From Lactococcus allomyrinae (GTDB lineage Bacteria > Bacillota > Bacilli > Lactobacillales > Streptococcaceae), in contig NZ_CP032627.1 in NCBI RefSeq assembly GCF_003627095.1, positions 1,488,001 through 1,552,000 of the forward strand: DNA of 64,000 nucleotides, written 5' to 3'. The stretch's first letter is position 1. Every line of letters begins with the position of its first letter. The position numbers and the translations under genes were made by a program. This document shows, piece by piece, positions 1 to 64,000 of this stretch. Below the pieces are notes generated by a model that made no database searches, was not told the origin of the DNA, and saw only the letters and a list, made by a program, of their open reading frames with translations.

Positions 1-91
1 TCAAGATAGGAATTCTATAACGACGCATTTCTGCTTTAAAATTCTTTATTCGTTCATTAACTTCTGTTTGTTCCATTATAGACCCACTCAT
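1..91 (-). CDS. N-terminal fragment of an unknown small protein (runs off window)
   Basis: Only about 30 codons lie inside the window, beginning M-S-G-S-I-M-E-Q-T-E and rich in charged residues. The ATG at 91 is preceded by AAAGGA with about six bases of spacing, which favours it over the in-frame ATG at 76. It follows the coiled-coil membrane protein by 52 bases on the same strand, so it is probably the next gene of the same operon. No family can be named from so short a piece. Confidence 0.5.
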   Translation of the reverse strand, partial: MSGSIMEQTEVNERIKNFKAEMRRYRIPIL

Positions 92-143
92 AAATATCCT
101 TTCTAACGCACATCTCCTGATCAACCCACCCTTATCAAATTTT

Positions 144-1148
144 CTACTTCACTGAGTAGGACAACATTTCTTCATAAACGTTTTGAGCAATTTCTTTTGC
201 TTGCTCAAGCCGAGCCAGCGCTTCAAACTTATTTTTCTCCGCAAAGTCTAGAGTATTCTCAATTTTCTTCTTTTCTTCTGATAAACGTTCAATTTTTTCA
301 GCGATAGTGACGTGATTTTTCCTATATTCCCTTAGTTCTGCCCTCTTTTGAACCTCCATTTGCTCAAGTTGTTTTATTCTCACCTTCCATTTTTTCATTC
401 CTTCACTAAGATTAGTATTTTCAGCTTGCAGGTAGACCAGTTCTTTTTGGAGTCCCGGTTGACTATTACTGCATTTTTCTTGAAGAAGCGCTTTTTTCTG
501 TAATAACTTCACATTATTATCTTTTAATCGTCCATTTCCATCTTTTAGCTGACCAAGAAACGCTTTTTGATGGGCAAGCTCCTTCTTTGCTTGATTTAAA
601 GCCAAGTGCAAGGAAGAGGTCATTTTTTGATAGTCTTCCAGTGTCGCCCTTGCTTCAACCTTTAGCTTACTTCCATTCTGTCTACTAAAAACAAGTAGGA
701 CTAAAAAAACAAAAAGGACAATAACAAAATCAAAAACGAAAATAAAATCTCCAACATGAAGTATTGTGAAAAAATTGTGCTGTACCTCACTTACTCTACT
801 CGCAGTCGCAATCTTTCTTGGAAAAAAGATAAAGTGTGTCTGAAGCCGATAATACATTAACCCCATAAAAAGCAAGGCACTTCCAATCAAGCTAACACCC
901 GTGGAAATACAATAGTAAAGCCATTGTTTACGGATAAATGAAGCAAATCCCATCAATATTGCAGTAAATAATGCAGGAGTTAAAATTGTTAGCACAAAGC
1001 CTTGCAGTACATAGTCTAAGTAAAAAATACTTTTTATTTCCAGATAGATATAAATGACTTTCAAAAAGAGAGCAACAATCAATAGCCAGTAAAATAAGCC
1101 TCTAGATTTTAGAACATTCTTATTTTCCCTCAATACCTCACTCCTCAT
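144..1148 (-). CDS. Membrane-anchored coiled-coil protein, unknown function
   Basis: The 334-residue product has four hydrophobic segments in its first half (about residues 19-36, 42-66, 73-100 and 130-155). A long charged heptad-like region follows (about 165-325) that should form a cytoplasmic coiled coil. No enzyme motif is visible. The annotated ATG at 1148 has a poorly spaced ribosome site; a TTG at 1133 with AGGAG seven bases upstream is an alternative start. It lies 28 bases after the soluble coiled-coil gene and belongs to the actin-like/coiled-coil operon, where it is a good candidate for the membrane anchor. That role is inferred from topology and context only. Confidence 0.75.
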   Translation of the reverse strand: MRSEVLRENKNVLKSRGLFYWLLIVALFLKVIYIYLEIKSIFYLDYVLQGFVLTILTPALFTAILMGFASFIRKQWLYYCISTGVSLIGSALLFMGLMYYRLQTHFIFFPRKIATASRVSEVQHNFFTILHVGDFIFVFDFVIVLFVFLVLLVFSRQNGSKLKVEARATLEDYQKMTSSLHLALNQAKKELAHQKAFLGQLKDGNGRLKDNNVKLLQKKALLQEKCSNSQPGLQKELVYLQAENTNLSEGMKKWKVRIKQLEQMEVQKRAELREYRKNHVTIAEKIERLSEEKKKIENTLDFAEKNKFEALARLEQAKEIAQNVYEEMLSYSVK

Positions 1149-1176
1149 CTATTTATTCTTTTACTCCTTCGTATGC

Positions 1177-1824
1177 TTAGGGCGTTTTTCTCACTGCCTT
1201 CACTCTTTTTGCATTACGAAACAAATCCGCAATCAGTGCTTTCTCTTCCAGCACTGATTCTGTAAGACGATAATATTCTTTCTCAATTTGGGCTTTTTCT
1301 CTTATAAGTTGCTCTAAAAATTGCTCTTGTTTTTTTCTATCCTGTTTTAATTTTTGGATTTCTTGATCAAGCTCTGATACCACTGTCGTTTTTACTCTTG
1401 TTTCTTCTTTTACCTTTTTGAAATTATCGACTAACACTTCTTTTTCTTCTGATAGTTGTTTAAGCTTGATCTCCGTCTCTTGCTTATTTTTAGCAAAATT
1501 TTGAGTATTTACAGCGATTTTCGACTCTAATCCTTTATTCGTTGCCTTCAAAAGAGCATTCTCTTTCTCAATTTTATCCAGCACCCTAGTATTAGCGATT
1601 ACTGCCTCTGTTGAAAGCAGGTATTCTTTTTCAAGTTGCGCCAAGTTCTCTTGCAAAGTAGTATAATCATCGTTCTTCCTAGCAAGTTGTTGAGCAAAAA
1701 CTTTATTAAAGTTTAAAGTAACCTTTTTTACTTCCATTAATAAGCTTGCTCGCTCGGCTTCAATCCTTGCAGGCATGGGTACACCCAAGCTATCCTTTGA
1801 TTCCTCAACTAATTTATCATCCAT
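1177..1824 (-). CDS. Soluble coiled-coil protein, unknown function
   Basis: The 215-residue protein is almost entirely Lys/Glu/Gln-rich heptad sequence from about residue 20 to 200, with a short basic tail (R-V-K-A-V-R-K-T-P). No signal peptide, membrane segment or catalytic motif is visible. It starts five bases after the stop of the actin-like gene, so the two are probably translationally coupled. A structural partner or adaptor of the actin-like filament is a reasonable guess from position and composition, but nothing in the sequence proves it. Confidence 0.75.
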   Translation of the reverse strand: MDDKLVEESKDSLGVPMPARIEAERASLLMEVKKVTLNFNKVFAQQLARKNDDYTTLQENLAQLEKEYLLSTEAVIANTRVLDKIEKENALLKATNKGLESKIAVNTQNFAKNKQETEIKLKQLSEEKEVLVDNFKKVKEETRVKTTVVSELDQEIQKLKQDRKKQEQFLEQLIREKAQIEKEYYRLTESVLEEKALIADLFRNAKRVKAVRKTP

Positions 1825-1829
1825 AGCAA

Positions 1830-3052
1830 CTAGATCTCTTGTTCAATTTCTTCTCTTAAGCGATTTAACTTCGTTTGTACTTGTTTTAATTGCTCAGAAT
1901 AGACTGGGTGATGAGTTTCTTCAGTAGTATTAGATACGCTAGAAATTGTTCTCACTTCTTCCACTTTTTCTGGTTCTCGAACCTCTCTTGAACCATTCCA
2001 AATGAGAAAAGCATATTTATAAAACCCTCGAACATTCGCTAACTCAGAAGCTTCAATAAAAATCAAACGATTAAAGTATTCTTGACCAATCTCATCCAGT
2101 AGAGCAGTTTTATCCACAATATTTGCCCCTCCTCCAGTCATAATAATGAAGTCAACGTCCTCAATATCAGGGAAATTCTCTGTTACCAAAGGGGCGACAG
2201 TAAATCGGGTATAATCCTCTATTGATCTTTTTACAATATAGGAGATGTCTTTTGAATCAGCGACATTACGATTTGGGCGATAAATATAAGTTCCACTCGT
2301 ACTTCCCTCACGAAGGAGTTTCTCAATCGTAAACAGCTTCGTTGAATTAATTTTTCCAGCAATTATTTTAATCAATGTCTGAATTCCCTCGAAGCGCTCA
2401 GCACCCATTGGTGCTGGATTTAAGCGATTTGATGTATTAATCAGTATGGTTCCGCCACCTATATCTAAAACACCCATACGTCCATTAGCGTAGGTATCTA
2501 CAGGATGCATTCCTTCATCATAAGCCAATTCAAACGCAGTTCCCATGTATTGAGGAATAACCAAGATGTAGTCCTCAGAAGGAATTTCAATGATTAGCTC
2601 CTCCCCATCGACCCGAATATAGTGTCGTCCAATCATCAGCTCTTTCAAAATTTGGACGGTCTTGCTTTCTTCATGCAAATCTGTGATTGGTACACCCAAT
2701 ACGAGACGAACAACAAGAGGTTTAGTACGTGCTTCTTTGTAATCTAAAGCTAAACGTCCCAAAGCAAATTCTAAAATACGTTGTGTTTTTTTCTGTTCAA
2801 TCCGACCCGAACGAGCATAAGTATCAATCATTTTTTCAGAGAGATGGTAGGCCTCTAACTCTGTTCCCCAAACAAATCGGTTTTCTCCTGCTTTATCTAT
2901 AGAATAAACCTGATTTCCTTTTAGTTTCCAACCCCCAGTACACCTTGGGTGACATTTTCTGCTGTCAAATAAGAGGCAGGGTAGACATATTCCCCTCGAT
3001 CACTTTTCATTTTAATTCGTTTGTTTCCTAAATCAATGGCAAAAATATTCAT
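1830..3052 (-). CDS. ParM/StbA-like actin-family ATPase, frameshifted in this sequence
   Basis: Read in two frames this is a 407-residue actin-fold protein. The N-terminus M-N-I-F-A-I-D-L-G-N is the phosphate-1 loop. V-L-D-I-G-G-G-T (about residue 220) is phosphate 2 and M-T-G-G-G-A-N (about residue 305) is the adenosine motif, the set found in ParM/Alp filament proteins. The last 25 residues look like a short coiled coil. The reading frame breaks in a run of five G at 2932-2936 (minus sense); one extra G restores an unbroken frame. The ATG at 3052 has AAAGGAG seven bases upstream. In isolation it would suggest plasmid-type segregation, but there is no ParR-like gene or plasmid feature. It sits instead among coiled-coil genes behind a WxL cluster. 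Confidence 0.8.
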
Positions 3053-3117
3053 CCTTTTTCTCCTTTAGTTCTGAGTGGCTTTCAAAGACTCAAAACTCCT
3101 TCATCTGATACAAATTT

Positions 3118-3933
3118 TTATAAATGGCTGACACTTCTCAAGAGAAGATCAATGGTTTGAGCTGCCTCATTAATTTGAGTCGAATAATACTCTATCCGCT
3201 CTTTTAATTGATTAAGTTTCAATCTGGATTGCGCTTCCTGAGTAGCAGCCTCCTCTTCTGCCTTACTAATTATCTGCGAGGCTTCCGTCTTTGCTTCCTC
3301 TAGAATCTTATCCGCTTCATTTTGAGTCTTTTGCGTGATTTTTTCCCATTCTTCAAGCTGCTTATTGTTCTGTAATTCCTGCTTATTTTTTTCTTGAGCT
3401 ATTAATTCACGTTCGCTTTCTAGCAAAGCCGTCTTGTAAGCAAAGTGTTCTTGAAGTTCTAATAAAACGTCCGCAACTTCTGATTTAATCTCTAGTTTTT
3501 CTCTTGTTAACCGCATCATCTCAGCGTCCTTTTCTGCAACTTTCTCATCGAAAGTCTTAGAAAGATTGACTTGCTCATCTTTTTCTGCAAGAACTTTTGT
3601 TTCAAGAGTTTCTATTTGCTTCTTTTTACTTGTTAGTTCATGCTCTAGAGATGCAACTTGCTGCTTATATTTTAGAAGATGCTCATTTAAAACTTTTTCA
3701 GACTGCGCATTTTTTTGAGAGCGCATCGATTTATTATCTTGCAATTTCACTTGCTTTAATGTTTCATATTGAACCTTAATATCTTCTTTTTCTTGTTCAA
3801 CTATTTTTATTTTTTGTTTTAAGGATGTTACCTGTTGAGCAATTTCAGAAATTTGTTGAGCAGTAACTGATGTTCCTCCCTCTGAAGCTTTAGCTCCTGT
3901 CTTTCTTTGAAAAAAACCTTTTTTCTCCACCAT
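3118..3933 (-). CDS. Coiled-coil protein, unknown function
   Basis: About 271 residues, nearly all predicted coiled coil. The C-terminal half (A-D-K-I-L-E-E-A-K-T-E-A repeats) resembles DivIVA-like or ATPase-stalk helices. I chose the ATG at 3933 because AGAGGAG lies just upstream; the frame stays open to a TTG at 3975, but that start would fall inside a hairpin and has no ribosome site. It lies between the DUF916 gene and the actin-like gene, 66 bases from the latter. No specific function can be assigned. A cytoplasmic scaffold that works with the actin-like protein is an inference from gene order. Confidence 0.75.
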   Translation of the reverse strand: MVEKKGFFQRKTGAKASEGGTSVTAQQISEIAQQVTSLKQKIKIVEQEKEDIKVQYETLKQVKLQDNKSMRSQKNAQSEKVLNEHLLKYKQQVASLEHELTSKKKQIETLETKVLAEKDEQVNLSKTFDEKVAEKDAEMMRLTREKLEIKSEVADVLLELQEHFAYKTALLESERELIAQEKNKQELQNNKQLEEWEKITQKTQNEADKILEEAKTEASQIISKAEEEAATQEAQSRLKLNQLKERIEYYSTQINEAAQTIDLLLRSVSHL

Positions 3934-3973
3934 TCTCTCCTCTGATATCCATCGTTTCAACCCTAATAAACTC

Positions 3974-3994
3974 AAGACTGTTTTCCACAGTCTT
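3974..3994. other. Intergenic hairpin between DUF916 gene and coiled-coil gene
   Basis: AAGACTGT and ACAGTCTT form a perfect 8-bp stem with a five-base loop. A T-run follows it only on the plus strand, so for the minus-strand operon it is not a classical terminator. It may instead set relative expression across the WxL/cytoskeletal junction. Confidence 0.5.
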
Positions 3995-4013
3995 GGTTTT
4001 TCAGGTTAGTTCA

Positions 4014-5195
4014 TTACTCATCTTTTTCAGAAACTTCTTTGCTCTCTTCATTCAATTGCGCTTTAATCGTTTCAAGTTGAGCTTGAAGTGCTTCTTTTTC
4101 GGAGGGCTGTTCTTCCTCGTCTTCCTCATCTTTACGGCGTTTCCACAAGAGGAAGAAGAGGAAAAGCAGGGCCAAAAGAATCAGGATTATTCCCATCCAA
4201 ATCAACCAGTTTTTATACCAAGCTTCTGGTTTAACCGTGACATCCTTAGCATTTAATTTTCTTGCCGTCTCTCCAGAAATTGTAAAGTCTCGCGTAAATT
4301 GCCAGCGATAATCAAATTTCTGCGCTTTACCTGCCGCATCTTTAGATGAATACTTTCCATTTGCATCTTTTTGGCCATAGACCGTCATTGTTAAACGATA
4401 CTTCCCTGCCTCAAGACGCTTTCCTTCACCAATCGCAATAGGATAATCAAAATTAGTATTAGGCGCCATTTGCATCATTTCTTTATTTGCAGTATAGGAC
4501 AAACTCGTATTACTTAAGCCCTTAATCGTTGCTTGCGCATACATTTGATTAAGGTATCCTGCATTTGGATTTTGTAGATTAGCATTGATGACATTTCTAT
4601 AATTCACTTGGCCTGGGGCCACAGCGTTCATTTTTAAATCTGGTGCAACCACTGTTTTATCTTGTTGCATCAAAAGTGCAACGACATACGCATATTTATT
4701 TTGAATACTCAACCCTTTAGATTTGGAAGCTGTTGTGCCAGAATCTTTTTCTTTAAATGTAATCCCACCTGCGATAACCCCTTTAAAAGTTTCATCAGGC
4801 ATCTTAACATTAATTTTTACCTGTTGTGATGATTTAGGAGTAAGGGTAATTTCTTTAGGCATCGTCGCATAGTCTGCAAGATTATACTTTAAAGTGCGAT
4901 CTGGCTTAATCTTATTCGGAGAATATTCGATGACGCCATTAATATTCGTTGTCGCACTTGCGATTGCTTCTTCAACAATTACCGTTTTCTCTGTTGAGTT
5001 TTTGAGCGTAACCGTTAAAGTCTGAGATTGACCAGGGTTCATTTCTAAATTGAAATACCCACTTTGACCGATTTGATTTTCTGGGAGAACGGGGTTCACC
5101 GAGAAGTTAAACTCATTGGCATAAGCCACTTTACTCATTGCTCCAAGCGTAAAGATTGTCGCAATTAATAACAAAATTTTTCTATATTTTTTCAT
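4014..5195 (-). CDS. WxL-binding surface protein, DUF916 + DUF3324 (CscA-like)
   Basis: The 393-residue product has a signal peptide (about 1-26, ending A-Y-A-N), then an extracellular DUF916/DUF3324-type beta-sandwich region (about 30-325). One membrane helix follows (about 330-350), and then a roughly 40-residue acidic cytoplasmic tail with coiled-coil character. This layout is that of the membrane protein found in every WxL (Csc) cluster, where the ectodomain is thought to bind WxL proteins and peptidoglycan. The ATG has GAGGG six bases upstream. It is the last WxL-type gene before the coiled-coil/actin genes; its cytoplasmic tail gives a physical way to connect the two groups. Confidence 0.9.
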   Translation of the reverse strand: MKKYRKILLLIATIFTLGAMSKVAYANEFNFSVNPVLPENQIGQSGYFNLEMNPGQSQTLTVTLKNSTEKTVIVEEAIASATTNINGVIEYSPNKIKPDRTLKYNLADYATMPKEITLTPKSSQQVKINVKMPDETFKGVIAGGITFKEKDSGTTASKSKGLSIQNKYAYVVALLMQQDKTVVAPDLKMNAVAPGQVNYRNVINANLQNPNAGYLNQMYAQATIKGLSNTSLSYTANKEMMQMAPNTNFDYPIAIGEGKRLEAGKYRLTMTVYGQKDANGKYSSKDAAGKAQKFDYRWQFTRDFTISGETARKLNAKDVTVKPEAWYKNWLIWMGIILILLALLFLFFLLWKRRKDEEDEEEQPSEKEALQAQLETIKAQLNEESKEVSEKDE

Positions 5196-5273
5196 TATTC
5201 CCTCTTTCTAAAAATGAAGTGATCATTCTATTAGTAAATCGTTGTCTTACTATAAATATAAAATAAGTCCGTT

Positions 5274-5305
5274 GTTCTAAATGGAAAGCAATTTCCATTT
5301 AGAAC
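5274..5305. other. Perfect 14-bp inverted repeat between WxL and DUF916 genes
   Basis: GTTCTAAATGGAAA and its exact complement are separated by the four-base loop GCAA. There is no T-run after the stem in the minus-strand sense, so a processing site, a stabilising hairpin or a protein-binding site is more likely than a terminator. Confidence 0.6.
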
Positions 5306-5332
5306 AAAAATATAAATTAACCAATCCTTCTA

Positions 5333-8300
5333 TTAATTGGTTGGTACATCATTGAGAGACCAAGTCAATTGTCCTTCGTAAGTTCCTTTTTCTTGACTCT
5401 GCACAGGGATATTCAGTTGAATCCCTTGTCCAGTGCCCGAATTCCAATTTTGATTCAAATTGAATGTCCCTGTTGTTGGTGCTGTATTTGCGTAAATTTG
5501 CATAGCAGCACTTGTAATTTGTTGACTTCCTGTTCCATCCTTGAAGATAAGATAGGGAGCAAGATTATTTCCGTTTGTGACGCCTTGCAAATCTTGGGTT
5601 TGCGCAACGGTAACGGCCCAAGGTTTAAGCCCTGTTCCTGTACGAGTATCCGTGACTGTCACATCACTTGAAGGACTTTGTGCCCAAGCAACCAAAGGTT
5701 TGGGACTAACATTTAATGTTCCAAAGTCATACATCGTAGGAGTGGTTAAACTAATTGATCCAAAGCTTAAATTAATCGTGATTTCTTTTGATACCCCATT
5801 GTAGGTATAAGTTACAGGATCGATATTCCCATTTTCATCAATGATTGGATGATCAGCCGTAATGGTTTGTAAAGTGCCGACTAAATCTACTGGAGTAGAA
5901 ATCGTTGGATCTTCTATTGTCCCATCTGCTTTGAAGCCCAAGGCATAAGTCCAATTTCCATCTAAATCCGCTTGATTTTTAAGCGCATGTGCATCATCCC
6001 CTGTCATACTTGTATCATAAGCATTCACAGCAGTCTGATGATCTGAGGAAATAACCGCAGCTTGTGGAACAACAACAATATTACTTTTAGCCGTACTACT
6101 TCCCAGTGTCCAAGTCATTGGAACTTCTGCATAAGATTGACCTTGCGCATTTGTCTCTGAGGAAGTAGGATCTTGAATACTTGTACCTGCAGTGTTAATG
6201 CTCGATAAAGTCCCAGCACTCACAGTAATATCAGACATTACTCCGACCCCTTTCAAACCAACTATTTGTTGGAGTTGAGCCTGAGTCAATGAAGAAGCAT
6301 TTGTCTCTGAACTTGTATTGGGTAGGATATAATTTCCTGCACTCAACGAAGTTGTATTATCTGTGACCACATTTTGAATAATATAACTTCCAAAAGTGGT
6401 TGGGTCATTTGAGCCATCTTGTTGGTTGCCTACGAAGTAGTCTTTGGTTGCAAAACTCCGCGTAGCCCCTGTTGTCCCCGCACTAACGTCAAAACTAGGG
6501 TTTGTTTGTGGGTAGTTGTTCAAAACTCGTCCGTCAAATCCTGATGCTGTTCTAGATTTAATATAATATGGAGACTGACTTGTGAACGTAAAGGGATTAG
6601 TTGTACTATCACTATATCCCATGACATACATTACTTTCATAGAGCTAGCATTTGTATCAGCTGCAACTGAAGCCCAAGCCTGCATGGCTTGCCCCGCAAC
6701 AGGTGTACCTGTTGTAATATTTGATTTCAGATGATGTTGCCAGTAACCGGAACCTGCATCTCCTGTCATATTATATACACGAATTTGCCCAGGAACCACA
6801 TAGCCAATCCATGTGGGATTGCTAGGTGATGAGAGTGAATTTATTGTATAATCCCCTAGAAAAGCGTAATTCCTTGTTATGTCAACACCTGAGAAGTTAT
6901 CAGGTGTAATATTCGCTGCACCAGATTTTGTGGAGGCATCTCCACCATTGAAAGTTAACACAGGAAATCCTGATTGTTGTCCCCAATAAGCTCCACCATA
7001 ACTATTGCTAATGTTTGTAGGAGGGGTACCTGTCGGATTCCAGAACAAATTCCCATTATTAGTTGACATATCCAAGTCTGAAAGGTTAATTAATCCCGAT
7101 GTTTGAACATAAGGGGTAGAGAGTGTAGCATTTGGATAAACAATGAGTTTACTACCAGATACAACAGATGATGTGGAAGTAATTCCAAGCGTGGAATTAC
7201 TATCCATTTGAATCGTTCCGTGCTTCGCATATGTCGCCGCATGGGTCGCAGCTGTAGCTCCACCCCCGTTTTTAAACGAACCTGCTACATTAACTGTAGC
7301 TTGTGAGGTAAGTTCTGCACTATTGAAATTAATCAATGAACCATTAATTGTGATTGGATTGTGAGAAGTGTTATTTCCTAGAGTGACTATTGAGGTATTA
7401 GTATTGGCCGATGCAATAGCATCTGTCAAATTATCACTACTTCCACCTGAAGAGACCGTTCCTGAGATAGTTGTTCCATCTCCGACTTCAATATTGGTAT
7501 TATAGAGCTGACCAGATGAGGGCATCGCAACGTAATTTGTTGCATAGAGAGAACCTACTGTGTTTCCGTCTGCATTAATATTCATATTGATGGTTCCAAT
7601 ATTAGTATATGTGCTGCTTGAACCATTAGATTGACCATCACCATAAATGACAGCTCCATTCAAAACATTACCAGAAGAAGAATTTGCAGAGATATTAACA
7701 GTGATACTATTATTTACTCCCGAACCGACATGAGTTGCTGTATTATTGTAGCCGGCGCCTCCTGATAGATAGGTTCCTAAAGGTAATTTAAAAGTTGAAC
7801 CAGTTGCTCCTGTTAAATCCAAATTAAGTACTGTACTACCTAGAATAGATGAGCTTCCATTAAAGAATGGGCCACCACATAGTTGCTTAGTTCCTGTACG
7901 CGGACTGCCTGAGAAGTCACCACCGTAAACATTTACAGTAGAGTCACCTGCAATTGTTTCTGTTCCTGCTTGGCCGTAGTTACCACCAACTATAGCGTTG
8001 ATTGTCCCATTATAAACATTGACCGTTGCATTATTAGTATTATACAAATCGCCCCATGAACCACCTGATAGAAACCAGTTTACTTGCCCCATATTAACTT
8101 GAGCTGTAGTAGATCCCCATCTAGTTGTTCCTGTGTAGCCCCCTCCTTCAAGAGTATCAACAATACCACCGTTCAAAATGTTATAGGAATTACCGACTTG
8201 GCTACCGTTAGATTGTCCACCGTAAGTCCAACGTGAAATATCATTATTATGAATTAAATAACAATCTCCATTTTGTAAAAATGCTTGACGATAGGTCCAA

Positions 8301-10288
8301 ACGGTACCACCCCCGCCCCAAAGGTCCCAACCTGAATTATAGGCAGAAGTGATGTCGGTCTTACCATAGGCTACTGTTCCTTGAGAAGCAAGGGTTGTTT
8401 CTGCTGTTCCCCCCATTGCTGTACAATATACAACGCCTGCTCCTCCAACAGAGTTGTCAGGATTAGACGTTCCTGCTTCAAGAACAGATTGACCTTGAAG
8501 ATATCCGTTAGAACTTGCACCGTAAGAATATCCCGTCCAGTCATTGTTACCTCCACCAGCAGTGGTGGACATAACTCCTGATTGTTCCCATGTATAGATA
8601 TTTCCATAAATGGCATTACTTGTTATTTTCTGAGCATTGGAAATAACTGTACTTGTAGGAATTTGTGCATAGGCTTTTGCATCAGTGACTGTAACAGCAC
8701 TATCTAAACCAGTTTGACTTCCCAAACCCCATTGAGCTGGAGAAATTTTTAATGAATCATGTCCATTCCCACCAACAACACCATATACAGCTCCTGCTGT
8801 ACCTGTAGAAAAGGCTGATTTTATGTAATTTGTAATATTGGCATAAATAAGCCCCTGTGCTGCACTTGTCGTACTGGTAGCCGCACCATATGTATTTGCA
8901 GTTCCAGAATTAGCACCTGTGAAAAGAGCTTGCCCCGTGGTAAACGCTGAGGTGTCGTAGCTATTGGAAATGACATTTCCTGCACCTAATGTTCCGATAT
9001 TACCTTGGAAAGAGCCACCGTTATAATCAGAAAAAGGGGAGGTACCATTAATATTACTTGAAGTGCTTGTCCAACCTCCAGCACCAGTTAGTGTATTATA
9101 AATAGAACCCGAGATATTACCATAGCAAGCACCACCTTGATAGAGTTGATAGCGTGCATTAGTGCTTGTTGATTTAACATAGGTTGTAACGGTTCCATTT
9201 ACTTTTACTGGTGAAGCAGACGTTCCAATACCCCCTCCGTAAATATTTGTTACTTGAGCAGCAATTGCACCATTGATATCCAAGTTAGTATTTCCAGAGA
9301 TTGTTGCTCCAGCCGCACTCCCCCCTGTTACATTAGTGAGGGTTGACGATGCCTGAGTAATCGTAACATGAGTATCTCCAGAGATTGTTCCACCAGATGA
9401 ATTACCGCCATAGATGTTCCATCCTGCCGTCCCACCTGTCGCTCCAATATAAACATTCGTACTCCCCGAAAGGTTTGTATTATCTGTCCCTCCATAAATA
9501 TTTGGAGCACCAGTAATCCAAGAACCATTCGTTGTCGCAAAAGCATTCCCTTGAGCATAAATATTATCACCGCTAGCAGCGACAGTCACATTACGGAATA
9601 TCGTAGGTACTCCAAAATAAACATTGTTCGGTAGGGTTACGGTGTAATTTGTCCCCGATGCTTGAGAAGTATTGGAACTGGTCAAAGCATCTGCTGGGTT
9701 AGATACCCATGTTAAGCTTTTAGCATGACCAACAAGTGTACTAAACGTCATACTGGTTGCACTTGGTGCAGAAACAGGAGCTTTGACTAATGAATTATTT
9801 AAAGTTGTATTACTGCCAAAATAAAGTACAAAATCTGAAGTACTCGCATTAGAGGCGCTATACATCATGTATAATGCTTGTTGAACACCTGCATCCGTTG
9901 CGGGAAAACTACCGAGAACTGTACCGTTCTGAACAGCAGTAACCTGATTTGCTGGTAAAGTTAATCCACCTATACTTTGTTGCCATCCAAAACTATTGGG
10001 AGCAATTGCATCACTAACTGTGTTTTGAGGAAGGGGGGTACGACTAGGTTGTGAAACTGATTTACCATTAAAAGTACTACTAGTGGGAACAACGCTTTTA
10101 AGCATGGTACTCATACTAGTATTAGACGTTGTCGCTCCTACTTCTTGAGGTGATAACATCTTCCCAAGAGATGTTGGCGTAACACGTCCGCTACTAAAAG
10201 CTTGAGGAATCGCCCCCAGGTTCATAGATGGGACCAATGCTAGCAACATTGCAAAAGTCACAAGTTTAAATTTGTTTTTTCTTTGCAT
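5333..10288 (-). CDS. Very large WxL surface protein with repetitive beta-rich body
   Basis: The 1651-residue protein has a signal peptide (about 1-30), then about 1350 residues rich in Gly, Ser, Thr and Asn. In that stretch motifs such as N-V-Y-G-G and N-I-Y-G-G recur every 20-40 residues, the pattern of a right-handed parallel beta-helix. The C-terminal 200 residues form a WxL domain: the first motif is P-W-A-V (V instead of L) and the second is L-T-W-S-L-N-D-V-P near the end. WxL domains bind peptidoglycan non-covalently. The start has AAGGGAG five bases upstream. It is probably the large ligand-binding or adhesive member of the complex; the ligand is unknown. Confidence 0.88.
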   Translation of the reverse strand: MQRKNKFKLVTFAMLLALVPSMNLGAIPQAFSSGRVTPTSLGKMLSPQEVGATTSNTSMSTMLKSVVPTSSTFNGKSVSQPSRTPLPQNTVSDAIAPNSFGWQQSIGGLTLPANQVTAVQNGTVLGSFPATDAGVQQALYMMYSASNASTSDFVLYFGSNTTLNNSLVKAPVSAPSATSMTFSTLVGHAKSLTWVSNPADALTSSNTSQASGTNYTVTLPNNVYFGVPTIFRNVTVAASGDNIYAQGNAFATTNGSWITGAPNIYGGTDNTNLSGSTNVYIGATGGTAGWNIYGGNSSGGTISGDTHVTITQASSTLTNVTGGSAAGATISGNTNLDINGAIAAQVTNIYGGGIGTSASPVKVNGTVTTYVKSTSTNARYQLYQGGACYGNISGSIYNTLTGAGGWTSTSSNINGTSPFSDYNGGSFQGNIGTLGAGNVISNSYDTSAFTTGQALFTGANSGTANTYGAATSTTSAAQGLIYANITNYIKSAFSTGTAGAVYGVVGGNGHDSLKISPAQWGLGSQTGLDSAVTVTDAKAYAQIPTSTVISNAQKITSNAIYGNIYTWEQSGVMSTTAGGGNNDWTGYSYGASSNGYLQGQSVLEAGTSNPDNSVGGAGVVYCTAMGGTAETTLASQGTVAYGKTDITSAYNSGWDLWGGGGTVWTYRQAFLQNGDCYLIHNNDISRWTYGGQSNGSQVGNSYNILNGGIVDTLEGGGYTGTTRWGSTTAQVNMGQVNWFLSGGSWGDLYNTNNATVNVYNGTINAIVGGNYGQAGTETIAGDSTVNVYGGDFSGSPRTGTKQLCGGPFFNGSSSILGSTVLNLDLTGATGSTFKLPLGTYLSGGAGYNNTATHVGSGVNNSITVNISANSSSGNVLNGAVIYGDGQSNGSSSTYTNIGTINMNINADGNTVGSLYATNYVAMPSSGQLYNTNIEVGDGTTISGTVSSGGSSDNLTDAIASANTNTSIVTLGNNTSHNPITINGSLINFNSAELTSQATVNVAGSFKNGGGATAATHAATYAKHGTIQMDSNSTLGITSTSSVVSGSKLIVYPNATLSTPYVQTSGLINLSDLDMSTNNGNLFWNPTGTPPTNISNSYGGAYWGQQSGFPVLTFNGGDASTKSGAANITPDNFSGVDITRNYAFLGDYTINSLSSPSNPTWIGYVVPGQIRVYNMTGDAGSGYWQHHLKSNITTGTPVAGQAMQAWASVAADTNASSMKVMYVMGYSDSTTNPFTFTSQSPYYIKSRTASGFDGRVLNNYPQTNPSFDVSAGTTGATRSFATKDYFVGNQQDGSNDPTTFGSYIIQNVVTDNTTSLSAGNYILPNTSSETNASSLTQAQLQQIVGLKGVGVMSDITVSAGTLSSINTAGTSIQDPTSSETNAQGQSYAEVPMTWTLGSSTAKSNIVVVPQAAVISSDHQTAVNAYDTSMTGDDAHALKNQADLDGNWTYALGFKADGTIEDPTISTPVDLVGTLQTITADHPIIDENGNIDPVTYTYNGVSKEITINLSFGSISLTTPTMYDFGTLNVSPKPLVAWAQSPSSDVTVTDTRTGTGLKPWAVTVAQTQDLQGVTNGNNLAPYLIFKDGTGSQQITSAAMQIYANTAPTTGTFNLNQNWNSGTGQGIQLNIPVQSQEKGTYEGQLTWSLNDVPTN

Positions 10289-10335
10289 GAAATCTCCCTT
10301 ACTTGTTTCTCACCACTAAACATATTATTAAAAAA

Positions 10336-11091
10336 TTAGTTAGCAGGTGTGTCATCAAGGGTCCATGTAAGGTCTGCTGTATATTGAGCTGCACCAGCTA
10401 CACCCGCTGGAACTGCGAGTGTTACGGCTGTATCTTTGGTTGCACCATCTTTGCCACCAAAGTCAAGCAAGCTGTTACCTGAACCATGTCCTGCTGTTGC
10501 TCCAAGGATTGTTCCCGATTGAACACCTGGTGTCAATACTGTTGATGCTGCTGAAATATCGGCTGGATTTGCTGTACCAGCACCTTGAATTTCTGCATCT
10601 CCAAGTGTAATTGTTGCACCAGTAAGTGTTCCATGACCATTAGCAACAAGCCCTGCATCTGAAGTAGTGAAGTCAGTCATTTGTACTTTTAAGTTCCATC
10701 CAGAGAATGTTCCACGGTTATCCGCAACTTGAACATAGTTTGTACGTGTGGTACCATCGTCCAATTTTTGTGCTGCTGCATTATAAACTTCTGCTTTATT
10801 GCTGACTGGATGACTACCAAAATCAAAGCTTGATGCATAAACAATCGTCAAACCGCTATCTGGCATTGTTGGACCTCCAGGGTTAACACCATCTGGTTCT
10901 GTAGGAGTGACGGGAGTAGTTGGATCTTGTGGGTCAACTGGTCCTGTTGTGTCGGTACCAGGTGTGAATGTAACTTCACCTTGTGAATTGTATACTTGTG
11001 TTGTTGCAGCACTAGCAATTTGTGGCGCAATGGAAGCGGCCAAAAGTCCAAGTGTGGCTAATGAAATATATTTTACTGCTGATTTAGACAT
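10336..11091 (-). CDS. WxL domain surface protein (paralogue 1)
   Basis: The 251-residue protein has a signal peptide ending A-S-A-A, a Pro/Asp/Thr-rich linker (about 45-80) and a WxL domain with G-W-N-L-K-V and the terminal Y-x3-L-T-W-T-L-D-D-T-P signature. The family anchors to peptidoglycan through this domain. It is one of four similar adjacent genes and lies 48 bases upstream of the giant WxL gene. The tandem copies share the N-terminal Y-N/D-S-Q/N-G pattern, which points to local duplication followed by divergence. Confidence 0.9.
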   Translation of the reverse strand: MSKSAVKYISLATLGLLAASIAPQIASAATTQVYNSQGEVTFTPGTDTTGPVDPQDPTTPVTPTEPDGVNPGGPTMPDSGLTIVYASSFDFGSHPVSNKAEVYNAAAQKLDDGTTRTNYVQVADNRGTFSGWNLKVQMTDFTTSDAGLVANGHGTLTGATITLGDAEIQGAGTANPADISAASTVLTPGVQSGTILGATAGHGSGNSLLDFGGKDGATKDTAVTLAVPAGVAGAAQYTADLTWTLDDTPAN

Positions 11092-11148
11092 GAAATTGTC
11101 CTGCCTTTCTGAGATATAAATAAGTTTTTATCGCTTACTCCTCTTGTA

Positions 11149-11907
11149 TTAAGTTGGAGTATTCGTTGGTAAATCAGATAATATCCAATTTAGTGTTGTG
11201 GTATAAGCTGCTGCATCTTTTGGTGTCGTACCAGGTACAAATAGTGTTACATCTGGGGTGAGACCATCCTTCGTAATACTAGTTTGACTTCCCCAACGAA
11301 TCACCCAAGTCCCTGCACCTTCACCAGATGTAGCAAGTGCGACTTGCGTTTCTACACCTGGAATTAAGCTGAGTACTTCTTGAGCTTTGGGAGCAGATGC
11401 TCCATTTGTAGATGCTGGAACTGGGTTTTTCAAAGAAATCGCAGAGCCGTTAAGCACTTTATATTTCTGGGGACCTGTACCAACTTGCGTAAATTGAGAA
11501 GTTTCTACAACTTTTAAAGCCCAACCCGAAAATGTGCCACGTCTGTCTGTTACTTGGACGTAATTGGGCGTTAAAGTCTCTGAATTAAAATACTTTTGAG
11601 CTTTCGCAAGATAGGTTTCATCTTCATTTGAGATATCGTGAGTTCCAAAATCAAAGCTTGATGCAAAATCGATTGTAAGTGGGCCATCTCCGCCAGGAGT
11701 AGGTTTTGAACCGTCTGGATTCTGTGGATCTACAGGAAGGGTAGGATCAGGTGTATTAGGATCTACAGGGGGTTGAACACCACTTCCTGTACTAAATCCA
11801 ACAATTCCCTGTGAATCGTAGGTCTGTGTCGTGGCGGCGTAAGCTTTATGGGCTAAACCCAATGAAATCAGGATGAGAGGCACGCTTAACAATGTTATTT
11901 TTTTCAC
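11149..11907 (-). CDS. WxL domain surface protein (paralogue 2)
   Basis: The 252-residue secreted protein has a signal peptide ending A-Y-A-A, a P-V-D-P-type proline-rich linker and a WxL domain (G-W-A-L-K-V; L-N-W-I-L-S-D-L-P). The start is GTG with AAAGGAGGG four bases upstream. It shares the domain plan of its three neighbours and is presumably displayed in the same complex. Individual ligand or partner specificity cannot be seen. Confidence 0.9.
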   Translation of the reverse strand: MKKITLLSVPLILISLGLAHKAYAATTQTYDSQGIVGFSTGSGVQPPVDPNTPDPTLPVDPQNPDGSKPTPGGDGPLTIDFASSFDFGTHDISNEDETYLAKAQKYFNSETLTPNYVQVTDRRGTFSGWALKVVETSQFTQVGTGPQKYKVLNGSAISLKNPVPASTNGASAPKAQEVLSLIPGVETQVALATSGEGAGTWVIRWGSQTSITKDGLTPDVTLFVPGTTPKDAAAYTTTLNWILSDLPTNTPT

Positions 11908-11947
11908 AGTACCCTCCTTTTCATGTTATTGAGGTTAAGCAAATGAC

Positions 11948-12739
11948 TTAGTTCCCTGGAGCATTCGTTAATGACCAATTAAGTTGAGTCGTGTAAGCTG
12001 TCGCTTTATTGGTCCCTGCAATAACTTTAAGAGTAATTGGTGATGCTGTTGATACTGCATCATTATCAAGATGAGGGCCTCCGTTTTCTTGGTAGTCTGC
12101 GTTGCCGCCAAGACCGTAAACCCAAGTCCCCATTCCTTGATTAGTGCCTGCACCTAAAATCTTAGTTGCTGCTGTCCCTACTGTAAAACTATCAGTATTA
12201 ACATAACCTGGTGTTGCTGCTGTGGTCCCCTCCGTATAGCCTTTGCTGAAAGATAGCTCTGCTCCAGTCAACTGATCTCCATCTGAATTTTGAAATTGGT
12301 CACTTTCGGCAACAGTTAAAGTCCAACCATCCCATGTTCCGCGTGTATCTGTGACTTGGACATAGTTAGGACGAGTGATATCAACGTCATTTCCATCCTT
12401 ATCTTTGCTAATCCATTGAGCATGTGCATAATAAGTGGCATCATTAGATGAGATCTTCTGTGTACCAAAGCTCAAACTTGACGCAAAGTCAATAGAAAGC
12501 GCGCCACCTGTCCCTGGTGCTGGGTCTGTACCATCTGGGTTCGTTGGTCCTACTGGAACTGTTGGATTTAATGGGTCAACTGGGCTAATCCCTGTATTAT
12601 CCCCTTCTTCAAAGTTAACGTAACCATTAGACGTGTAGTCTCCACCTGTACTTGCAGCACTTACAGTACCAGCAATCATAGGTCCTACTACAAGGCATGT
12701 TGTCAATACTGATGCTGATTTCAGTAACATTTTATTCAT
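11948..12739 (-). CDS. WxL domain surface protein (paralogue 3)
   Basis: The 263-residue protein has a signal peptide, a proline-rich linker containing P-V-D-P-L-N-P, and a WxL domain with G-W-T-L-T-V and Y-T-T-Q-L-N-W-S-L-T-N-A-P. AAGGAG lies eight bases before the ATG. The gene is spaced 40 bases from paralogue 2 and 45 from paralogue 4, as in a single transcription unit. Confidence 0.9.
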   Translation of the reverse strand: MNKMLLKSASVLTTCLVVGPMIAGTVSAASTGGDYTSNGYVNFEEGDNTGISPVDPLNPTVPVGPTNPDGTDPAPGTGGALSIDFASSLSFGTQKISSNDATYYAHAQWISKDKDGNDVDITRPNYVQVTDTRGTWDGWTLTVAESDQFQNSDGDQLTGAELSFSKGYTEGTTAATPGYVNTDSFTVGTAATKILGAGTNQGMGTWVYGLGGNADYQENGGPHLDNDAVSTASPITLKVIAGTNKATAYTTQLNWSLTNAPGN

Positions 12740-12784
12740 GAGTTGTCTCCTTTTAAATAATCCTATTTTTAATCTGATATGATT

Positions 12785-13627
12785 TTATTGACTGACTGCA
12801 GATGTGTTACCTGACCAATCATTGCCTGGTACTGCTTGGAGACTCCAATATAAATCTGTCGTATAAGCTGCTGCTTTTTCTACCAAACCTGATGGAACGG
12901 TTAAACTAATTGCTGATTTTGTCGCAACTTTGGATTGGTCTGAGGTGTTTGCAGTATCTACTGATGCTGCATCATACGCATCTACATCACCAAAGTTGTA
13001 AAGCCAAGTTCCTGCTCCTTCATTTTCAGCTGCTGAAACAAGTTTAGTCGCTACACCTGGTGTGAGTGAACCTGAGGTCACAACATCACTTGGTGTACCT
13101 GAGGTAATTCCGTTCCCACCTACAATTGTTCCACCAGTGAAGTTAATTTGTGCTCCAGTAAGTGCATAACCTGCATCTGAAGAACTACCAGAGCTCAAGT
13201 GAAGATCTGAGGCTTGGGTCAAGGTCAACGTCCAGCCTGCCAGATCTCCTGATTGGTCAGTTACTTGCGCGTAGTTGGGTACGATTTTAGTCGCATCATC
13301 TTTATCTACTACCATGTCAGGGTGAGCATAATAAGTTTGTGCTTGTGTAGAGATTGATTGTGTACCGAAGTAAAGTGTTGAACCATAGTCAACTGTCAAG
13401 TTCCCTGGTGCTCCTGGGGTGCCTGGATCCACGGGAGTGACGGGATTCGTTGGATCAGTGGGGTCAAGGGGGTCTACTGGCCCTGTACCTGCTTGCAAAG
13501 TAAGGTTGGCACTAGAAGTATAGTCACCACCAGTAGTCGTTGCTGCACCTGCGGTAGAAATAAGCACTGGTCCTGCAATTAAAACTGTTGCTAATAGTGC
13601 TGAAGATTTTAATACTAATTTGTTCAT
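12785..13627 (-). CDS. WxL domain surface protein (paralogue 4)
   Basis: The 280-residue protein has a signal peptide ending A-G-A-A, a linker of D-P-T-D-P-T-N-P type and a WxL domain (G-W-T-L-T-L; L-Y-W-S-L-Q-A-V-P). Unlike its neighbours it continues about a dozen residues beyond the terminal proline. The start has AAGGAG upstream. It is the first WxL gene after the small LPXTG protein. Confidence 0.9.
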   Translation of the reverse strand: MNKLVLKSSALLATVLIAGPVLISTAGAATTTGGDYTSSANLTLQAGTGPVDPLDPTDPTNPVTPVDPGTPGAPGNLTVDYGSTLYFGTQSISTQAQTYYAHPDMVVDKDDATKIVPNYAQVTDQSGDLAGWTLTLTQASDLHLSSGSSSDAGYALTGAQINFTGGTIVGGNGITSGTPSDVVTSGSLTPGVATKLVSAAENEGAGTWLYNFGDVDAYDAASVDTANTSDQSKVATKSAISLTVPSGLVEKAAAYTTDLYWSLQAVPGNDWSGNTSAVSQ

Positions 13628-13712
13628 TAACTGTTTCTCCTTAAATGTTAATCCATTAGAAATAAATTATTTTTCAAATGGTGAGTAATAAAACTTTGGC
13701 TTTAGTATTTTC

Positions 13713-14024
13713 CTATATGGCTTCCCTCCTTTTATGCTTTTTATAAACTGTAATGAGGAATAAAAGAATCATTCCTGCAAAACTTGTTATAACTGAAGAA
13801 TTTGTTGCATCTCCCGTTTTGGGAAGAATACTTTGCTCCTTAGGAAGAGTTGGTTTAGATTCCGCAGGAGCAACATTCTCACCACTTGAGGACGGGGGCG
13901 TTGTCCAAACACCTGTAAACCCTACACGGCCTTGCGTGTTATACTTTGTTTCGGCTGCGTGAGCATAAACTGTAGGCATCATTAAAAGCAACAGAAGCAA
14001 TGCAAATAAATGTTTTTTGTTCAT
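13713..14024 (-). CDS. Small LPXTG protein of the WxL cluster (CscD-like)
   Basis: The 103-residue product has a signal peptide (about 1-23), the same short Y-N-T-Q-G-R-V-G-F motif seen at the N-terminus of the WxL proteins, a Ser/Pro linker, L-P-K-T-G at about residue 67, a hydrophobic helix and a basic tail (K-K-H-K-R-R). This is a sortase substrate. WxL clusters usually carry one small LPXTG gene. It is the first gene of the cluster; the ATG has AGGAG upstream. No sortase gene is present in the window. Confidence 0.88.
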   Translation of the reverse strand: MNKKHLFALLLLLLMMPTVYAHAAETKYNTQGRVGFTGVWTTPPSSSGENVAPAESKPTLPKEQSILPKTGDATNSSVITSFAGMILLFLITVYKKHKRREAI

Positions 14025-14177
14025 TCTTTCTCCTAATTTTTCTCTAGATTGAGAAAGCGATACTCTGTTTTTCTAGGCAAGTGATATCACCTATGTTAAA
14101 CAACTAATTTTTAAAGTTTCATCCCTCCTTTTTTAAAAACACCTTCCTAGTATGAGCATAATGTTCTAGAAGTACTA

Positions 14178-14205
14178 TTTCAGAAAAATCATAATTTTTC
14201 TGAAA
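14178..14205 (+). repeat. 28-bp palindromic repeat, copy A
   Basis: The stem TTTCAGAAAAAT pairs with ATTTTTCTGAAA around the loop CATA. Copy B at 14457 is its exact reverse complement. The half ATTTTTCTGAAATTT differs at two places from the CodY consensus AATTTTCWGAAAATT, so a CodY or similar operator is possible. Confidence 0.7.
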
Positions 14206-14456
14206 TTTAGTTTTTCATAGTATAATATAGTGAATGAATATCTCTATTAAATAGATAATTATTTTTAAATTTTTAATCCAATTCGATTCTATGTTGTACT
14301 GAGATTACCTAAAACGGAAGTTGTTATATAAAATAATCTTCACGAAAGGGTTGAAAAGATTACGATATTTTTATATAATATTCTTGTAACTAATTAATGC
14401 TTTTCTATTTTATTGCATAATATCTAGTTGTTTTTATACTCGCTTTCAAACTTTTC

Positions 14457-14484
14457 TTTCAGAAAAATTATGATTTTTCTGAAA
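14457..14484 (-). repeat. 28-bp palindromic repeat, copy B
   Basis: Same 12-bp stem as copy A but with loop TATG, i.e. the exact reverse complement of copy A, 279 bases away. Two identical palindromes bracketing an AT-rich segment suggest paired operators that could loop. Confidence 0.7.
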
Positions 14485-14791
14485 CTAACATTATCGCTGA
14501 CCCCTGTGGTTAAGCCTTTTTTATTTTTATTACTCTAAAAAAATAATTAGTTAAAATGTTCTGATTCAAACAAAACGTTTATTACAAAATCTTTTTACTT
14601 ACTACTTTTTAGCTCCAAATCCCTTATGATTACGTTAAGAAAAAAGTCTACTTCTTCATTTAAGAGATTTTATCTTAAAATTTGGCTCTTTTTTTAAATT
14701 TTTAATGCAATAGCTACTCTTATTCCTATTAAAAAATTAAATTTTTTGTAACATTAGATATAATTAATTCGTTATAAGTGTTTATTAAAAT

Positions 14792-14816
14792 AAAAAAAGC
14801 GTAAAATCTACGCTTT
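14792..14816 (-). terminator. Rho-independent terminator of the 60-residue gene
   Basis: In minus sense AAAGCGTA pairs with TACGCTTT around a five-base loop and is followed by TTTTTTT. It lies about 35 bases after the small ORF stop. Confidence 0.8.
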
Positions 14817-14831
14817 CGATGTATTACCTTT

Positions 14832-14847
14832 CTGTCAGTACTGACAG
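14832..14847. repeat. CTGTCAG palindrome (16-bp form)
   Basis: Exact CTGTCAGTACTGACAG between the small gene and its terminator. It is the first copy in the window of a palindrome family that recurs about twenty times between here and 55.8 kb, with half-sites to 63.3 kb. Confidence 0.85.
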
Positions 14848-14852
14848 ATTTT

Positions 14853-15035
14853 TTATTTATTTCCCTTCATTGTTCGATTGAAACGATGATGTGAACGACC
14901 ATAGCGGCTAATCCTCCGATGAGGTTTATGAGTTGGAACTCCATTTTCCTCAAAATCTTCAAACTGCTCATCTTCTTCTCTACCACTCAGAACTTCATGA
15001 AGTTTAAGTAATTCTTCGCGTTGTTTCTCTAGCAT
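14853..15035 (-). CDS. Small highly charged hypothetical protein
   Basis: A 60-residue ORF with an acidic middle (E-E-D-E-Q-F-E-D-F-E-E) and a basic, histidine-rich end (H-R-R-I-S-R-Y-G-R-S-H-H-R). The ATG is preceded by GGGGGTG with about six bases of spacing, and a good terminator follows. These make it a plausible real gene despite its length. No family is recognised. Confidence 0.5.
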   Translation of the reverse strand: MLEKQREELLKLHEVLSGREEDEQFEDFEENGVPTHKPHRRISRYGRSHHRFNRTMKGNK

Positions 15036-15148
15036 TTTTTCACCCCCACTTATAAAAATAACTTTCTCTATAAGTCCTTTCTTCTTTCTAATCTTAATAT
15101 AATTATCTCATTTTTATCTTATTCACCAAAACAATACACAACTGACAA

Positions 15149-15188
15149 AAAAGGTTACTGACAGAAAAACTATCAGTAACCTTTTTCT
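15149..15188 (-). terminator. Terminator overlapping the end of the lipase-like gene
   Basis: AAAAAGGTTACTGA... pairs with ...TCAGTAACCTTTTTT; the TGA stop codon of the upstream gene lies in the ascending stem. One arm carries CTGTCAG of the palindrome family. Confidence 0.85.
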
Positions 15189-16504
15189 CTTAATTCTGAA
15201 ATCATCTGAACGTAAAATTCCATTACATCAAATCTTTTAATATTTTTGCGGCTCAAGTCGATCATATCACTATGCGAAATTCCCATTCTTCCTTTCGGTC
15301 TTAATATGCCTAGAAAATTTCCCCATTGCATTGACTTTGTTGCAACAAGCCCATCATTATCACCAGCGATTGGTTTAATAATTGCATAGCCGAGATTTAA
15401 TGGGAAAGATGCTGACCTCCTAGATTTCATTGATGAGCCAATGCTTTGATAATAGACATATGGTGAATCTGTCATTTTTCTATTTAACTGTCCACAGCGT
15501 TCAGGGGTTAGTTCTTTGATTGACTCAACAAAATCACACTGAGTATCTCCCAATCTCATAAATATGTTCGAATACTTATTACCTATTTTTGTCACAATTT
15601 TTTCTGGTGTCATGGATAATACTTTCCCCGCTAAATCCGAACCATAGTGTGGACTATTGATTGTCGTAAGACTTGCGACATAAGGAGCGAGCCCTAACAC
15701 AGATATAGCATACCGACTATCAATTCCCCCTTTTGAATGTGCGATGATATTCACTTTGCTTGCGCCAGTCTGAGCAAGTATACTCAAAATTTTATCCCTA
15801 ATTTGTATCGCAGCTTGCTCGACAGGAATAGATGATTCATGTTCTCCATAAAATATCTGGGCTCCGTTATCTTCAAGCGCTTCAGGAATTCTTCCCCAAT
15901 AATTAAATATTTCCCAATCTCTAAAAAATATTCCATGTATCATAACAATTGGATACTTTGTTTTGCAAACTTGTTTTTCTTTACGCTTTTGATTGAGGAT
16001 ATATTTTTGATTATCAAAAATGAGTTCTTGTTTTATTTTCACACTTGCAAAAGTGGAAAAGATACTGTTAATAAATGGCATCCACCAAAAAGATAATAAA
16101 GCAATTCTGAGCAAAAGCCCAATTTGTCGTGATATTGTAAAACTTCTTATCAAGCCATTGATAACTAAAAAGTAACACAATAAAAGACTCACAGTAAAAT
16201 TAGTTAAAAATATTACCCAGTGTATTGGATAGACTGTTATTATAGAGAGGTATATTAAAGCTTGAACTAAAAAGACCACTGCAGATGATTGCAAAATATC
16301 ATAGCAAGCACTTAATTTAGTTAATTTTTCTGCTGGATATTCCGTGGTTCGAGGATTAAAATTATAAAAAAAGTAAAATAAGGTTAGCACAATTCCTATT
16401 AACCCTTTAATATAAAAAGCTCCATTGAATCTTGTTAAAATGATGGCTTGATTGACTGATAAAATTAGAAGAATCCAAAATAATATTTTTTTGAGCATTA
16501 TCAT
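15173..16504 (-). CDS. Membrane-associated lipase/esterase-like alpha/beta hydrolase
   Basis: The 443-residue protein begins with about five hydrophobic segments (residues 1-165). An alpha/beta-hydrolase domain follows, with the oxyanion motif M-I-H-G-I-F (about 190) and the nucleophile elbow I-I-A-H-S-K-G-G (about 255), the A-H-S-x-G form seen in secreted triacylglycerol lipases. Later H and D residues (N-D-G-L-V; G-I-S-H-S-D) could complete the triad. The membrane domain is unusual for a lipase and suggests action at the membrane on lipids. The substrate is unknown. The first ATG lacks a strong ribosome site; an ATG two codons later is equally possible. Confidence 0.75.
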   Translation of the reverse strand: MIMLKKILFWILLILSVNQAIILTRFNGAFYIKGLIGIVLTLFYFFYNFNPRTTEYPAEKLTKLSACYDILQSSAVVFLVQALIYLSIITVYPIHWVIFLTNFTVSLLLCYFLVINGLIRSFTISRQIGLLLRIALLSFWWMPFINSIFSTFASVKIKQELIFDNQKYILNQKRKEKQVCKTKYPIVMIHGIFFRDWEIFNYWGRIPEALEDNGAQIFYGEHESSIPVEQAAIQIRDKILSILAQTGASKVNIIAHSKGGIDSRYAISVLGLAPYVASLTTINSPHYGSDLAGKVLSMTPEKIVTKIGNKYSNIFMRLGDTQCDFVESIKELTPERCGQLNRKMTDSPYVYYQSIGSSMKSRRSASFPLNLGYAIIKPIAGDNDGLVATKSMQWGNFLGILRPKGRMGISHSDMIDLSRKNIKRFDVMEFYVQMISELREKGY

Positions 16505-16562
16505 ACTTTAACTATAACAAAAACAAAGTAAAAAATCCCTGATAATCAGGAATTTTCTAATA

Positions 16563-17354
16563 TTATCTAATTCTTTGTAAATAGTCTTGGTAGGACTCTG
16601 TATCCATTACTTCTTTAGCATTGTGAACACGATCTTTTGTTGGTGGTTTTACACCTTCTAAAGGATATTTCCAGCCCAATTCTCGCCATTTGAATTCACC
16701 CATTGTATGATAAGGAAGTATTTCAAACTTCAAGACATTTTTGAGTGTTTTGACAAACTCGCCAAGCTTTATCAAGTCTTCATCATAGTCTGTTTCTCCT
16801 GGAACAAGAACATGACGAACCCACATGGCTTGCCCACGGTCGGAAAGATACTGAGCAAAGTCAAGAATGTTATCTACTTTATTTGCAGTTAAATCTTTGT
16901 GACGTTCAGGATTAATCTCTTTCAAATCTAGCAAAACAAGGTCAGTATAATCTAGTAACTCTGCGATATGTTCCGTCACATAGTCATCTGTCATATAGGG
17001 TTGACCCGCGGTATCTAGTGTTGTATGAACTCCAAGAGACTTCGCCACTTTGAAAAGAGCGGTCACAAAATCAATTTGAAGGAGCGCCTCACCACCTGAT
17101 ACAGTAATTCCGCCTTTTTCACCCCAAAAACCTCTGAACCGTAAAGCTTCGTCCATGACATCGCCCACTGTTCTCACAGTAGCTTTATCAGATTTCATCG
17201 CCCAAGTGTCTGGATTATGGCAGTATTTGCAACGCATCCGACAACCTTGAACAAAGACAATGAAACGCACACCAGGTCCGTCAACTGAACCAAAAGATTC
17301 GGTGGAGTGGATTAACCCTGTCACTTGTTTAAGTTCTTCTATATTTTCAGACAT
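16563..17354 (-). CDS. pflA: Pyruvate formate-lyase activating enzyme
   Basis: The 263-residue radical-SAM enzyme has the iron-sulfur motif G-C-R-M-R-C-K-Y-C-H-N-P near residue 36 and the glycine-rich T-V-S-G-G-E-A-L segment near 85, the usual length for PflA. It uses S-adenosylmethionine to put the glycyl radical on pyruvate formate-lyase in anaerobic mixed-acid fermentation. The start at 17354 has AAAGGAG upstream. It stands alone, with the pfl structural gene not in this window. A 376-base upstream region probably carries oxygen- or sugar-responsive control, but I could not identify a convincing Fnr-type box. Confidence 0.95.
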   Translation of the reverse strand: MSENIEELKQVTGLIHSTESFGSVDGPGVRFIVFVQGCRMRCKYCHNPDTWAMKSDKATVRTVGDVMDEALRFRGFWGEKGGITVSGGEALLQIDFVTALFKVAKSLGVHTTLDTAGQPYMTDDYVTEHIAELLDYTDLVLLDLKEINPERHKDLTANKVDNILDFAQYLSDRGQAMWVRHVLVPGETDYDEDLIKLGEFVKTLKNVLKFEILPYHTMGEFKWRELGWKYPLEGVKPPTKDRVHNAKEVMDTESYQDYLQRIR

Positions 17355-17696
17355 ACTCTTCTCCTTTAGATATAAGAAAGGTTCCTCCAGAAATTACGAA
17401 AGCAAAGAAAACTAAAGTATCGCTCAATTATCTAAGCTTCAGTCGTTAGTCATTTGTATCGCTTCTTTTTTCGAAATTTCTAACCTTTTCTCACCCAATT
17501 GACTAATATACTATTTAACTTCCAAAAGACACTTTTTAGAAATTAAAATTTGCGTCTTGCTTTGCACTCATATTTACTAATAAAGATAACTTCAGTATCG
17601 CTATTATAAAGATATTGGAGTGAACAGACTCAATCATTCGGAAGTCATTTATACCTTATATCATACCGCATTCGACAATATTTGGCAAATTAAATC
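17355..17696. other. Intergenic region upstream of pflA
   Basis: About 340 bases of AT-rich DNA with no coding potential. A TATAAT on the minus strand near 17605 could be a -10 element, but its best -35 (TTGAGT) is 19 bases away, so I leave it as a weak candidate. No repeat family member was found here. Confidence 0.4.
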
Positions 17697-17728
17697 ATAA
17701 AAGCTCCTAGCAATCTAGGAGCTTTTAT
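17697..17728 (-). terminator. Terminator of the CNNM/CBS gene
   Basis: AAAAGCTCCTAG pairs perfectly with CTAGGAGCTTTT around a four-base loop, two bases after the stop region of the gene ending at 17731. Confidence 0.9.
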
Positions 17729-17730
17729 AA

Positions 17731-19068
17731 TTATTCTTCAATTTCTTCTGGGATAACATCAAACTCAACACGAAGTTTGACAATCCGTTTTCCATCAACT
17801 TCTAAACTCGTCAATGAGAAATGGTCTTCTTCATTATCTACTTTGAAGACAATTTGTTGACCTTTTTCTGGAATTTTTCCTGTTGTTGCTAAGAAATATC
17901 CTGCAATCGTATCAACATCATTGCTCTCCAAGTGGGTGCCGAATTCTTCATTGAAATCATTCAAAGTCATTTTCCCTTGAACAACATAGAGATTTTCACC
18001 GATTTTGAAGACTTCTTTTTCGGCGATATCTGTTTCATCATCAATTTCTCCGACGATTTCTTCGAGCAAATCTTCTAGAGTTACAATCCCTTCCACACCA
18101 CCATATTCATTGAGTAGGATTGCCATTTGGTTTTGAGTTTTTCTCATTTGACGCATCAAGTCATCAACGAAGATTGTTTCTGGGACAAAAAGAGGTTCTT
18201 GAAGTATATCTCTAATGTTTAATTTATCAAAGCCATGTTCAAAGCTGGCTCTCAAAAGTTTCTTCACATGAAGAATACCTAATATATTGTCTTTATCATC
18301 ATCATATACTGGAACACGAGAAAATGATTCCCCAAGAATAGCCGTAATATTTTCATGTGTATCATCATTGATGTCAATCATAAAGGCATCTGTCCTAGGC
18401 ACCATAATTTCACGCGCTACAAGCTCATCCAGACTAAATACACCTGTAATCATTTCGCGCTCTGTGTCATCTAGAGCATCATCATTTGTATTTAAAAGAT
18501 ATTCAATCTCATCTCTGGTCATGCTTTCATCAACATCATCAAATTTCATAGGTGTCAATCGACTCAATAAGTTAGTGGAACTTGCTAAAAACCAAACAAA
18601 AGGTTTCATTACCGCTCCAAGAAATTGAATCGGTGGTGCAACTCGCAAAGCCAATTTTTCTTTTAGGTTTTGTGCGATTCTCTTTGGATAAAGCTCACCA
18701 AATACCAATGAAACATAGGTTAGGATAGCCAAAATGATAATTTGCGAAAGCGTGCGCGCTAAAGCTGTCCCACCCAAAAGAGGGGTCAAACGTGATGCTA
18801 AAGCATCAGCTAGACTTGCCCCAGCCAAAATATTAATCAGGGTAATCCCTATCTGAATTGTTGATAAAAAATTACTTGGTTGGTCAAGAATTTTGACGAG
18901 GTTAATATACTTTTTATCACCTTCACTTGCCTTTTGTTCGACCTTTGTCCGGCTCAGGCTGACCATTGCCATTTCACTGGCTGAGAAAAATGCGTTTAAA
19001 ATCGTCAAGAAAATAAGTAATAAAATCTGCAAGAGTATCGATACACTCTCGGGATCAGGGTTTGACAT
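17731..19068 (-). CDS. CNNM / HlyC-CorC family membrane protein with CBS pair
   Basis: The 445-residue protein has four N-terminal membrane segments (about 9-32, 65-90, 99-125 and 135-155, the DUF21/CNNM domain). A CBS-domain pair follows (about 215-335), with M-V-P-R-T-D-A-F at its start, and then a C-terminal CorC_HlyC domain (about 350-440). The family is often labelled hemolysin, but its established roles are magnesium and cobalt efflux or homeostasis. The ATG has AAGGAG upstream. The upstream edge of a long-hairpin repeat lies 17 bases before the ATG. Confidence 0.92.
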   Translation of the reverse strand: MSNPDPESVSILLQILLLIFLTILNAFFSASEMAMVSLSRTKVEQKASEGDKKYINLVKILDQPSNFLSTIQIGITLINILAGASLADALASRLTPLLGGTALARTLSQIIILAILTYVSLVFGELYPKRIAQNLKEKLALRVAPPIQFLGAVMKPFVWFLASSTNLLSRLTPMKFDDVDESMTRDEIEYLLNTNDDALDDTEREMITGVFSLDELVAREIMVPRTDAFMIDINDDTHENITAILGESFSRVPVYDDDKDNILGILHVKKLLRASFEHGFDKLNIRDILQEPLFVPETIFVDDLMRQMRKTQNQMAILLNEYGGVEGIVTLEDLLEEIVGEIDDETDIAEKEVFKIGENLYVVQGKMTLNDFNEEFGTHLESNDVDTIAGYFLATTGKIPEKGQQIVFKVDNEEDHFSLTSLEVDGKRIVKLRVEFDVIPEEIEE

Positions 19069-19084
19069 TGTTGCTCCTTGAAAT

Positions 19085-19214
19085 AAGATGTGAGTCCAAC
19101 TGTTTTGAAAGCTTGAAAAATAGGAAAGCTAGATGTTCTGCCGCAGACAGGTTCATAGCTTTATCTTTTTCACAGCTTTCATGGAGGGCGAACTCAGTTA
19201 TAAGATGTAAAATT
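19085..19214 (-). repeat. Long-hairpin repeat R1 with a truncated second copy
   Basis: About 105 bases between AAGATGTGAG (19085) and the next AAGATGT (19202) fold into one long imperfect hairpin. GAAAGCT pairs with AGCTTTC across the element, and CTGCC-GCA-GACAG forms the tip. In minus sense the element ends ACTCACATCTT just before the ribosome site of the gene at 19068. The same family occurs at 32.4-32.9 kb and 35.9 kb. Confidence 0.75.
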
Positions 19215-19292
19215 ATCTCTTGCATTCAGGGTAAATTGCCATTTTATCTAGACACTAAAGTGACTAATTAATGAGCAAAGGTTTTAAGAGAC

Positions 19293-19306
19293 TCCCACTG
19301 AATAAG
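19293..19306 (+). repeat. Shared intergenic motif TCCCACTGAATAAG
   Basis: The same 14 bases, followed in both places by a similar CTTNACTT-type AT-rich stretch, recur at 52483-52496 downstream of dinG. In both loci the motif lies between a gene end and structured intergenic DNA. Confidence 0.5.
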
Positions 19307-19330
19307 CTTTAACTTTATTGTTATGCTACT

Positions 19331-19371
19331 TTTTAACCTAGAAAACAACTGGATAATTTTCTAGGTTAAAA
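19331..19371. other. Perfect 15-bp inverted repeat after the transporter gene
   Basis: TTTTAACCTAGAAAA and its exact complement flank an 11-base loop. It lies 38 bases after the stop of the gene ending at 19409, where a terminator is expected, yet no extra T-run follows the stem on either strand; the T-rich base of the stem itself may serve. Confidence 0.65.
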
Positions 19372-19408
19372 GATGCTAGATAAGACTTATTATATCATAT
19401 TTTTGTTA

Positions 19409-20521
19409 TTATTTTGAAAGAATTCTGCGTTGTTCTTTGTGATTTTGATAGAGGCTATTAAGGAATTTTACGATTTCTTTGACCAAACAGTAGGCTGGCA
19501 CTGCAATAATCATACCGATAATTCCGTATAAGCTTCCTGAAATCAGCATGAGTACCATCACTGTGACTGGATGGACTTTAACTGCCGACCCAACAATCTT
19601 AGGATAAACGAGATTCCCATCAAGTTGTTGGAGAATCAAAACGTATGCGACAGCAATTAATGCTGTCCACGGATGATTGAAAGCAACAGTGAATACCATT
19701 GGTAGGACACCAATATAGGGTCCTGCATATGGAATCAAGTTGGTAATTCCTGCGAAAAGTGCAAAGAGGAATGCGTAAGGAATCCCCATAATCAAATATC
19801 CGATAAAAACGAAAATGAAAACTAAAAGTGCGTCAAGTGCGACACCTGAAATATATCGCGAAATGGTCCGGTTCATATTTTCAAGTAATTCAAAAATATT
19901 GAGTTTGTCTTCTTTCAAGATATTTTTGCGTAAAAACGGAAGAATTTTTTCTCCATCTTTTAACATATAAAAAAGTAAGATTGGCACCAAAATCATAACC
20001 ATAACAATGCTTGTAATAATGCTTACTAGACTTCCGACACTTATTGTAATGCTATTTAAAAGGTTATGAAGAATGTCTGTGTAAGAGATATTCAGGCGGT
20101 CAACCAAGCTATTAACGTCAATTTGTTGGTAAAGTTGAGAAAATCTTGGATTATGTTGAAGATTTTCAACCCATGTCCTCACTTCTGGATAAATTCGTGT
20201 ACTAGCATTGATAAGTCCTGTCAACTGTCCTACGATGCTTGGAATAATAGAAGCAATAGCATAAAAAATCATTGCTGCAATGAGGATAAGTACGATAAAA
20301 ATCCCAAAAACTTTTTTGATTTTTAATTTTTTCTCCATGAATATTACGACAGGATTGAAGACATAGTATAAGAAACCTGAAATAATAAATGGGATAAATA
20401 GTAGAGCTAACAAGGTTTTAACCGGTTGAAAGACGAATTGGATTTGGGTCAGTAGAAAAATTAATAAGGCTACAGCCAAAATCTCAATTGTCCAGAAAAA
20501 TAATTTACTATTTTTAAACAT
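19409..20521 (-). CDS. AI-2E family (PerM/YhhT-type) transporter
   Basis: The 370-residue integral membrane protein has about eight hydrophobic segments, a central soluble loop (about 95-150), and the family signature I-P-Y-A-G-P-Y-I-G near residue 270 with P-V-T-V-M-V-L near 325. Members export small molecules or sodium; the link to autoinducer-2 applies to only some. No neighbouring gene indicates its substrate. A composite palindrome element lies 60 bases upstream of the start. Confidence 0.88.
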   Translation of the reverse strand: MFKNSKLFFWTIEILAVALLIFLLTQIQFVFQPVKTLLALLFIPFIISGFLYYVFNPVVIFMEKKLKIKKVFGIFIVLILIAAMIFYAIASIIPSIVGQLTGLINASTRIYPEVRTWVENLQHNPRFSQLYQQIDVNSLVDRLNISYTDILHNLLNSITISVGSLVSIITSIVMVMILVPILLFYMLKDGEKILPFLRKNILKEDKLNIFELLENMNRTISRYISGVALDALLVFIFVFIGYLIMGIPYAFLFALFAGITNLIPYAGPYIGVLPMVFTVAFNHPWTALIAVAYVLILQQLDGNLVYPKIVGSAVKVHPVTVMVLMLISGSLYGIIGMIIAVPAYCLVKEIVKFLNSLYQNHKEQRRILSK

Positions 20522-20580
20522 AAATTCCTATATTTTCTTTGTTTGGACGAGTGATAGTGATGGGATAAGGGTGAATAGTT

Positions 20581-20659
20581 TTGTCAGCATACTGACAGAA
20601 TTTTTATTCGTCAATCTCATGCTCGCGTGAGTCACATGAAACTGTCAGTATGTTGACAA
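20581..20659 (+). repeat. Composite element: palindrome - hairpin - palindrome (copy 1)
   Basis: An 18-bp TTGTCAGCATACTGACAG at 20581 and CTGTCAGTATGTTGACAA at 20642 start exactly 61 bases apart. Between them CTCATG-CTCG-CGTGAG forms a hairpin. The copy at 22268-22346 has the same spacing and, in reverse orientation, an inner sequence about 75% identical. Confidence 0.75.
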
Positions 20660-21104
20660 ATTTATTATACTAGTTCATCTCTAAACGACACAGTTGTTTA
20701 GTAGTTAAACTGCAAATATACTGCCTTGCGCTTGTGCAAGAAGTGGTTTTCGTAAGACGCAACGGTTGCGACTTTATAGGATAGCCATTTGCGCGTAAGC
20801 AGCTTATGGATATGCTAATTGTTTCACCTAGTCGCATAGTGGACATCAACAACGGAGCAGAGTAATTTCTAAAAACATTTTAGAAATTAAACAGTACTAG
20901 AACAATTTTCAGACTATTTATATTATAATAAATCAAAGACTATTAAGCAATCTTTGCTTTTTATGCTAAGACATTAAATGAGAAAAGTATTGCTTTTTCC
21001 AATCGCTTAAGGCAGTATAACTACCATTTACCTAGCTAAACGGCTAAAATTGTTTAGAGATTAACTCGTATAAAAATGATGAGGTCAATTCTGTTTTTGA
21101 AAAA
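20660..21104. other. Structured intergenic region, no gene
   Basis: About 440 bases with several short hairpins (CTTGC/GCAAG near 20727, CGCAAC/GTTGCG near 20758, TTTCTAAAA/TTTTAGAAA near 20880). Short ORFs here are not convincing. Nothing identifies it as a known RNA, but the density of stems resembles that of the region after dinG. Confidence 0.4.
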
Positions 21105-21133
21105 TTGAGCTGACTTCATGCTAATGTTATAAA
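21105..21133 (+). promoter_or_regulatory. Promoter of the GNAT acetyltransferase gene
   Basis: TTGAGC (21105) and TATAAA (21128) are separated by 17 bases, with TG one base before the -10 (extended -10). The start codon is 26 bases downstream. Confidence 0.65.
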
Positions 21134-21158
21134 TTATTAGAAAGTCCTCCCTAAAATT

Positions 21159-21599
21159 ATGGAAATTAAAATCACTCGTGATACAATGTCTGACATTTAT
21201 TTTGATGCGTTACGTATTCGAAACCAAGTTTTTGTCAAAGAACAAGGCGTCCCTTATGAGTTAGAAGTTGAAAATCCTGTTGAGGAGGCTTCTGCTGTCC
21301 ACTTTGTGCTTTATATTGACGGCAAAGCCTATGGTACGGTTAGACTCCTTGCTAATCTAGACAAAAAGTCGGGACTAATTCAACGTATGGCGATTCTTAA
21401 AGAAGGACGTGGCAAGGGATACGCTAATGTTTTACTATGCCAACTTACAGAATTTGCAAAGTCTTCAAACATTGATATACTTGAATTGCACGCACAACTC
21501 TCCGCTCGTGGTCTCTATGCCAAACATGGTTTTTCTGAGGTGGGAGAAGTTTTTGAAGAGGCAGGTATTCAGCATATTACTATGGAAAAAGCGCTCTGA
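21159..21599 (+). CDS. GNAT family N-acetyltransferase
   Basis: The 146-residue protein has the GNAT acetyl-CoA motif Q-R-M-A-I-L-K-E-G-R-G-K-G-Y-A (about 75-90) and the C-terminal A-K-H-G-F-S-E-V-G segment. It resembles the ElaA/YjcF-type single-domain acetyltransferases. The substrate is not predictable. No good ribosome site precedes the ATG. It is one of three plus-strand genes and has its own promoter and terminator, so it is monocistronic. Confidence 0.88.
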   Translation: MEIKITRDTMSDIYFDALRIRNQVFVKEQGVPYELEVENPVEEASAVHFVLYIDGKAYGTVRLLANLDKKSGLIQRMAILKEGRGKGYANVLLCQLTEFAKSSNIDILELHAQLSARGLYAKHGFSEVGEVFEEAGIQHITMEKAL

Positions 21600-21612
21600 T
21601 GAGTGCTTTTTT
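21586..21612 (+). terminator. Terminator overlapping the GNAT stop codon
   Basis: AAAAAGCGCTC pairs with GAGTGCTTTTT around TGAT; the stop codon lies in the loop and six T residues follow. Confidence 0.85.
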
Positions 21613-21625
21613 ACTGACGAAAACT

Positions 21626-21641
21626 CTGTCAGCACTGACAG
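21626..21641. repeat. CTGTCAG palindrome (16-bp form) between convergent genes
   Basis: Exact CTGTCAGCACTGACAG between the ends of the GNAT gene and the uracil-DNA glycosylase-like gene. In minus sense it is followed by AGTTTT, so it probably also ends transcription of the latter. Confidence 0.8.
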
Positions 21642-21643
21642 AA

Positions 21644-22228
21644 TCACTTTGTCATAATTTCTTGAACAATTCGCTTCAACTCTGGTAAAACTTCTGGTTC
21701 AAACCAATCATTCTTAGCCATCCAAATATTATTACGTGGGCTAGGATGAACAAGCGGAAAGTATTGAGGAAGGTAAGATTTAAAATTGCGGATAACATCC
21801 GTTGTTTTTTCTTTTGAAGACAAATGCAGATAATACTTTTGGGCATAAGAACCAATCAAGACTAAAAGTTCCATCTCAGGCATTTCATCCAATAATAATT
21901 GATGCCATTTTTCAGCAAAACCCTTGCGTGGTGGTAAGTCGCCTGATTTTCCTTTACCCGGAAAGTAAAAATCCATCGGAATAATCGCAAGTTTATTGGA
22001 ATGATAGAAAGTTTCACGGTCAATTCCCGTCCATTCGCGCAAACGATCCCCAGAAGGGTCGTTCCAATACATCCCGCTTTCCTGTGCTCGTATGCCTGGT
22101 GCTTGACCTATCAGGCAAATCCGTGCTTCTTTGTGCACCGAATAAAGTGGTTCAATCCCATTTGCCGTGTATTCCGCATTTTGTGGGTCTGCTTTTATTG
22201 CCTCAAAAATTTCTTGAAATTTATCCAT
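21644..22228 (-). CDS. Uracil-DNA glycosylase family protein
   Basis: About 194 residues with G-Q-A-P-G-I near residue 42 (the catalytic-loop region of UDG family enzymes) and H-P-S-P-R-N near 160 (the leucine-loop H-P-S-P motif). This combination marks the small bacterial uracil-DNA-glycosylase-like family that removes uracil or mismatched bases. I moved the start to the ATG at 22228, which has AAGGTGG just upstream; the frame extends seven codons further without a ribosome site. uvrA, another DNA repair gene, lies directly upstream on the same strand. Confidence 0.85.
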   Translation of the reverse strand: MDKFQEIFEAIKADPQNAEYTANGIEPLYSVHKEARICLIGQAPGIRAQESGMYWNDPSGDRLREWTGIDRETFYHSNKLAIIPMDFYFPGKGKSGDLPPRKGFAEKWHQLLLDEMPEMELLVLIGSYAQKYYLHLSSKEKTTDVIRNFKSYLPQYFPLVHPSPRNNIWMAKNDWFEPEVLPELKRIVQEIMTK

Positions 22229-22267
22229 TTTCCACCTTTTTCTCTGCAAATCATCCTTTTATCAAAG

Positions 22268-22346
22268 CTGTCAGTACGCTGACAGCTTTATGCGATTCAC
22301 GCAAACATGGAATCGACTGACAAAACTTCTGTCAGCATACTGACAA
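22268..22346 (-). repeat. Composite element: palindrome - hairpin - palindrome (copy 2)
   Basis: CTGTCAGTACGCTGACAG at 22268 and CTGTCAGCATACTGACAA at 22329, again 61 bases start to start. The inner hairpin read on the minus strand keeps the tip CATG-TTTG-CGTG of copy 1 but has different, still paired, flanks (GATT/AATC). It begins two bases beyond the uvrA stop and may act as its terminator. Confidence 0.75.
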
Positions 22347-22348
22347 AT

Positions 22349-25171
22349 TCATTTCTCTAATTTTGCTTTCAAATAGTGTCCTGTATAGCTGTTAGCAACT
22401 TCGGCAACTTCTTCTGGCGTTCCTTTAGCAAGAATGGTACCACCACCAGAGCCTCCTTCAGGTCCGAGATCAATGATATAATCTGCTGTCTTGATTACAT
22501 CAAGATTATGCTCAATGACAACAATCGTATTTCCTTGGTCAACCAAACGGTCTAAAACTTTAATCAAAGTTGCAATATCTTCTGAATGAAGCCCCGTTGT
22601 CGGTTCGTCCAAAATATAAAAAGATTTACCCGTGCTTCGTTTTTGTAATTCAGATGCCAATTTCATCCGCTGCGCTTCACCACCTGAAAGCGTCGTTGCA
22701 GGCTGACCGAGTGTAACATAGCCCAATCCGACATCAACAATAGTTTGCAATTTACGTTCAATTTTTGGAATATGCCGGAAGAAATCTAACGCATCAGACA
22801 CACGCATATCCAACACTTCCGAGATATTTTTTCCCTTATAATGCACTTCCAAAGTTTCGGAATTATAACGTTTTCCATGACAAACTTCACAAGGCACATA
22901 GACATCCGGCAAAAAGTGCATTTCAATCTTGATAATTCCGTCACCTGAGCAAGCCTCGCAACGTCCGCCCTTGACATTGAAAGAGAAACGTCCCTTTTTA
23001 TAACCACGAATTTTTGCCTCATTCGTATTGGCAAACAAATCACGAATATCATCAAAAGTTGAAGTATAAGTCGCAGGATTTGACCGTGGTGTCCGTCCAA
23101 TCGGAGATTGGTCAATATCAATCAAGCGCTCAATACCTTCATAGCCTGTCAATTTCTTGTACTTCCCTGGTTTTTCAGAATTATGATTCAATTTTTGAGC
23201 TAAAGCTTTCTTCAAAATACTGTTGACTAGCGTTGATTTTCCAGAACCAGAAACCCCTGTGACCGCTGTCATCAATCCAAGAGGAAATTCAGCATCAATA
23301 TTTTGTAAATTATTTTCTCTAGCACCGACAACTTTGACCATCTTTTTCTTATCGACCACACGCCGTTTTTCGGGTACTGGAATACTGCGTTTGCCTGCCA
23401 AATACTGTCCTGTCAGGGATTTTTTATTTTTCATCACTTGTTTTGGCGTACCAGAGGCAATGATTTCACCGCCTAAGTCCCCCGCACCTGGTCCAACATC
23501 AATCAACCAGTCTGCCGCCATCATGGTGTCTTCATCATGTTCCACCACAATCAATGTATTGCCCAAATCACGCATTTTTTGCAAAGACTCAATCAATCGG
23601 TCATTGTCTCTCTGATGAAGCCCAATCGAAGGTTCATCTAAAATATACAAAACGCCTGACAAATTTGACCCAATCTGTGTCGCAAGTCTTATCCGTTGAG
23701 ACTCACCACCTGATAAAGTTCCACTAGAGCGTGATAAGGTCAAATAATCTAGCCCTACATTTTTCAAGAAAGTCAAGCGATCTTTAATCTCTTTCAAAAT
23801 CGGTTTTGCAATAATTTCATTGTTTTCAGATAAATGAAGCGTTCCCACATAGTCAAGCGTATCTCCAATTGACAAAATAGAAAATTCTGCAATATTTTTT
23901 TCACCAACTTTGACAGACAACGCTTGGTCATTTAGGCGGTAGCCGTGACAAGTTGTGCAAGTCAACTCTGTCATGTAAGCACGCGCCATTTCACGTGCCG
24001 ACTCTGTCATTCCAGATTGAAAACGACGCCATAGATTAGGAATCACACCAACAAAAGTCATATCTTGGTCGCGCAGTCCAAAATCACCTTCATGGTAAAA
24101 ATGAAACAAACGTTCGCCAGAACCCTGCAAAACTAGCTCCTGATCTGCCACAGACAATTCTTCCCAAGGTGTATCTAAATCTACACCAAATTGTGTCATT
24201 GCTTGCTCTAAAAGTGCTGGATAATAAGTGGAGGCTTTACCATACCAATAAACAATCGCACCTTCGCGTAGAGTTTTTGTACCATCTGGAATAATCAAAT
24301 CCACATCAGGTTCTAACTTAACCCCTAAACCATCACAGTCAGGACAAGAACCAAATGGTGCATTGAATGAGAACAAGCGTGGCTCCAGCTCAGGCACCGT
24401 AAATCCACAAACTGGACAAGCATAAAACTCACTAAATAAAAGTTCTTCGCCGTCCATTTTATCTACAATCACATAACCTTCTGCTTGGTGAAGTGCTGCT
24501 TCAACAGAATCAAATAGACGTGAACGAATACCTTCTTTGACTACAATACGGTCAATGACAATTTCAATATTATGCTTTTTATTTTTATCCAGCTCTGGTG
24601 CATCAGAGACATCATAAACCTCGCCATTAACACGAACGCGAACATAGCCATCTTTTTGAATCCGCTCAAACATCTTGACGTGCGTTCCTTTTTTACCTCT
24701 TACAACAGGTGCAAGGATTTGCAACCGTGTTTTTTCTGGTAGTTCGAGGATTTGCTCGACAATTTCTTCAACAGATTGGGCGGAAATTTTTCCATGTCCA
24801 TTGATACAATAAGGTGTACCAGCACGGGCATACAAAAGACGCAGATAATCATTGATTTCTGTCACTGTGCCCACCGTTGAACGTGGATTTTTGCTGGTTG
24901 TTTTCTGGTCAATGGAAATCGCAGGCGACAAACCGTCAATACTATCTACATCAGGCTTATCCATATTGCCTAAAAACTGTCTGGCATAGGCAGACAATGA
25001 CTCAACATAACGACGTTGCCCCTCGGCATACAAGGTTTCAAAGGCAAGCGAAGACTTCCCAGAACCCGAAACACCTGTGACAACGACCAATTTATCTCTT
25101 GGAATTTCAACATCAATATTTTTTAGATTGTGTTCACGCGCTCCGTGAATAACGATTTTATCTTGTGGCAT
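22349..25171 (-). CDS. uvrA: Excinuclease ABC subunit A
   Basis: The 940-residue DNA-damage recognition ATPase has two ABC modules, with Walker [10 protein letters not shown] (near residue 32) and G-V-S-G-S-G-K-S-T (near 640). The signatures L-S-G-G-E-S-Q-R and L-S-G-G-E-A-Q-R and the zinc-finger cysteines (C-P-V-C...C-P-D-C; C-E-A-C...C-E-V-C) are all present. It works with UvrB and UvrC in nucleotide excision repair. I placed the start at M-P-Q-D-K (25171), preceded by AAGGAAAC; the 20 additional upstream codons are not UvrA-like. An extended -10 TGGTATAAT lies about 37 bases upstream, back to back with the promoter of the plus-strand GIY-YIG gene. Confidence 0.98.
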
Positions 25172-25207
25172 ATTTGTTTCCTTATAAATTACAAATGAAT
25201 TAAGTCT

Positions 25208-25213
25208 ATTATA
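25208..25213 (-). promoter_or_regulatory. Extended -10 element of uvrA
   Basis: TGGTATAAT in minus sense, with a TATAAT hexamer at 25208-25213. No good -35 lies at 17 bases. No obvious SOS-type operator is seen. Confidence 0.6.
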
Positions 25214-25234
25214 CCACGAAAACAAAGTCAATTC

Positions 25235-25263
25235 TTAACTTTGAGCACCTGAAATGGTATAAT
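25235..25263 (+). promoter_or_regulatory. Promoter of the GIY-YIG gene (leaderless)
   Basis: TTAACT, 17-base spacer, then TG-G-TATAAT ending at 25263. The ATG is at 25271, so transcription should start at or within a base of the start codon. There is no Shine-Dalgarno sequence. Confidence 0.65.
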
Positions 25264-25270
25264 CTGATTT

Positions 25271-25570
25271 ATGAGCAAAAATTATTATGTCTATGTTCTA
25301 CAGTGCGCTGACAATACACTATACTGTGGCTATACAGATGATATAGAAAAGCGCGTAGCTACACACAATGCAAAAAAAGGAGCAAAATATACAAAATCAA
25401 GATTACCAGTCAAACTCTTGACTGCGATTGAGTTTGATAATAAATCTGAAGCTACTAAGTGCGAATGGTGGTTTAAGCACACACTAAACCGCAAACAAAA
25501 ATTAACGCTAATTGAAAATAAACAGCTTAAATCTACCTTCATAAACTATAAAAACTCTCGACAAAATTGA
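25271..25570 (+). CDS. GIY-YIG nuclease superfamily protein (YazA/UPF0213-like)
   Basis: The 99-residue single-domain protein has Y-Y-V-Y-V-L-Q-C (the GIY equivalent), L-Y-C-G-Y-T-D-D (the YIG equivalent) and the conserved R of I-E-K-R-V-A-T-H-N, as in the small YazA-like family. Its role is unknown; a DNA structure- or repair-related nuclease is likely, and it is divergently paired with uvrA. It is apparently translated from a leaderless message. The stop codon is inside the bidirectional terminator stem. Confidence 0.88.
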
Positions 25571-25581
25571 CGAGAGTTTTT
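25551..25581. terminator. Bidirectional terminator between GIY-YIG and LPXTG genes
   Basis: AAAACTCTCG and CGAGAGTTTT form a 10-bp stem around ACAAAATTGA, with a T-run on both strands, serving the convergent genes. Confidence 0.9.
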
Positions 25582-25590
25582 GCTCTTAAT

Positions 25591-28500
25591 TCATTTTTTC
25601 CTCTTAATCATCACCCCTAAAGTTAATAGAGCTACACCTGCAAATCCGAGTAAACTCATTATTTCTCCAGTCATGGGAAGGGACTTTGGTGTCTCAACAT
25701 TTTCAGCACCTGTAATAAGTTGGTTTCTATTATCATTATCACCGCCATTGTCATTGTCATTGCCATTGTCATTGCCATTGTCATTGCCATTGCCATTGCC
25801 ATTGCCATTGCCATTGCCATTACCATTGTCATTGCCATTGTCATTGCCATTGCCATTGTCATTGCCATTGCCATTGCCATTGCCATCACCAACATTTGTT
25901 AATGTAATCATATAGACCTCTGAAGGAGTACCTGTATAGAAATTTTGGCTTGCTTGATGCACGGCTACGATATAGTAAGTTCCTGCAGGTAAAGCTGTGA
26001 AACTTGGATTCTCCGTATTATTTCGCACAGTTTGAAGTGGTAGGGTCCGTGTCAAACTTTCTGTTGGATTTGTATCATAAAGACGAAATTCTATTGCATC
26101 AGAAATTTCACTCTCCCAGAAATTCTCATGACGTTTCAAAGCATCCAACACGCTTATTTCATTATCATACTTGACAAAATCTGTACCTATCGTAATCGTT
26201 CCTGTCACTTCATCAAGCTGCAATTTCTCTCCATCTAGAAAGAGTTTTGCCCCATCAAATGGAGTAATGTGCCCTACTTCAAAAAGCTCATTTACATCAA
26301 AACTATAATTTTCCGTTGCTTCACGAGCATTAAGACTTGTTATCGCCGTTGCCAAGATATAATTATTGGAGTTCGTTCCAGTACCAAATTTAAGCGTCAA
26401 ACGATTGTCGTCCGTTTCATCACTAGTCACAATTCGATTATCTACAAAATGCCCTAATTCATCATGAGCAGTAACATACGGGCTAGCAAACGCAAGTGTT
26501 CCCAATACTTCTTCGCGCTCATATCCTTCACGAAAATCAGGCTCAATCCCTGTAATATTCTCCTTTGATAAATCAAAACCAATCTCTTCTCCAGATGCAA
26601 CGCCTTCGACTGTGGGAAGACTCAATATTCCGCTCTCATCAGTTTCTGATGAAATAACACGAGTTCCTGTGAATATTTTTCCTGGAATATAGCCTTGTGA
26701 AACCGAAAGAACTGCTGGGATAATTGTCAATTCCGCTTCTGCCTCTGCCTGAGCAAAACTATGTTCGGCTTTAATCGTATAGATTCCTACATCCGCGCCA
26801 CTCAAGACAAGCTCATCACCGTCACGAACAAGTGTCCCATGCCCTGAAGTCAACTCAAATACTGTATCGTCTAAAATACTGTCATGAAGTTCAAACAAGT
26901 CTGAAATAGCAATACGGATTTCCTGTCCTTGATAAGTTTGCTCAAGCTCTTTACCATCAATCAACCCCTCTTCAATGCTTGGAGCTGTAATTGTTGTGGT
27001 AATCTCTGGCTGGGTCGATAAACTATAGTTTCCTGCACGTTCTCCCACCAAAGCAACGAGTGTATCATCTTCTGGAACAAAAATTCCTGTCCCCACATTA
27101 GCACTAGGAACATCACCTACTGTATGTTGTCCTAACATTCCAATAAGATTATGAGAAACGTAGTCTTCATCTTCTGGAAGCAGACCATCAAACATATCGT
27201 CTAGCATATCATCATCTGTGATTTCAAAGTCTGGTGTCCCATCCCATACTTTTGTTAGCGCTAAGTCACTAATATTCAATGCTTTCGGTGTAACTGTGAT
27301 ATTAGCTTCAAACCAATTTTGTCCTTCAGATAGACTACGTGGGTCAATATTTGGAGTAGCAATAACTGTGATTTCTCCAACTGTTGTCAAGTTAAGAATA
27401 ATTGACTGTTGATCTGCTGATAAACTAGCCGTACCTGTAATTGATCCGTCTGCATTTTTCCAAGAAAAGTTATATTGACTGATATTTCCCATCACCCCTG
27501 TCGGAGCATAGAAAGTTTGGAATAAATCAGCAGCAGCCAAAGTAGTATTGGCACCGTTATAAGTCACTGGCTCTATTGTAGTTTCTCCCACTGTCGCAAT
27601 AGGTAATCCATCCGTTTCTGGTCCAAAGCCTAACATGGGATAACGCTGTTCTGCATTCCACTTCCATCCCGTTTCATTAAAGCCCCATGCGGTAGGATTT
27701 TCTGTATAAGTTTCTCTAGTTCGCAATAGTCCTGCATGAAGTGGCGCACCATGTTTACCATCCGCATCATCATCCACTATCACATCTGTAGGGAGAACCA
27801 TCCGAGACCAACGGTAATTGTTGGTAATAGTACTTGAATTAACTCTACCTACAAGCACTCCAACCTCTTTCGGTGCAGTATTAGGTGCAGAAATAACTGG
27901 ATTCATAGCGTAACTATCAGTAAGCTTGTTAGTAGGTGCGTAACTTTCAAATCCTCCCAAAACACCTCCTGCAATAGAAGATGTCCCTGTATTACTTACG
28001 CCAGCACCAAGTCCCGTTGAAGTTACCCTACCAGTTGCATAGAGTCTTGTAAACTCCCCGTAACCTGCACCAATAACTCCGCCCACAAAGCTTCGACCTT
28101 GAGTATTCCCCGTTGCGTACACATCTGAAATGCTGGTACCTCGAGCTAATCCAACTGCTCCACCCACATGGTCGAGTCCTCCAGTAACATTTCCTTTAGC
28201 ATAGCTTTTATATATATATCCAGTACCTATCCATCCTACTAATCCCCCAAAAAAGAAACCTGATACTGAGAACTTCCTGAGGCCGATACATTTCCAGTTG
28301 CATAGCTATCCGAAATAACTGACTGTTGTCCAGTACCACTGACTGCTGAACCTATCATTCCTCCGACTACATATCGCCCTGATACATTTCCAGTTGCATA
28401 ACTATTAGTGATTATTCCATTAGCTAAATTTCCTGCAAGGCCCCCAAGATATTCATCACCTAACACATTTCCAGTTGCATAACACTTCGATATAGTTGCG

Positions 28501-29363
28501 CCATTACTATAACCAATTAAACTTCCAACTTGTCTTGTGCCATAGGCATTAATCGAGGAGGAACAATCTGTAATTCTAGATTCTCCCTCAATATAGCCAA
28601 TCATTCCTCCAATATATGCGACATAATTATTAGTTGCGCTTGTAGAAGTTCTAACTTCTCCGCCATTCATTCGAATATTGGAAAACTCTCCTCCTCCCGT
28701 CTGATAAGCAACTAGTCCACCTGCACTCACTCTGTTACTAATATCTCCTGCGATCGTTGAATTAACATATATATTGTTTAGTGTGAGGTTTTTAAAACTC
28801 GCTCCATTAGCATATGCGAATAATCCTACTCTTGCAATAGCTGCACTTATAAACAATCCTGAGATTGTATGGTTTCCTCCATCTAGGTTCCCTCTAAATG
28901 GTGAAGAGGAAGTTCCAATCGGTGTCCAACCTCCACTCAGCGTAATATTGTTGACCAGCTTATAGTGTGCATTTAAATCATTACGAATATTGTCAAAATC
29001 CGTTGCATCAGCTACTAAATACGGATTGGTTGCGCTTCCATCTCCACCTGAAAAAATAGGAGTAATCTCTTCAGATTTCGGAGTGAAACTTTCTTCAGTA
29101 ATTTGAGTCAGGTTTCCTTTTGCAATATCCTCTAGTGGTTGATCTCCGAAATTTTTTTCTCCATCCTCTGCTATTTCTTTTTCGGTTTCTTGCACAGGTT
29201 CATTGATACTATTTTCCGCTTCCTCAATCGTTGAATCAGCTGTAACCAATTCTGTTTTGGTGTTTGTTTCAATTTCCTGAACGCTCGCATAAATTGGTGC
29301 TGCTTCTGATAAAATCAATGTACTCAAGAGTAGAGCAGATAAAACTTTCTTTTTTTGCATCAT
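25591..29363 (-). CDS. Large LPXTG cell-wall adhesin with GLUG repeats, frameshifted
   Basis: Joined across one frameshift this is a protein of about 1257 residues. It has a signal peptide ending I-Y-A-S, and repeated GLUG-type motifs (Y-A-T-G-N-V-S...G-G-L-V-G, about residues 170-560). YDG-like beta domains (K-V-W-D-G-T) follow, then a Gly/Asn/Asp tract encoded by hexamer repeats, and L-P-M-T-G-E with a membrane helix and R-K-K. Sortase should attach it to the wall; adhesion is the likely role. The break is in the T6G5 run (plus 28244-28254), where one extra base restores the frame. Two ATGs start the ORF; the second (29360) is better spaced from AAAGGAG. Confidence 0.85.
25747..25884. repeat. 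Hexanucleotide tandem tract in the adhesin gene
   Basis: About 23 consecutive copies of ATTGCC/ATTGTC (plus sense) encode alternating Asn-Gly and Asn-Asp dipeptides in the wall-spanning stalk. Slippage by whole units would stay in frame and change stalk length. Confidence 0.9.
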
Positions 29364-29535
29364 TTTCTCCTTTTGTTTTAATTCATTTATTATTTTCTCA
29401 TATTTTTCTAAAAAAAAAAAAAAACAAAATGTATTTCATCTAACAAAACCATTAGAAAAAAATAAACAAAAAAGGTTAATAAATTCAGATTTATCATGAT
29501 TTATTTAGTTCTCGTTTAATTATATTATAACAAAC

Positions 29536-29565
29536 AAAAAAGATTAGAATTTCCTAATCTTTTTA
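29536..29565 (-). terminator. Terminator of the amino-acid permease gene
   Basis: AAAAAGATTAG pairs with CTAATCTTTTT around a short loop, about 45 bases after the permease stop; in minus sense it ends in TTTTTT. Confidence 0.85.
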
Positions 29566-29609
29566 GATTCCTAAATAATAAGAAAATAGTCTTCTTAGGG
29601 ATACGCTTG

Positions 29610-30944
29610 TTATTTTTTTGCCTTATGATAAGAAAGCAGACTTGCTAAACAGATTACAATTGCAAAAACAGTGAGTCCCCACGGATTTGAAGTCACTGTG
29701 AAATAACCAATCACAAGTAATACAACTAAGGTCAAAACGGAGAGGATTTTGATAAAGGCTGAACCATATCCGCCTTTGAAATAGAAAATCAAACTTGCGA
29801 TTAAAAGCATAATCCAAACAATCAAAATCGTATATGAGATTGAACCTGCAAGATAGTTGAAAAGATTTGCTCCAAAGATATAAGACAAGATAACACCAAT
29901 AAAGAGCAGTCCAGAACAGAAAGCAATGGCATGTAAAGGCGCATTTTTCTCAGAAAGTGCGCTTAACCAACGCGCTGCCCCAAGTTTTGAATCTTTTGTC
30001 CGTGAGTAAAGCGAACGTGATGTTGCATAGATTGCTGAGTTAATCACTGAAAAGAGCGCTAAAATGATGATGAAGTTGATAATATGTGCCGCTCCAGGAA
30101 TTCCAAATTTATCAAAAATGAGTGCAAATGGGCTTTCTTTTGTTGTGCTTAAAAACTTCCAAGAGTAGAGTTCAATAAAAAGAAACATTGGAATGAAGTA
30201 AAATGCGACAATACGAGTCATTACTCCACGAATGGCTTTAGGAATCGCTGTCTTTGGGTCTTCCACTTCTGAAACAGTAATAGCCACCAACTCAGAACCT
30301 CCATAGGAGTAAATGACCATCAGCATAGCGTTGAAAAAGCCTTTCATCCCATGGGGTGCAAAACCACCATAGGCATTCATCCGTCCCAATCCATCTGCTA
30401 CTCCCATATGAAGCACTTGAGCAAAGAGAAACCAAATTCCTAAGACAATCAAAACAATAATAACTGCAATCTTTGCGATGGCAAGCCAGTACTCTGTTTC
30501 AGCAAATGCCCGTACTGAGTAAAGATTAATTCCCAAAGTAATCAACGCTACAATAAGTACAAAAATCCAATCTGGAACTTTAGGCCACCATACACTCAAA
30601 AATTGAGCGATAGCAGATGCTTCTGCTACTGTGACACACATCCATGTTGACCAGTAAACCCAGTCGGTAAAGTGTGCAAAACGCTTACCCACATATGGTT
30701 CAATCAATCCCGCCATACCTACAGAGCGTGTTTTTTGATGAAGTACAATTTGTCCAACACCATGCATCACGACAAATAAAATAAGTCCAGCAATTAAGTA
30801 GGTAAAAATAACAGATGGACCAGCTGCAGCTATCGCTGAGCCTGAACCTGCAAAAAGACCTGCACCAATCGCTCCCCCAAGTGAGAGCATAACAACGTGT
30901 CGAGTTTTCAGTGAAGACTTCAACACTTTTTTAGAATTTTCCAT
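29610..30944 (-). CDS. Amino acid permease, APC superfamily (AAT family)
   Basis: The 444-residue membrane protein has about 12 hydrophobic helices. The AAT-family first-helix motif G-G-A-I-G-A-G-L-F-A-G-S-G lies near residue 23, with Y-S-Y-G-G-S-E-L near 215. I prefer the ATG at 30944, which has TGGAG at good spacing, over the ATG four codons upstream. The substrate is not decided by sequence alone. The upstream leader (31337-31183) encodes an aromatic-rich peptide followed by a terminator, which hints at transport of an aromatic amino acid, but 230 bases separate that terminator from the gene. Confidence 0.88.
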   Translation of the reverse strand: MENSKKVLKSSLKTRHVVMLSLGGAIGAGLFAGSGSAIAAAGPSVIFTYLIAGLILFVVMHGVGQIVLHQKTRSVGMAGLIEPYVGKRFAHFTDWVYWSTWMCVTVAEASAIAQFLSVWWPKVPDWIFVLIVALITLGINLYSVRAFAETEYWLAIAKIAVIIVLIVLGIWFLFAQVLHMGVADGLGRMNAYGGFAPHGMKGFFNAMLMVIYSYGGSELVAITVSEVEDPKTAIPKAIRGVMTRIVAFYFIPMFLFIELYSWKFLSTTKESPFALIFDKFGIPGAAHIINFIIILALFSVINSAIYATSRSLYSRTKDSKLGAARWLSALSEKNAPLHAIAFCSGLLFIGVILSYIFGANLFNYLAGSISYTILIVWIMLLIASLIFYFKGGYGSAFIKILSVLTLVVLLVIGYFTVTSNPWGLTVFAIVICLASLLSYHKAKK

Positions 30945-31182
30945 GAAATTCTCCATTTCTATAAAATAGGAGTAGAATTTACTTTTAAATGTGAAAAATA
31001 GAAAACCATAATAAGATAATGTAACTTCTTAATAAGTTTTGGTTTTTTCACAGATTTCAAGCGTTCTGACTCAATTCACTGTGGTCAAATCACGTAAAAC
31101 CCTGCTTGGAGTCGTTTGCGATTAGTTTTACTTTAGTCAGAAATTTTATCATTTCCTAAGACTTGCCACAATTTTTAAAATC

Positions 31183-31219
31183 CAAAAAGAAAAACCGAAT
31201 AGCACTTTACTATCCGGTC
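31183..31219 (-). terminator. Attenuator-like terminator in the permease leader
   Basis: In minus sense ACCGGATAG pairs with CTATTCGGT around a seven-base loop and is followed by TTTTCTTTTT. It lies about 75 bases after the stop of the 14-codon leader ORF and well before the permease start. Confidence 0.8.
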
Positions 31220-31292
31220 TTCCTGAGAATCGCAGGCAGCAGAATTTTGAGTGTACTCAAAAGTTGTATCTACGCCTCTGCATAAACACAAA
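31220..31292 (-). ncRNA. Structured leader segment between leader ORF and terminator
   Basis: GCAGA and TCTGC enclose the perfect inner hairpin TTTTGAGT-AC-ACTCAAAA, and CCTG/CAGG forms a further short stem just before the terminator. It does not match any riboswitch consensus that I know (T-box, lysine, SMK and preQ1 considered). Confidence 0.45.
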
Positions 31293-31337
31293 CTATCTGC
31301 GCCAAAAGTAAAAGACTGTGAATTGTTGTGAATACAT
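31293..31337 (-). CDS. Aromatic-rich 14-residue leader peptide
   Basis: The ORF reads M-Y-S-Q-Q-F-T-V-F-Y-F-W-R-R then TAG. Six of 14 residues are Phe, Tyr or Trp, four of them consecutive or nearly so just before the stop. AAGGAG lies six bases upstream of the ATG and a clear promoter (TTGCAA-17-TATAAT) lies above that. Such a peptide followed by paired stems and a terminator is the classical layout of ribosome-mediated attenuation. It is too short for any domain evidence. Confidence 0.6.
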   Translation of the reverse strand: MYSQQFTVFYFWRR

Positions 31338-31366
31338 CTGGTTCTCCTTATCCTGAATTTTCTATA

Positions 31367-31395
31367 ATTATACTGTCTTTTTGAACAAATTGCAA
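31367..31395 (-). promoter_or_regulatory. Promoter of the leader peptide
   Basis: Minus sense: TTGCAA at 31395-31390, 17-base spacer, TATAAT at 31372-31367. The leader ORF starts 29 bases downstream of the -10. Confidence 0.75.
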
Positions 31396-31435
31396 GAATC
31401 AGCTGAATCTTTCGCCATTTTTTTCATCAAAAATC

Positions 31436-31504
31436 CTGTCAGTATGCTGACGGGATTTTTGATGAATTTTTCCGATATGGTGCAAGCTGTCAGCATACTG
31501 ACAG
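31436..31504. repeat. Paired CTGTCAG palindromes, 51-base spacing
   Basis: CTGTCAGTATGCTGACGG at 31436 and CTGTCAGCATACTGACAG at 31487. The inner 33 bases have no clear hairpin, unlike the two 61-base copies. In minus sense the distal palindrome sits in a stem AAATCC...GGATTTTT, a probable terminator for the oxidoreductase gene ending at 31507. Confidence 0.8.
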
Positions 31505-31506
31505 GA

Positions 31507-32430
31507 TTACTTTTGTTCTAACATTTTGGAAATGATTTCGTGTGACTTGAAGATATTATCTTGTTTAAGCGTTTTTAAGAGTTCAGATCGATTTTCGCCA
31601 TCAAAATTTTCTACGGCTTCTACCATTCCTTGGACTAAATGGTCGAAACCACGATTGTATGTCGCTGATTGCCAGCCGTTGATGCCAAAACGCTGACAGT
31701 CAAGTCCTACAAATTTTTCAAGTTCTGTCAGTTCTGACAGACGTAGTGTTTCCGTTTGTGACTCTACTGTAAATTCTTCCCTAAAGGCACCTGACATGAG
31801 ATTCATTGTCGCAATCCCTGTCGTTGTCGCCGTTTCAAGCATGACAGCCGCACGTACCAATTTTCCGTCTTCATCAAAATTGATAGAAGTATGCGTATCC
31901 AAAATTTCATCATCTAACAGATAAATCAATGTATCCAATGGATGAATAAAAATATCATACATTGAAAATTGCACATTGCTACTTGCCTGATGAGCAAGAT
32001 TTTTGCTCACTTTTACCATATTTTTATGTGGTACAGCTTTGAGTTTTTCCGTTTGTGGCGCAAAACGACGGTTGAAGCCAACGACAAAAAGAACATTATT
32101 TTCCTCTGCAAGTCGTTGTAATTCCTGAACTTCCGCTAGATTTTCTGACACAGGTTTATCCATTAATACTGGAACTCCTGCTGTTAAATAGCGTTTTGCT
32201 AGTCCAAAATGCTGACTTGTTGCTGCATGGATAATGAGCAAATCCAATGTTTCGAGTGAAGCTAAATCTTCTGTAGCGTACTCAAACTTGTATTGTTGAC
32301 GTACTTTTTCAGCTTTTTCCCATTCACGAGAATACAAAACAAAGCGATGTTCAGCCTGCATTTTTGCATAAACTGGTAAATAAGCTTTACTTGCAATATT
32401 TGATGTTGCTCCGATTACTCCGATAATCAT
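31507..32430 (-). CDS. Gfo/Idh/MocA family oxidoreductase
   Basis: The 307-residue protein has an N-terminal Rossmann motif (G-V-I-G-A-T-S-N-I-A), M-D-K-P-V-S (the conserved E/D-K-P motif of the family, near residue 92) and G-F-N-R-R-F near 120, with the C-terminal alpha/beta domain. Members are NAD(P)-dependent sugar or polyol dehydrogenases; the substrate cannot be named. An exact CTGTCAGTTCTGACAG lies inside the coding region at 31725. A long-hairpin repeat begins six bases before the ATG and there is no clear ribosome site. Confidence 0.88.
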   Translation of the reverse strand: MIIGVIGATSNIASKAYLPVYAKMQAEHRFVLYSREWEKAEKVRQQYKFEYATEDLASLETLDLLIIHAATSQHFGLAKRYLTAGVPVLMDKPVSENLAEVQELQRLAEENNVLFVVGFNRRFAPQTEKLKAVPHKNMVKVSKNLAHQASSNVQFSMYDIFIHPLDTLIYLLDDEILDTHTSINFDEDGKLVRAAVMLETATTTGIATMNLMSGAFREEFTVESQTETLRLSELTELEKFVGLDCQRFGINGWQSATYNRGFDHLVQGMVEAVENFDGENRSELLKTLKQDNIFKSHEIISKMLEQK

Positions 32431-32435
32431 TTTTT

Positions 32436-32870
32436 AGATGTGAGTCCCAATATGAAAATTGCCACTGGTACTTTATAATCACCACTCCTGCCAGATTGGA
32501 CAAGAAAGCTAGAACTCAATTCCTTTCATTTTAAGATGTGAAGATTGCTCGTCCAAAAGTGTAGTAATTTAGGAAAATGTAGTTCTGTACGAAGCACAGA
32601 TTCCATTTTATCTAATCACCTAGCTTTTAGCACCCCGAAATCAGTTGTAAGATGTGAGAGGCGCTCGTTCTGAAATTATGAAAATTAGAAAATTTCAGGT
32701 TCGTGCGAAAGCACGGTTCTAGAATTTGTCTATTTTCACTAATTTCAAGCGCCCAGAACTCAGCTGTAAGATGTGAGTTCGACTGTTTTGAAAAGTTAAA
32801 AAATAGGAAATCTAGAGGTTCTGTCGCAGACAAGTTCCCAGCTTTATCTTTTTTCACACCTTTCAAAAAG
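32436..32870 (-). repeat. Tandem array of long-hairpin repeats (R2, four units)
   Basis: Units begin at AAGATGTGA-type boundaries near 32436, 32533, 32648 and 32768. The last three each fold over about 100 bases into one long imperfect hairpin with different but paired tips: CTGTaC-GAA-GcACAG, CGTGC-GAAA-GCACG and CTGTC-GCA-GACAG. Stems also covary (for example TGAAATTA with TAATTTCA in unit 3). The first unit is decayed. An ORF across it is judged spurious. Confidence 0.8.
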
Positions 32871-32876
32871 GGTTAG

Positions 32877-33515
32877 TTAATTTATCTCTTTTCTGTCCCT
32901 AGAATAAATGACGATGACCATTCCCTGATCAAGTGATACGGTCATTTTATTGCTGATGAATTCATTGCTTGCATAAATTTGACTAAAATTTTCTTCGGCT
33001 TTCAAAGGATATTTTGCCCCTTCAATCGCAAGCGTATCCGCACTTTCTACTTGCATAAAACCAATGTAGCGATAAGGTTCAATCTGATATAAAATATGGC
33101 GCCCAGGTAATAAATAACGTACTAAATTTTGTTGATCAATTACTGTTATTTTTTCAGCTAAAGTCTGATACTGAGGTCGCGTTGGCAAAAAAACATTGGT
33201 CAATAAATGATCCAAACGTCCGCCAAGACTGCCAATAATTGTAAGTTCTGCCTCTGGAAATTTTTCCAATACCCAATCTAAAGCAACTTCTAAATCAGTT
33301 TTATCTTTTTGGACAGGCAATTTGACAATTTCTTTACTGCTGACAGAAATTTTTTCAAATTCGTCAGCACTGACAGAATCAAAATCTCCCACTGCAAGAT
33401 CAGGCTCTTGTCCATTTTCTATCAAAAACAAACTTCCACGGTCTACACCGATTTTTCTGTCAAAACTTTCATTAGGAAGAACTTCGGCTAGACCTGCGAC
33501 AATCAAAATTTTCAT
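32877..33515 (-). CDS. thiN: Thiamine pyrophosphokinase
   Basis: The 212-residue protein has the TPK motifs G-V-D-R-G-S-L near residue 23, A-V-G-D-F-D-S-V near 42 and I-G-S-L-G-G-R-L-D-H near 95. It transfers pyrophosphate from ATP to thiamine to give the cofactor thiamine diphosphate. It overlaps the upstream MazG-like gene by four bases, so they are co-translated. One palindrome half-pair (TCGTCAGCACTGACAG, 33361) lies inside the gene. Confidence 0.93.
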   Translation of the reverse strand: MKILIVAGLAEVLPNESFDRKIGVDRGSLFLIENGQEPDLAVGDFDSVSADEFEKISVSSKEIVKLPVQKDKTDLEVALDWVLEKFPEAELTIIGSLGGRLDHLLTNVFLPTRPQYQTLAEKITVIDQQNLVRYLLPGRHILYQIEPYRYIGFMQVESADTLAIEGAKYPLKAEENFSQIYASNEFISNKMTVSLDQGMVIVIYSRDRKEIN

Positions 33516-33859
33516 CGATTATCACCCGCCCCTGAAATTTTCCCTCGCTCAAGCCGACTTTCAAGCTTACTCAAATTTGTCCCAGCTATATTTGTTAATG
33601 ACAGTCCTAAGTACCTAGCAGTAGTTGCGACATACCATAGGACATCTCCTAGCTCTTTACTCAGAGCAAGCTTATCTTCTTCTCTTATTAGGCCTTCTTG
33701 GTCACGAATTATTTTTTTTACTTTGTCAGCAACTTCTCCAGACTCCCCTGACAACCCTAAAACTTTATCCAAAAAAGCAAAATCAATTTTATCTATATTT
33801 CGGATATCTCCGTTCATGTCAAACTTCACAATTGCTTCTTGATATTCATTTAAGTCCAT
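33512..33859 (-). CDS. MazG-like nucleotide pyrophosphohydrolase
   Basis: The 115-residue all-alpha protein has the MazG metal-binding pattern L-S-G-E-S-G-E-V-A-D (near residue 35) and K-E-L-G-D-V-L-W-Y (near 68), i.e. the E-x2-E...E-x2-D ligands. It probably hydrolyses non-canonical or excess nucleoside triphosphates. The close coupling to thiN is seen in sequence; the biochemical link is not clear. Confidence 0.88.
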   Translation of the reverse strand: MDLNEYQEAIVKFDMNGDIRNIDKIDFAFLDKVLGLSGESGEVADKVKKIIRDQEGLIREEDKLALSKELGDVLWYVATTARYLGLSLTNIAGTNLSKLESRLERGKISGAGDNR

Positions 33860-33909
33860 AAATTCTCCGCTCTAATCCTCTTTCTCAATTATAGCATATC
33901 ATCAAAAAT

Positions 33910-33942
33910 ATAAAACTTGCCGTATCTTTTTACGACAAGTTT
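33910..33942 (-). terminator. Terminator of the LPKTN surface protein gene
   Basis: Minus sense AAACTTGTCGTA pairs with TACGGCAAGTTT and leads into a T-rich tail (TTATATTTTT), just after the stop at 33948. Confidence 0.8.
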
Positions 33943-33947
33943 GTAAA

Positions 33948-35204
33948 TTAATTTTTGATAATTTTTCTATAAAATTCAAAAGTTGCTAAAGTTGTGAGAA
34001 GACTTAGTCCAACAAAACTAAGTGTTCTTCCTGATGTATCATTTGTTTTTGGAAGTTCTGCTTTTTCTTTCGATTTTTGTTCATTATTTGTCGAATGAGT
34101 CGACGAAATTACCATTTCTGTTGAGCTTGGAGCAGGTTTTGATGGTGCTGTTGTTGAGCTTGGAGGAGTTGGTTTGGGGCTAGACGGAGTTGGAGCTACT
34201 ATCCAGTTAACAAAAACATCTGCTGTTGCACTTTCACCGTCATCATCTATAAAATTCACTGTTTCTGAAGCATTGCTTGTGAAAACTTTTGTAAAGACTT
34301 TGTTGCTACTATCTGTCGCTGTCCAACCCGCAGCACGACTTTTGATGGTAATCGCTTTATTGGCTCTCAAAGTCGCTGTAACGGCTTTTTCTGTTTTTGT
34401 TGTCGTTGAGTAAGTAATACTTGCAATCAAAGGAGCAGGAATTTCTCCAGAAACGACTTTTTCTGCAATATCAATCTTCCCTGCTGTATCATAAGAGGGT
34501 AATTCTGTAAAGAAAGTATCCATTGGGTTTGTTGCAAAGCTTAAAGTTGCACCATTACTCTCATCCATCACCAATGCAGCACTAGTATCCACCTTCATAC
34601 TATTATCAAAACTTAAATTCATTGTATTTGCAGTTTTAGGTGAATAATCAATAAAAGCCCCTGCTCCAGTAGCCGTGACTCCACTCAAATCAACATCACT
34701 CACAGCTTTGAGATTCATCGTTGCCTGTGAATTTTGAGCAGCGCTCATATCAAGCATGACATTTGATAAAGTTAAATCGTCAGTCGAGATAACATTCAGC
34801 ACAGGCAGAGCTGTTGCACTACCTTCTGAAACAAGCTTCACATTGGAAATCGTGATTTTATTTGGAGAAATAGCTCCATACGAATTATTGGCATAAGAGT
34901 CGTCCACCAACAAACCGTAATTATTTGGTGCAACCTTAATCGTTTTTCCTTTACCATCAAAATCTTTTGTTAATTGGATTCCTGAACCGCGTCCTCCGAT
35001 TTGATAAGTACCAGAAATTTCTATATTTTGTACTGACGGATTATCAATAGCTGCTACGAGTTGCTCCTCATTTGAAACTACCACGGGTGAACTTGCATCA
35101 GCAAAAGCTGTCAGCACTGACAGGTGACTAAAATTCGTCAAAACAATGTTTCCAAGTAGAATAACTGAAATTATTATTAAGAATTGTAAAATCCTTTTTC
35201 TCAT
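33948..35204 (-). CDS. Cell-wall-anchored surface protein with LPKTN sorting motif
   Basis: About 418 residues: a signal peptide (about 1-36), a pectate-lyase/adhesin-like region with N-V-K-L and L-S-N-V-M-L-D ladder motifs suggesting a short beta-helix, a beta domain, then a long Pro/Ser/Thr linker, L-P-K-T-N, a hydrophobic helix and a basic end. The sorting motif ends in Asn where Gly is usual. I chose the ATG at 35204, preceded by AAAAGGGG; the frame extends 22 codons upstream without support. A CTGTCAGCACTGACAG copy lies just after the signal-peptide codons (35108). Confidence 0.82.
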   Translation of the reverse strand: MRKRILQFLIIISVILLGNIVLTNFSHLSVLTAFADASSPVVVSNEEQLVAAIDNPSVQNIEISGTYQIGGRGSGIQLTKDFDGKGKTIKVAPNNYGLLVDDSYANNSYGAISPNKITISNVKLVSEGSATALPVLNVISTDDLTLSNVMLDMSAAQNSQATMNLKAVSDVDLSGVTATGAGAFIDYSPKTANTMNLSFDNSMKVDTSAALVMDESNGATLSFATNPMDTFFTELPSYDTAGKIDIAEKVVSGEIPAPLIASITYSTTTKTEKAVTATLRANKAITIKSRAAGWTATDSSNKVFTKVFTSNASETVNFIDDDGESATADVFVNWIVAPTPSSPKPTPPSSTTAPSKPAPSSTEMVISSTHSTNNEQKSKEKAELPKTNDTSGRTLSFVGLSLLTTLATFEFYRKIIKN

Positions 35205-35407
35205 AAAATACCCCTTTTCTAATTTTACTTTCATATCATAACACAAGCTTATATACTGCTTCAATAGCATAACACCTCATATTTATAGCATTTTCAAAAC
35301 TTAATGCTTTCATTATTTTTTCATAATATTATTTTTTCATAATATTAAATAAAATCGAGAATCAAATGATACAAAATTTAGAATTTATTCATAATTGACC
35401 CCAAACT

Positions 35408-35440
35408 AAAAAATGCTCTCCAATATTGGAGAACATTTTT
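35408..35440. terminator. Terminator after the 145-residue gene
   Basis: AAATGCTCTCCAA and TTGGAGAACATTT form a strong stem with T-runs in both directions; it is placed correctly for the minus-strand gene ending at 35492. Confidence 0.85.
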
Positions 35441-35491
35441 AATTTTTTTAAATGTTTGGATTTTATTTTTAACTTGAACTCACCATCTGAT

Positions 35492-35929
35492 TTAGGTCAG
35501 TTTCTGACTATAGATATCCGCCAAAATTCCAAGCAGCATTTGCTTATATTCAAAATCATCCACAAGCACCCCTCGCAAACACCCCTGTTCGTAGTAAAGA
35601 TCACAGAGCTGACCAAACAGCCGATGATATTGCACGGCTTCATTAGGAACACCTCGCATATTTTCACTCGCCAAGTTGACAAATAAAATCAGCATACTTT
35701 CTTCGTCAAGATGCTCTGGCTTAATCCAATAATTTGCGTAAGCAGAAATCACAAATTCAGCAATAAAATCTGATATAAACTGTGGTTCAAAGTAATCATA
35801 TTTATAAAGCTCATGCGTCACCACCGCACGCTCCGCCATTCGTTCAGCCAATTGGCGTGTCGCCAAATCCACCATTGGTTCATATTCAGAATCCGCCTGT
35901 TTCAAGCGAAAATCATCTTCATTTTCCAT
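35492..35929 (-). CDS. Conserved hypothetical acidic protein, leaderless
   Basis: About 145 residues, acidic and helical, with no recognised domain; motifs such as Y-E-P-M-V-D-L-A-T-R-Q-L-A and D-Y-F-E-P-Q-F-I-S-D-F are visible but not diagnostic. I chose the ATG at 35929 because the promoter (TTGGCA-18-TATAAT, 35965-35936) ends six bases before it, leaving no room for a 5' leader or ribosome site. A long-hairpin repeat abuts the promoter. Function unknown. Confidence 0.7.
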   Translation of the reverse strand: MENEDDFRLKQADSEYEPMVDLATRQLAERMAERAVVTHELYKYDYFEPQFISDFIAEFVISAYANYWIKPEHLDEESMLILFVNLASENMRGVPNEAVQYHRLFGQLCDLYYEQGCLRGVLVDDFEYKQMLLGILADIYSQKLT

Positions 35930-35935
35930 GATTTT

Positions 35936-35965
35936 ATTATACCAAGATGTGAGTACGATTGCCAA
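35936..35965 (-). promoter_or_regulatory. Promoter giving a leaderless message
   Basis: Minus sense: TTGGCA, 18-base spacer, TG-G-TATAAT. The start codon of the 145-residue protein begins six bases after the -10 hexamer. The spacer contains ACTCACATCTT, the edge of the R3 repeat. Confidence 0.65.
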
Positions 35966-36052
35966 GAAATGCAGCGAAATGGGGATAGAGTGAATGAATG
36001 GATAGCAGAGTACCTTTTTTCACTCATTTCTAATCATAAGAAATTGATGATT
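35944..36052 (-). repeat. Long-hairpin repeat R3 (diverged)
   Basis: Bounded by AAGATGTGAG at 35944 and another AAGATGT at 36053, with CACTCATTTCT able to pair with AGAAATG-type sequence on the other arm. The tip is degenerate compared with R1 and R2. It ends 15 bases before the start codon at 35929. Confidence 0.55.
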
Positions 36053-36113
36053 AAGATGTCAGTAACATCAGAAATTCACTGTAATGGTTGACACTAATAA
36101 CTTCAAAAAGCTA

Positions 36114-40616
<4,503 letters not shown>

Positions 40617-40641
40617 TTTTTTACACCTTCAAAACAATAAG

Positions 40642-40681
40642 CGCCAGAACGATAATAGGAGGAAACCATTCATTCTAGCGC
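40642..40681. other. Hairpin between ABC ATPase gene and GH3 gene
   Basis: AGCGCTAGAA pairs with TTCTGGCGCT around a loop of about 20 bases. There is no T-run in minus sense, so it may modulate mRNA stability between the transporter and enzyme halves of the operon rather than end transcription. Confidence 0.5.
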
Positions 40682-40695
40682 TCATCTTACACTTT

Positions 40696-41754
40696 TTACT
40701 TTTTATGACCAGTCAGCTGAGTTGGAAGTTCTTTTCCTTGCCTCAACTCATCATAGAGAATACACCCTACCAAATGACTCGCATCATCTCCTGAGACATC
40801 TGTCGGTTTCAAATCAACCTCATACTCCCGACAGCCCTCATGGACAAAAGCACAACGATCAGCGAAAGGACAACCAGCCCCCAAAGTCGCCATATCAGGC
40901 GGCGTTCCAGGAATACCGCCCAACTCTCGCCGCGGTCCATGCAAAGGCGGAAATGAATTAATCAAGCCTTTAGTATAAGGATGCCTCGCGTGCTCATACA
41001 AATCCAACGCAGGCCCATCTTCAATAATCTGACCCGCATACATAATCGCAATCCGATCCGCAATCTCAATCAACAAAGACATATCATGCGTGATAAAAAT
41101 AACCGCAAATCCCAGCTTCTTACGCAACTCCGTAATCTGCTCCACAATCTGTCGCTGCATGACCACATCAAGTGCCGTCGTCGGCTCATCCATGATTAAA
41201 ACCTTTGGCTCAAGCGCCAAAGCCATCGCAATCATGACCCGTTGTCGCATCCCGCCAGACAGCTGATGAGGAAAAGATTCCAAACGGTCAGGGGAAATTC
41301 CCACCATTTCCATCAATTCCACCGCACGCTTTTGCAGCTGCATCTTATCCCAGTCTGGGCGGTGCGCCTGTATGGCATCCTTGATTTGACGTCCCACCTT
41401 ATACACAGGGTTGAGCGAGTTCATCGCCCCTTGAAAAACGACAGCTTCATCAACCCAGCGTTGTTCACGCAGCTCCTTATCGGACATTTTCAGCAAATCA
41501 CGTCGTTCGCCATCGACCCCTTTTATCCAAACTTCGCCACTCGTAATCAATCCTGGCGGAGGCAATAAACGCGTCGCACCATAAACCAAAGTTGATTTCC
41601 CACAACCCGATTCACCAGCCAAGCCTAAAACCTCTCCCTCATGCAAGGTCAAGCTGACGCCACGCAAAACGTGTGCCGCATCATCTGTATAGCCATAATC
41701 TACACTCAAATTCTTAATTTCAAGTACAGGCTCTGCTTTTGAAAAATCTGTCAT
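40696..41754 (-). CDS. ABC transporter ATP-binding protein, OppD-type
   Basis: The 352-residue ATPase has Walker A G-E-S-G-C-G-K-S-T (near residue 47), signature L-S-G-G-M-R-Q-R (near 165), Walker B V-L-I-M-D-E-P-T and the Opp/Dpp C-terminal cysteine region G-C-P-F-A-D-R-C...C that can hold an iron-sulfur cluster in this family. It powers import together with the second ATPase. It overlaps the permease gene by four bases. Although this family is named for peptides, several members carry cello- or other beta-oligosaccharides, and the neighbours here are glycosidases. Confidence 0.9.
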   Translation of the reverse strand: MTDFSKAEPVLEIKNLSVDYGYTDDAAHVLRGVSLTLHEGEVLGLAGESGCGKSTLVYGATRLLPPPGLITSGEVWIKGVDGERRDLLKMSDKELREQRWVDEAVVFQGAMNSLNPVYKVGRQIKDAIQAHRPDWDKMQLQKRAVELMEMVGISPDRLESFPHQLSGGMRQRVMIAMALALEPKVLIMDEPTTALDVVMQRQIVEQITELRKKLGFAVIFITHDMSLLIEIADRIAIMYAGQIIEDGPALDLYEHARHPYTKGLINSFPPLHGPRRELGGIPGTPPDMATLGAGCPFADRCAFVHEGCREYEVDLKPTDVSGDDASHLVGCILYDELRQGKELPTQLTGHKK

Positions 41755-42746
41755 GATTTTACCTCCTGACCTTTGATGACACGCCCTCGTTCATCATGAT
41801 TACGATTAGCAATCGGCGTAAAACCAACACGTGGACGAATGCCACGTTTTTTCAAAATCTTAGCGTTCATGCCCGTATTACGCAAGCGTGGATTGACAAA
41901 TTCATCAATCCCAAAATTAATCAAAGCAAGACTCATCCCAAGAAAAGCCACACAAAGCCCCGCAGGCGCATACCACCACCATTGCCCCGAGGTAAACGCG
42001 CCATTATTTTGCGCATAATAAAGTACCGTTCCCCAAGACCAATCTGAAGGCGGGATAATCCCAATATAAGACAAAGTCACAAGTGACATAATCGCAGCCG
42101 TTACCGTGCCAATAAAAGTCGAAGCCAAAATCGCTGTCAAGTTTGGCAAAATCTCAAAAATGATAATCCGCCAACGTGACTCGCCAGAAGCACGCGCTGC
42201 CTCTACAAAATCACGTGTCCGCAAAGACATCGTTTGCGAGCGCAACACCCGTGCACCCCAAGCCCAGCCCGTAAATGAAATCACTAATACAATCGCGCCA
42301 AGTCCCGCATTTTGCATCGTCCCCATGATGATAATAATCAAAGGCAAGCCAGGAATAACCAAGAAAATATTTGTCAACATGGACAACAGCTCATCGCCCC
42401 AGCCCGACAAGAAACCAGCCGAGACACCAATAACTGCAGCGAGCACCGTCGCAATCACTCCCGTAGATAAGCTCACCACCATAACGCCACGTGTTCCGAT
42501 CACTAATTGTGAGAAAATATCCTGTCCCACATTAGTTGTCCCCAAAAGATGTTGCATAGACGGTGCAGCATTTGACAAAGGAGACGTTTTATTTGGGTCA
42601 AATGGTGCAAGGATCGGTCCAAAAATTGCGACCAAGATAAAGAAAGCAAAAATACTTAAACCGATGATTGACTTCGTATTTCGTAAGAAAACCATATGCT
42701 GTTTTTTTGCCACTTTTGGCTCTGATGTTTGTTTTACTTCAGTCAT
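41751..42746 (-). CDS. ABC transporter permease, OppC-type
   Basis: About 331 residues with an N-terminal membrane helix (about residue 30-50) and a BPD_transp_1 domain of five further helices, including the cytoplasmic E-A-A-x3-G loop (V-E-A-A-R-A-S-G-E-S). I placed the start at M-T-E-V-K-Q (42746) because AAAGGAGGGG stands just before it; the open frame upstream lies inside the OppB gene. It forms the membrane channel with the OppB-type permease. Confidence 0.92.
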   Translation of the reverse strand: MTEVKQTSEPKVAKKQHMVFLRNTKSIIGLSIFAFFILVAIFGPILAPFDPNKTSPLSNAAPSMQHLLGTTNVGQDIFSQLVIGTRGVMVVSLSTGVIATVLAAVIGVSAGFLSGWGDELLSMLTNIFLVIPGLPLIIIIMGTMQNAGLGAIVLVISFTGWAWGARVLRSQTMSLRTRDFVEAARASGESRWRIIIFEILPNLTAILASTFIGTVTAAIMSLVTLSYIGIIPPSDWSWGTVLYYAQNNGAFTSGQWWWYAPAGLCVAFLGMSLALINFGIDEFVNPRLRNTGMNAKILKKRGIRPRVGFTPIANRNHDERGRVIKGQEVKS

Positions 42747-42747
42747 T

Positions 42748-43728
42748 TTACCCCTCCTTTCGCGTCCGTGGGTCAAGAAAGGCATAAACCACATCCGCCA
42801 CAATATTTGCAAGTAGTACCGACATTGTAATCACAAGGAAAATCCCTTGCATCAATGGATAATCGTGATTATTTGTTGCTTGAAGCAGACGATAGCCAAT
42901 CCCTTGATAATTAAAGACTTGTTCCATAACCAAAGTCCCAGAAACCACAAAACCAAGTGATAAAGCAAACCCAGAAATCTGTGGCAAAATCGCATTTCTT
43001 GAAGCATAGCGGAACATAACGACTGATTCTCTCAAACCTTTAGCATGAGCGACCGTCACATAGTCCTCTGAAGAAACCGTGACCATCATATTCCGCATCC
43101 CAAGAATCCAACCTGCCATTGAGCTTAAAACAATCGTCAAAGCAGGAAGAAATCCATAATAAGCCACCGAAGAAATAAAAGCACCGTTCAGTCCTGGCAT
43201 CGCATCAATCGAATAAGATCCGCCTTGTGGGAACCATTGTAATGCTGTTGCAAAAATCGCAATCGCCATCAAGCCAATCCAAAAATAAGGAACAGATGAA
43301 AAGAAAGTTGTAATAGGAATCAAAGCATCCCATTTTGTACCACGACGCCAACCCAAAATAATACCAATCGTTGTCCCAATCACAAAAGCAATAATCGTTG
43401 CTAAGCCCACCAGACCAATCGTCCAAGGCAAAGATTGAGCAATAATCGTCGAAACTTTTGTCGGATAAGCTTGCAAGGATACACCGAGATTGCCATGAAA
43501 AAGCTTGACCCAATAATCAATATATTGTTGCCAAAGGGTTTCATGTGAATCCATTCCAAAAAGTTTACGCAATGAATTAACCGCGTCAACCGAAATTTGT
43601 CCCTGATAGCGCGCAATTAATGCTTGCACAGGGTCTCCAGGCATCATTCGCGGAATAAAGAAATTCAACGTTACTGCTGCCCATGCCGTTACGATATAAA
43701 AAGTCGCACGACGAATGAAAAATTTCAT
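42748..43728 (-). CDS. ABC transporter permease, OppB-type
   Basis: The 326-residue protein has the typical N-terminal F-F-I-R-R...[12 protein letters not shown] motif, six membrane helices and the cytoplasmic loop V-A-H-A-K-G-L-R-E. It pairs with the OppC-type permease. The start overlaps the stop of the second ATPase gene by four bases and its stop touches the ribosome site of the next gene, so translation is tightly coupled. Confidence 0.92.
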
Positions 43729-44873
43729 GAGTTAATCTCCTTATTTTGAGCAATTTTTGCTTTGACTTCATCAGGCAATTCCATATCATGGATTGTTTTA
43801 AGTTCACCCTTATCTCCGATATTTACCATCGCTTCAGGATGATCCGTATAAAGCCAACACGCTACTTCTTGGCCCGTCGCAGCTCGTACTGTCGGTGGCA
43901 CCTCACGCGCGCAAAGCTCCGTAGCAAACGGACAACGTGTCCGAAAACGACAACCTGACGGTGGATCAATCAAGCTTGGTGCTTCCCCGTGTGCCTCGCC
44001 TCGCAAAGCATTGAGCGCATCAGGGTCAGGTGCCGAGTTCACCAACAAATCCGTATAAGGATGCGCTGGATGTTGTGTGACCATCTCAGATGGACCACGC
44101 TCAATCACCCGTCCTGCGTACATAACCAAAGTCTCATCAGCAAAATACCGAGCCGAAGCCACATCGTGCGTAATATACAAAATCGCAATTCCTTCATTGT
44201 CACGCAAATCTTTAAGAAGGTTGAGAATGCCCAGACGAATAGATACATCTAGCATAGAGATTGGCTCATCAGCAAGTAACACTTTAGGATCTGCCGCCAA
44301 AGCACGTGCAATAGAAACCCGCTGACGCTGTCCTCCCGAAAGCTCATGAGGAAATTTATCAATATATCGCTCCGCTGGCGTTAATTTTACTCTCTGGAGT
44401 AATTCAATCACGGCTTCTTCTAACTTCTTACCACGCAGTCCCTTTTTGTGAATCTGTAAAGCACGCCCAAGAATATAGCGAATTGTATGTACTGCATTCA
44501 ATGAACCAAAAGGGTCTTGAAAAATCATTTGCACTTGATTGGTATATTCACGAAACCTTTTCCCCGATTTTGCATTGACAGGCTGTCCATTAAGCTCAAT
44601 CGTACCACTCGTAATCGGCACAAGTTGGCTTAATAATTTTGCGATAGTAGATTTACCAGAGCCAGACTCTCCCACCAGAGCAACCACCTGACCTGCGTAC
44701 AAATCAAGGCTGACATCATCTGTCGCGTGCACGACCTTATCCCGTTTAATCCCACCAACCGGAAAGTGCTTAACGATGTGTTTTGCACTCAAAACTGGAC
44801 TTTCATTTGTTTCACGAGAAGATTCCGTTGCTTTTGAATTTATTGTAGTTTTCATATTTTCTTTCACTGGCAA
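43725..44873 (-). CDS. ABC transporter ATP-binding protein, OppF-type
   Basis: The 382-residue ATPase has G-E-S-G-S-G-K-S-T (Walker A), L-S-G-G-Q-R-Q-R (signature), V-L-L-A-D-E-P (Walker B) and a C-terminal cysteine segment ([10 protein letters not shown]...C). It is the partner of the OppD-type ATPase. The marked start is TTG with GAAGGTG upstream; an ATG six codons later is an alternative with a weaker site. A 263-base gap with two hairpins separates it from the binding-protein gene. Confidence 0.9.
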
Positions 44874-45042
44874 TTTAGCACCTTCTTTTTAAATTAAAGT
44901 TCTTCAGAAACTCTTTTACTTTTGCAAACGGAGTTTGATGAAAAAATAAAGTTTATAAATACATTTATTACTATAAATTATTCGCTACAAGATGCTTTAA
45001 CGAATAACTACTTCATAGTGTAAAACTCACACCATGACATCT

Positions 45043-45113
45043 ATCTTTAAAATTCCAGTGAATCTTAAAGATGGATTAACATAGTAAAGAAAAGGCTCAA
45101 AAGAACCCTTTCT
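45043..45113 (-). terminator. Partial terminator and hairpin after the binding-protein gene
   Basis: In minus sense AAAGGGTTC-TTTT-GAGCCTTT-TCTTT lies 25-50 bases after the stop. A second stem (ATCTTTAAGATTC with GAATTTTAAAGAT) lacks a T-run. Such structures between binding protein and membrane genes usually let the binding protein be made in excess. Confidence 0.65.
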
Positions 45114-45136
45114 GCTTACTTCTTCTTTTATTTGAT

Positions 45137-46800
45137 TCAGTTACTTGCTGGTTTTAGTTTAGTTAAAACTAAGGTTTCAGCTGGCGTTGTCATATTGATA
45201 TCTGTATATGGATTTTCTTTCGTTGGCCATCCCGTGTAGTATCTTTCTGTATAATTTCCCCAAACTGGAACTTCAAGTACAGGAATAACTGGAACTTGTT
45301 CTACATATACCTTTTGAATCGTGGCAAGGTCTTTCGTTCTTTGTGCATCAGAAGTGGCATTAGCATAATCTTTCAGAGCAGCTGAGGCTTCTGGATTTTG
45401 GAAACGACCAAAATTATAGGTTGCAACTTGCCCAAGTGGTTTGTAGAAAGATTGGTCCATTGAATCAAGGTAGATGTTATATGGAGTAAATCCAGAATCT
45501 GTCCAGTGAAGCGCACCATCAAAGTTCCCCTTAGAAATTTGATCATTCCATGTATCATAAGATGGATTTTGAACTGTGACTTTCGCACCCAAAGACTCAA
45601 TTTCAGAACCAATAAGTTGAAGCTCTGCATCATAGTCTGACCAACCTGCTGGGTCTGTCAACATGACTGTTACTGCATTACCTTTTGCATCCTTCAATCC
45701 ATTCTTAGTACCCACTCCTGTGTAGCCGGCTTTTGTAAGAATTGTTTTTGCATCAGAAAGACTCGTCTTGAAAGTTTGTCCTGTATAATCTGACGAGATA
45801 AAATCTTTACCTGATTCTGGAAGCCCTGTAACACTCGTAATTGGGCTTGATGCACCTGTAGTTCCTTGTTGAGAAAGTTGTGCGCGGTCAATCACTGTTG
45901 ACACTGCTTGACGGAAACTAAGATTTGAAAAAGCCCCTTTGGCATCATTGGTAAATAACGTTGTGTTACCAAGTGTTGATGGATACCATGCTTTATTCGC
46001 TTTATTTTTGCCAACCACGCTGTCTTGTAATTTGCGATATAAACGAAGCCGTGGTCAACTTGACCTGATGTCATTGCGTTTGTCAAAGAAGTATTATCAT
46101 TGTATTCAATATAGCGAATCGTTGGAACTTTAAGTTTTCCACCCCAATAATTTGGATTGGCAGTCAAAGTTACTCCTTGAGTTGACCAAGATTTAAGCAC
46201 GTAAGGTCCTGTACCTACTGGTTTTTGGTCAGTCCATTTTGTTGCGTCTTGGTCTTTCCAAATATGTTCTGGAATAATAAATTGGCCATAAATTGCACTT
46301 TGATGCACATATTGATTTGACGTAAAGTTGATCGTTACTGTATCACCAGATGTGGTAATATCTCCAAATGGAATGGATTGGCTATTCAAAGCTGGTGTTT
46401 TCTTCATAAGATTGAAAGTATAAGCAACATCTTCTGCGGTCAATGGCTTACCATCTGACCATTTCACACCTTTACGAATAGTAAATTTAACTTGGGTATA
46501 ATCTGAGTTCCATTCCCATTTTGTAGCTAACCAACCTTGAGGTTTTTGAGTGGGGTCAACATCATTATATTGAACCAATGTTTCATAAATCGCATAACGA
46601 TAACCTTGAACTGAAGCTGCTGAAGTCCCTAAGAAAGGATTTGAGTTATTCGTTTGAGGACCATCTGGTTTACCAAATGTAAGCACATGTGAAGGTGCTG
46701 CAGTTTTGTTACCACTAGCACTTGATGAACCACAGGCAGCAAGTGTTGCAACGGCAAGGACAGATGCACTACCAAGTGCAACTTTTTTCCAAAGTTTCAT
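45137..46800 (-). CDS. ABC transporter substrate-binding lipoprotein, OppA family, frameshifted
   Basis: Joined across one frameshift the protein has about 554 residues: a lipoprotein signal with L-A-A-C (near residue 20) and a family-5 solute-binding domain (K-L-K-V-P-T-I-R-Y-I-E-Y; W-S-D-G-K-P-L-T-A-E-D-V). The ATG at 46800 has AGGAGG upstream. The break is in the A5 run (plus 46005-46009) within L-A-K-N-K-A; one extra A restores it. It should deliver ligand to the permease pair. Given the glycosidases and kinase downstream, a beta-oligosaccharide is the likely ligand, although the family also binds peptides. Confidence 0.85.
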
Positions 46801-46913
46801 TTTGTTTCCTCCTAATGAAAACAATTTTATTTTACAAATTAAAATACAAAGTCTAACTTCCATTTAGTATTTCTCTTATCATAGATAAGAGAAAGGGCTA
46901 GCCCTTTGAATTT

Positions 46914-46954
46914 TGATTACGCTTACATTATATCTGTTTTTATTGTAGAGTCAA
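46914..46954 (-). promoter_or_regulatory. Promoter and cre site of the sugar transport operon
   Basis: Minus sense: TTGACT (46954-46949), 16-base spacer, TATAAT (46932-46927), directly followed by TGTAAGCGTAATCA (46927-46914). The last matches the CcpA cre consensus TGWAANCGNTNWCA at 13 of 14 positions. CcpA bound there would cover the transcription start and repress in glucose. Confidence 0.78.
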
Positions 46955-46975
46955 TAGCTATATTATCTTTTGGGA

Positions 46976-47003
46976 GCGGTACCAAAAATACGGTACAATT
47001 TTA
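46976..47003. promoter_or_regulatory. Candidate RpiR operator boxes
   Basis: GCGGTACCA at 46976 and CGGTAC 14 bases on form a direct repeat just upstream of the -35 element; a third GCGGTACCA is at 47131 near the end of the regulator gene. Repeated boxes between a regulator and its target promoter suggest binding by the adjacent RpiR protein. Confidence 0.4.
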
Positions 47004-47033
47004 TCTTAATACATACAAAAATAATAAAGATGT

Positions 47034-47094
47034 AAAAAATCGAGATTCATCAATCGCATTAACTAGCGATTCTGAACCTCGATTATTACAAAAT
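47034..47094 (-). terminator. Terminator of the rpiR-type gene
   Basis: A long stem in minus sense, AATCGAGGTTCAGAATCGC with its near-complement, followed by TTTTTT, about 50 bases after the regulator stop. Confidence 0.85.
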
Positions 47095-47141
47095 CAAAAT
47101 TTATTACTTACATTGTTCCGAAGGATAAATTGCGGTACCAG

Positions 47142-47867
47142 CTATTTTTCTTCCAAAATCATCTCAGATAATACTTCTATTATAAATATTGCTGGAATTT
47201 GGCTTGTTAAATCTCCATAAAGATTAATACGACGTTCTTCTACTTTGTAGTTTATAGAGATATTGCTTATTCTTGCTAAAGTACTTTCATCATGGGGTGT
47301 AACTGACGCAATCAAAACCTTATCTTTATTTTTTACATGCTGCAATACCTCAAGTAGTTCCCCCGTTTCTCCAGAAATTGAAAAAACAATAATTAAACTA
47401 TCTTGTGATTCTATGAGACGAGAATCCAAAGGATAGGTCATATCTGTCAATGCTGAAGCATTGAGGTTTAACGTCGCAAACCTGCGAGTTGCATATCGGC
47501 AAATATTCCCTGATGCGCCAAGACCAAAAAAGATAATACTATCAGCTTTTATCATCATTTCTGATAATTGACGACATTTTCCTATTAGTTCTGTGGGATA
47601 GTGACTTGCTGACAATAGACGAAACATATCACTGTCAGCAGTTGATTTCATTTGCTGATTTTCAACAAACTCTTGAAAATTATAATACGAATCGTAACCT
47701 AGTTTACGAATCAGTCTCATAACACTAGATGAGCCAGCATGAGCCTCTAACGCGATATCTCTGACATGCATATAGGGAATTTTTTCAAAATTATCACGTA
47801 AATAATTATAGATTGATTTCTCAGTCTCCGTTAATTTTTTAAAATCTACTTTCCCTAAAAATGCCAT
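47142..47867 (-). CDS. MurR/RpiR family transcriptional regulator
   Basis: The 241-residue protein has an N-terminal HTH_6 domain (about 10-75, with V-R-D-I-A-L-E-A-H-A-G-S-S-S-V-M-R) and a C-terminal SIS domain (about 105-230) that binds phosphorylated sugars in this family. It lies just upstream of the sugar operon in the same direction but has its own terminator. A phosphosugar ligand would fit a pathway in which the imported glucoside is phosphorylated by the ROK kinase. Confidence 0.88.
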   Translation of the reverse strand: MAFLGKVDFKKLTETEKSIYNYLRDNFEKIPYMHVRDIALEAHAGSSSVMRLIRKLGYDSYYNFQEFVENQQMKSTADSDMFRLLSASHYPTELIGKCRQLSEMMIKADSIIFFGLGASGNICRYATRRFATLNLNASALTDMTYPLDSRLIESQDSLIIVFSISGETGELLEVLQHVKNKDKVLIASVTPHDESTLARISNISINYKVEERRINLYGDLTSQIPAIFIIEVLSEMILEEK

Positions 47868-48263
47868 TTTTTATTACTCCTTTATATCTGCGTTACAAAA
47901 ACTAACAACGAATTGACACCTTCCTCGCAAAAACGCTACCAATCTTCTCGTCCTGCTCTTTATTAGCGGCTTGTGATTGATGGGATAACTAGCAGCTGCA
48001 ATCAGCATTCCGACGAAGCGGGTGATAATTCTCTCAATTGATAAATTGATTATACCAAAAAAACGCTTACAGTTCTTTGTTATTGTAAAATTTTCGCAAG
48101 TTTTCTAAACTAGTGCAATCTATCCATCATTTTCTTCAAAGATGAAATGGAACGCGGATAATTTTGGGGTGAGTAAGTTTACAGACTATATCTATCTCAT
48201 AAGCCTAATGAATCTGATTGTATAGCTCCAAACATTATTTTAGAAAACTCTCACATTTTACAA
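47868..48263. other. Regulator promoter/leader and spacer DNA
   Basis: On the minus strand TGTAAGCGTTTTTTTGG leads into TATAAT (near 48052), so a -10 with a partial cre-like match lies about 180 bases before the regulator gene. The transcribed leader contains GC-rich segments (ACCCGCTTCG, GCTGATTGCAGC) that may fold. The remainder to 48263 shows nothing recognisable. Confidence 0.4.
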
Positions 48264-48324
48264 TAAAAAAATTGCCACGGTGCAACTTCATACAAAAGCG
48301 ATGAAGTTTACCATGACAAATTTT
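48264..48324 (-). terminator. Terminator of the asnS operon
   Basis: Minus sense: a two-part stem with ACTTCAT/ATGAAGT at the tip and AAATTTGTCATGGT paired to ACCGTGGCAATTT at the base, followed by TTTTTTT. It lies about 120 bases after the asnS stop. Confidence 0.85.
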
Positions 48325-48443
48325 AACTTAGCAACCGTCACCCCTATAAGGTGGCGGGATAAGCAGCGCTAAGCTCTGCTTTCGTTCTACTAACAGCTGT
48401 GTAGGAAAAGAATTCCCCACAACTGAAGTAATCACTTTAATTT

Positions 48444-49787
48444 TTAAGGTTTGATACGATTAATCATTCGTGGGAATGGAATTGCTTCACGGATATGTTC
48501 TGTCCCTGCTGCAAAAGTAACCATTCGCTCAAGTCCAAGTCCAAAGCCTGCGTGAGGTACTGAACCAAATTTACGAAGCTCCAAGTACCATTCGTAGTCT
48601 GCTGGATTTAGACCAAAGTCAGCAATTTTCTGAAGCAACAAATCATAATCTGTCTCACGCTCAGAACCACCGATAATCTCTCCATAACCTTCTGGTGCAA
48701 GCAAGTCGGCACAGAGGACACGCTCAGGATTACCAGGTACTGGACGCATATAAAAGGCCTTAAAGCTTGCTGGATAATTAATCACAAAGGTTGGGACACC
48801 GTAAAAGTTTGACAACCAAGTTTCATGTGGAGAGCCAAAATCATCGCCATGCTCTACGTGTTCATAGTCTGTATCTTCATCGTGTTCGTGTACTTGTAAC
48901 AAATCTATTGCATCATCGTAAGATACTCTCATAAATGGCGTATCAATATATTTTTGTAAAAGACTGGTATCACGTTCAAGTGTTTCTAACGCATAAGCTG
49001 CATTATCCAAAACACCTTGTAACAAAGCTTTGACATAAGCTTCTTGAATATCCAAAGATTCATCATGTGTCACAAAAGGATACTCAGCATCCATCATCCA
49101 AAACTCCGTTAAGTGACGACGAGTTTTAGATTTTTCTGCACGGAAAACAGGGCCAAAGTCAAAAACGCGACCAAGTGCCATGGCACCAGCTTCAAGATAA
49201 AGTTGTCCAGATTGACTTAAAAATGCAGGATTGCCAAAATAGTCCGTTTCAAAAAGTTCTGTCGTATTTTCAGCCGCATTACCTGAAAGAATCGGAGAGT
49301 CAAACTTAATAAAACCATTTTTCGCAAAGAAATCATAGCTGGCATAGATAATGGCATTGCGGATTTGCATAATTGCCATTTGACGTTTTGAACGCAACCA
49401 AAGATGACGATTATCTAATAAAAACTCAACCCCATGCTCTTTTGGCGTGATTGGATAATCTTGTGAAGCTCCTATAACTTCAAGATCAGTCACATCCAGT
49501 TCATAGCCAAATTTTGAGCGTGCATCTTCTTTAACTATACCTGTCACATAAACAGAAGTTTCTTGGGATAAGTGTTTGATTGCATCAAACTTGGCAACTC
49601 CAATTTCTTCGCCATATTTTTCAATCATATTTGGCTTGAAGACGACCGCTTGGAAAAACGCTGTCCCGTCGCGCAATTGGAGAAATTGAAGTTTCCCTTT
49701 ACCAGATTTGTCAGCGACCCAAGCGCCGATTTTTACTGTTTCACCGACGTGTTTTTTCACATCAATGATTGAAATTAAGTCTTTCAT
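48444..49787 (-). CDS. asnS: Asparaginyl-tRNA synthetase
   Basis: The 447-residue class IIb aminoacyl-tRNA synthetase has an N-terminal OB-fold ([13 protein letters not shown]) and class II motifs 2 ([15 protein letters not shown]) and 3 (G-F-G-L-G-L-E-R-M). It attaches asparagine to tRNA-Asn. Its ATG overlaps the stop of the preceding gene as ATGA, and AGAAGGA stands upstream. The order aspB-asnS is conserved in Bacillus and lactic acid bacteria. Confidence 0.97.
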
Positions 49788-50059
49788 AAATAAGTCCTTC
49801 TATAATTTTTGATTGATTCTAACGTGTAATAAAAATAGTGTACTAATGCACCAAAGGATAAAATTGTCAGAATAAGCTTTGTGATAAATTGGGGAACAAT
49901 CAAGGCAAATATTCCGACAATAATCGCAAATCCAAGTACAATAAGCGTCCTGAAAATACCTTGAATCCAAAATATTCTCTTACTTTTCCCTTGTTTTGTC
50001 GCTCCAAACAAAGTTTGAATGATAATGTCTCCAAATAAATCAGCGAACAACTCAGCCAT
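49784..50059 (-). CDS. Small membrane protein, unknown function
   Basis: About 91 residues with two hydrophobic helices (about 35-60 and 62-80) and basic ends. I put the start at M-A-E-L-F-A (50059), which overlaps the previous stop as TAATG. It is embedded between the degenerate GIY-YIG gene and asnS by overlaps on both sides, so it is certainly co-translated with them. No family recognised. Confidence 0.7.
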
Positions 50060-50388
50060 TAGTATAATTCCTCTTCCGAGAATTTTTCTAACCAAATTTC
50101 TTTTAGAATTTTTAAATCCTCTTTAAATGCTTTATCACTTTGAAGTTCGTCTTTTTTGAGTTCTTCTAAAACTTCGAATTCAAAATCTCCATTTTTTGCA
50201 TCTTTTTCAATAGCATAAGGTAAGCCATTCCCCGTTTTTCTTGCAAACTCAAAACGATTTTTTGCACCCCCTAAATCGGGTGCAATATCAATATATTTTT
50301 TACCTGTACTTAGGTTTTTGTAGGCTACAATGCCGCCAATTTTCTCTGCGAGCTTGTAAGATTTTTTTGCTTCATTTTTATCAAGCAT
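50059..50388 (-). CDS. Degenerate GIY-YIG-like protein
   Basis: The 109-residue protein follows the layout of small GIY-YIG proteins: G-G-I-V-A-Y-K-N-L-S-T-G-K-K-Y-I-D in place of G-I-Y...Y-I-G, then N-R-F-E-F-A, and F-E-F-E-V-L-E-E-L. The catalytic Gly-Ile-Tyr triplet and second Gly are not intact, so nuclease activity is doubtful. It overlaps the end of aspB by eight bases. The family relation is inferred from pattern only. Confidence 0.6.
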   Translation of the reverse strand: MLDKNEAKKSYKLAEKIGGIVAYKNLSTGKKYIDIAPDLGGAKNRFEFARKTGNGLPYAIEKDAKNGDFEFEVLEELKKDELQSDKAFKEDLKILKEIWLEKFSEEELY

Positions 50389-51562
50389 CCATCCACTCCT
50401 TAATTCGCTTTACTGCTTCTTCTAGAGTTTCTAAGTCTGTCGAATAGCTCAAACGAACATTTTCTTTAGCACCAAAGCCAGCACCTGTTACCAGAGCAAC
50501 GCCTGCTTCTTCAAGAATTGCTGTAGTAAACTCAGTCACATCATTATAGCCTTTAATTTTCATCGCCTCTAGCACTTTAGGGAAGAGATAGAACGCTCCA
50601 TTTGGTTTAACGACTTCAAAACCAGAAATTTCTGCAAGTTTTGGATAAATCACATTTAGTCGTTCTTCAAAAGCAGCGTGCATTTTCTTAAAATCCTCAT
50701 CTGCTCCAGAAAAAGCTTCGATAGCTGCATATTGCGCAACGGCTGTAGGATTGGACGTCGTTTGACTTGCAATTTTAGTCATTGCACTGATAATTTCTGA
50801 ATCTCCAACAGCAACACCAATTCGCCAGCCCGTCATCGCATAGGTTTTCGATGCTCCGTTGATGACCATCGTACGCTCCCGAATTTCATCCGAAAGGCTA
50901 GATATAGCTGTAAATTTCGCACCATTATAAACTAATTGATGGTAGATATCATCTGCTAAAATCAATAAATCATTTGCAACTGCCCATTCTCCAATATGTT
51001 TTAACTCTTCTTTTGAGTAAACCATTCCTGTCGGATTGGATGGAGAGTTAAGTAGCAAAATTTTAGTTTTATTCGTTTTGGCAGCTTCTAACTGCTCAAC
51101 TGTGACTTTAAAATGGTTCTCTTGTTGAGCCTTTACAATGATAGGCTTACCTCCCGCCATTTTAACTTGGTCTACATAGGAAACCCAATAAGGTGCAGGG
51201 ATAATCACTTCATCATCAGGGTCAAGCGTTGCCATAAAATAGGTATAAAGAGCAAATTTTGCTCCAGTGGTAATCAAAATCTCTTGTTTGTCAATTTCAT
51301 AACCATAAAATCTCTGCCAATAACCTTGCACCGCAGCTTTAAGTTCAGGTAAACCTCCTGCTTGTGTATAAAAACTCGCTTTGCCATTTTCTATTGCAGC
51401 AATTGCTGCGTTTCCAATTTTTTTAGGTGTTGGAAAATCAGGCTGACCTAGTGTAAGGTCTATAATATCTTTGCCTTGAGTTTTTAATTCCTTTGCACGA
51501 TTTGCTGCTGCTAGGGTTACAGACTCATCCATTTTTAATACAAAATCAGAACATTTTTTCAT
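50381..51562 (-). CDS. aspB: Pyridoxal-phosphate aspartate aminotransferase
   Basis: The 393-residue fold-type I aminotransferase has N-S-P-S-N-P-T-G (near residue 172), the PLP lysine in G-A-S-K-T-Y-A-M-T-G-W-R-I-G (near 235) and the C-terminal R-L-S-Y-S segment. It interconverts aspartate and oxaloacetate. It belongs to the ypmB-aspB-asnS gene order also seen in Bacillus subtilis. Confidence 0.94.
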   Translation of the reverse strand: MKKCSDFVLKMDESVTLAAANRAKELKTQGKDIIDLTLGQPDFPTPKKIGNAAIAAIENGKASFYTQAGGLPELKAAVQGYWQRFYGYEIDKQEILITTGAKFALYTYFMATLDPDDEVIIPAPYWVSYVDQVKMAGGKPIIVKAQQENHFKVTVEQLEAAKTNKTKILLLNSPSNPTGMVYSKEELKHIGEWAVANDLLILADDIYHQLVYNGAKFTAISSLSDEIRERTMVINGASKTYAMTGWRIGVAVGDSEIISAMTKIASQTTSNPTAVAQYAAIEAFSGADEDFKKMHAAFEERLNVIYPKLAEISGFEVVKPNGAFYLFPKVLEAMKIKGYNDVTEFTTAILEEAGVALVTGAGFGAKENVRLSYSTDLETLEEAVKRIKEWMDA

Positions 51563-51612
51563 AATTCCTCCGATAATTTATCTTTTATTCTCAAAAACAA
51601 AACACAAATAAC

Positions 51613-52059
51613 CTAATCTATAAGAGCTTTTCCTGATTTAAAATCATACACTTTGAAGCCATTACTATTATTTACTTCCCAAGCTGGCTTATTTTTATAA
51701 AGTGCAAGCACGACAGACTTTGTATTCTTTGTTGTTAAGGTTGATGGAGAGACGCCTTCATTGAGATTCACAACGGTTATCGTACCCGCTTTTTTGGGTA
51801 TTAGAACACCAATCTCTTTGTTATCTTTATCGATTCCGACAATGGAATAGGTCGTTGTATCTGTCGTTGCGATGTCAAATGCTTCGGGAGTCTTTAAATC
51901 GGTTTTTTTCTTGGCAATTGTAATAGCCTGTGCTCGCATTGAATGATAAGGATTCATACTTTTCCAAAAGAAAAGAGCGGTGGCAAGATAAATCGCTAAG
52001 ATTACTGTCAATACCCCTATAATAATCTGCGAATGACGAGTCATTTTTCGATTTTTCAT
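51613..52059 (-). CDS. ypmB: YpmB/TseB-like cell-wall protein (DUF5590)
   Basis: The 148-residue protein has one N-terminal membrane helix (about 11-33) and an extracellular domain of the DUF5590/PepSY-like type. In B. subtilis the protein encoded upstream of aspB (YpmB/TseB) takes part in cell-wall elongation with the class A/B penicillin-binding proteins. Assignment here rests on topology, size and conserved position between dinG and aspB. Confidence 0.75.
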   Translation of the reverse strand: MKNRKMTRHSQIIIGVLTVILAIYLATALFFWKSMNPYHSMRAQAITIAKKKTDLKTPEAFDIATTDTTTYSIVGIDKDNKEIGVLIPKKAGTITVVNLNEGVSPSTLTTKNTKSVVLALYKNKPAWEVNNSNGFKVYDFKSGKALID

Positions 52060-52528
52060 GTATTTTTTCCCTCAAAATCCAATCTGTCAGTGCTGATAGA
52101 TAGATTTGTCAAAACAAGTGCGTGCTAACACCTCTACCTCATAGATAGGGGATGAAGCAGCACTATCTCCGCTCTACTACGTTGTCCATTCTCGCTATAG
52201 TGCTACGTGCTTCGCGCACCGTTCTACGAACGGCCTACGCAACTTAGTTGCTCCTCTGTCCGTTTGCTCAACTGTTAAAGCAGCAAGATCAAAAGGCAAA
52301 GTAGCTAGTCGGAATGGCTACCCTTGAATTTCGTCCGACTGCCCTAGTGCATTAGTGCTTTAGCACTTAGGCTTCTAGGACAAGGTGACCTCATATCAAA
52401 GATGTTAAGCAGACTGTTCGTACAGGTCGCTTAATTGTTACACCTAGAGGTTGCACCTTAAATCCAGCGGTAAGTTGAAACTTCCCACTGAATAAGTCTT
52501 GACTTCATTTTTGTTCAACTATTTTTTA
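52060..52528. other. Hairpin-rich intergenic region between dinG and ypmB
   Basis: Contains at least four perfect short hairpins: CCGTTC-TAC-GAACGG, GCAACT-TA-GTTGC, GTGC-TTCGC-GCAC and AGTGCT-TT-AGCACT, all within about 200 bases. It also has a near copy of the CTGTCAG palindrome (52084) and the motif shared with 19293. No ORF is credible. It resembles a cluster of structured repeats or an unannotated RNA. Confidence 0.5.
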
Positions 52529-54901
52529 TTATATCAAAAATTTTCTGATTTCGCTGATAGCATCGTGTAAGCCAAGCTTTTTGACTGGTAGCGCTTCTGA
52601 CAAATTTTTACGCATTTTTTTTGCATAAGATTTTCCTGATAAACGCTTGTCAAGAACTATAATACTAGAATACTGATTTTTTCTACGATTGACTCTTCCC
52701 AACGCTTGTCGTAGTTTTAGTGTTGCCATTGGAACATTAAAATCATAAAAAGGATTCTCAAATTTTGCAGCATATTTTTTTGTCAAAATATCATCTGGTG
52801 TTGCGAAAGGAAGTCTTGGAATGACTAACAGCGAGCGGTTTTGTTTATCAAAATCCACTCCTTCCCAAAATGAACCCAAGCCAAGTAAAATTTTACTTTC
52901 ACCTTTATCAAATTTTTTCTTGAGTTGTGCAGGTGTGCCATTGATTTCTTGAGCCAAAATATTAAAACCGTCTGCAGACAGTTTTTCTGCCACAAAAGTC
53001 AATGAAATTTTGGAAGTAAAGAGGACAATGATAGGCAAATTAAGCGTTGCAAGCTCTGCAATAACATCGGCCGTATAATTTGAGTAATCAACAACACTAG
53101 TATTCTTGACATTGGGGCCGTCAATAAGTGCAAATAATTCTTGATTTTTTGCTTGTTCCCCATCAATCTTGAAGAAACGATAGTCATCAAATCCTAATAA
53201 ATCAGGAAAGGACGGCTTATCTTTTGACAGCGATAAGGTTGCTCCGAGCATAAATAGCTTTGTTTCTTTTGGGATAAGCTTACTGAAGTTATAAAAATCT
53301 TGTTTACTTGCAAAAATTTTGTCATTTTTGCGCCAAATAATGCTATTTGGTACTGACAGAATTTCTGTCAGTGCTGACAGCTTTAATTCTTCTGCATCTA
53401 TTTTTATTTTTTCTAAATTTAGCTCTTTTTTATTGAGTTGAAAGACAAGACTTTCTTCTAGGCGTTTAATCAACTGTGGATTTTCTGAATTTTCAATGTC
53501 TATCTTGACGAGTTCATCAGTAATTTTGACAGATTGTTGACCAGCATTTTCCATAATCGGAAAAAGTTGCTGCGCCTCATCAACAACTAGAATACGATGT
53601 TCAAGAAAGTTTTCCGGATAATCAGCAAGACGCTCAACAAGATAGGCATGATTGACAACTTCAACTTGGGAAACTTTTGCTTTTTCTTGTGCTCGTAACC
53701 AGAAATCTTGCTCATAATGAAATTGCTTGGTATTAATAGATCCATCATGACTGATTGCAGCAAAATATTCAGCGTTTGTCATAACTTTTGATAGTTCATC
53801 AAGCTCTCCTGTTGTCGTTTCAGTGAGCCAGACTAACACTTTCATTTTGAAAATTTCAAAATTTTTCCCATCTGTATTATTGAGCAAGAGTTTTGAGAAC
53901 TTATCAAGTGAAATATAATTTCTTGTCCCAATAATTTTGGACATTTTTATGCCAAAGGTGTGTTCCAACTTTGGTCCGACATCTCGGAGCAACTGACTTT
54001 GTAAAACTTTTGTCGCTGTGGAAATAACTACTTTTTTATCTGCCATGAGTAACGGAAGTAGGTAACCATAAGTTTTTCCCATTCCCGTAGGCGCTTCAAT
54101 GAAAGTCGCTTGTGGAAATGCCAATTCGGCTTCCATTATTTTTGCCAATTTTGCTTGTTTTTCACGTACTGACAGCTCTAGTTTACTGATATTTTCTGCA
54201 AAACTTGCTGACAGATTATTGTCAGCACTGACAGAAGTTTTGTCAGTAAATTTTTTCGTTGCAATATTGTGAACAAGCATTATTTCATCAGAATGTAGCG
54301 CTGTCTTGGGCAATTGTTCTTGTAAGAAAAGTTTACTTTCATAAAGCAAGTTGTCTGAATGTCGAAGTAATTCTTCCAAGCTTGCTCTTGGCAATTTTTG
54401 AATTTTGATTTCTATTTTTAATAAAAGTTCGGCTGTTGCATACGCATCAGAGAGCGCTGCGTGAGGATGCTCATGAGAAAGATTTAATTTTTCACTTAGA
54501 CTTTCCAAACCATATTTTTCAAAAGTAGGATAGAAAACACGCGCTAAATCAACAGTATCAATCCGCGGCATCGGAGGAAATTCTAAACCAATATTTAGAA
54601 AACTCTTTTCCAAAAGTCCATAATCAAACTTTGCATTATGAGCAACAAAGATACAATCTTCTAAAACTTTTCTCACTTTTGATGCAACTTTTGAAAAATC
54701 TGGTGCCAAACTCAAACGTTCATCTGACAACCCTGTCAGCTCACTAATCCTTGGCATAAGCAACTCATGAGGATTGACATCTGTTGCATAAGTTCCAATA
54801 ATCGCACCATCTTCAACCAGCGCAATCCCAATCTGTATAATCTTATTTTCACTACTATGAGCATCGGTCGCTTCCAGATCCACCACAGCATATCGAGTCA
54901 T
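52529..54901 (-). CDS. dinG: DinG-family helicase fused to DnaQ-like 3'-5' exonuclease
   Basis: About 790 residues. The N-terminal DEDDh exonuclease (about 1-165) has V-V-D-L-E-A-T, H-N-A-K-F-D-Y and H-A-A-L-S-D-A. The XPD/DinG-like helicase has Walker A A-P-T-G-M-G-K-T (near 270), V-V-D-E-A-Q-Q (DEAH-like box) and a C-terminal Q-A-L-G-R-V-N-R-R motif VI. No iron-sulfur cysteine cluster is seen, as in Firmicute DinG. The start was set at M-T-R-Y-A (54901) following GGGTGAG. The position next to ypmB-aspB matches Bacillus. Confidence 0.93.
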   Translation of the reverse strand: MTRYAVVDLEATDAHSSENKIIQIGIALVEDGAIIGTYATDVNPHELLMPRISELTGLSDERLSLAPDFSKVASKVRKVLEDCIFVAHNAKFDYGLLEKSFLNIGLEFPPMPRIDTVDLARVFYPTFEKYGLESLSEKLNLSHEHPHAALSDAYATAELLLKIEIKIQKLPRASLEELLRHSDNLLYESKLFLQEQLPKTALHSDEIMLVHNIATKKFTDKTSVSADNNLSASFAENISKLELSVREKQAKLAKIMEAELAFPQATFIEAPTGMGKTYGYLLPLLMADKKVVISTATKVLQSQLLRDVGPKLEHTFGIKMSKIIGTRNYISLDKFSKLLLNNTDGKNFEIFKMKVLVWLTETTTGELDELSKVMTNAEYFAAISHDGSINTKQFHYEQDFWLRAQEKAKVSQVEVVNHAYLVERLADYPENFLEHRILVVDEAQQLFPIMENAGQQSVKITDELVKIDIENSENPQLIKRLEESLVFQLNKKELNLEKIKIDAEELKLSALTEILSVPNSIIWRKNDKIFASKQDFYNFSKLIPKETKLFMLGATLSLSKDKPSFPDLLGFDDYRFFKIDGEQAKNQELFALIDGPNVKNTSVVDYSNYTADVIAELATLNLPIIVLFTSKISLTFVAEKLSADGFNILAQEINGTPAQLKKKFDKGESKILLGLGSFWEGVDFDKQNRSLLVIPRLPFATPDDILTKKYAAKFENPFYDFNVPMATLKLRQALGRVNRRKNQYSSIIVLDKRLSGKSYAKKMRKNLSEALPVKKLGLHDAISEIRKFLI

Positions 54902-55270
54902 ATTTCTCACCCATTTCTTATCTTTTCTTAAAAGTCACTTTTGTCAGCACTGACAGAAGTAATTTTAGAAAATTCACTTTATCAATTATACCACAAACCG
55001 ATTTTGGAACAGTTTTCTTTTTACAAATTGACAAAATTAGAGTAAAATTAAAATATAAAGAAGAAACAATTAGATTGAGTTTACCTTTCCGTTTTAAATC
55101 TTGTTAATCCAAGATTATTTCTCTAGATTAGCTTCCTGACTGTTGTAGCTTGAGTTTTCAATACAACATTTAATGAAACTCTAGTGATGGCGGAGATGAA
55201 AGACAGCCTGATATCAAGATTTTTGGACTGTCCTATCAAAGATAGCTCACATTTTGAAAAGGAGTCGCTT
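54902..55270 (+). ncRNA. Long structured 5' region of the usp gene
   Basis: Starting below a possible -35 (TTGACA at 55027) there is a leader of about 200 bases before the usp ribosome site. It has a perfect AATCTTG/CAAGATT hairpin, GTTGTA/TACAAC, GAGTTT/AAACTC, GACAG/CTGTC and CTATC-AAA-GATAG stems. Structured leaders before usp genes (Lacto-usp, suspected to be 6S RNA) are known in lactic acid bacteria; membership here is inferred from position, not shown. It also holds a palindrome copy at 54940. Confidence 0.4.
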
Positions 55271-55708
55271 ATGTTAGATAACTACAAAAAAATTCTCGTC
55301 GGACTTGATGGTTCAGTAGAAGCTACCAAAGCTTTTGACAAAGCTGTAGCAACTGCTCTACGTAATGATGCCGAACTCGTCATCGCCAACATCATTGACC
55401 TTCGCGCCTTCCAATCCATCTCAGCTTATGACTCCGTAGTCGCTGATGACACGCATAAAGGGGCTGAAAACCTGATTCGTGACTTTGCTGACGATGCCCA
55501 AAAAGCAGGCGTTAAGAGTGTAAAAACTCGCGTTGAATTTGGCTCACCAAAAGTAATGCTTGGTCAAACACTTCCAAAAGAGGAAAACATTGATCTTATC
55601 GTCCTAGGTGCTACAGGTCTTTCTTACATCGAAAGAATTTTCATTGGTTCTGTTGCCGATTATATTATAAAAAATGCGCCTTGCGACGTCCTTGTTGTTC
55701 GTCAATAA
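55271..55708 (+). CDS. Universal stress protein UspA family
   Basis: The 145-residue single-domain protein has I-L-V-G-L-D-G-S at the start and G-A-T-G-L-S-Y-I-E-R-I-F-I-G-S-V near residue 110, the G-x2-G-x9-G-S ATP-binding pattern. It binds ATP and is usually induced in stationary phase or stress. I chose the ATG at 55271, preceded by AAAAGGAG; the frame stays open for 29 codons upstream but this lies in the structured leader. Confidence 0.93.
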   Translation: MLDNYKKILVGLDGSVEATKAFDKAVATALRNDAELVIANIIDLRAFQSISAYDSVVADDTHKGAENLIRDFADDAQKAGVKSVKTRVEFGSPKVMLGQTLPKEENIDLIVLGATGLSYIERIFIGSVADYIIKNAPCDVLVVRQ

Positions 55709-55732
55709 TCTAATAAAATTTTACTCACTTAC

Positions 55733-55766
55733 AAAAACTCTGTCAGCATACTGACAGAGTTTTTTT
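55733..55766 (+). terminator. Terminator of usp built from the CTGTCAG palindrome
   Basis: AAACTCTGTCAG-CATA-CTGACAGAGTTTTTTT: the 18-bp form of the palindrome, extended by ACT/AGT and followed by seven T. Confidence 0.92.
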
Positions 55767-55834
55767 CATTAATATCATCACTATTAAAACCTTCATCCTC
55801 ACAGATTTAGTTACAACGCGTTGATTTTACAAAT

Positions 55835-57550
55835 TCATTTATCCTCCTTGCTCACTGTTTTTATCCGTAATTTTTCTAGCAAAAGTTTATTAATTCCCTT
55901 AGGATTCTGAGCTTTGATAATAGCATAAGCATAGCTAAAACCGAATGGTTTGGGAGCATAAGCAATAAAACGCTCCTGCCAATCCGTCGGAGCAAATTTC
56001 TTCTTTGCCTGATAAAGCCCTTTAAAACCATAGACACCATTCATATTTTCATAAATAAACTGTAAAAGTTGATTGGTCACAGAATTGTCCTCAGAACCAA
56101 TATTTGCAAGCGGACATAGCCCCAAATTTCCCCATGTCACACCCTCTGTACGCATTTTAGAAAAAGCTTCAAACATAATAATTTCCATTGTCCCATTTGG
56201 TGCATCAGGGAGTCTACGTGTCACATCAGCCATATAAGCTGCTCCACCTTCATAAGGAACAAAAACAACCATTGCAATCAGTTTTCCCTTTGCATCTTTT
56301 GCATAAAAATATCGTCTTTTATAAGGACTCTCAAGAGATAAATCTCCTAACATAAAGCCAAGCTCAGCACCTTTTACCTTAAACCACTCTTTCGAGATGT
56401 GATTAAGTCCTTGCTCAACCTCCACCTCTCGTTTTACTAACGGTTGATACTCTTCCACAGTAATTCCCAACCGTCTCGCATGATTAATATTTGCTCGCGC
56501 CTTGGCTGCCTTCTTTCCCCTCATATCATAATTTTCCAAGCGAATACAAGCATCTTCTCCAATCTTAATCAACCCAAAACCAAAATCTTCGTAAGCGTGC
56601 CTGAGTTTCTCAGTAATATCAAGAAAAAGCAATTTCCAGCCATTCTTATGTGCAAAACGGGTAATCTCGCCCATAAACACAACAGCTTCTTCCTCTTTAC
56701 AAATCATATCTCCACAAACAACCATCACATTATTAACAACCATGTAGGCAACCACACCGTTAATCATCTCACCAAAAAAATAATCCTTATCTTTCTCTAA
56801 AGCAAGATAAGCCATCGGATTTTGCCCATACTCATGAACTAAATTTGAAACATGAGCACGCTCGCGCCCATTAACAATTGGGTTGTAAACCAAAGGCTTC
56901 AAAATCAAAATAAATGCAATACTTAAAGAAATCCAACTCATAGCAATCAGACTAACAGTATATAAAAAATTCTCATGCTGTATAAAATCAGCCCCATGAG
57001 TGTCCATCAAAAGTAAAAAACGCACAGAGTGTTTCAAAGCCAATAAAAAATCAGCTGTCCCAGCATAATCTCTTCTCAAAAAAGTCAAACTCAAAATTGC
57101 ATTGAACAAAGCCAGTCCAAAAGGAATCAAACTCAAACCAATCGCTCGCCAAGTTTCTCTCCGTTTAGGCACTCTTCTAAAGTCCTTAGCAGTAAATCCT
57201 AAAACAAAAAGTATAAATAAAGAGATTAAGGAAGATACGGAAAACAAAGTCCCAGTATAGTAAAGATGCAAAGTAAACAGCATGGACTGCCCAATCATCC
57301 CTAAAATCCAAGCAGAACGAACCCTACGATAAAGATTAACAGAAACTAATAACCCCAAAACTCCTACCGTAAAAGCAAGCAGATGATGCGCCATAATCCC
57401 ATAAGGAGCAATATAATTATAAAAACTTTGTGTCCTAGCTACTCCCAAAGGGTGTAAATGCCAGATATAAAGCCCAGCTACACTCGTAAAACTCATTAAA
57501 ACCGACAAAAAAATGGCTATATTTTGTAAACTATTTCTTAAACGAAACAT
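55835..57550 (-). CDS. Short MprF-like protein with DUF2156 aminoacyl-transferase domain
   Basis: The 571-residue protein has about six N-terminal membrane segments (residues 10-230). A cytoplasmic DUF2156/LPG-synthetase domain follows (about 240-560) with Y-M-A-D-V-T-R-R and M-E-I-I-M-F-E-A-F and W-G-N-L-G-L-C-P-L-A-N. MprF of staphylococci is about 840 residues with 14 membrane segments; here the flippase part is largely missing. It may add lysine or another amino acid to phosphatidylglycerol without a dedicated flippase domain. The exact acceptor and amino acid are unknown. Confidence 0.82.
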   Translation of the reverse strand: MFRLRNSLQNIAIFLSVLMSFTSVAGLYIWHLHPLGVARTQSFYNYIAPYGIMAHHLLAFTVGVLGLLVSVNLYRRVRSAWILGMIGQSMLFTLHLYYTGTLFSVSSLISLFILFVLGFTAKDFRRVPKRRETWRAIGLSLIPFGLALFNAILSLTFLRRDYAGTADFLLALKHSVRFLLLMDTHGADFIQHENFLYTVSLIAMSWISLSIAFILILKPLVYNPIVNGRERAHVSNLVHEYGQNPMAYLALEKDKDYFFGEMINGVVAYMVVNNVMVVCGDMICKEEEAVVFMGEITRFAHKNGWKLLFLDITEKLRHAYEDFGFGLIKIGEDACIRLENYDMRGKKAAKARANINHARRLGITVEEYQPLVKREVEVEQGLNHISKEWFKVKGAELGFMLGDLSLESPYKRRYFYAKDAKGKLIAMVVFVPYEGGAAYMADVTRRLPDAPNGTMEIIMFEAFSKMRTEGVTWGNLGLCPLANIGSEDNSVTNQLLQFIYENMNGVYGFKGLYQAKKKFAPTDWQERFIAYAPKPFGFSYAYAIIKAQNPKGINKLLLEKLRIKTVSKEDK

Positions 57551-57837
57551 AATATTCTCTCTATTACTTAACTTATTATAACTAAACCATTGTAAAAAGT
57601 ACCAATGGTTTACGGTACTTCGTACCTATTCTAGCGCAAAAAGCACTTTAGGACTACTAACTCACTGCAAAACGACTAACAAAATGAGTAAGACTATTTT
57701 AATCTTATCAAAACGAGCGCAAGCACCCTTTTAGTTTTTCACCAAAATATCTCTACCAAAAGCTGCAAGAGCAGCAAATGGATTTAAAGATAAGCTTGCC
57801 TAATATAGTTTATCACGAAATAAGAAATATATAAAAA
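57551..57837. other. Spacer upstream of the MprF-like gene
   Basis: No gene. Two hairpins lie close to the start codon: AACCATTG/CAATGGTT near 57583-57608 and GGTAC-GAA-GTACC near 57614-57626 (minus sense). They may affect translation or act as an attenuator. Confidence 0.4.
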
Positions 57838-57910
57838 CAAAAGAAGCTCGGGCCACATTACCCAAGCTTCTTCGACTTTAGCTCTCGCTAAAGTGAGGGA
57901 ATTTTTACAA
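57838..57910 (-). ncRNA. Two-hairpin RNA element ending in a terminator, upstream of MprF-like gene
   Basis: Minus sense: CTTTAGC-GAGA-GCTAAAG (GNRA-type loop), then AGAAGCTTGGG paired with CCCGAGCTTCT and TTTGTTTTT. It lies about 290 bases upstream of the gene and well after the rplT terminator. It could be a small RNA or an attenuated leader. It does not match the T-box core. Confidence 0.5.
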
Positions 57911-58112
57911 TAAACTTGTAAACATTAGTTAAGCTACTTCACCACTATAACCCAATCACTAGTCGTCAAGAAGTTACGACTTCATTATGGGGATGTAAAT
58001 AATAGAGCAGCATTATATTTAAGTTTTGACCATTTCATAAATGATAACTTAAATATTACTAAATTATAATACTTTTTTCTGACTATTTCAACAATTTAGT
58101 ATATTCAAATAA

Positions 58113-58150
58113 ACAAAAAAACATCCGCTAGTATTCTAACGGATGTTTAT
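58113..58150 (-). terminator. Terminator of the infC-rpmI-rplT operon
   Basis: AAACATCCGTTAG-AATA-CTAGCGGATGTTT followed by TTTT in minus sense, a few bases after the rplT stop. Confidence 0.92.
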
Positions 58151-58157
58151 AAGCAAA

Positions 58158-58517
58158 TTATTTTGCAAGTGCAGCTTTAGCAGCATCAGCAAGTGCAGTA
58201 AATGCAGCGCTATCTGCGATTGCTAAGTCAGCAAGCATTTTACGGTTCACTTCAATATCAGCCAATTTCAAACCATGCATCAACTTGCTGTATGAAAGAC
58301 CATTCATACGTGCAGCCGCATTGATACGTGCAATCCAAAGTTTACGGAAGTCGCGTTTCTTTTGACGACGATCGCGGAATGCATAGTAGTAAGAGTTCAT
58401 AACTTGCTCTTTAGCAGTCTTGAAGAGTTTATGTTTAGCTCCGTAATAACCTTTAGCGAGCTTCAAAATACGTTTACGGCGTTTGCGAGTTGCAACGCTA
58501 CCTTTAACACGTGCCAT
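58158..58517 (-). CDS. rplT: Ribosomal protein L20
   Basis: The 119-residue basic protein begins [19 protein letters not shown] and contains [12 protein letters not shown] and W-I-A-R-I-N-A-A, the full L20 pattern. It is needed early in 50S assembly and in Firmicutes represses its own operon at the leader of infC. AAAGGAG precedes the ATG. It is the last gene of the operon. Confidence 0.98.
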
Positions 58518-58687
58518 GTGTGTTCTCCTTTAATTCTTAGTAGATTTTATATTCTGTCAGAAACGACAAATTTATTTCAAATTTTATGCTCTATGTGATT
58601 GTAACAGATAAGTCTACCTCACATATAGTCTTTGACGAAAAGCTATGCCTTTCTAAATTGCTTCATATTGTAGCAAACAATGCTTGC

Positions 58688-58888
58688 TTAACGCATAGTC
58701 GCAATCATACGTTTGATACGTTTGAAGTCTCCTTTAGAAACCATACGTGCTTTACGAAGTTGGCGACGTTGTTTTACAGTCTTACCGTGGAAACGGTGTG
58801 ATGTATAAGCGCGGAAGCGTTTGAGACCGCCTGAACCTGTACGTTTGAAACGTTTAGCAGACGCACGGTGAGTTTTTTGTTTTGGCAT
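58688..58888 (-). CDS. rpmI: Ribosomal protein L35
   Basis: The 66-residue, very basic protein begins [15 protein letters not shown] and contains [11 protein letters not shown], as expected for L35. It lies between infC and rplT with the usual order; the 170-base gap to rplT is longer than usual for the operon and may hold an internal promoter, though none is clear. Confidence 0.97.
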
Positions 58889-59014
58889 TGTAATTCTCCT
58901 TAATTAAATATTGAAAGGTTAACCCTTCTTGATTGGCGCCAATGATATCCTTAACCCTTGTTTAAAAAAGTGTTAAGAATCAGCAAATTTACTATTCTAG
59001 CAATACGAGTTATC

Positions 59015-59535
59015 CTATTTTTTAATAGGAGCAAGTTGCAAGAACATTTGGCGACCATCCATTTTGGCTCTTTGTTCCACTGTTGCAACTTCTTTCGTTG
59101 CTTCAGCAAACTTGTCCATAACTTGACGACCCACATCTTGGTGAGTAATCATCCGACCTTTAAATCGGATTGAAACCTTAACTTTATCCCTTTTTCAAGG
59201 AACTTAATCGCTTGACGAAGTTTAGTATCAAAGTCGTTTTGGTCAATTACTGGCGATAGACGCACTTCTTTGACATTAACAACGGCTTGCTTTTTCTTTG
59301 CTTCTTTTTGCTTTTTCTTTTGCTCAAACATGAATTTTGTATAATCCATAATTTTTGCAACTGGCGGTTCTTGATTTGAAATCAAAACCAAGTCCATGTT
59401 AAGATTTTCGGCTTGCATAAGTGCTTCCGCAGTTGGTGTTACACCAAGCTGTTCACCCTCAGCGCCAATGAGACGAACCTCACGAGCACGGATTGCACCG
59501 TTCATCATAGGTTTTCTGTTGTCTTGTTTAGCTAT
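59015..59535 (-). CDS. infC: Translation initiation factor IF-3, frameshifted in this sequence
   Basis: Joined across one frameshift it gives 173 residues, the normal IF-3 length. The N-terminal domain reads [17 protein letters not shown] and the C-terminal domain ends [12 protein letters not shown]. The frame breaks in a GGG run (plus 59188-59190) at E-K-G-D-K-V-K-V; one extra G restores it. Since infC is essential this is most likely a sequence error. The start appears to be AUA at 59535: AAGGAG lies seven bases upstream and the protein then begins with the conserved x-A-K-Q-D. The ATG at 59562 would place the ribosome site inside the coding region. Rare start codons are typical of infC. 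Confidence 0.92.
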
Positions 59536-59566
59536 GTTCGTTCTCCTTCTAAATAGTATCATTTAA

Positions 59567-59695
59567 GAAAAACAAAAGCGGAACGATAATCTCGCCCCGC
59601 TCATGAAAACATTCGTTTTTGAATAATTCCATTTGTTTGCCCAGTGCGATTTGCTCCTTAGGCGAGAAGCGGGTGCTTCTGCTTTTCAACTCTAT
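59567..59695 (-). promoter_or_regulatory. infC leader with attenuator (L20-leader type)
   Basis: Minus sense leader of about 125 bases: AGAAGC-ACCC-GCTTCT hairpin, then AGCGGGGCGA-GATTA-TCGTTCCGCT, a 10-bp terminator stem followed by TTTTGTTTTT, ending about 30 bases before the infC start. In Bacillus, L20 binding to the leader of this operon causes premature termination. The layout here fits the same feedback. Confidence 0.75.
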
Positions 59696-59696
59696 T

Positions 59697-59726
59697 ATTC
59701 TATCATATTCGTTTGGTTAGTGTCAA
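59697..59726 (-). promoter_or_regulatory. Promoter of the infC operon
   Basis: Minus sense: TTGACA (59726-59721), 18-base spacer with a TG one base before the -10, TAGAAT (59702-59697). The -35 overlaps the last codons of the upstream membrane protein gene. Confidence 0.8.
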
Positions 59727-60349
59727 GTTACATTAACTTTTTCTTGCCTTTTTGTGATATATTTCTTTTCTTTTTGGAAAATGTTGTCTTCAACAAGAGA
59801 TTTTTTCCCATATTTTGTATTTTTAATATCAAGTTCCATCATATAAACTGCTTCTTCGAGGAAACTTGCATGTCGTTTTTGTAAATAACCAATTAACTGA
59901 GTGACACTATCAATTGAAAGATACTTATCAGCAATCCGTAAAGAAACAAGTGGAGGATGATTGAGCAGGTTTATTGATTTTTCATCAATTCTTGATAACT
60001 CTTGTTTGTATTCTTTTTGTCCCAAAGTAATCATCTGTGCTTCTCCAAATTTCTTCCACCAAATCATCCCTAAAATATAAACTAAGCTTTCAATTAGAAG
60101 AATGATTATCAGTAAAATCATTGGCACACTCCACATCCTACTAAATAGTATTGTAAATACCATAATAAGAGGAATCAAAAGCAAACTTGCTAACTTACCA
60201 AAATTTGATTTATACTGTGTTCTATTCTGAATTGTTTGATTAAGATTTTCTCTTTTTGTATTGTTTTCTTCAAGCGCTTTGAGAGCATCTAATACGCTGT
60301 AACAGTAGTTTAAATCATCATATTTTGTGTCTTCCACTAGAATTGGCAT
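59723..60349 (-). CDS. Hypothetical membrane protein with two helices
   Basis: The 208-residue protein has a soluble helical N-terminus (about 1-50), two hydrophobic helices (about 55-70 and 74-96) and a basic, helical C-terminal part. GGAGG lies before the ATG. No domain is recognised. Its stop overlaps the -35 of the infC promoter. It follows the flavoprotein gene by 50 bases and is probably co-transcribed with it. Confidence 0.7.
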   Translation of the reverse strand: MPILVEDTKYDDLNYCYSVLDALKALEENNTKRENLNQTIQNRTQYKSNFGKLASLLLIPLIMVFTILFSRMWSVPMILLIIILLIESLVYILGMIWWKKFGEAQMITLGQKEYKQELSRIDEKSINLLNHPPLVSLRIADKYLSIDSVTQLIGYLQKRHASFLEEAVYMMELDIKNTKYGKKSLVEDNIFQKEKKYITKRQEKVNVT

Positions 60350-60399
60350 TGTTTCCTCCTTTCTTTACAATTTTATATTTTTTCAAAATTTGGGAAACT

Positions 60400-61752
60400 T
60401 TAGGGTTTTGGGTCTTCTTGACGAATGAGTTGAGCTAACGTTTTAATCATTCCATTTGGATTTTTATAACCGTGTTTAAAGTAAAAATCGCTAAATTCAA
60501 CATCTTCAATTGCAAGATTTTGTTGAATTGCTAATGAGATAAGGTCAGCATAAATTGCGATTCCTTCAGCAGTTCCTTCAACTTGAACTCCTAAAATTTT
60601 ATGTGTCTTTCTTTCATAAACTAACCAAATATTAGTATATTCATCCGAGTTAAGAAAATCATTTCGATAATGAACCATGCCACATTCAAGACCTTCTGCT
60701 TCGGCATTCTTTTTGTTTAAACCTGTTGCACATAATGTTCGACCATCCAGATTCATACTATAGGTTCCTTCTGAAGGAATAATTTTTTGTTTTGGTCCTG
60801 CCAGATTAATTGCTGCAATTCCACCTTGACGAATTGCTTCACTTGCGTGAGGAAGGTAACGTCGTCCCTTGACACGATTAACTTTTGATGTGGCACAATC
60901 TCCAACGGCAAAGACATCCTGATGACTCGTCTGCATATAATCGTCAACTTCTATCGCTCCCATATCACCAAGTTCAACTTGATTGGCAAGAAGAAATGAG
61001 TTGGGTCGAAAACCAACGGAATAAATGATTGCATCTGCTTCAAATTTTTCGTAATGGTCTGTATAAAGGTTTAGAGCTGTTCCAGTTTCTTTATTTTCTT
61101 CTTCACGAATGTCTACTGGAAATGTCGATAGTTGGATATCGATTCCTTCTGACTGCATTAAAGCTTCAATGTTTCTAGCCGCAGGCTCATCCAAATATTT
61201 ATCAAGTAAATAACTATGCGCTTGAATGAGAGTAATCTTTATCCCATGTGAAGCTAAAATACGTGAAAGCTCAACACCAATGAAACCTCCGCCAACTACA
61301 ATTATTCGTTTAGCTGTTTCAAATAAATATCTAATTCGCTTGGCATCTTCAATATTTTTCACAACAATTAAGCGTTCTTTAAATTCACCACTAAACATTG
61401 GTAACAACGGATAAGAGCCTGTTGCTAAGACAAGCTTATCATAAGTCGCAGTCTCTACGTTATTGCTTCCTTTTTGTGTAAAAAATATTTGTTTAGTAAG
61501 TGTATCAATATTTCGTACGACAGACTGTGCTTTAACTTGAATTCCTTGTGCTTCTAATTCTTTTATAGTGGTATAACCACCATTTTTTAGAATATCATTG
61601 TGCCCCATCAAGTAGAGCGGAATACTTTGTGAGATAAAGCTTATTTCTTTTTGTTTTTCATAAATTGTAATTTGTGCATCAGGAAATTCTTCTTTCGCCC
61701 TTCTAGCACAGGCAATCCCTGCATGAGAACCCCCGATAATAATCACTTTCAT
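60400..61752 (-). CDS. NADH oxidase/CoA-disulfide reductase-family flavoprotein lacking the redox cysteine
   Basis: The 450-residue flavoprotein has the FAD motif V-I-I-I-G-G-S-H-A-G-I-A (start), the NAD motif I-I-V-V-G-G-G-F-I-G-V-E-L (near 155), V-F-A-V-G-D-C-A near 280 and a C-terminal dimerisation domain. This is the NADH oxidase/NADH peroxidase/CoADR group. The active-site cysteine of the group (I-S-F-L-S-C-G) is replaced: here it reads I-S-F-I-S-Q-S. It therefore cannot use the cysteine-sulfenic mechanism that reduces oxygen to water or peroxide. I chose the ATG at 61752 with AAAGGA upstream. Confidence 0.85.
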   Translation of the reverse strand: MKVIIIGGSHAGIACARRAKEEFPDAQITIYEKQKEISFISQSIPLYLMGHNDILKNGGYTTIKELEAQGIQVKAQSVVRNIDTLTKQIFFTQKGSNNVETATYDKLVLATGSYPLLPMFSGEFKERLIVVKNIEDAKRIRYLFETAKRIIVVGGGFIGVELSRILASHGIKITLIQAHSYLLDKYLDEPAARNIEALMQSEGIDIQLSTFPVDIREEENKETGTALNLYTDHYEKFEADAIIYSVGFRPNSFLLANQVELGDMGAIEVDDYMQTSHQDVFAVGDCATSKVNRVKGRRYLPHASEAIRQGGIAAINLAGPKQKIIPSEGTYSMNLDGRTLCATGLNKKNAEAEGLECGMVHYRNDFLNSDEYTNIWLVYERKTHKILGVQVEGTAEGIAIYADLISLAIQQNLAIEDVEFSDFYFKHGYKNPNGMIKTLAQLIRQEDPKP

Positions 61753-61847
61753 TTTTCTCATTCCTTTCTTTTGGTTCTCTGCGATAAAAGTTCAAACATT
61801 TTCTACCTAGGTTACTAGCTTGAAGGGACTATTCAGCCCCTTTGCAT

Positions 61848-64000
61848 TTATTCGCCATCGTGCTGTTGTGCTTCACTTTTTTCTTTTTTATCTTTTTCTT
61901 CTTTTTTACGCCGTGCCGCTAGCAAAAGCGCTGATGCAGTGAGAAGACCGCCTACTCCCACAAGATTTCCTGATTTATCTCCCGTTTGAGGGAGTTGATT
62001 TGCCCCCTCATTAGAGGTTGGTATTATTTTTGTGGGTACTTTTGTGGTGGTTTCTGCGTGTTCTGCCTGCAATTTTGTTTTTGGAACCTTGACTGTTGGC
62101 ACTATCATTCCTGTCGGTGGGACAGTTGTATTTACCTGTGGTACTACAACTTTAGGAATTGATGGCGTCGTATCTGTAGAGTTAGGGTTTTCTGATGGGA
62201 TTGTTGTGGATTTATCATCATCTGGTGAAGGTGTTGTGTCCGTGGGAGGAATATCTACAGGAGATGAGGGTGTTTCTGGAGTTGTTGGAGTAGCTCCATC
62301 ACTGCCATCTGGTAAAGTTGTTGGGGTTTGATTTGGCTCACTAGATGTTGAATTTGGTGATGTGGGAGGTGTTGTTATTTCTGAAGAATCAGTTGGAGTG
62401 GAATTATCAGAATTATTATTTGGTGCTGTGTTTGTTACTGAGGGATTGATATAAGCAAAGTCTGCTCCGAGATTATAGTCTTCAAAACCATCTGTGTTTT
62501 TTACGACAATCATAAAATCAACTGCTGTTGTTCCATCTGAATTCGTCAGATATCCCGCATATTGCACTCCATTTACTGTGATTGGTGATGCAACATAGTT
62601 AGTATAAGGAGTTCCATCAACAGAGATATTAGCTTCTTGAACTACTGCTTGAAAATTGTTAGCCGTGACATTTCCATCAGAAGTAGTAACAGCTGAGTTT
62701 CCTGTAATTTTATGACCGTCATAAGTATCTGACCAAATCGAATTCCAGCTTGCTAATCCTGCATTTACTGAAGTCAAAGAATTATTTGCTCCACCGCCAC
62801 CTACTCCTACACCACGCTGAGTACCACTATAATTATTTGGAATATTTGTCTTACTGACAGTGGGGATATTACTGACAGAATCCTCCGTTGTTACTGACAA
62901 AGGCATCACAGTGCTGACAGCCTGTTGTGAGTTTTTCATGTTTTCAATTGGTACAGTGGTTGTTTCATCTTTAACGTAATCAATCTTGTATTGTTGAATA
63001 GCTTGGTCAACAATTCCAAAATTCATCGTACTATCAAAACGGTCAGAAATGTTTGTTCCCGTCAGTGAAATTTCTGTTCCATCTGCTGAAGTTAATACGG
63101 CGTGATAAGTGTTTCCGTTGTTATCTGTTACTTTCGGCTCTAAATCGCTGAACACGAATACTTTACCTGTATTTCCTGTCGCAAACTGATAAGTTTGACT
63201 ACCATCTGGATGATTAATCGTCAAATGCGCTTCTTGATAACTTGCTGACAGCGTAATCACAAAGTTATTATCTCCGCTGACAAAGCTAGGATGAGCTGTC
63301 AGTGCTGTTTTTAATGCTGTATTTCCAGTGAATACTTCTCCTTCAGGTGTTGTGACAGATGACACAAAGTAACCTGTTGGAATGCTGACGGTTGGCATTT
63401 GAATCATTGCCTGTGATGTTCCATCTTGCACAACTGTCGCTAGCTGTGGAAGTTCATCAGCCACCGTGGAATCATAACTAAAATCAAAAGATGCTTTTTG
63501 AGGTATTAAGTCATAAGTGACAGTGTGTGCTTGATTCTTGTCAGTATGCTCAGATTTGATTACTGTTGAGAAAACACCATCTACCTTGCTTGTATAACCG
63601 TCAAGCTGAGGAATAACGACTTCTGGAAAATCAAGACCTGTAAAGCTATGATGTGTAGCTTGATACACTTCACCGTTGGGTAATTGATAAGTGGTTTCTT
63701 GCTGTCTTGGATTTCCTTCATAGAAAATATTGACCTCATTTTGAGCGATATCACTGGTTACTTTTCGAATTTCTTCTCGATGGCTAACTTCGTGATAACC
63801 TGCAATTTTTGGAGTAGTGTAGTGATTAGTTTCATGAGTATTTGTTTCCGCTCCGATATAGAAAACTTGTCCAAGTTTGCCGTTAATTATCGTTGGCTCA
63901 GCAAGTGAAAAACCTGTCGCTTGATCAAGATAATGAACTAGAATCGGTGCTGCTTTCTTACTTGCAATAAAACTACTTTGTGAAAAATCAAAACTTAATG
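61848..64000 (-). CDS. Large MucBP-type LPXTG adhesin (N-terminus beyond the window)
   Basis: The frame is open to the window edge, so at least 717 residues are present. Upstream parts contain MucBP-like repeats (I-L-V-H-Y-L-D-Q-A-T-G...G-K-L-G-Q-V-F-Y-I; V-N-I-F-Y-E-G). A beta-rich region and a long Thr/Pro/Ser linker follow, then L-P-Q-T-G-D, a membrane helix and a basic tail (R-R-K-K-E-E). It is a sortase-anchored surface protein likely to bind mucin-like glycans. Several half copies of the CTGACAG motif occur in the coding region. No start codon is visible here. Confidence 0.88.
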   Translation of the reverse strand, partial: LSFDFSQSSFIASKKAAPILVHYLDQATGFSLAEPTIINGKLGQVFYIGAETNTHETNHYTTPKIAGYHEVSHREEIRKVTSDIAQNEVNIFYEGNPRQQETTYQLPNGEVYQATHHSFTGLDFPEVVIPQLDGYTSKVDGVFSTVIKSEHTDKNQAHTVTYDLIPQKASFDFSYDSTVADELPQLATVVQDGTSQAMIQMPTVSIPTGYFVSSVTTPEGEVFTGNTALKTALTAHPSFVSGDNNFVITLSASYQEAHLTINHPDGSQTYQFATGNTGKVFVFSDLEPKVTDNNGNTYHAVLTSADGTEISLTGTNISDRFDSTMNFGIVDQAIQQYKIDYVKDETTTVPIENMKNSQQAVSTVMPLSVTTEDSVSNIPTVSKTNIPNNYSGTQRGVGVGGGGANNSLTSVNAGLASWNSIWSDTYDGHKITGNSAVTTSDGNVTANNFQAVVQEANISVDGTPYTNYVASPITVNGVQYAGYLTNSDGTTAVDFMIVVKNTDGFEDYNLGADFAYINPSVTNTAPNNNSDNSTPTDSSEITTPPTSPNSTSSEPNQTPTTLPDGSDGATPTTPETPSSPVDIPPTDTTPSPDDDKSTTIPSENPNSTDTTPSIPKVVVPQVNTTVPPTGMIVPTVKVPKTKLQAEHAETTTKVPTKIIPTSNEGANQLPQTGDKSGNLVGVGGLLTASALLLAARRKKEEKDKKEKSEAQQHDGE

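What the first reader, a model, noticed from the sequence alone, without database searches (positions are those of the whole stretch)
1..5195. Actin-like protein and three coiled-coil proteins joined to a WxL surface cluster: candidate trans-envelope system
Seen: a ParM-like ATPase (1830-3052) lies in one same-strand run with three coiled-coil proteins, one of them with four membrane helices, directly behind a DUF916/DUF3324 protein and six WxL/LPXTG genes. Gaps are 5 to 140 bases. There is no ParR, centromere-like repeat or plasmid gene. Known: WxL clusters normally encode only surface proteins; ParM-type actins normally segregate plasmids. Inference: a cytoplasmic filament with a coiled-coil scaffold may organise or position the WxL complex through the membrane proteins. 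I know of no described system with this composition.
Basis: partly seen in the sequence, partly recalled or inferred. Interest (0 to 1): 0.82.

Follow-up and report, generated by a model that had tools for sequence, protein, structure and literature searches.

The report
Actin cassette beside bacterial adhesin genes
In some Lactococcus-like bacteria a small set of genes, one actin-like and others coiled-coil, keeps turning up beside genes for cell-surface proteins rather than with plasmid genes, which hints at a dedicated inner skeleton for surface proteins; the actin gene in this window itself has a broken reading frame.

Summary
The layout is real: a WxL operon ending in DUF916/DUF3324 is followed by CC1, an Alp7A/ParM-like actin, CC2 and a four-helix membrane coiled-coil protein. 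Correction: the actin is not one open frame; it breaks near 2933. Relatives form one actin clade (support 100/99) with C-terminal extensions of 65-128 aa, no ParR and no iterons. At five of five sites with visible context a surface-protein gene lies within 2.6 kb: two related WxL operons and three MucBP/KxYKxGKxW-type loci; a sixth site (a MAG) is cut by its contig end. CC1 was found only in genomes with this actin, plus one remnant. The cassette is separable: the same genome holds a near-identical WxL operon without it, and 74 of 78 DUF916 domains in two genera have no such actin beside them. So 'joined to WxL' is too narrow. The actin is strongly constrained (dN/dS 0.05-0.08) yet broken in three lineages and reduced to remnants at three sites. 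Best reading, inferred: a membrane-tethered actin scaffold that positions export or anchoring of neighbouring surface proteins. Nothing functional was tested; a ParM-derived leftover and a general shape cytoskeleton remain rivals.

The parts
144..1148 (-). 4TM-CC: 334 aa, four predicted membrane helices, then two long helices (coiled-coil hairpin) hinged at an invariant CxNSQP stretch
   Evidence: hydropathy of the G011 orthologue; alignment of 3; AlphaFold2 mean pLDDT 63.8; full-length relatives in own, G011, G048, G058, fragments in G054 and G025
1177..1824 (-). CC2: 215 aa coiled-coil-like protein with an invariant IADLF stretch near the C-terminus
   Evidence: (alignment of 3)
1830..3052 (-). 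Alp7A/ParM-like actin gene, frame broken near 2933: open pieces 2921-3052 (43 aa) and 1830-2879 (349 aa); C-terminal extension
3118..3933 (-). CC1: 271 aa coiled-coil protein; among 295 family genomes found in five with the clade actin and as one remnant
3973..3995 (-). hairpin between DUF916 and CC1 (possible attenuator or weak terminator); a similar hairpin folds in G011
4014..5195 (-). DUF916/DUF3324 (WxL-interacting protein) with a C-terminal TM helix and 42-aa tail
5333..10288 (-). 1651-aa large surface protein, WxL-type by C-terminal W-x-L strings; no Pfam hit
   Evidence: strings flagged on the G011 orthologue
10336..13627 (-). four small WxL-type proteins (10336-11091, 11149-11907, 11948-12739, 12785-13627); first and last hit Pfam WxL, the middle two were not scanned
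13713..14024 (-). 103-aa LPXTG protein

Best explanation
A separable cassette (CC1 and actin, at WxL and one other site also CC2 and 4TM-CC) that travels with genes for surface proteins. Proposed working: the actin polymerises with ATP on the inner face of the membrane; its C-terminal extension docks on the coiled-coil partners; 4TM-CC (or another membrane protein of the locus) ties the filament to the membrane; the assembly marks or clusters the sites where the neighbouring surface proteins are exported or anchored. Shown here: gene association at several sites and in several species, one actin clade, no ParR, the extension, membrane helices, strong purifying selection, repeated recent loss. 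Inferred: polymerisation, docking, tethering, effect on surface proteins. In this window the actin copy is broken, so if the system works in this strain it would depend on the intact paralogue at C1:1157321-1158529.
For: At five of five sites with visible context a surface gene lies 961 (window), 976 (L005), 1538 (G005), 2544 (L. chungangensis) and 1189 bases (L. reticulitermitis) from the actin, with CC1 in between at four of them (and coordinates); 7.8% of the own main contig lies within 5 kb of an LPXTG or DUF916 match. Three remnants also lie at surface genes, one as a truncated surface protein fused to the CC1 tail; by their flanks they are orthologous to the L. chungangensis and L. reticulitermitis sites, so they are not further independent sites, but at the rpoC site the surface gene differs between species. 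The actins form one clade, 100/99, apart from plasmid and ICE-type actins (17 rows); that the L. chungangensis actin groups with the WxL-site actins has support 93/90 only. C-terminal tail 65-128 aa in 7 of 7 clade members measured against 13-28 in 8 of 9 others, the ninth not measurable by the motif. CC1 in 6 of 295 Streptococcaceae genomes: five with the clade actin, one remnant. Actin dN/dS 0.045-0.075 (window against G011, three pieces) and 0.066 (L. chungangensis against L. reticulitermitis).
Against: No expression, interaction or localisation data. A near-identical WxL operon in the same genome has no cassette and most WxL clusters lack it, so it is not needed for WxL display as such. 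The actin is broken in three lineages and the cassette is reduced to remnants at three sites. The two WxL sites carry homologous operons (DUF916 77% identical), so the association may have arisen only three or four times. A hairpin before CC1 and a 305-base gap in L. reticulitermitis speak against one simple transcript. CC2 and 4TM-CC gave no match at L005 and L017. The MAG member has no visible surface gene, only its contig end and phage- or element-type genes. Heptad scores of the tails are modest (6 to 177 of 2000 shuffles as good). KxYKxGKxW signals pass a cut-off only at L005; at L017 and L029 they are sub-threshold.
Confidence: 0.42

Rival explanations
1. A captured DNA-segregation (ParM) locus: a plasmid- or ICE-type partition actin brought to the chromosome with adhesin genes, still segregating DNA or merely left over.
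For: Closest outside relatives are plasmid ParMs, best-ranked 32.8% identity, 165 records, the ParM structure 3js6 and actins in element-like surroundings. The cassette is sporadic, duplicated in G011 and often broken. The MAG member sits among phage- or element-type genes and its contig is also held as a viral contig. NCBIfam and PHROG labels are plasmid partition.
Against: No ParR-like small gene after the actin; in the four plasmid records read, a gene of 91-105 aa follows ParM (that these are ParR is my reading). No iterons. Clade on its own long branch, C-terminal extension, CC1 co-occurrence, surface genes at five of five visible sites.
Confidence: 0.2
2. A general cell-shape or septum cytoskeleton (MreB-like role) that happens to be inherited with surface islands, without specific cargo.
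For: The MreB profile finds in the own genome only frames of 614 and 463 aa, which I read as DnaK and FtsA; weak DivIVA-like match of one CC1 (20.3 bits, cut-off 28); strong constraint on the actin; another actin family, FcmB, acts on cell morphology in a cyanobacterium (PMC12645912, search listing with start of abstract).
Against: 14 of 18 and 10 of 12 genomes of the two genera have no clade member; repeated loss; surface-gene neighbours.
Confidence: 0.17
3. An element-maintenance or phage-defence cassette that shares island sites with surface genes.
For: Separable, sporadic, often broken cassette with a paralogous double-HTH regulator beside it at the own-genome sites; weak PADLOC hits of the regulator to HTH_VI and CapH models (28.0 and 22.4 bits).
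Against: No PADLOC match for the actin or CC1; CC2 and 4TM-CC hits are 12.5-16.2 bits, as coiled coils give by chance. No phage actin match.
Confidence: 0.07

Closest known systems
ParM/Alp7A plasmid segregation actins (ParMRC, Alp7AR)
   Same: Same actin family by profile (Alp7A_like_C, PRK13917 below cut-off, 3js6); DIGGG and TGGG motifs kept in intact members
   Different: About 33% identity to the best-ranked plasmid match, separate clade, no ParR, no iterons, long C-terminal extension, on chromosomal contigs beside surface genes
Chromosome-encoded ParMs (cParM; PMC12270681, passages read)
   Same: ParM-like actins on chromosomes; the authors suggest roles beyond plasmid segregation
   Different: Those systems were found with a ParR partner; none is seen here. 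The terms lactococc and coiled do not occur in its main text
WxL gene clusters (PMC10599100, passages read)
   Same: Small and large WxL proteins plus a DUF916/DUF3324 protein
   Different: The authors conclude that all proteins of the cluster are surface proteins; actin, coiled and cytoplasm do not occur in that text
PilM/PilN/PilO and MamK scaffolds (recalled, from no call)
   Same: Actin-like protein working with membrane or coiled-coil partners to place an assembly
   Different: Different actin subfamilies; analogy of layout only, not tested
FcmB actin family of a filamentous cyanobacterium (PMC12645912, search listing with start of abstract)
   Same: An actin with a role other than DNA segregation; window actin piece has a weak match (25.1 bits, cut-off 300)
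   Different: Far below the family cut-off; its genome neighbours were not compared here

Membership tests
ParMRC / Alp7AR plasmid segregation system | Actin of the ParM/Alp family | tested here: met
   Pfam Alp7A_like_C above cut-off; NCBIfam ParM below its cut-off; PHROG 691 partition protein E 1.2e-23 and 2e-22
ParMRC / Alp7AR plasmid segregation system | ParR-type adaptor gene next to the actin | tested here: not met
   Neighbours are CC1, CC2, a MucBP gene or a signal peptidase gene; no ParR family hit for CC1 or CC2. A ParR without sequence similarity is not excluded
ParMRC / Alp7AR plasmid segregation system | Centromere repeats (parC) | tested here: not met
   Only two- or three-copy imperfect repeats in window 1-5300, two-copy ones in L030:9370-13520 and L029:1-5600
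ParMRC / Alp7AR plasmid segregation system | Location on a plasmid or mobile element | tested here: not met
   2.7-Mb contigs in own and G011, 163- and 229-kb contigs in G005 and G058, beside a gene that I read as rpoC in G048; the MAG member (L018) is unclear
WxL gene cluster | DUF916/DUF3324 plus small and large WxL proteins | tested here: met
   met for the window operon, not for the actin cassette, which also occurs without it
MreB | Cassette actin matches the MreB_Mbl profile | tested here: not met
   The own-genome search at E 0.001 lists only a 614-aa frame (over the cut-off) and a 463-aa frame (under it), neither at a cassette site
Filament-forming actin | Nucleotide-dependent polymerisation | not testable with these tools
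   Motifs kept in intact members; AlphaFold2 model too poor to use (mean pLDDT 40.4)

The most novel reading that the evidence does not exclude
A cargo-dedicated actin cytoskeleton for adhesins: a portable cassette of actin, coiled coil and membrane tether that plugs into different surface-protein loci (WxL, MucBP/KxYKxGKxW, LPXTG) and decides where, on a cell without MreB, those proteins are exported or assembled, and that is lost by mutation when surface display no longer pays.
Probability: 0.33. Interest if true: 0.9.

Novelty: new variant of a known kind. Interest (0 to 1): 0.68.

Why it matters
How Gram-positive cocci place large adhesins at chosen sites of the cell is largely open (my own knowledge). 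An actin module inherited with the adhesins would be a direct, testable candidate and would add a job to the ParM-like actins beyond moving DNA. The natural pair in one genome (nearly the same WxL operon with and without the cassette) and the intact and broken copies in related species give ready-made comparisons.

Tried and rejected
DUF916 cytoplasmic tail as the specific link to the actin: I fetched 60 stretches, which with the cassette loci cover 72 of the 78 DUF916 places; six were left out (one in G001, four in G062, one in G058). phmmer gave 72 hits, some of them fragments; 63 had a measurable tail. Cassette-linked tails are 32-42 aa; 18 others, one of them the copy without cassette in the own genome, have 30-60 aa, many coiled-coil-like by eye. 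Rejected as specific. The one pair that fits (L030 with cassette 32 aa, L061 without 20 aa) is anecdotal.

Structure: the actin model is unusable (mean pLDDT 40.4), so no fold search was made with it. 4TM-CC model (63.8): Foldseek against PDB gave no match at E 0.001 or better; the top rows are mostly long coiled coils. CC1 against PDB sequences: generic coiled coils, best E 0.0066.

Programmed frameshifting or phase variation as a common reason for the broken frames: rejected, because the lesions of the three lineages lie at different places. Assembly error is not excluded for window and G011, but the two frame-breaking indels in 12,124 compared coding bases both fall in the 1.2-kb actin (chance about 0.01), the G011 lesion is in both copies, and the G005 lesion is a stop codon.

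4TM-CC matches at E 1e-11 to 1e-5 in 35 other genomes, and second matches of the same sort in G025, G048, G054 and G058, are stretches of about 100-170 residues in frames of about 700-820 aa; I treat them as unrelated membrane-helix matches, without a test.

Literature (open-licence PMC papers only): WxL+actin-like+LPXTG 0 papers; actin-like+ParM+surface protein+LPXTG 0; KxYKxGKxW+actin 12 listed, none on a bacterial actin cassette by title; bacterial actin+sortase+Lactococcus 1 review, listing only. Wider searches, listings partly seen: 1 of 1; 20 of 29; 15 of 1165; 12 of 32; 10 of 18; 6 of 6.

Change after checking: confidence lowered from 0.45 to 0.42, the novel case from 0.35 to 0.33 and the ParM rival raised from 0.18 to 0.20, because the two WxL sites are homologous and the remnants lie at orthologous sites, so there are fewer independent events than I first wrote.
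Full report
What is there. The window is C1:1488001-1552000 of a 2.76-Mb genome in three contigs. The species of the window itself is unnamed to me. On the minus strand, 5' to 3': a small LPXTG protein, four small WxL-type proteins, a 1651-aa WxL-type protein, DUF916/DUF3324, CC1, actin, CC2, 4TM-CC, then just outside the window a double-HTH regulator and an Spx-like gene.

Relatives. With the intact paralogue of the same genome as query (L005), 5 of 18 genomes of the own genus match; four hold clade members (own, G005, G011, G014) and the fifth, G010, an actin of 30% identity in element-like surroundings. In the second genus 2 of 12 genomes match. Beyond these two genera no clade member appeared among 295 family, 395 order and 398 class genomes; these sets overlap, are samples, and had different E-value limits. 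The next best are plasmid ParMs, best-ranked 32.8%, and actins of 27-32% in other families. Phages: no match. One scan of viral contigs found only the MAG contig itself; one scan of named genomes found L. reticulitermitis, L. chungangensis and the MAG.

Sites. (1) Window operon; the orthologous site in G011 (L020), which holds a second copy elsewhere (L019; 99.7% identical over 7.0 kb). (2) Own paralogue, L005: CC1-like and intact actin between MucBP genes (one with an LPXTG anchor match at its cut-off), next to a gene with a KxYKxGKxW signal above cut-off, and followed by two SdgA/GtfA-like glycosyltransferases and an HTH paralogue; the surface genes there are spread over several frames and may themselves be broken. 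(3) G005, L017: a 717-aa protein with a sub-threshold KxYKxGKxW signal, Listeria-Bacteroides repeats and an LPKMG sorting-like end (not LPXTG), a signal peptidase I, an actin with a stop codon inside, CC1. (4) L. chungangensis, L029: beside a gene that I read as rpoC, a MucBP_2 protein with a sub-threshold KxYKxGKxW signal, an LPXTG gene, an AraC-type regulator, then CC1-actin-CC2-4TM-CC, all open. (5) L. reticulitermitis, L030: WxL operon, DUF916, then the same four genes, all open. (6) The MAG member, L018, is cut by its contig end and lies next to phage- or element-type genes; its surface context cannot be seen. Remnants: G054 has a WxL operon with only a truncated 4TM-CC, at a site with the same flanking genes as site 5, and beside rpoC a truncated surface protein fused to the end of CC1; G025 has an LPXTG lectin-type gene and a 4TM-CC fragment beside rpoC. 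The rpoC remnants are thus orthologous to site 4, with other surface genes. As a control, six distant actin loci (L021, L022, L031-L034) show no LPXTG-flagged gene in the stretches held; one W-x-L string in L022 is in a gene that I read as non-surface, and one secreted-looking 971-aa protein lies about 0.9 kb from the L033 actin.

Is it more than chance? 7.8% of the own main contig lies within 5 kb of an LPXTG match over cut-off or a DUF916 domain. Five of five sites would give about 3e-6 under independence; since the WxL operons of sites 1 and 5 are homologous, four events give about 4e-5 (same fraction to the fourth power). The estimate is rough: the density was measured in one genome, includes the sites in question, and the criterion was set after seeing the loci.

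The cassette is separable. A second WxL operon in the same genome (L063) is identical over 4762 bases and 99.5% over 2521 more; identity ends seven bases after the DUF916 stop, the next gene 121 bases on is the HTH regulator, and no CC1, actin, CC2 or 4TM-CC is found in the 33 kb fetched. DUF916 domains at E 1e-10: 55 in 18 genomes and 23 in 12; three and one stand beside a clade actin, one more beside a remnant.

Anatomy. Seven of seven clade actins measured carry 65-128 residues after the last conserved motif, eight of nine comparison actins 13-28; the ninth lacks the motif. The tail ends fit a heptad, modestly against shuffles (6 to 177 of 2000 as good). 4TM-CC is predicted as four membrane helices and two long helices with a hinge at an invariant stretch. 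CC1 is a generic coiled coil; one member has a sub-threshold DivIVA match. Tree of 17 rows: clade 100/99; within it, L. chungangensis with the WxL-site actins 93/90, own L005 with G005 90/89, so the switch of surface partner is likely but not firmly supported.

Selection and loss. Between window and G011 the actin, compared in three separate in-frame pieces, has dN/dS 0.045-0.075, below CC1 (0.18), 4TM-CC (0.30) and CC2 (0.35) and like the surface genes of the operon (0.014-0.112); between the two named species it is 0.066. Yet the window, G011 and G005 actins are broken by different lesions. Constraint followed by recent, repeated loss fits a function that pays only in some settings; this is inference.

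Mechanism. I favour a membrane-tethered actin scaffold serving the export or anchoring of neighbouring surface proteins (0.42). Shown: association, clade, composition, constraint, loss. Inferred: polymerisation, docking by the tail, tethering, effect on surface proteins. Rivals: captured ParM locus (0.20), general shape cytoskeleton (0.17), maintenance or defence cassette (0.07).

Known or new. The actin belongs to the broad ParM/Alp7A family by profile, but the locus fails the ParR, centromere and plasmid tests for a ParMRC system. I found no paper on such a cassette in the searches listed under Tried and rejected; the library holds open-licence papers only. Papers seen: PMC10599100 and PMC12270681 (passages), PMC11929497 (outline with abstract), PMC12645912 (search listing with start of abstract).

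Noticed in passing
L063:8537-18478 (own genome C1:880536-890477): Second WxL operon, 100% identical to the window's over 4762 bases but different in the middle of the large WxL gene, beside genes that I read as dlt: recent duplication or gene conversion.
   Followed up: partly
L019 and L020 (G011): The cluster including the broken actin is present at two chromosomal sites; the large WxL gene is split into several frames in L020.
   Followed up: partly
L022:9203-10447 (own genome, about C1:189 kb): A third actin (27% identity) in element-like surroundings.
   Followed up: no
L005:4168-7350: Two SdgA/SdgB/GtfA-like glycosyltransferases behind the MucBP/KxYKxGKxW genes and actin: possible adhesin glycosylation.
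   Followed up: no
L005:7464-15693: The surface genes at the paralogous site lie in several frames (7464-7823, 7877-9286, 11507-14404, 14371-15693) and may be one or two broken adhesin genes.
   Followed up: no
L004:14570-15124, L005:3611-4120, L063:7884-8423, L064:12684-13001: Paralogous double-HTH regulators at three surface loci and at a fourth, partly seen place of the same genome.
   Followed up: no
L143:9678-11159 (G054): Truncated surface-protein gene fused in frame to the C-terminal part of CC1 next to rpoC: looks like the scar of a deletion.
   Followed up: yes
L075-L134: Many DUF916 proteins carry charged, partly coiled-coil-like tails of 30-60 aa after the last membrane helix.
   Followed up: partly
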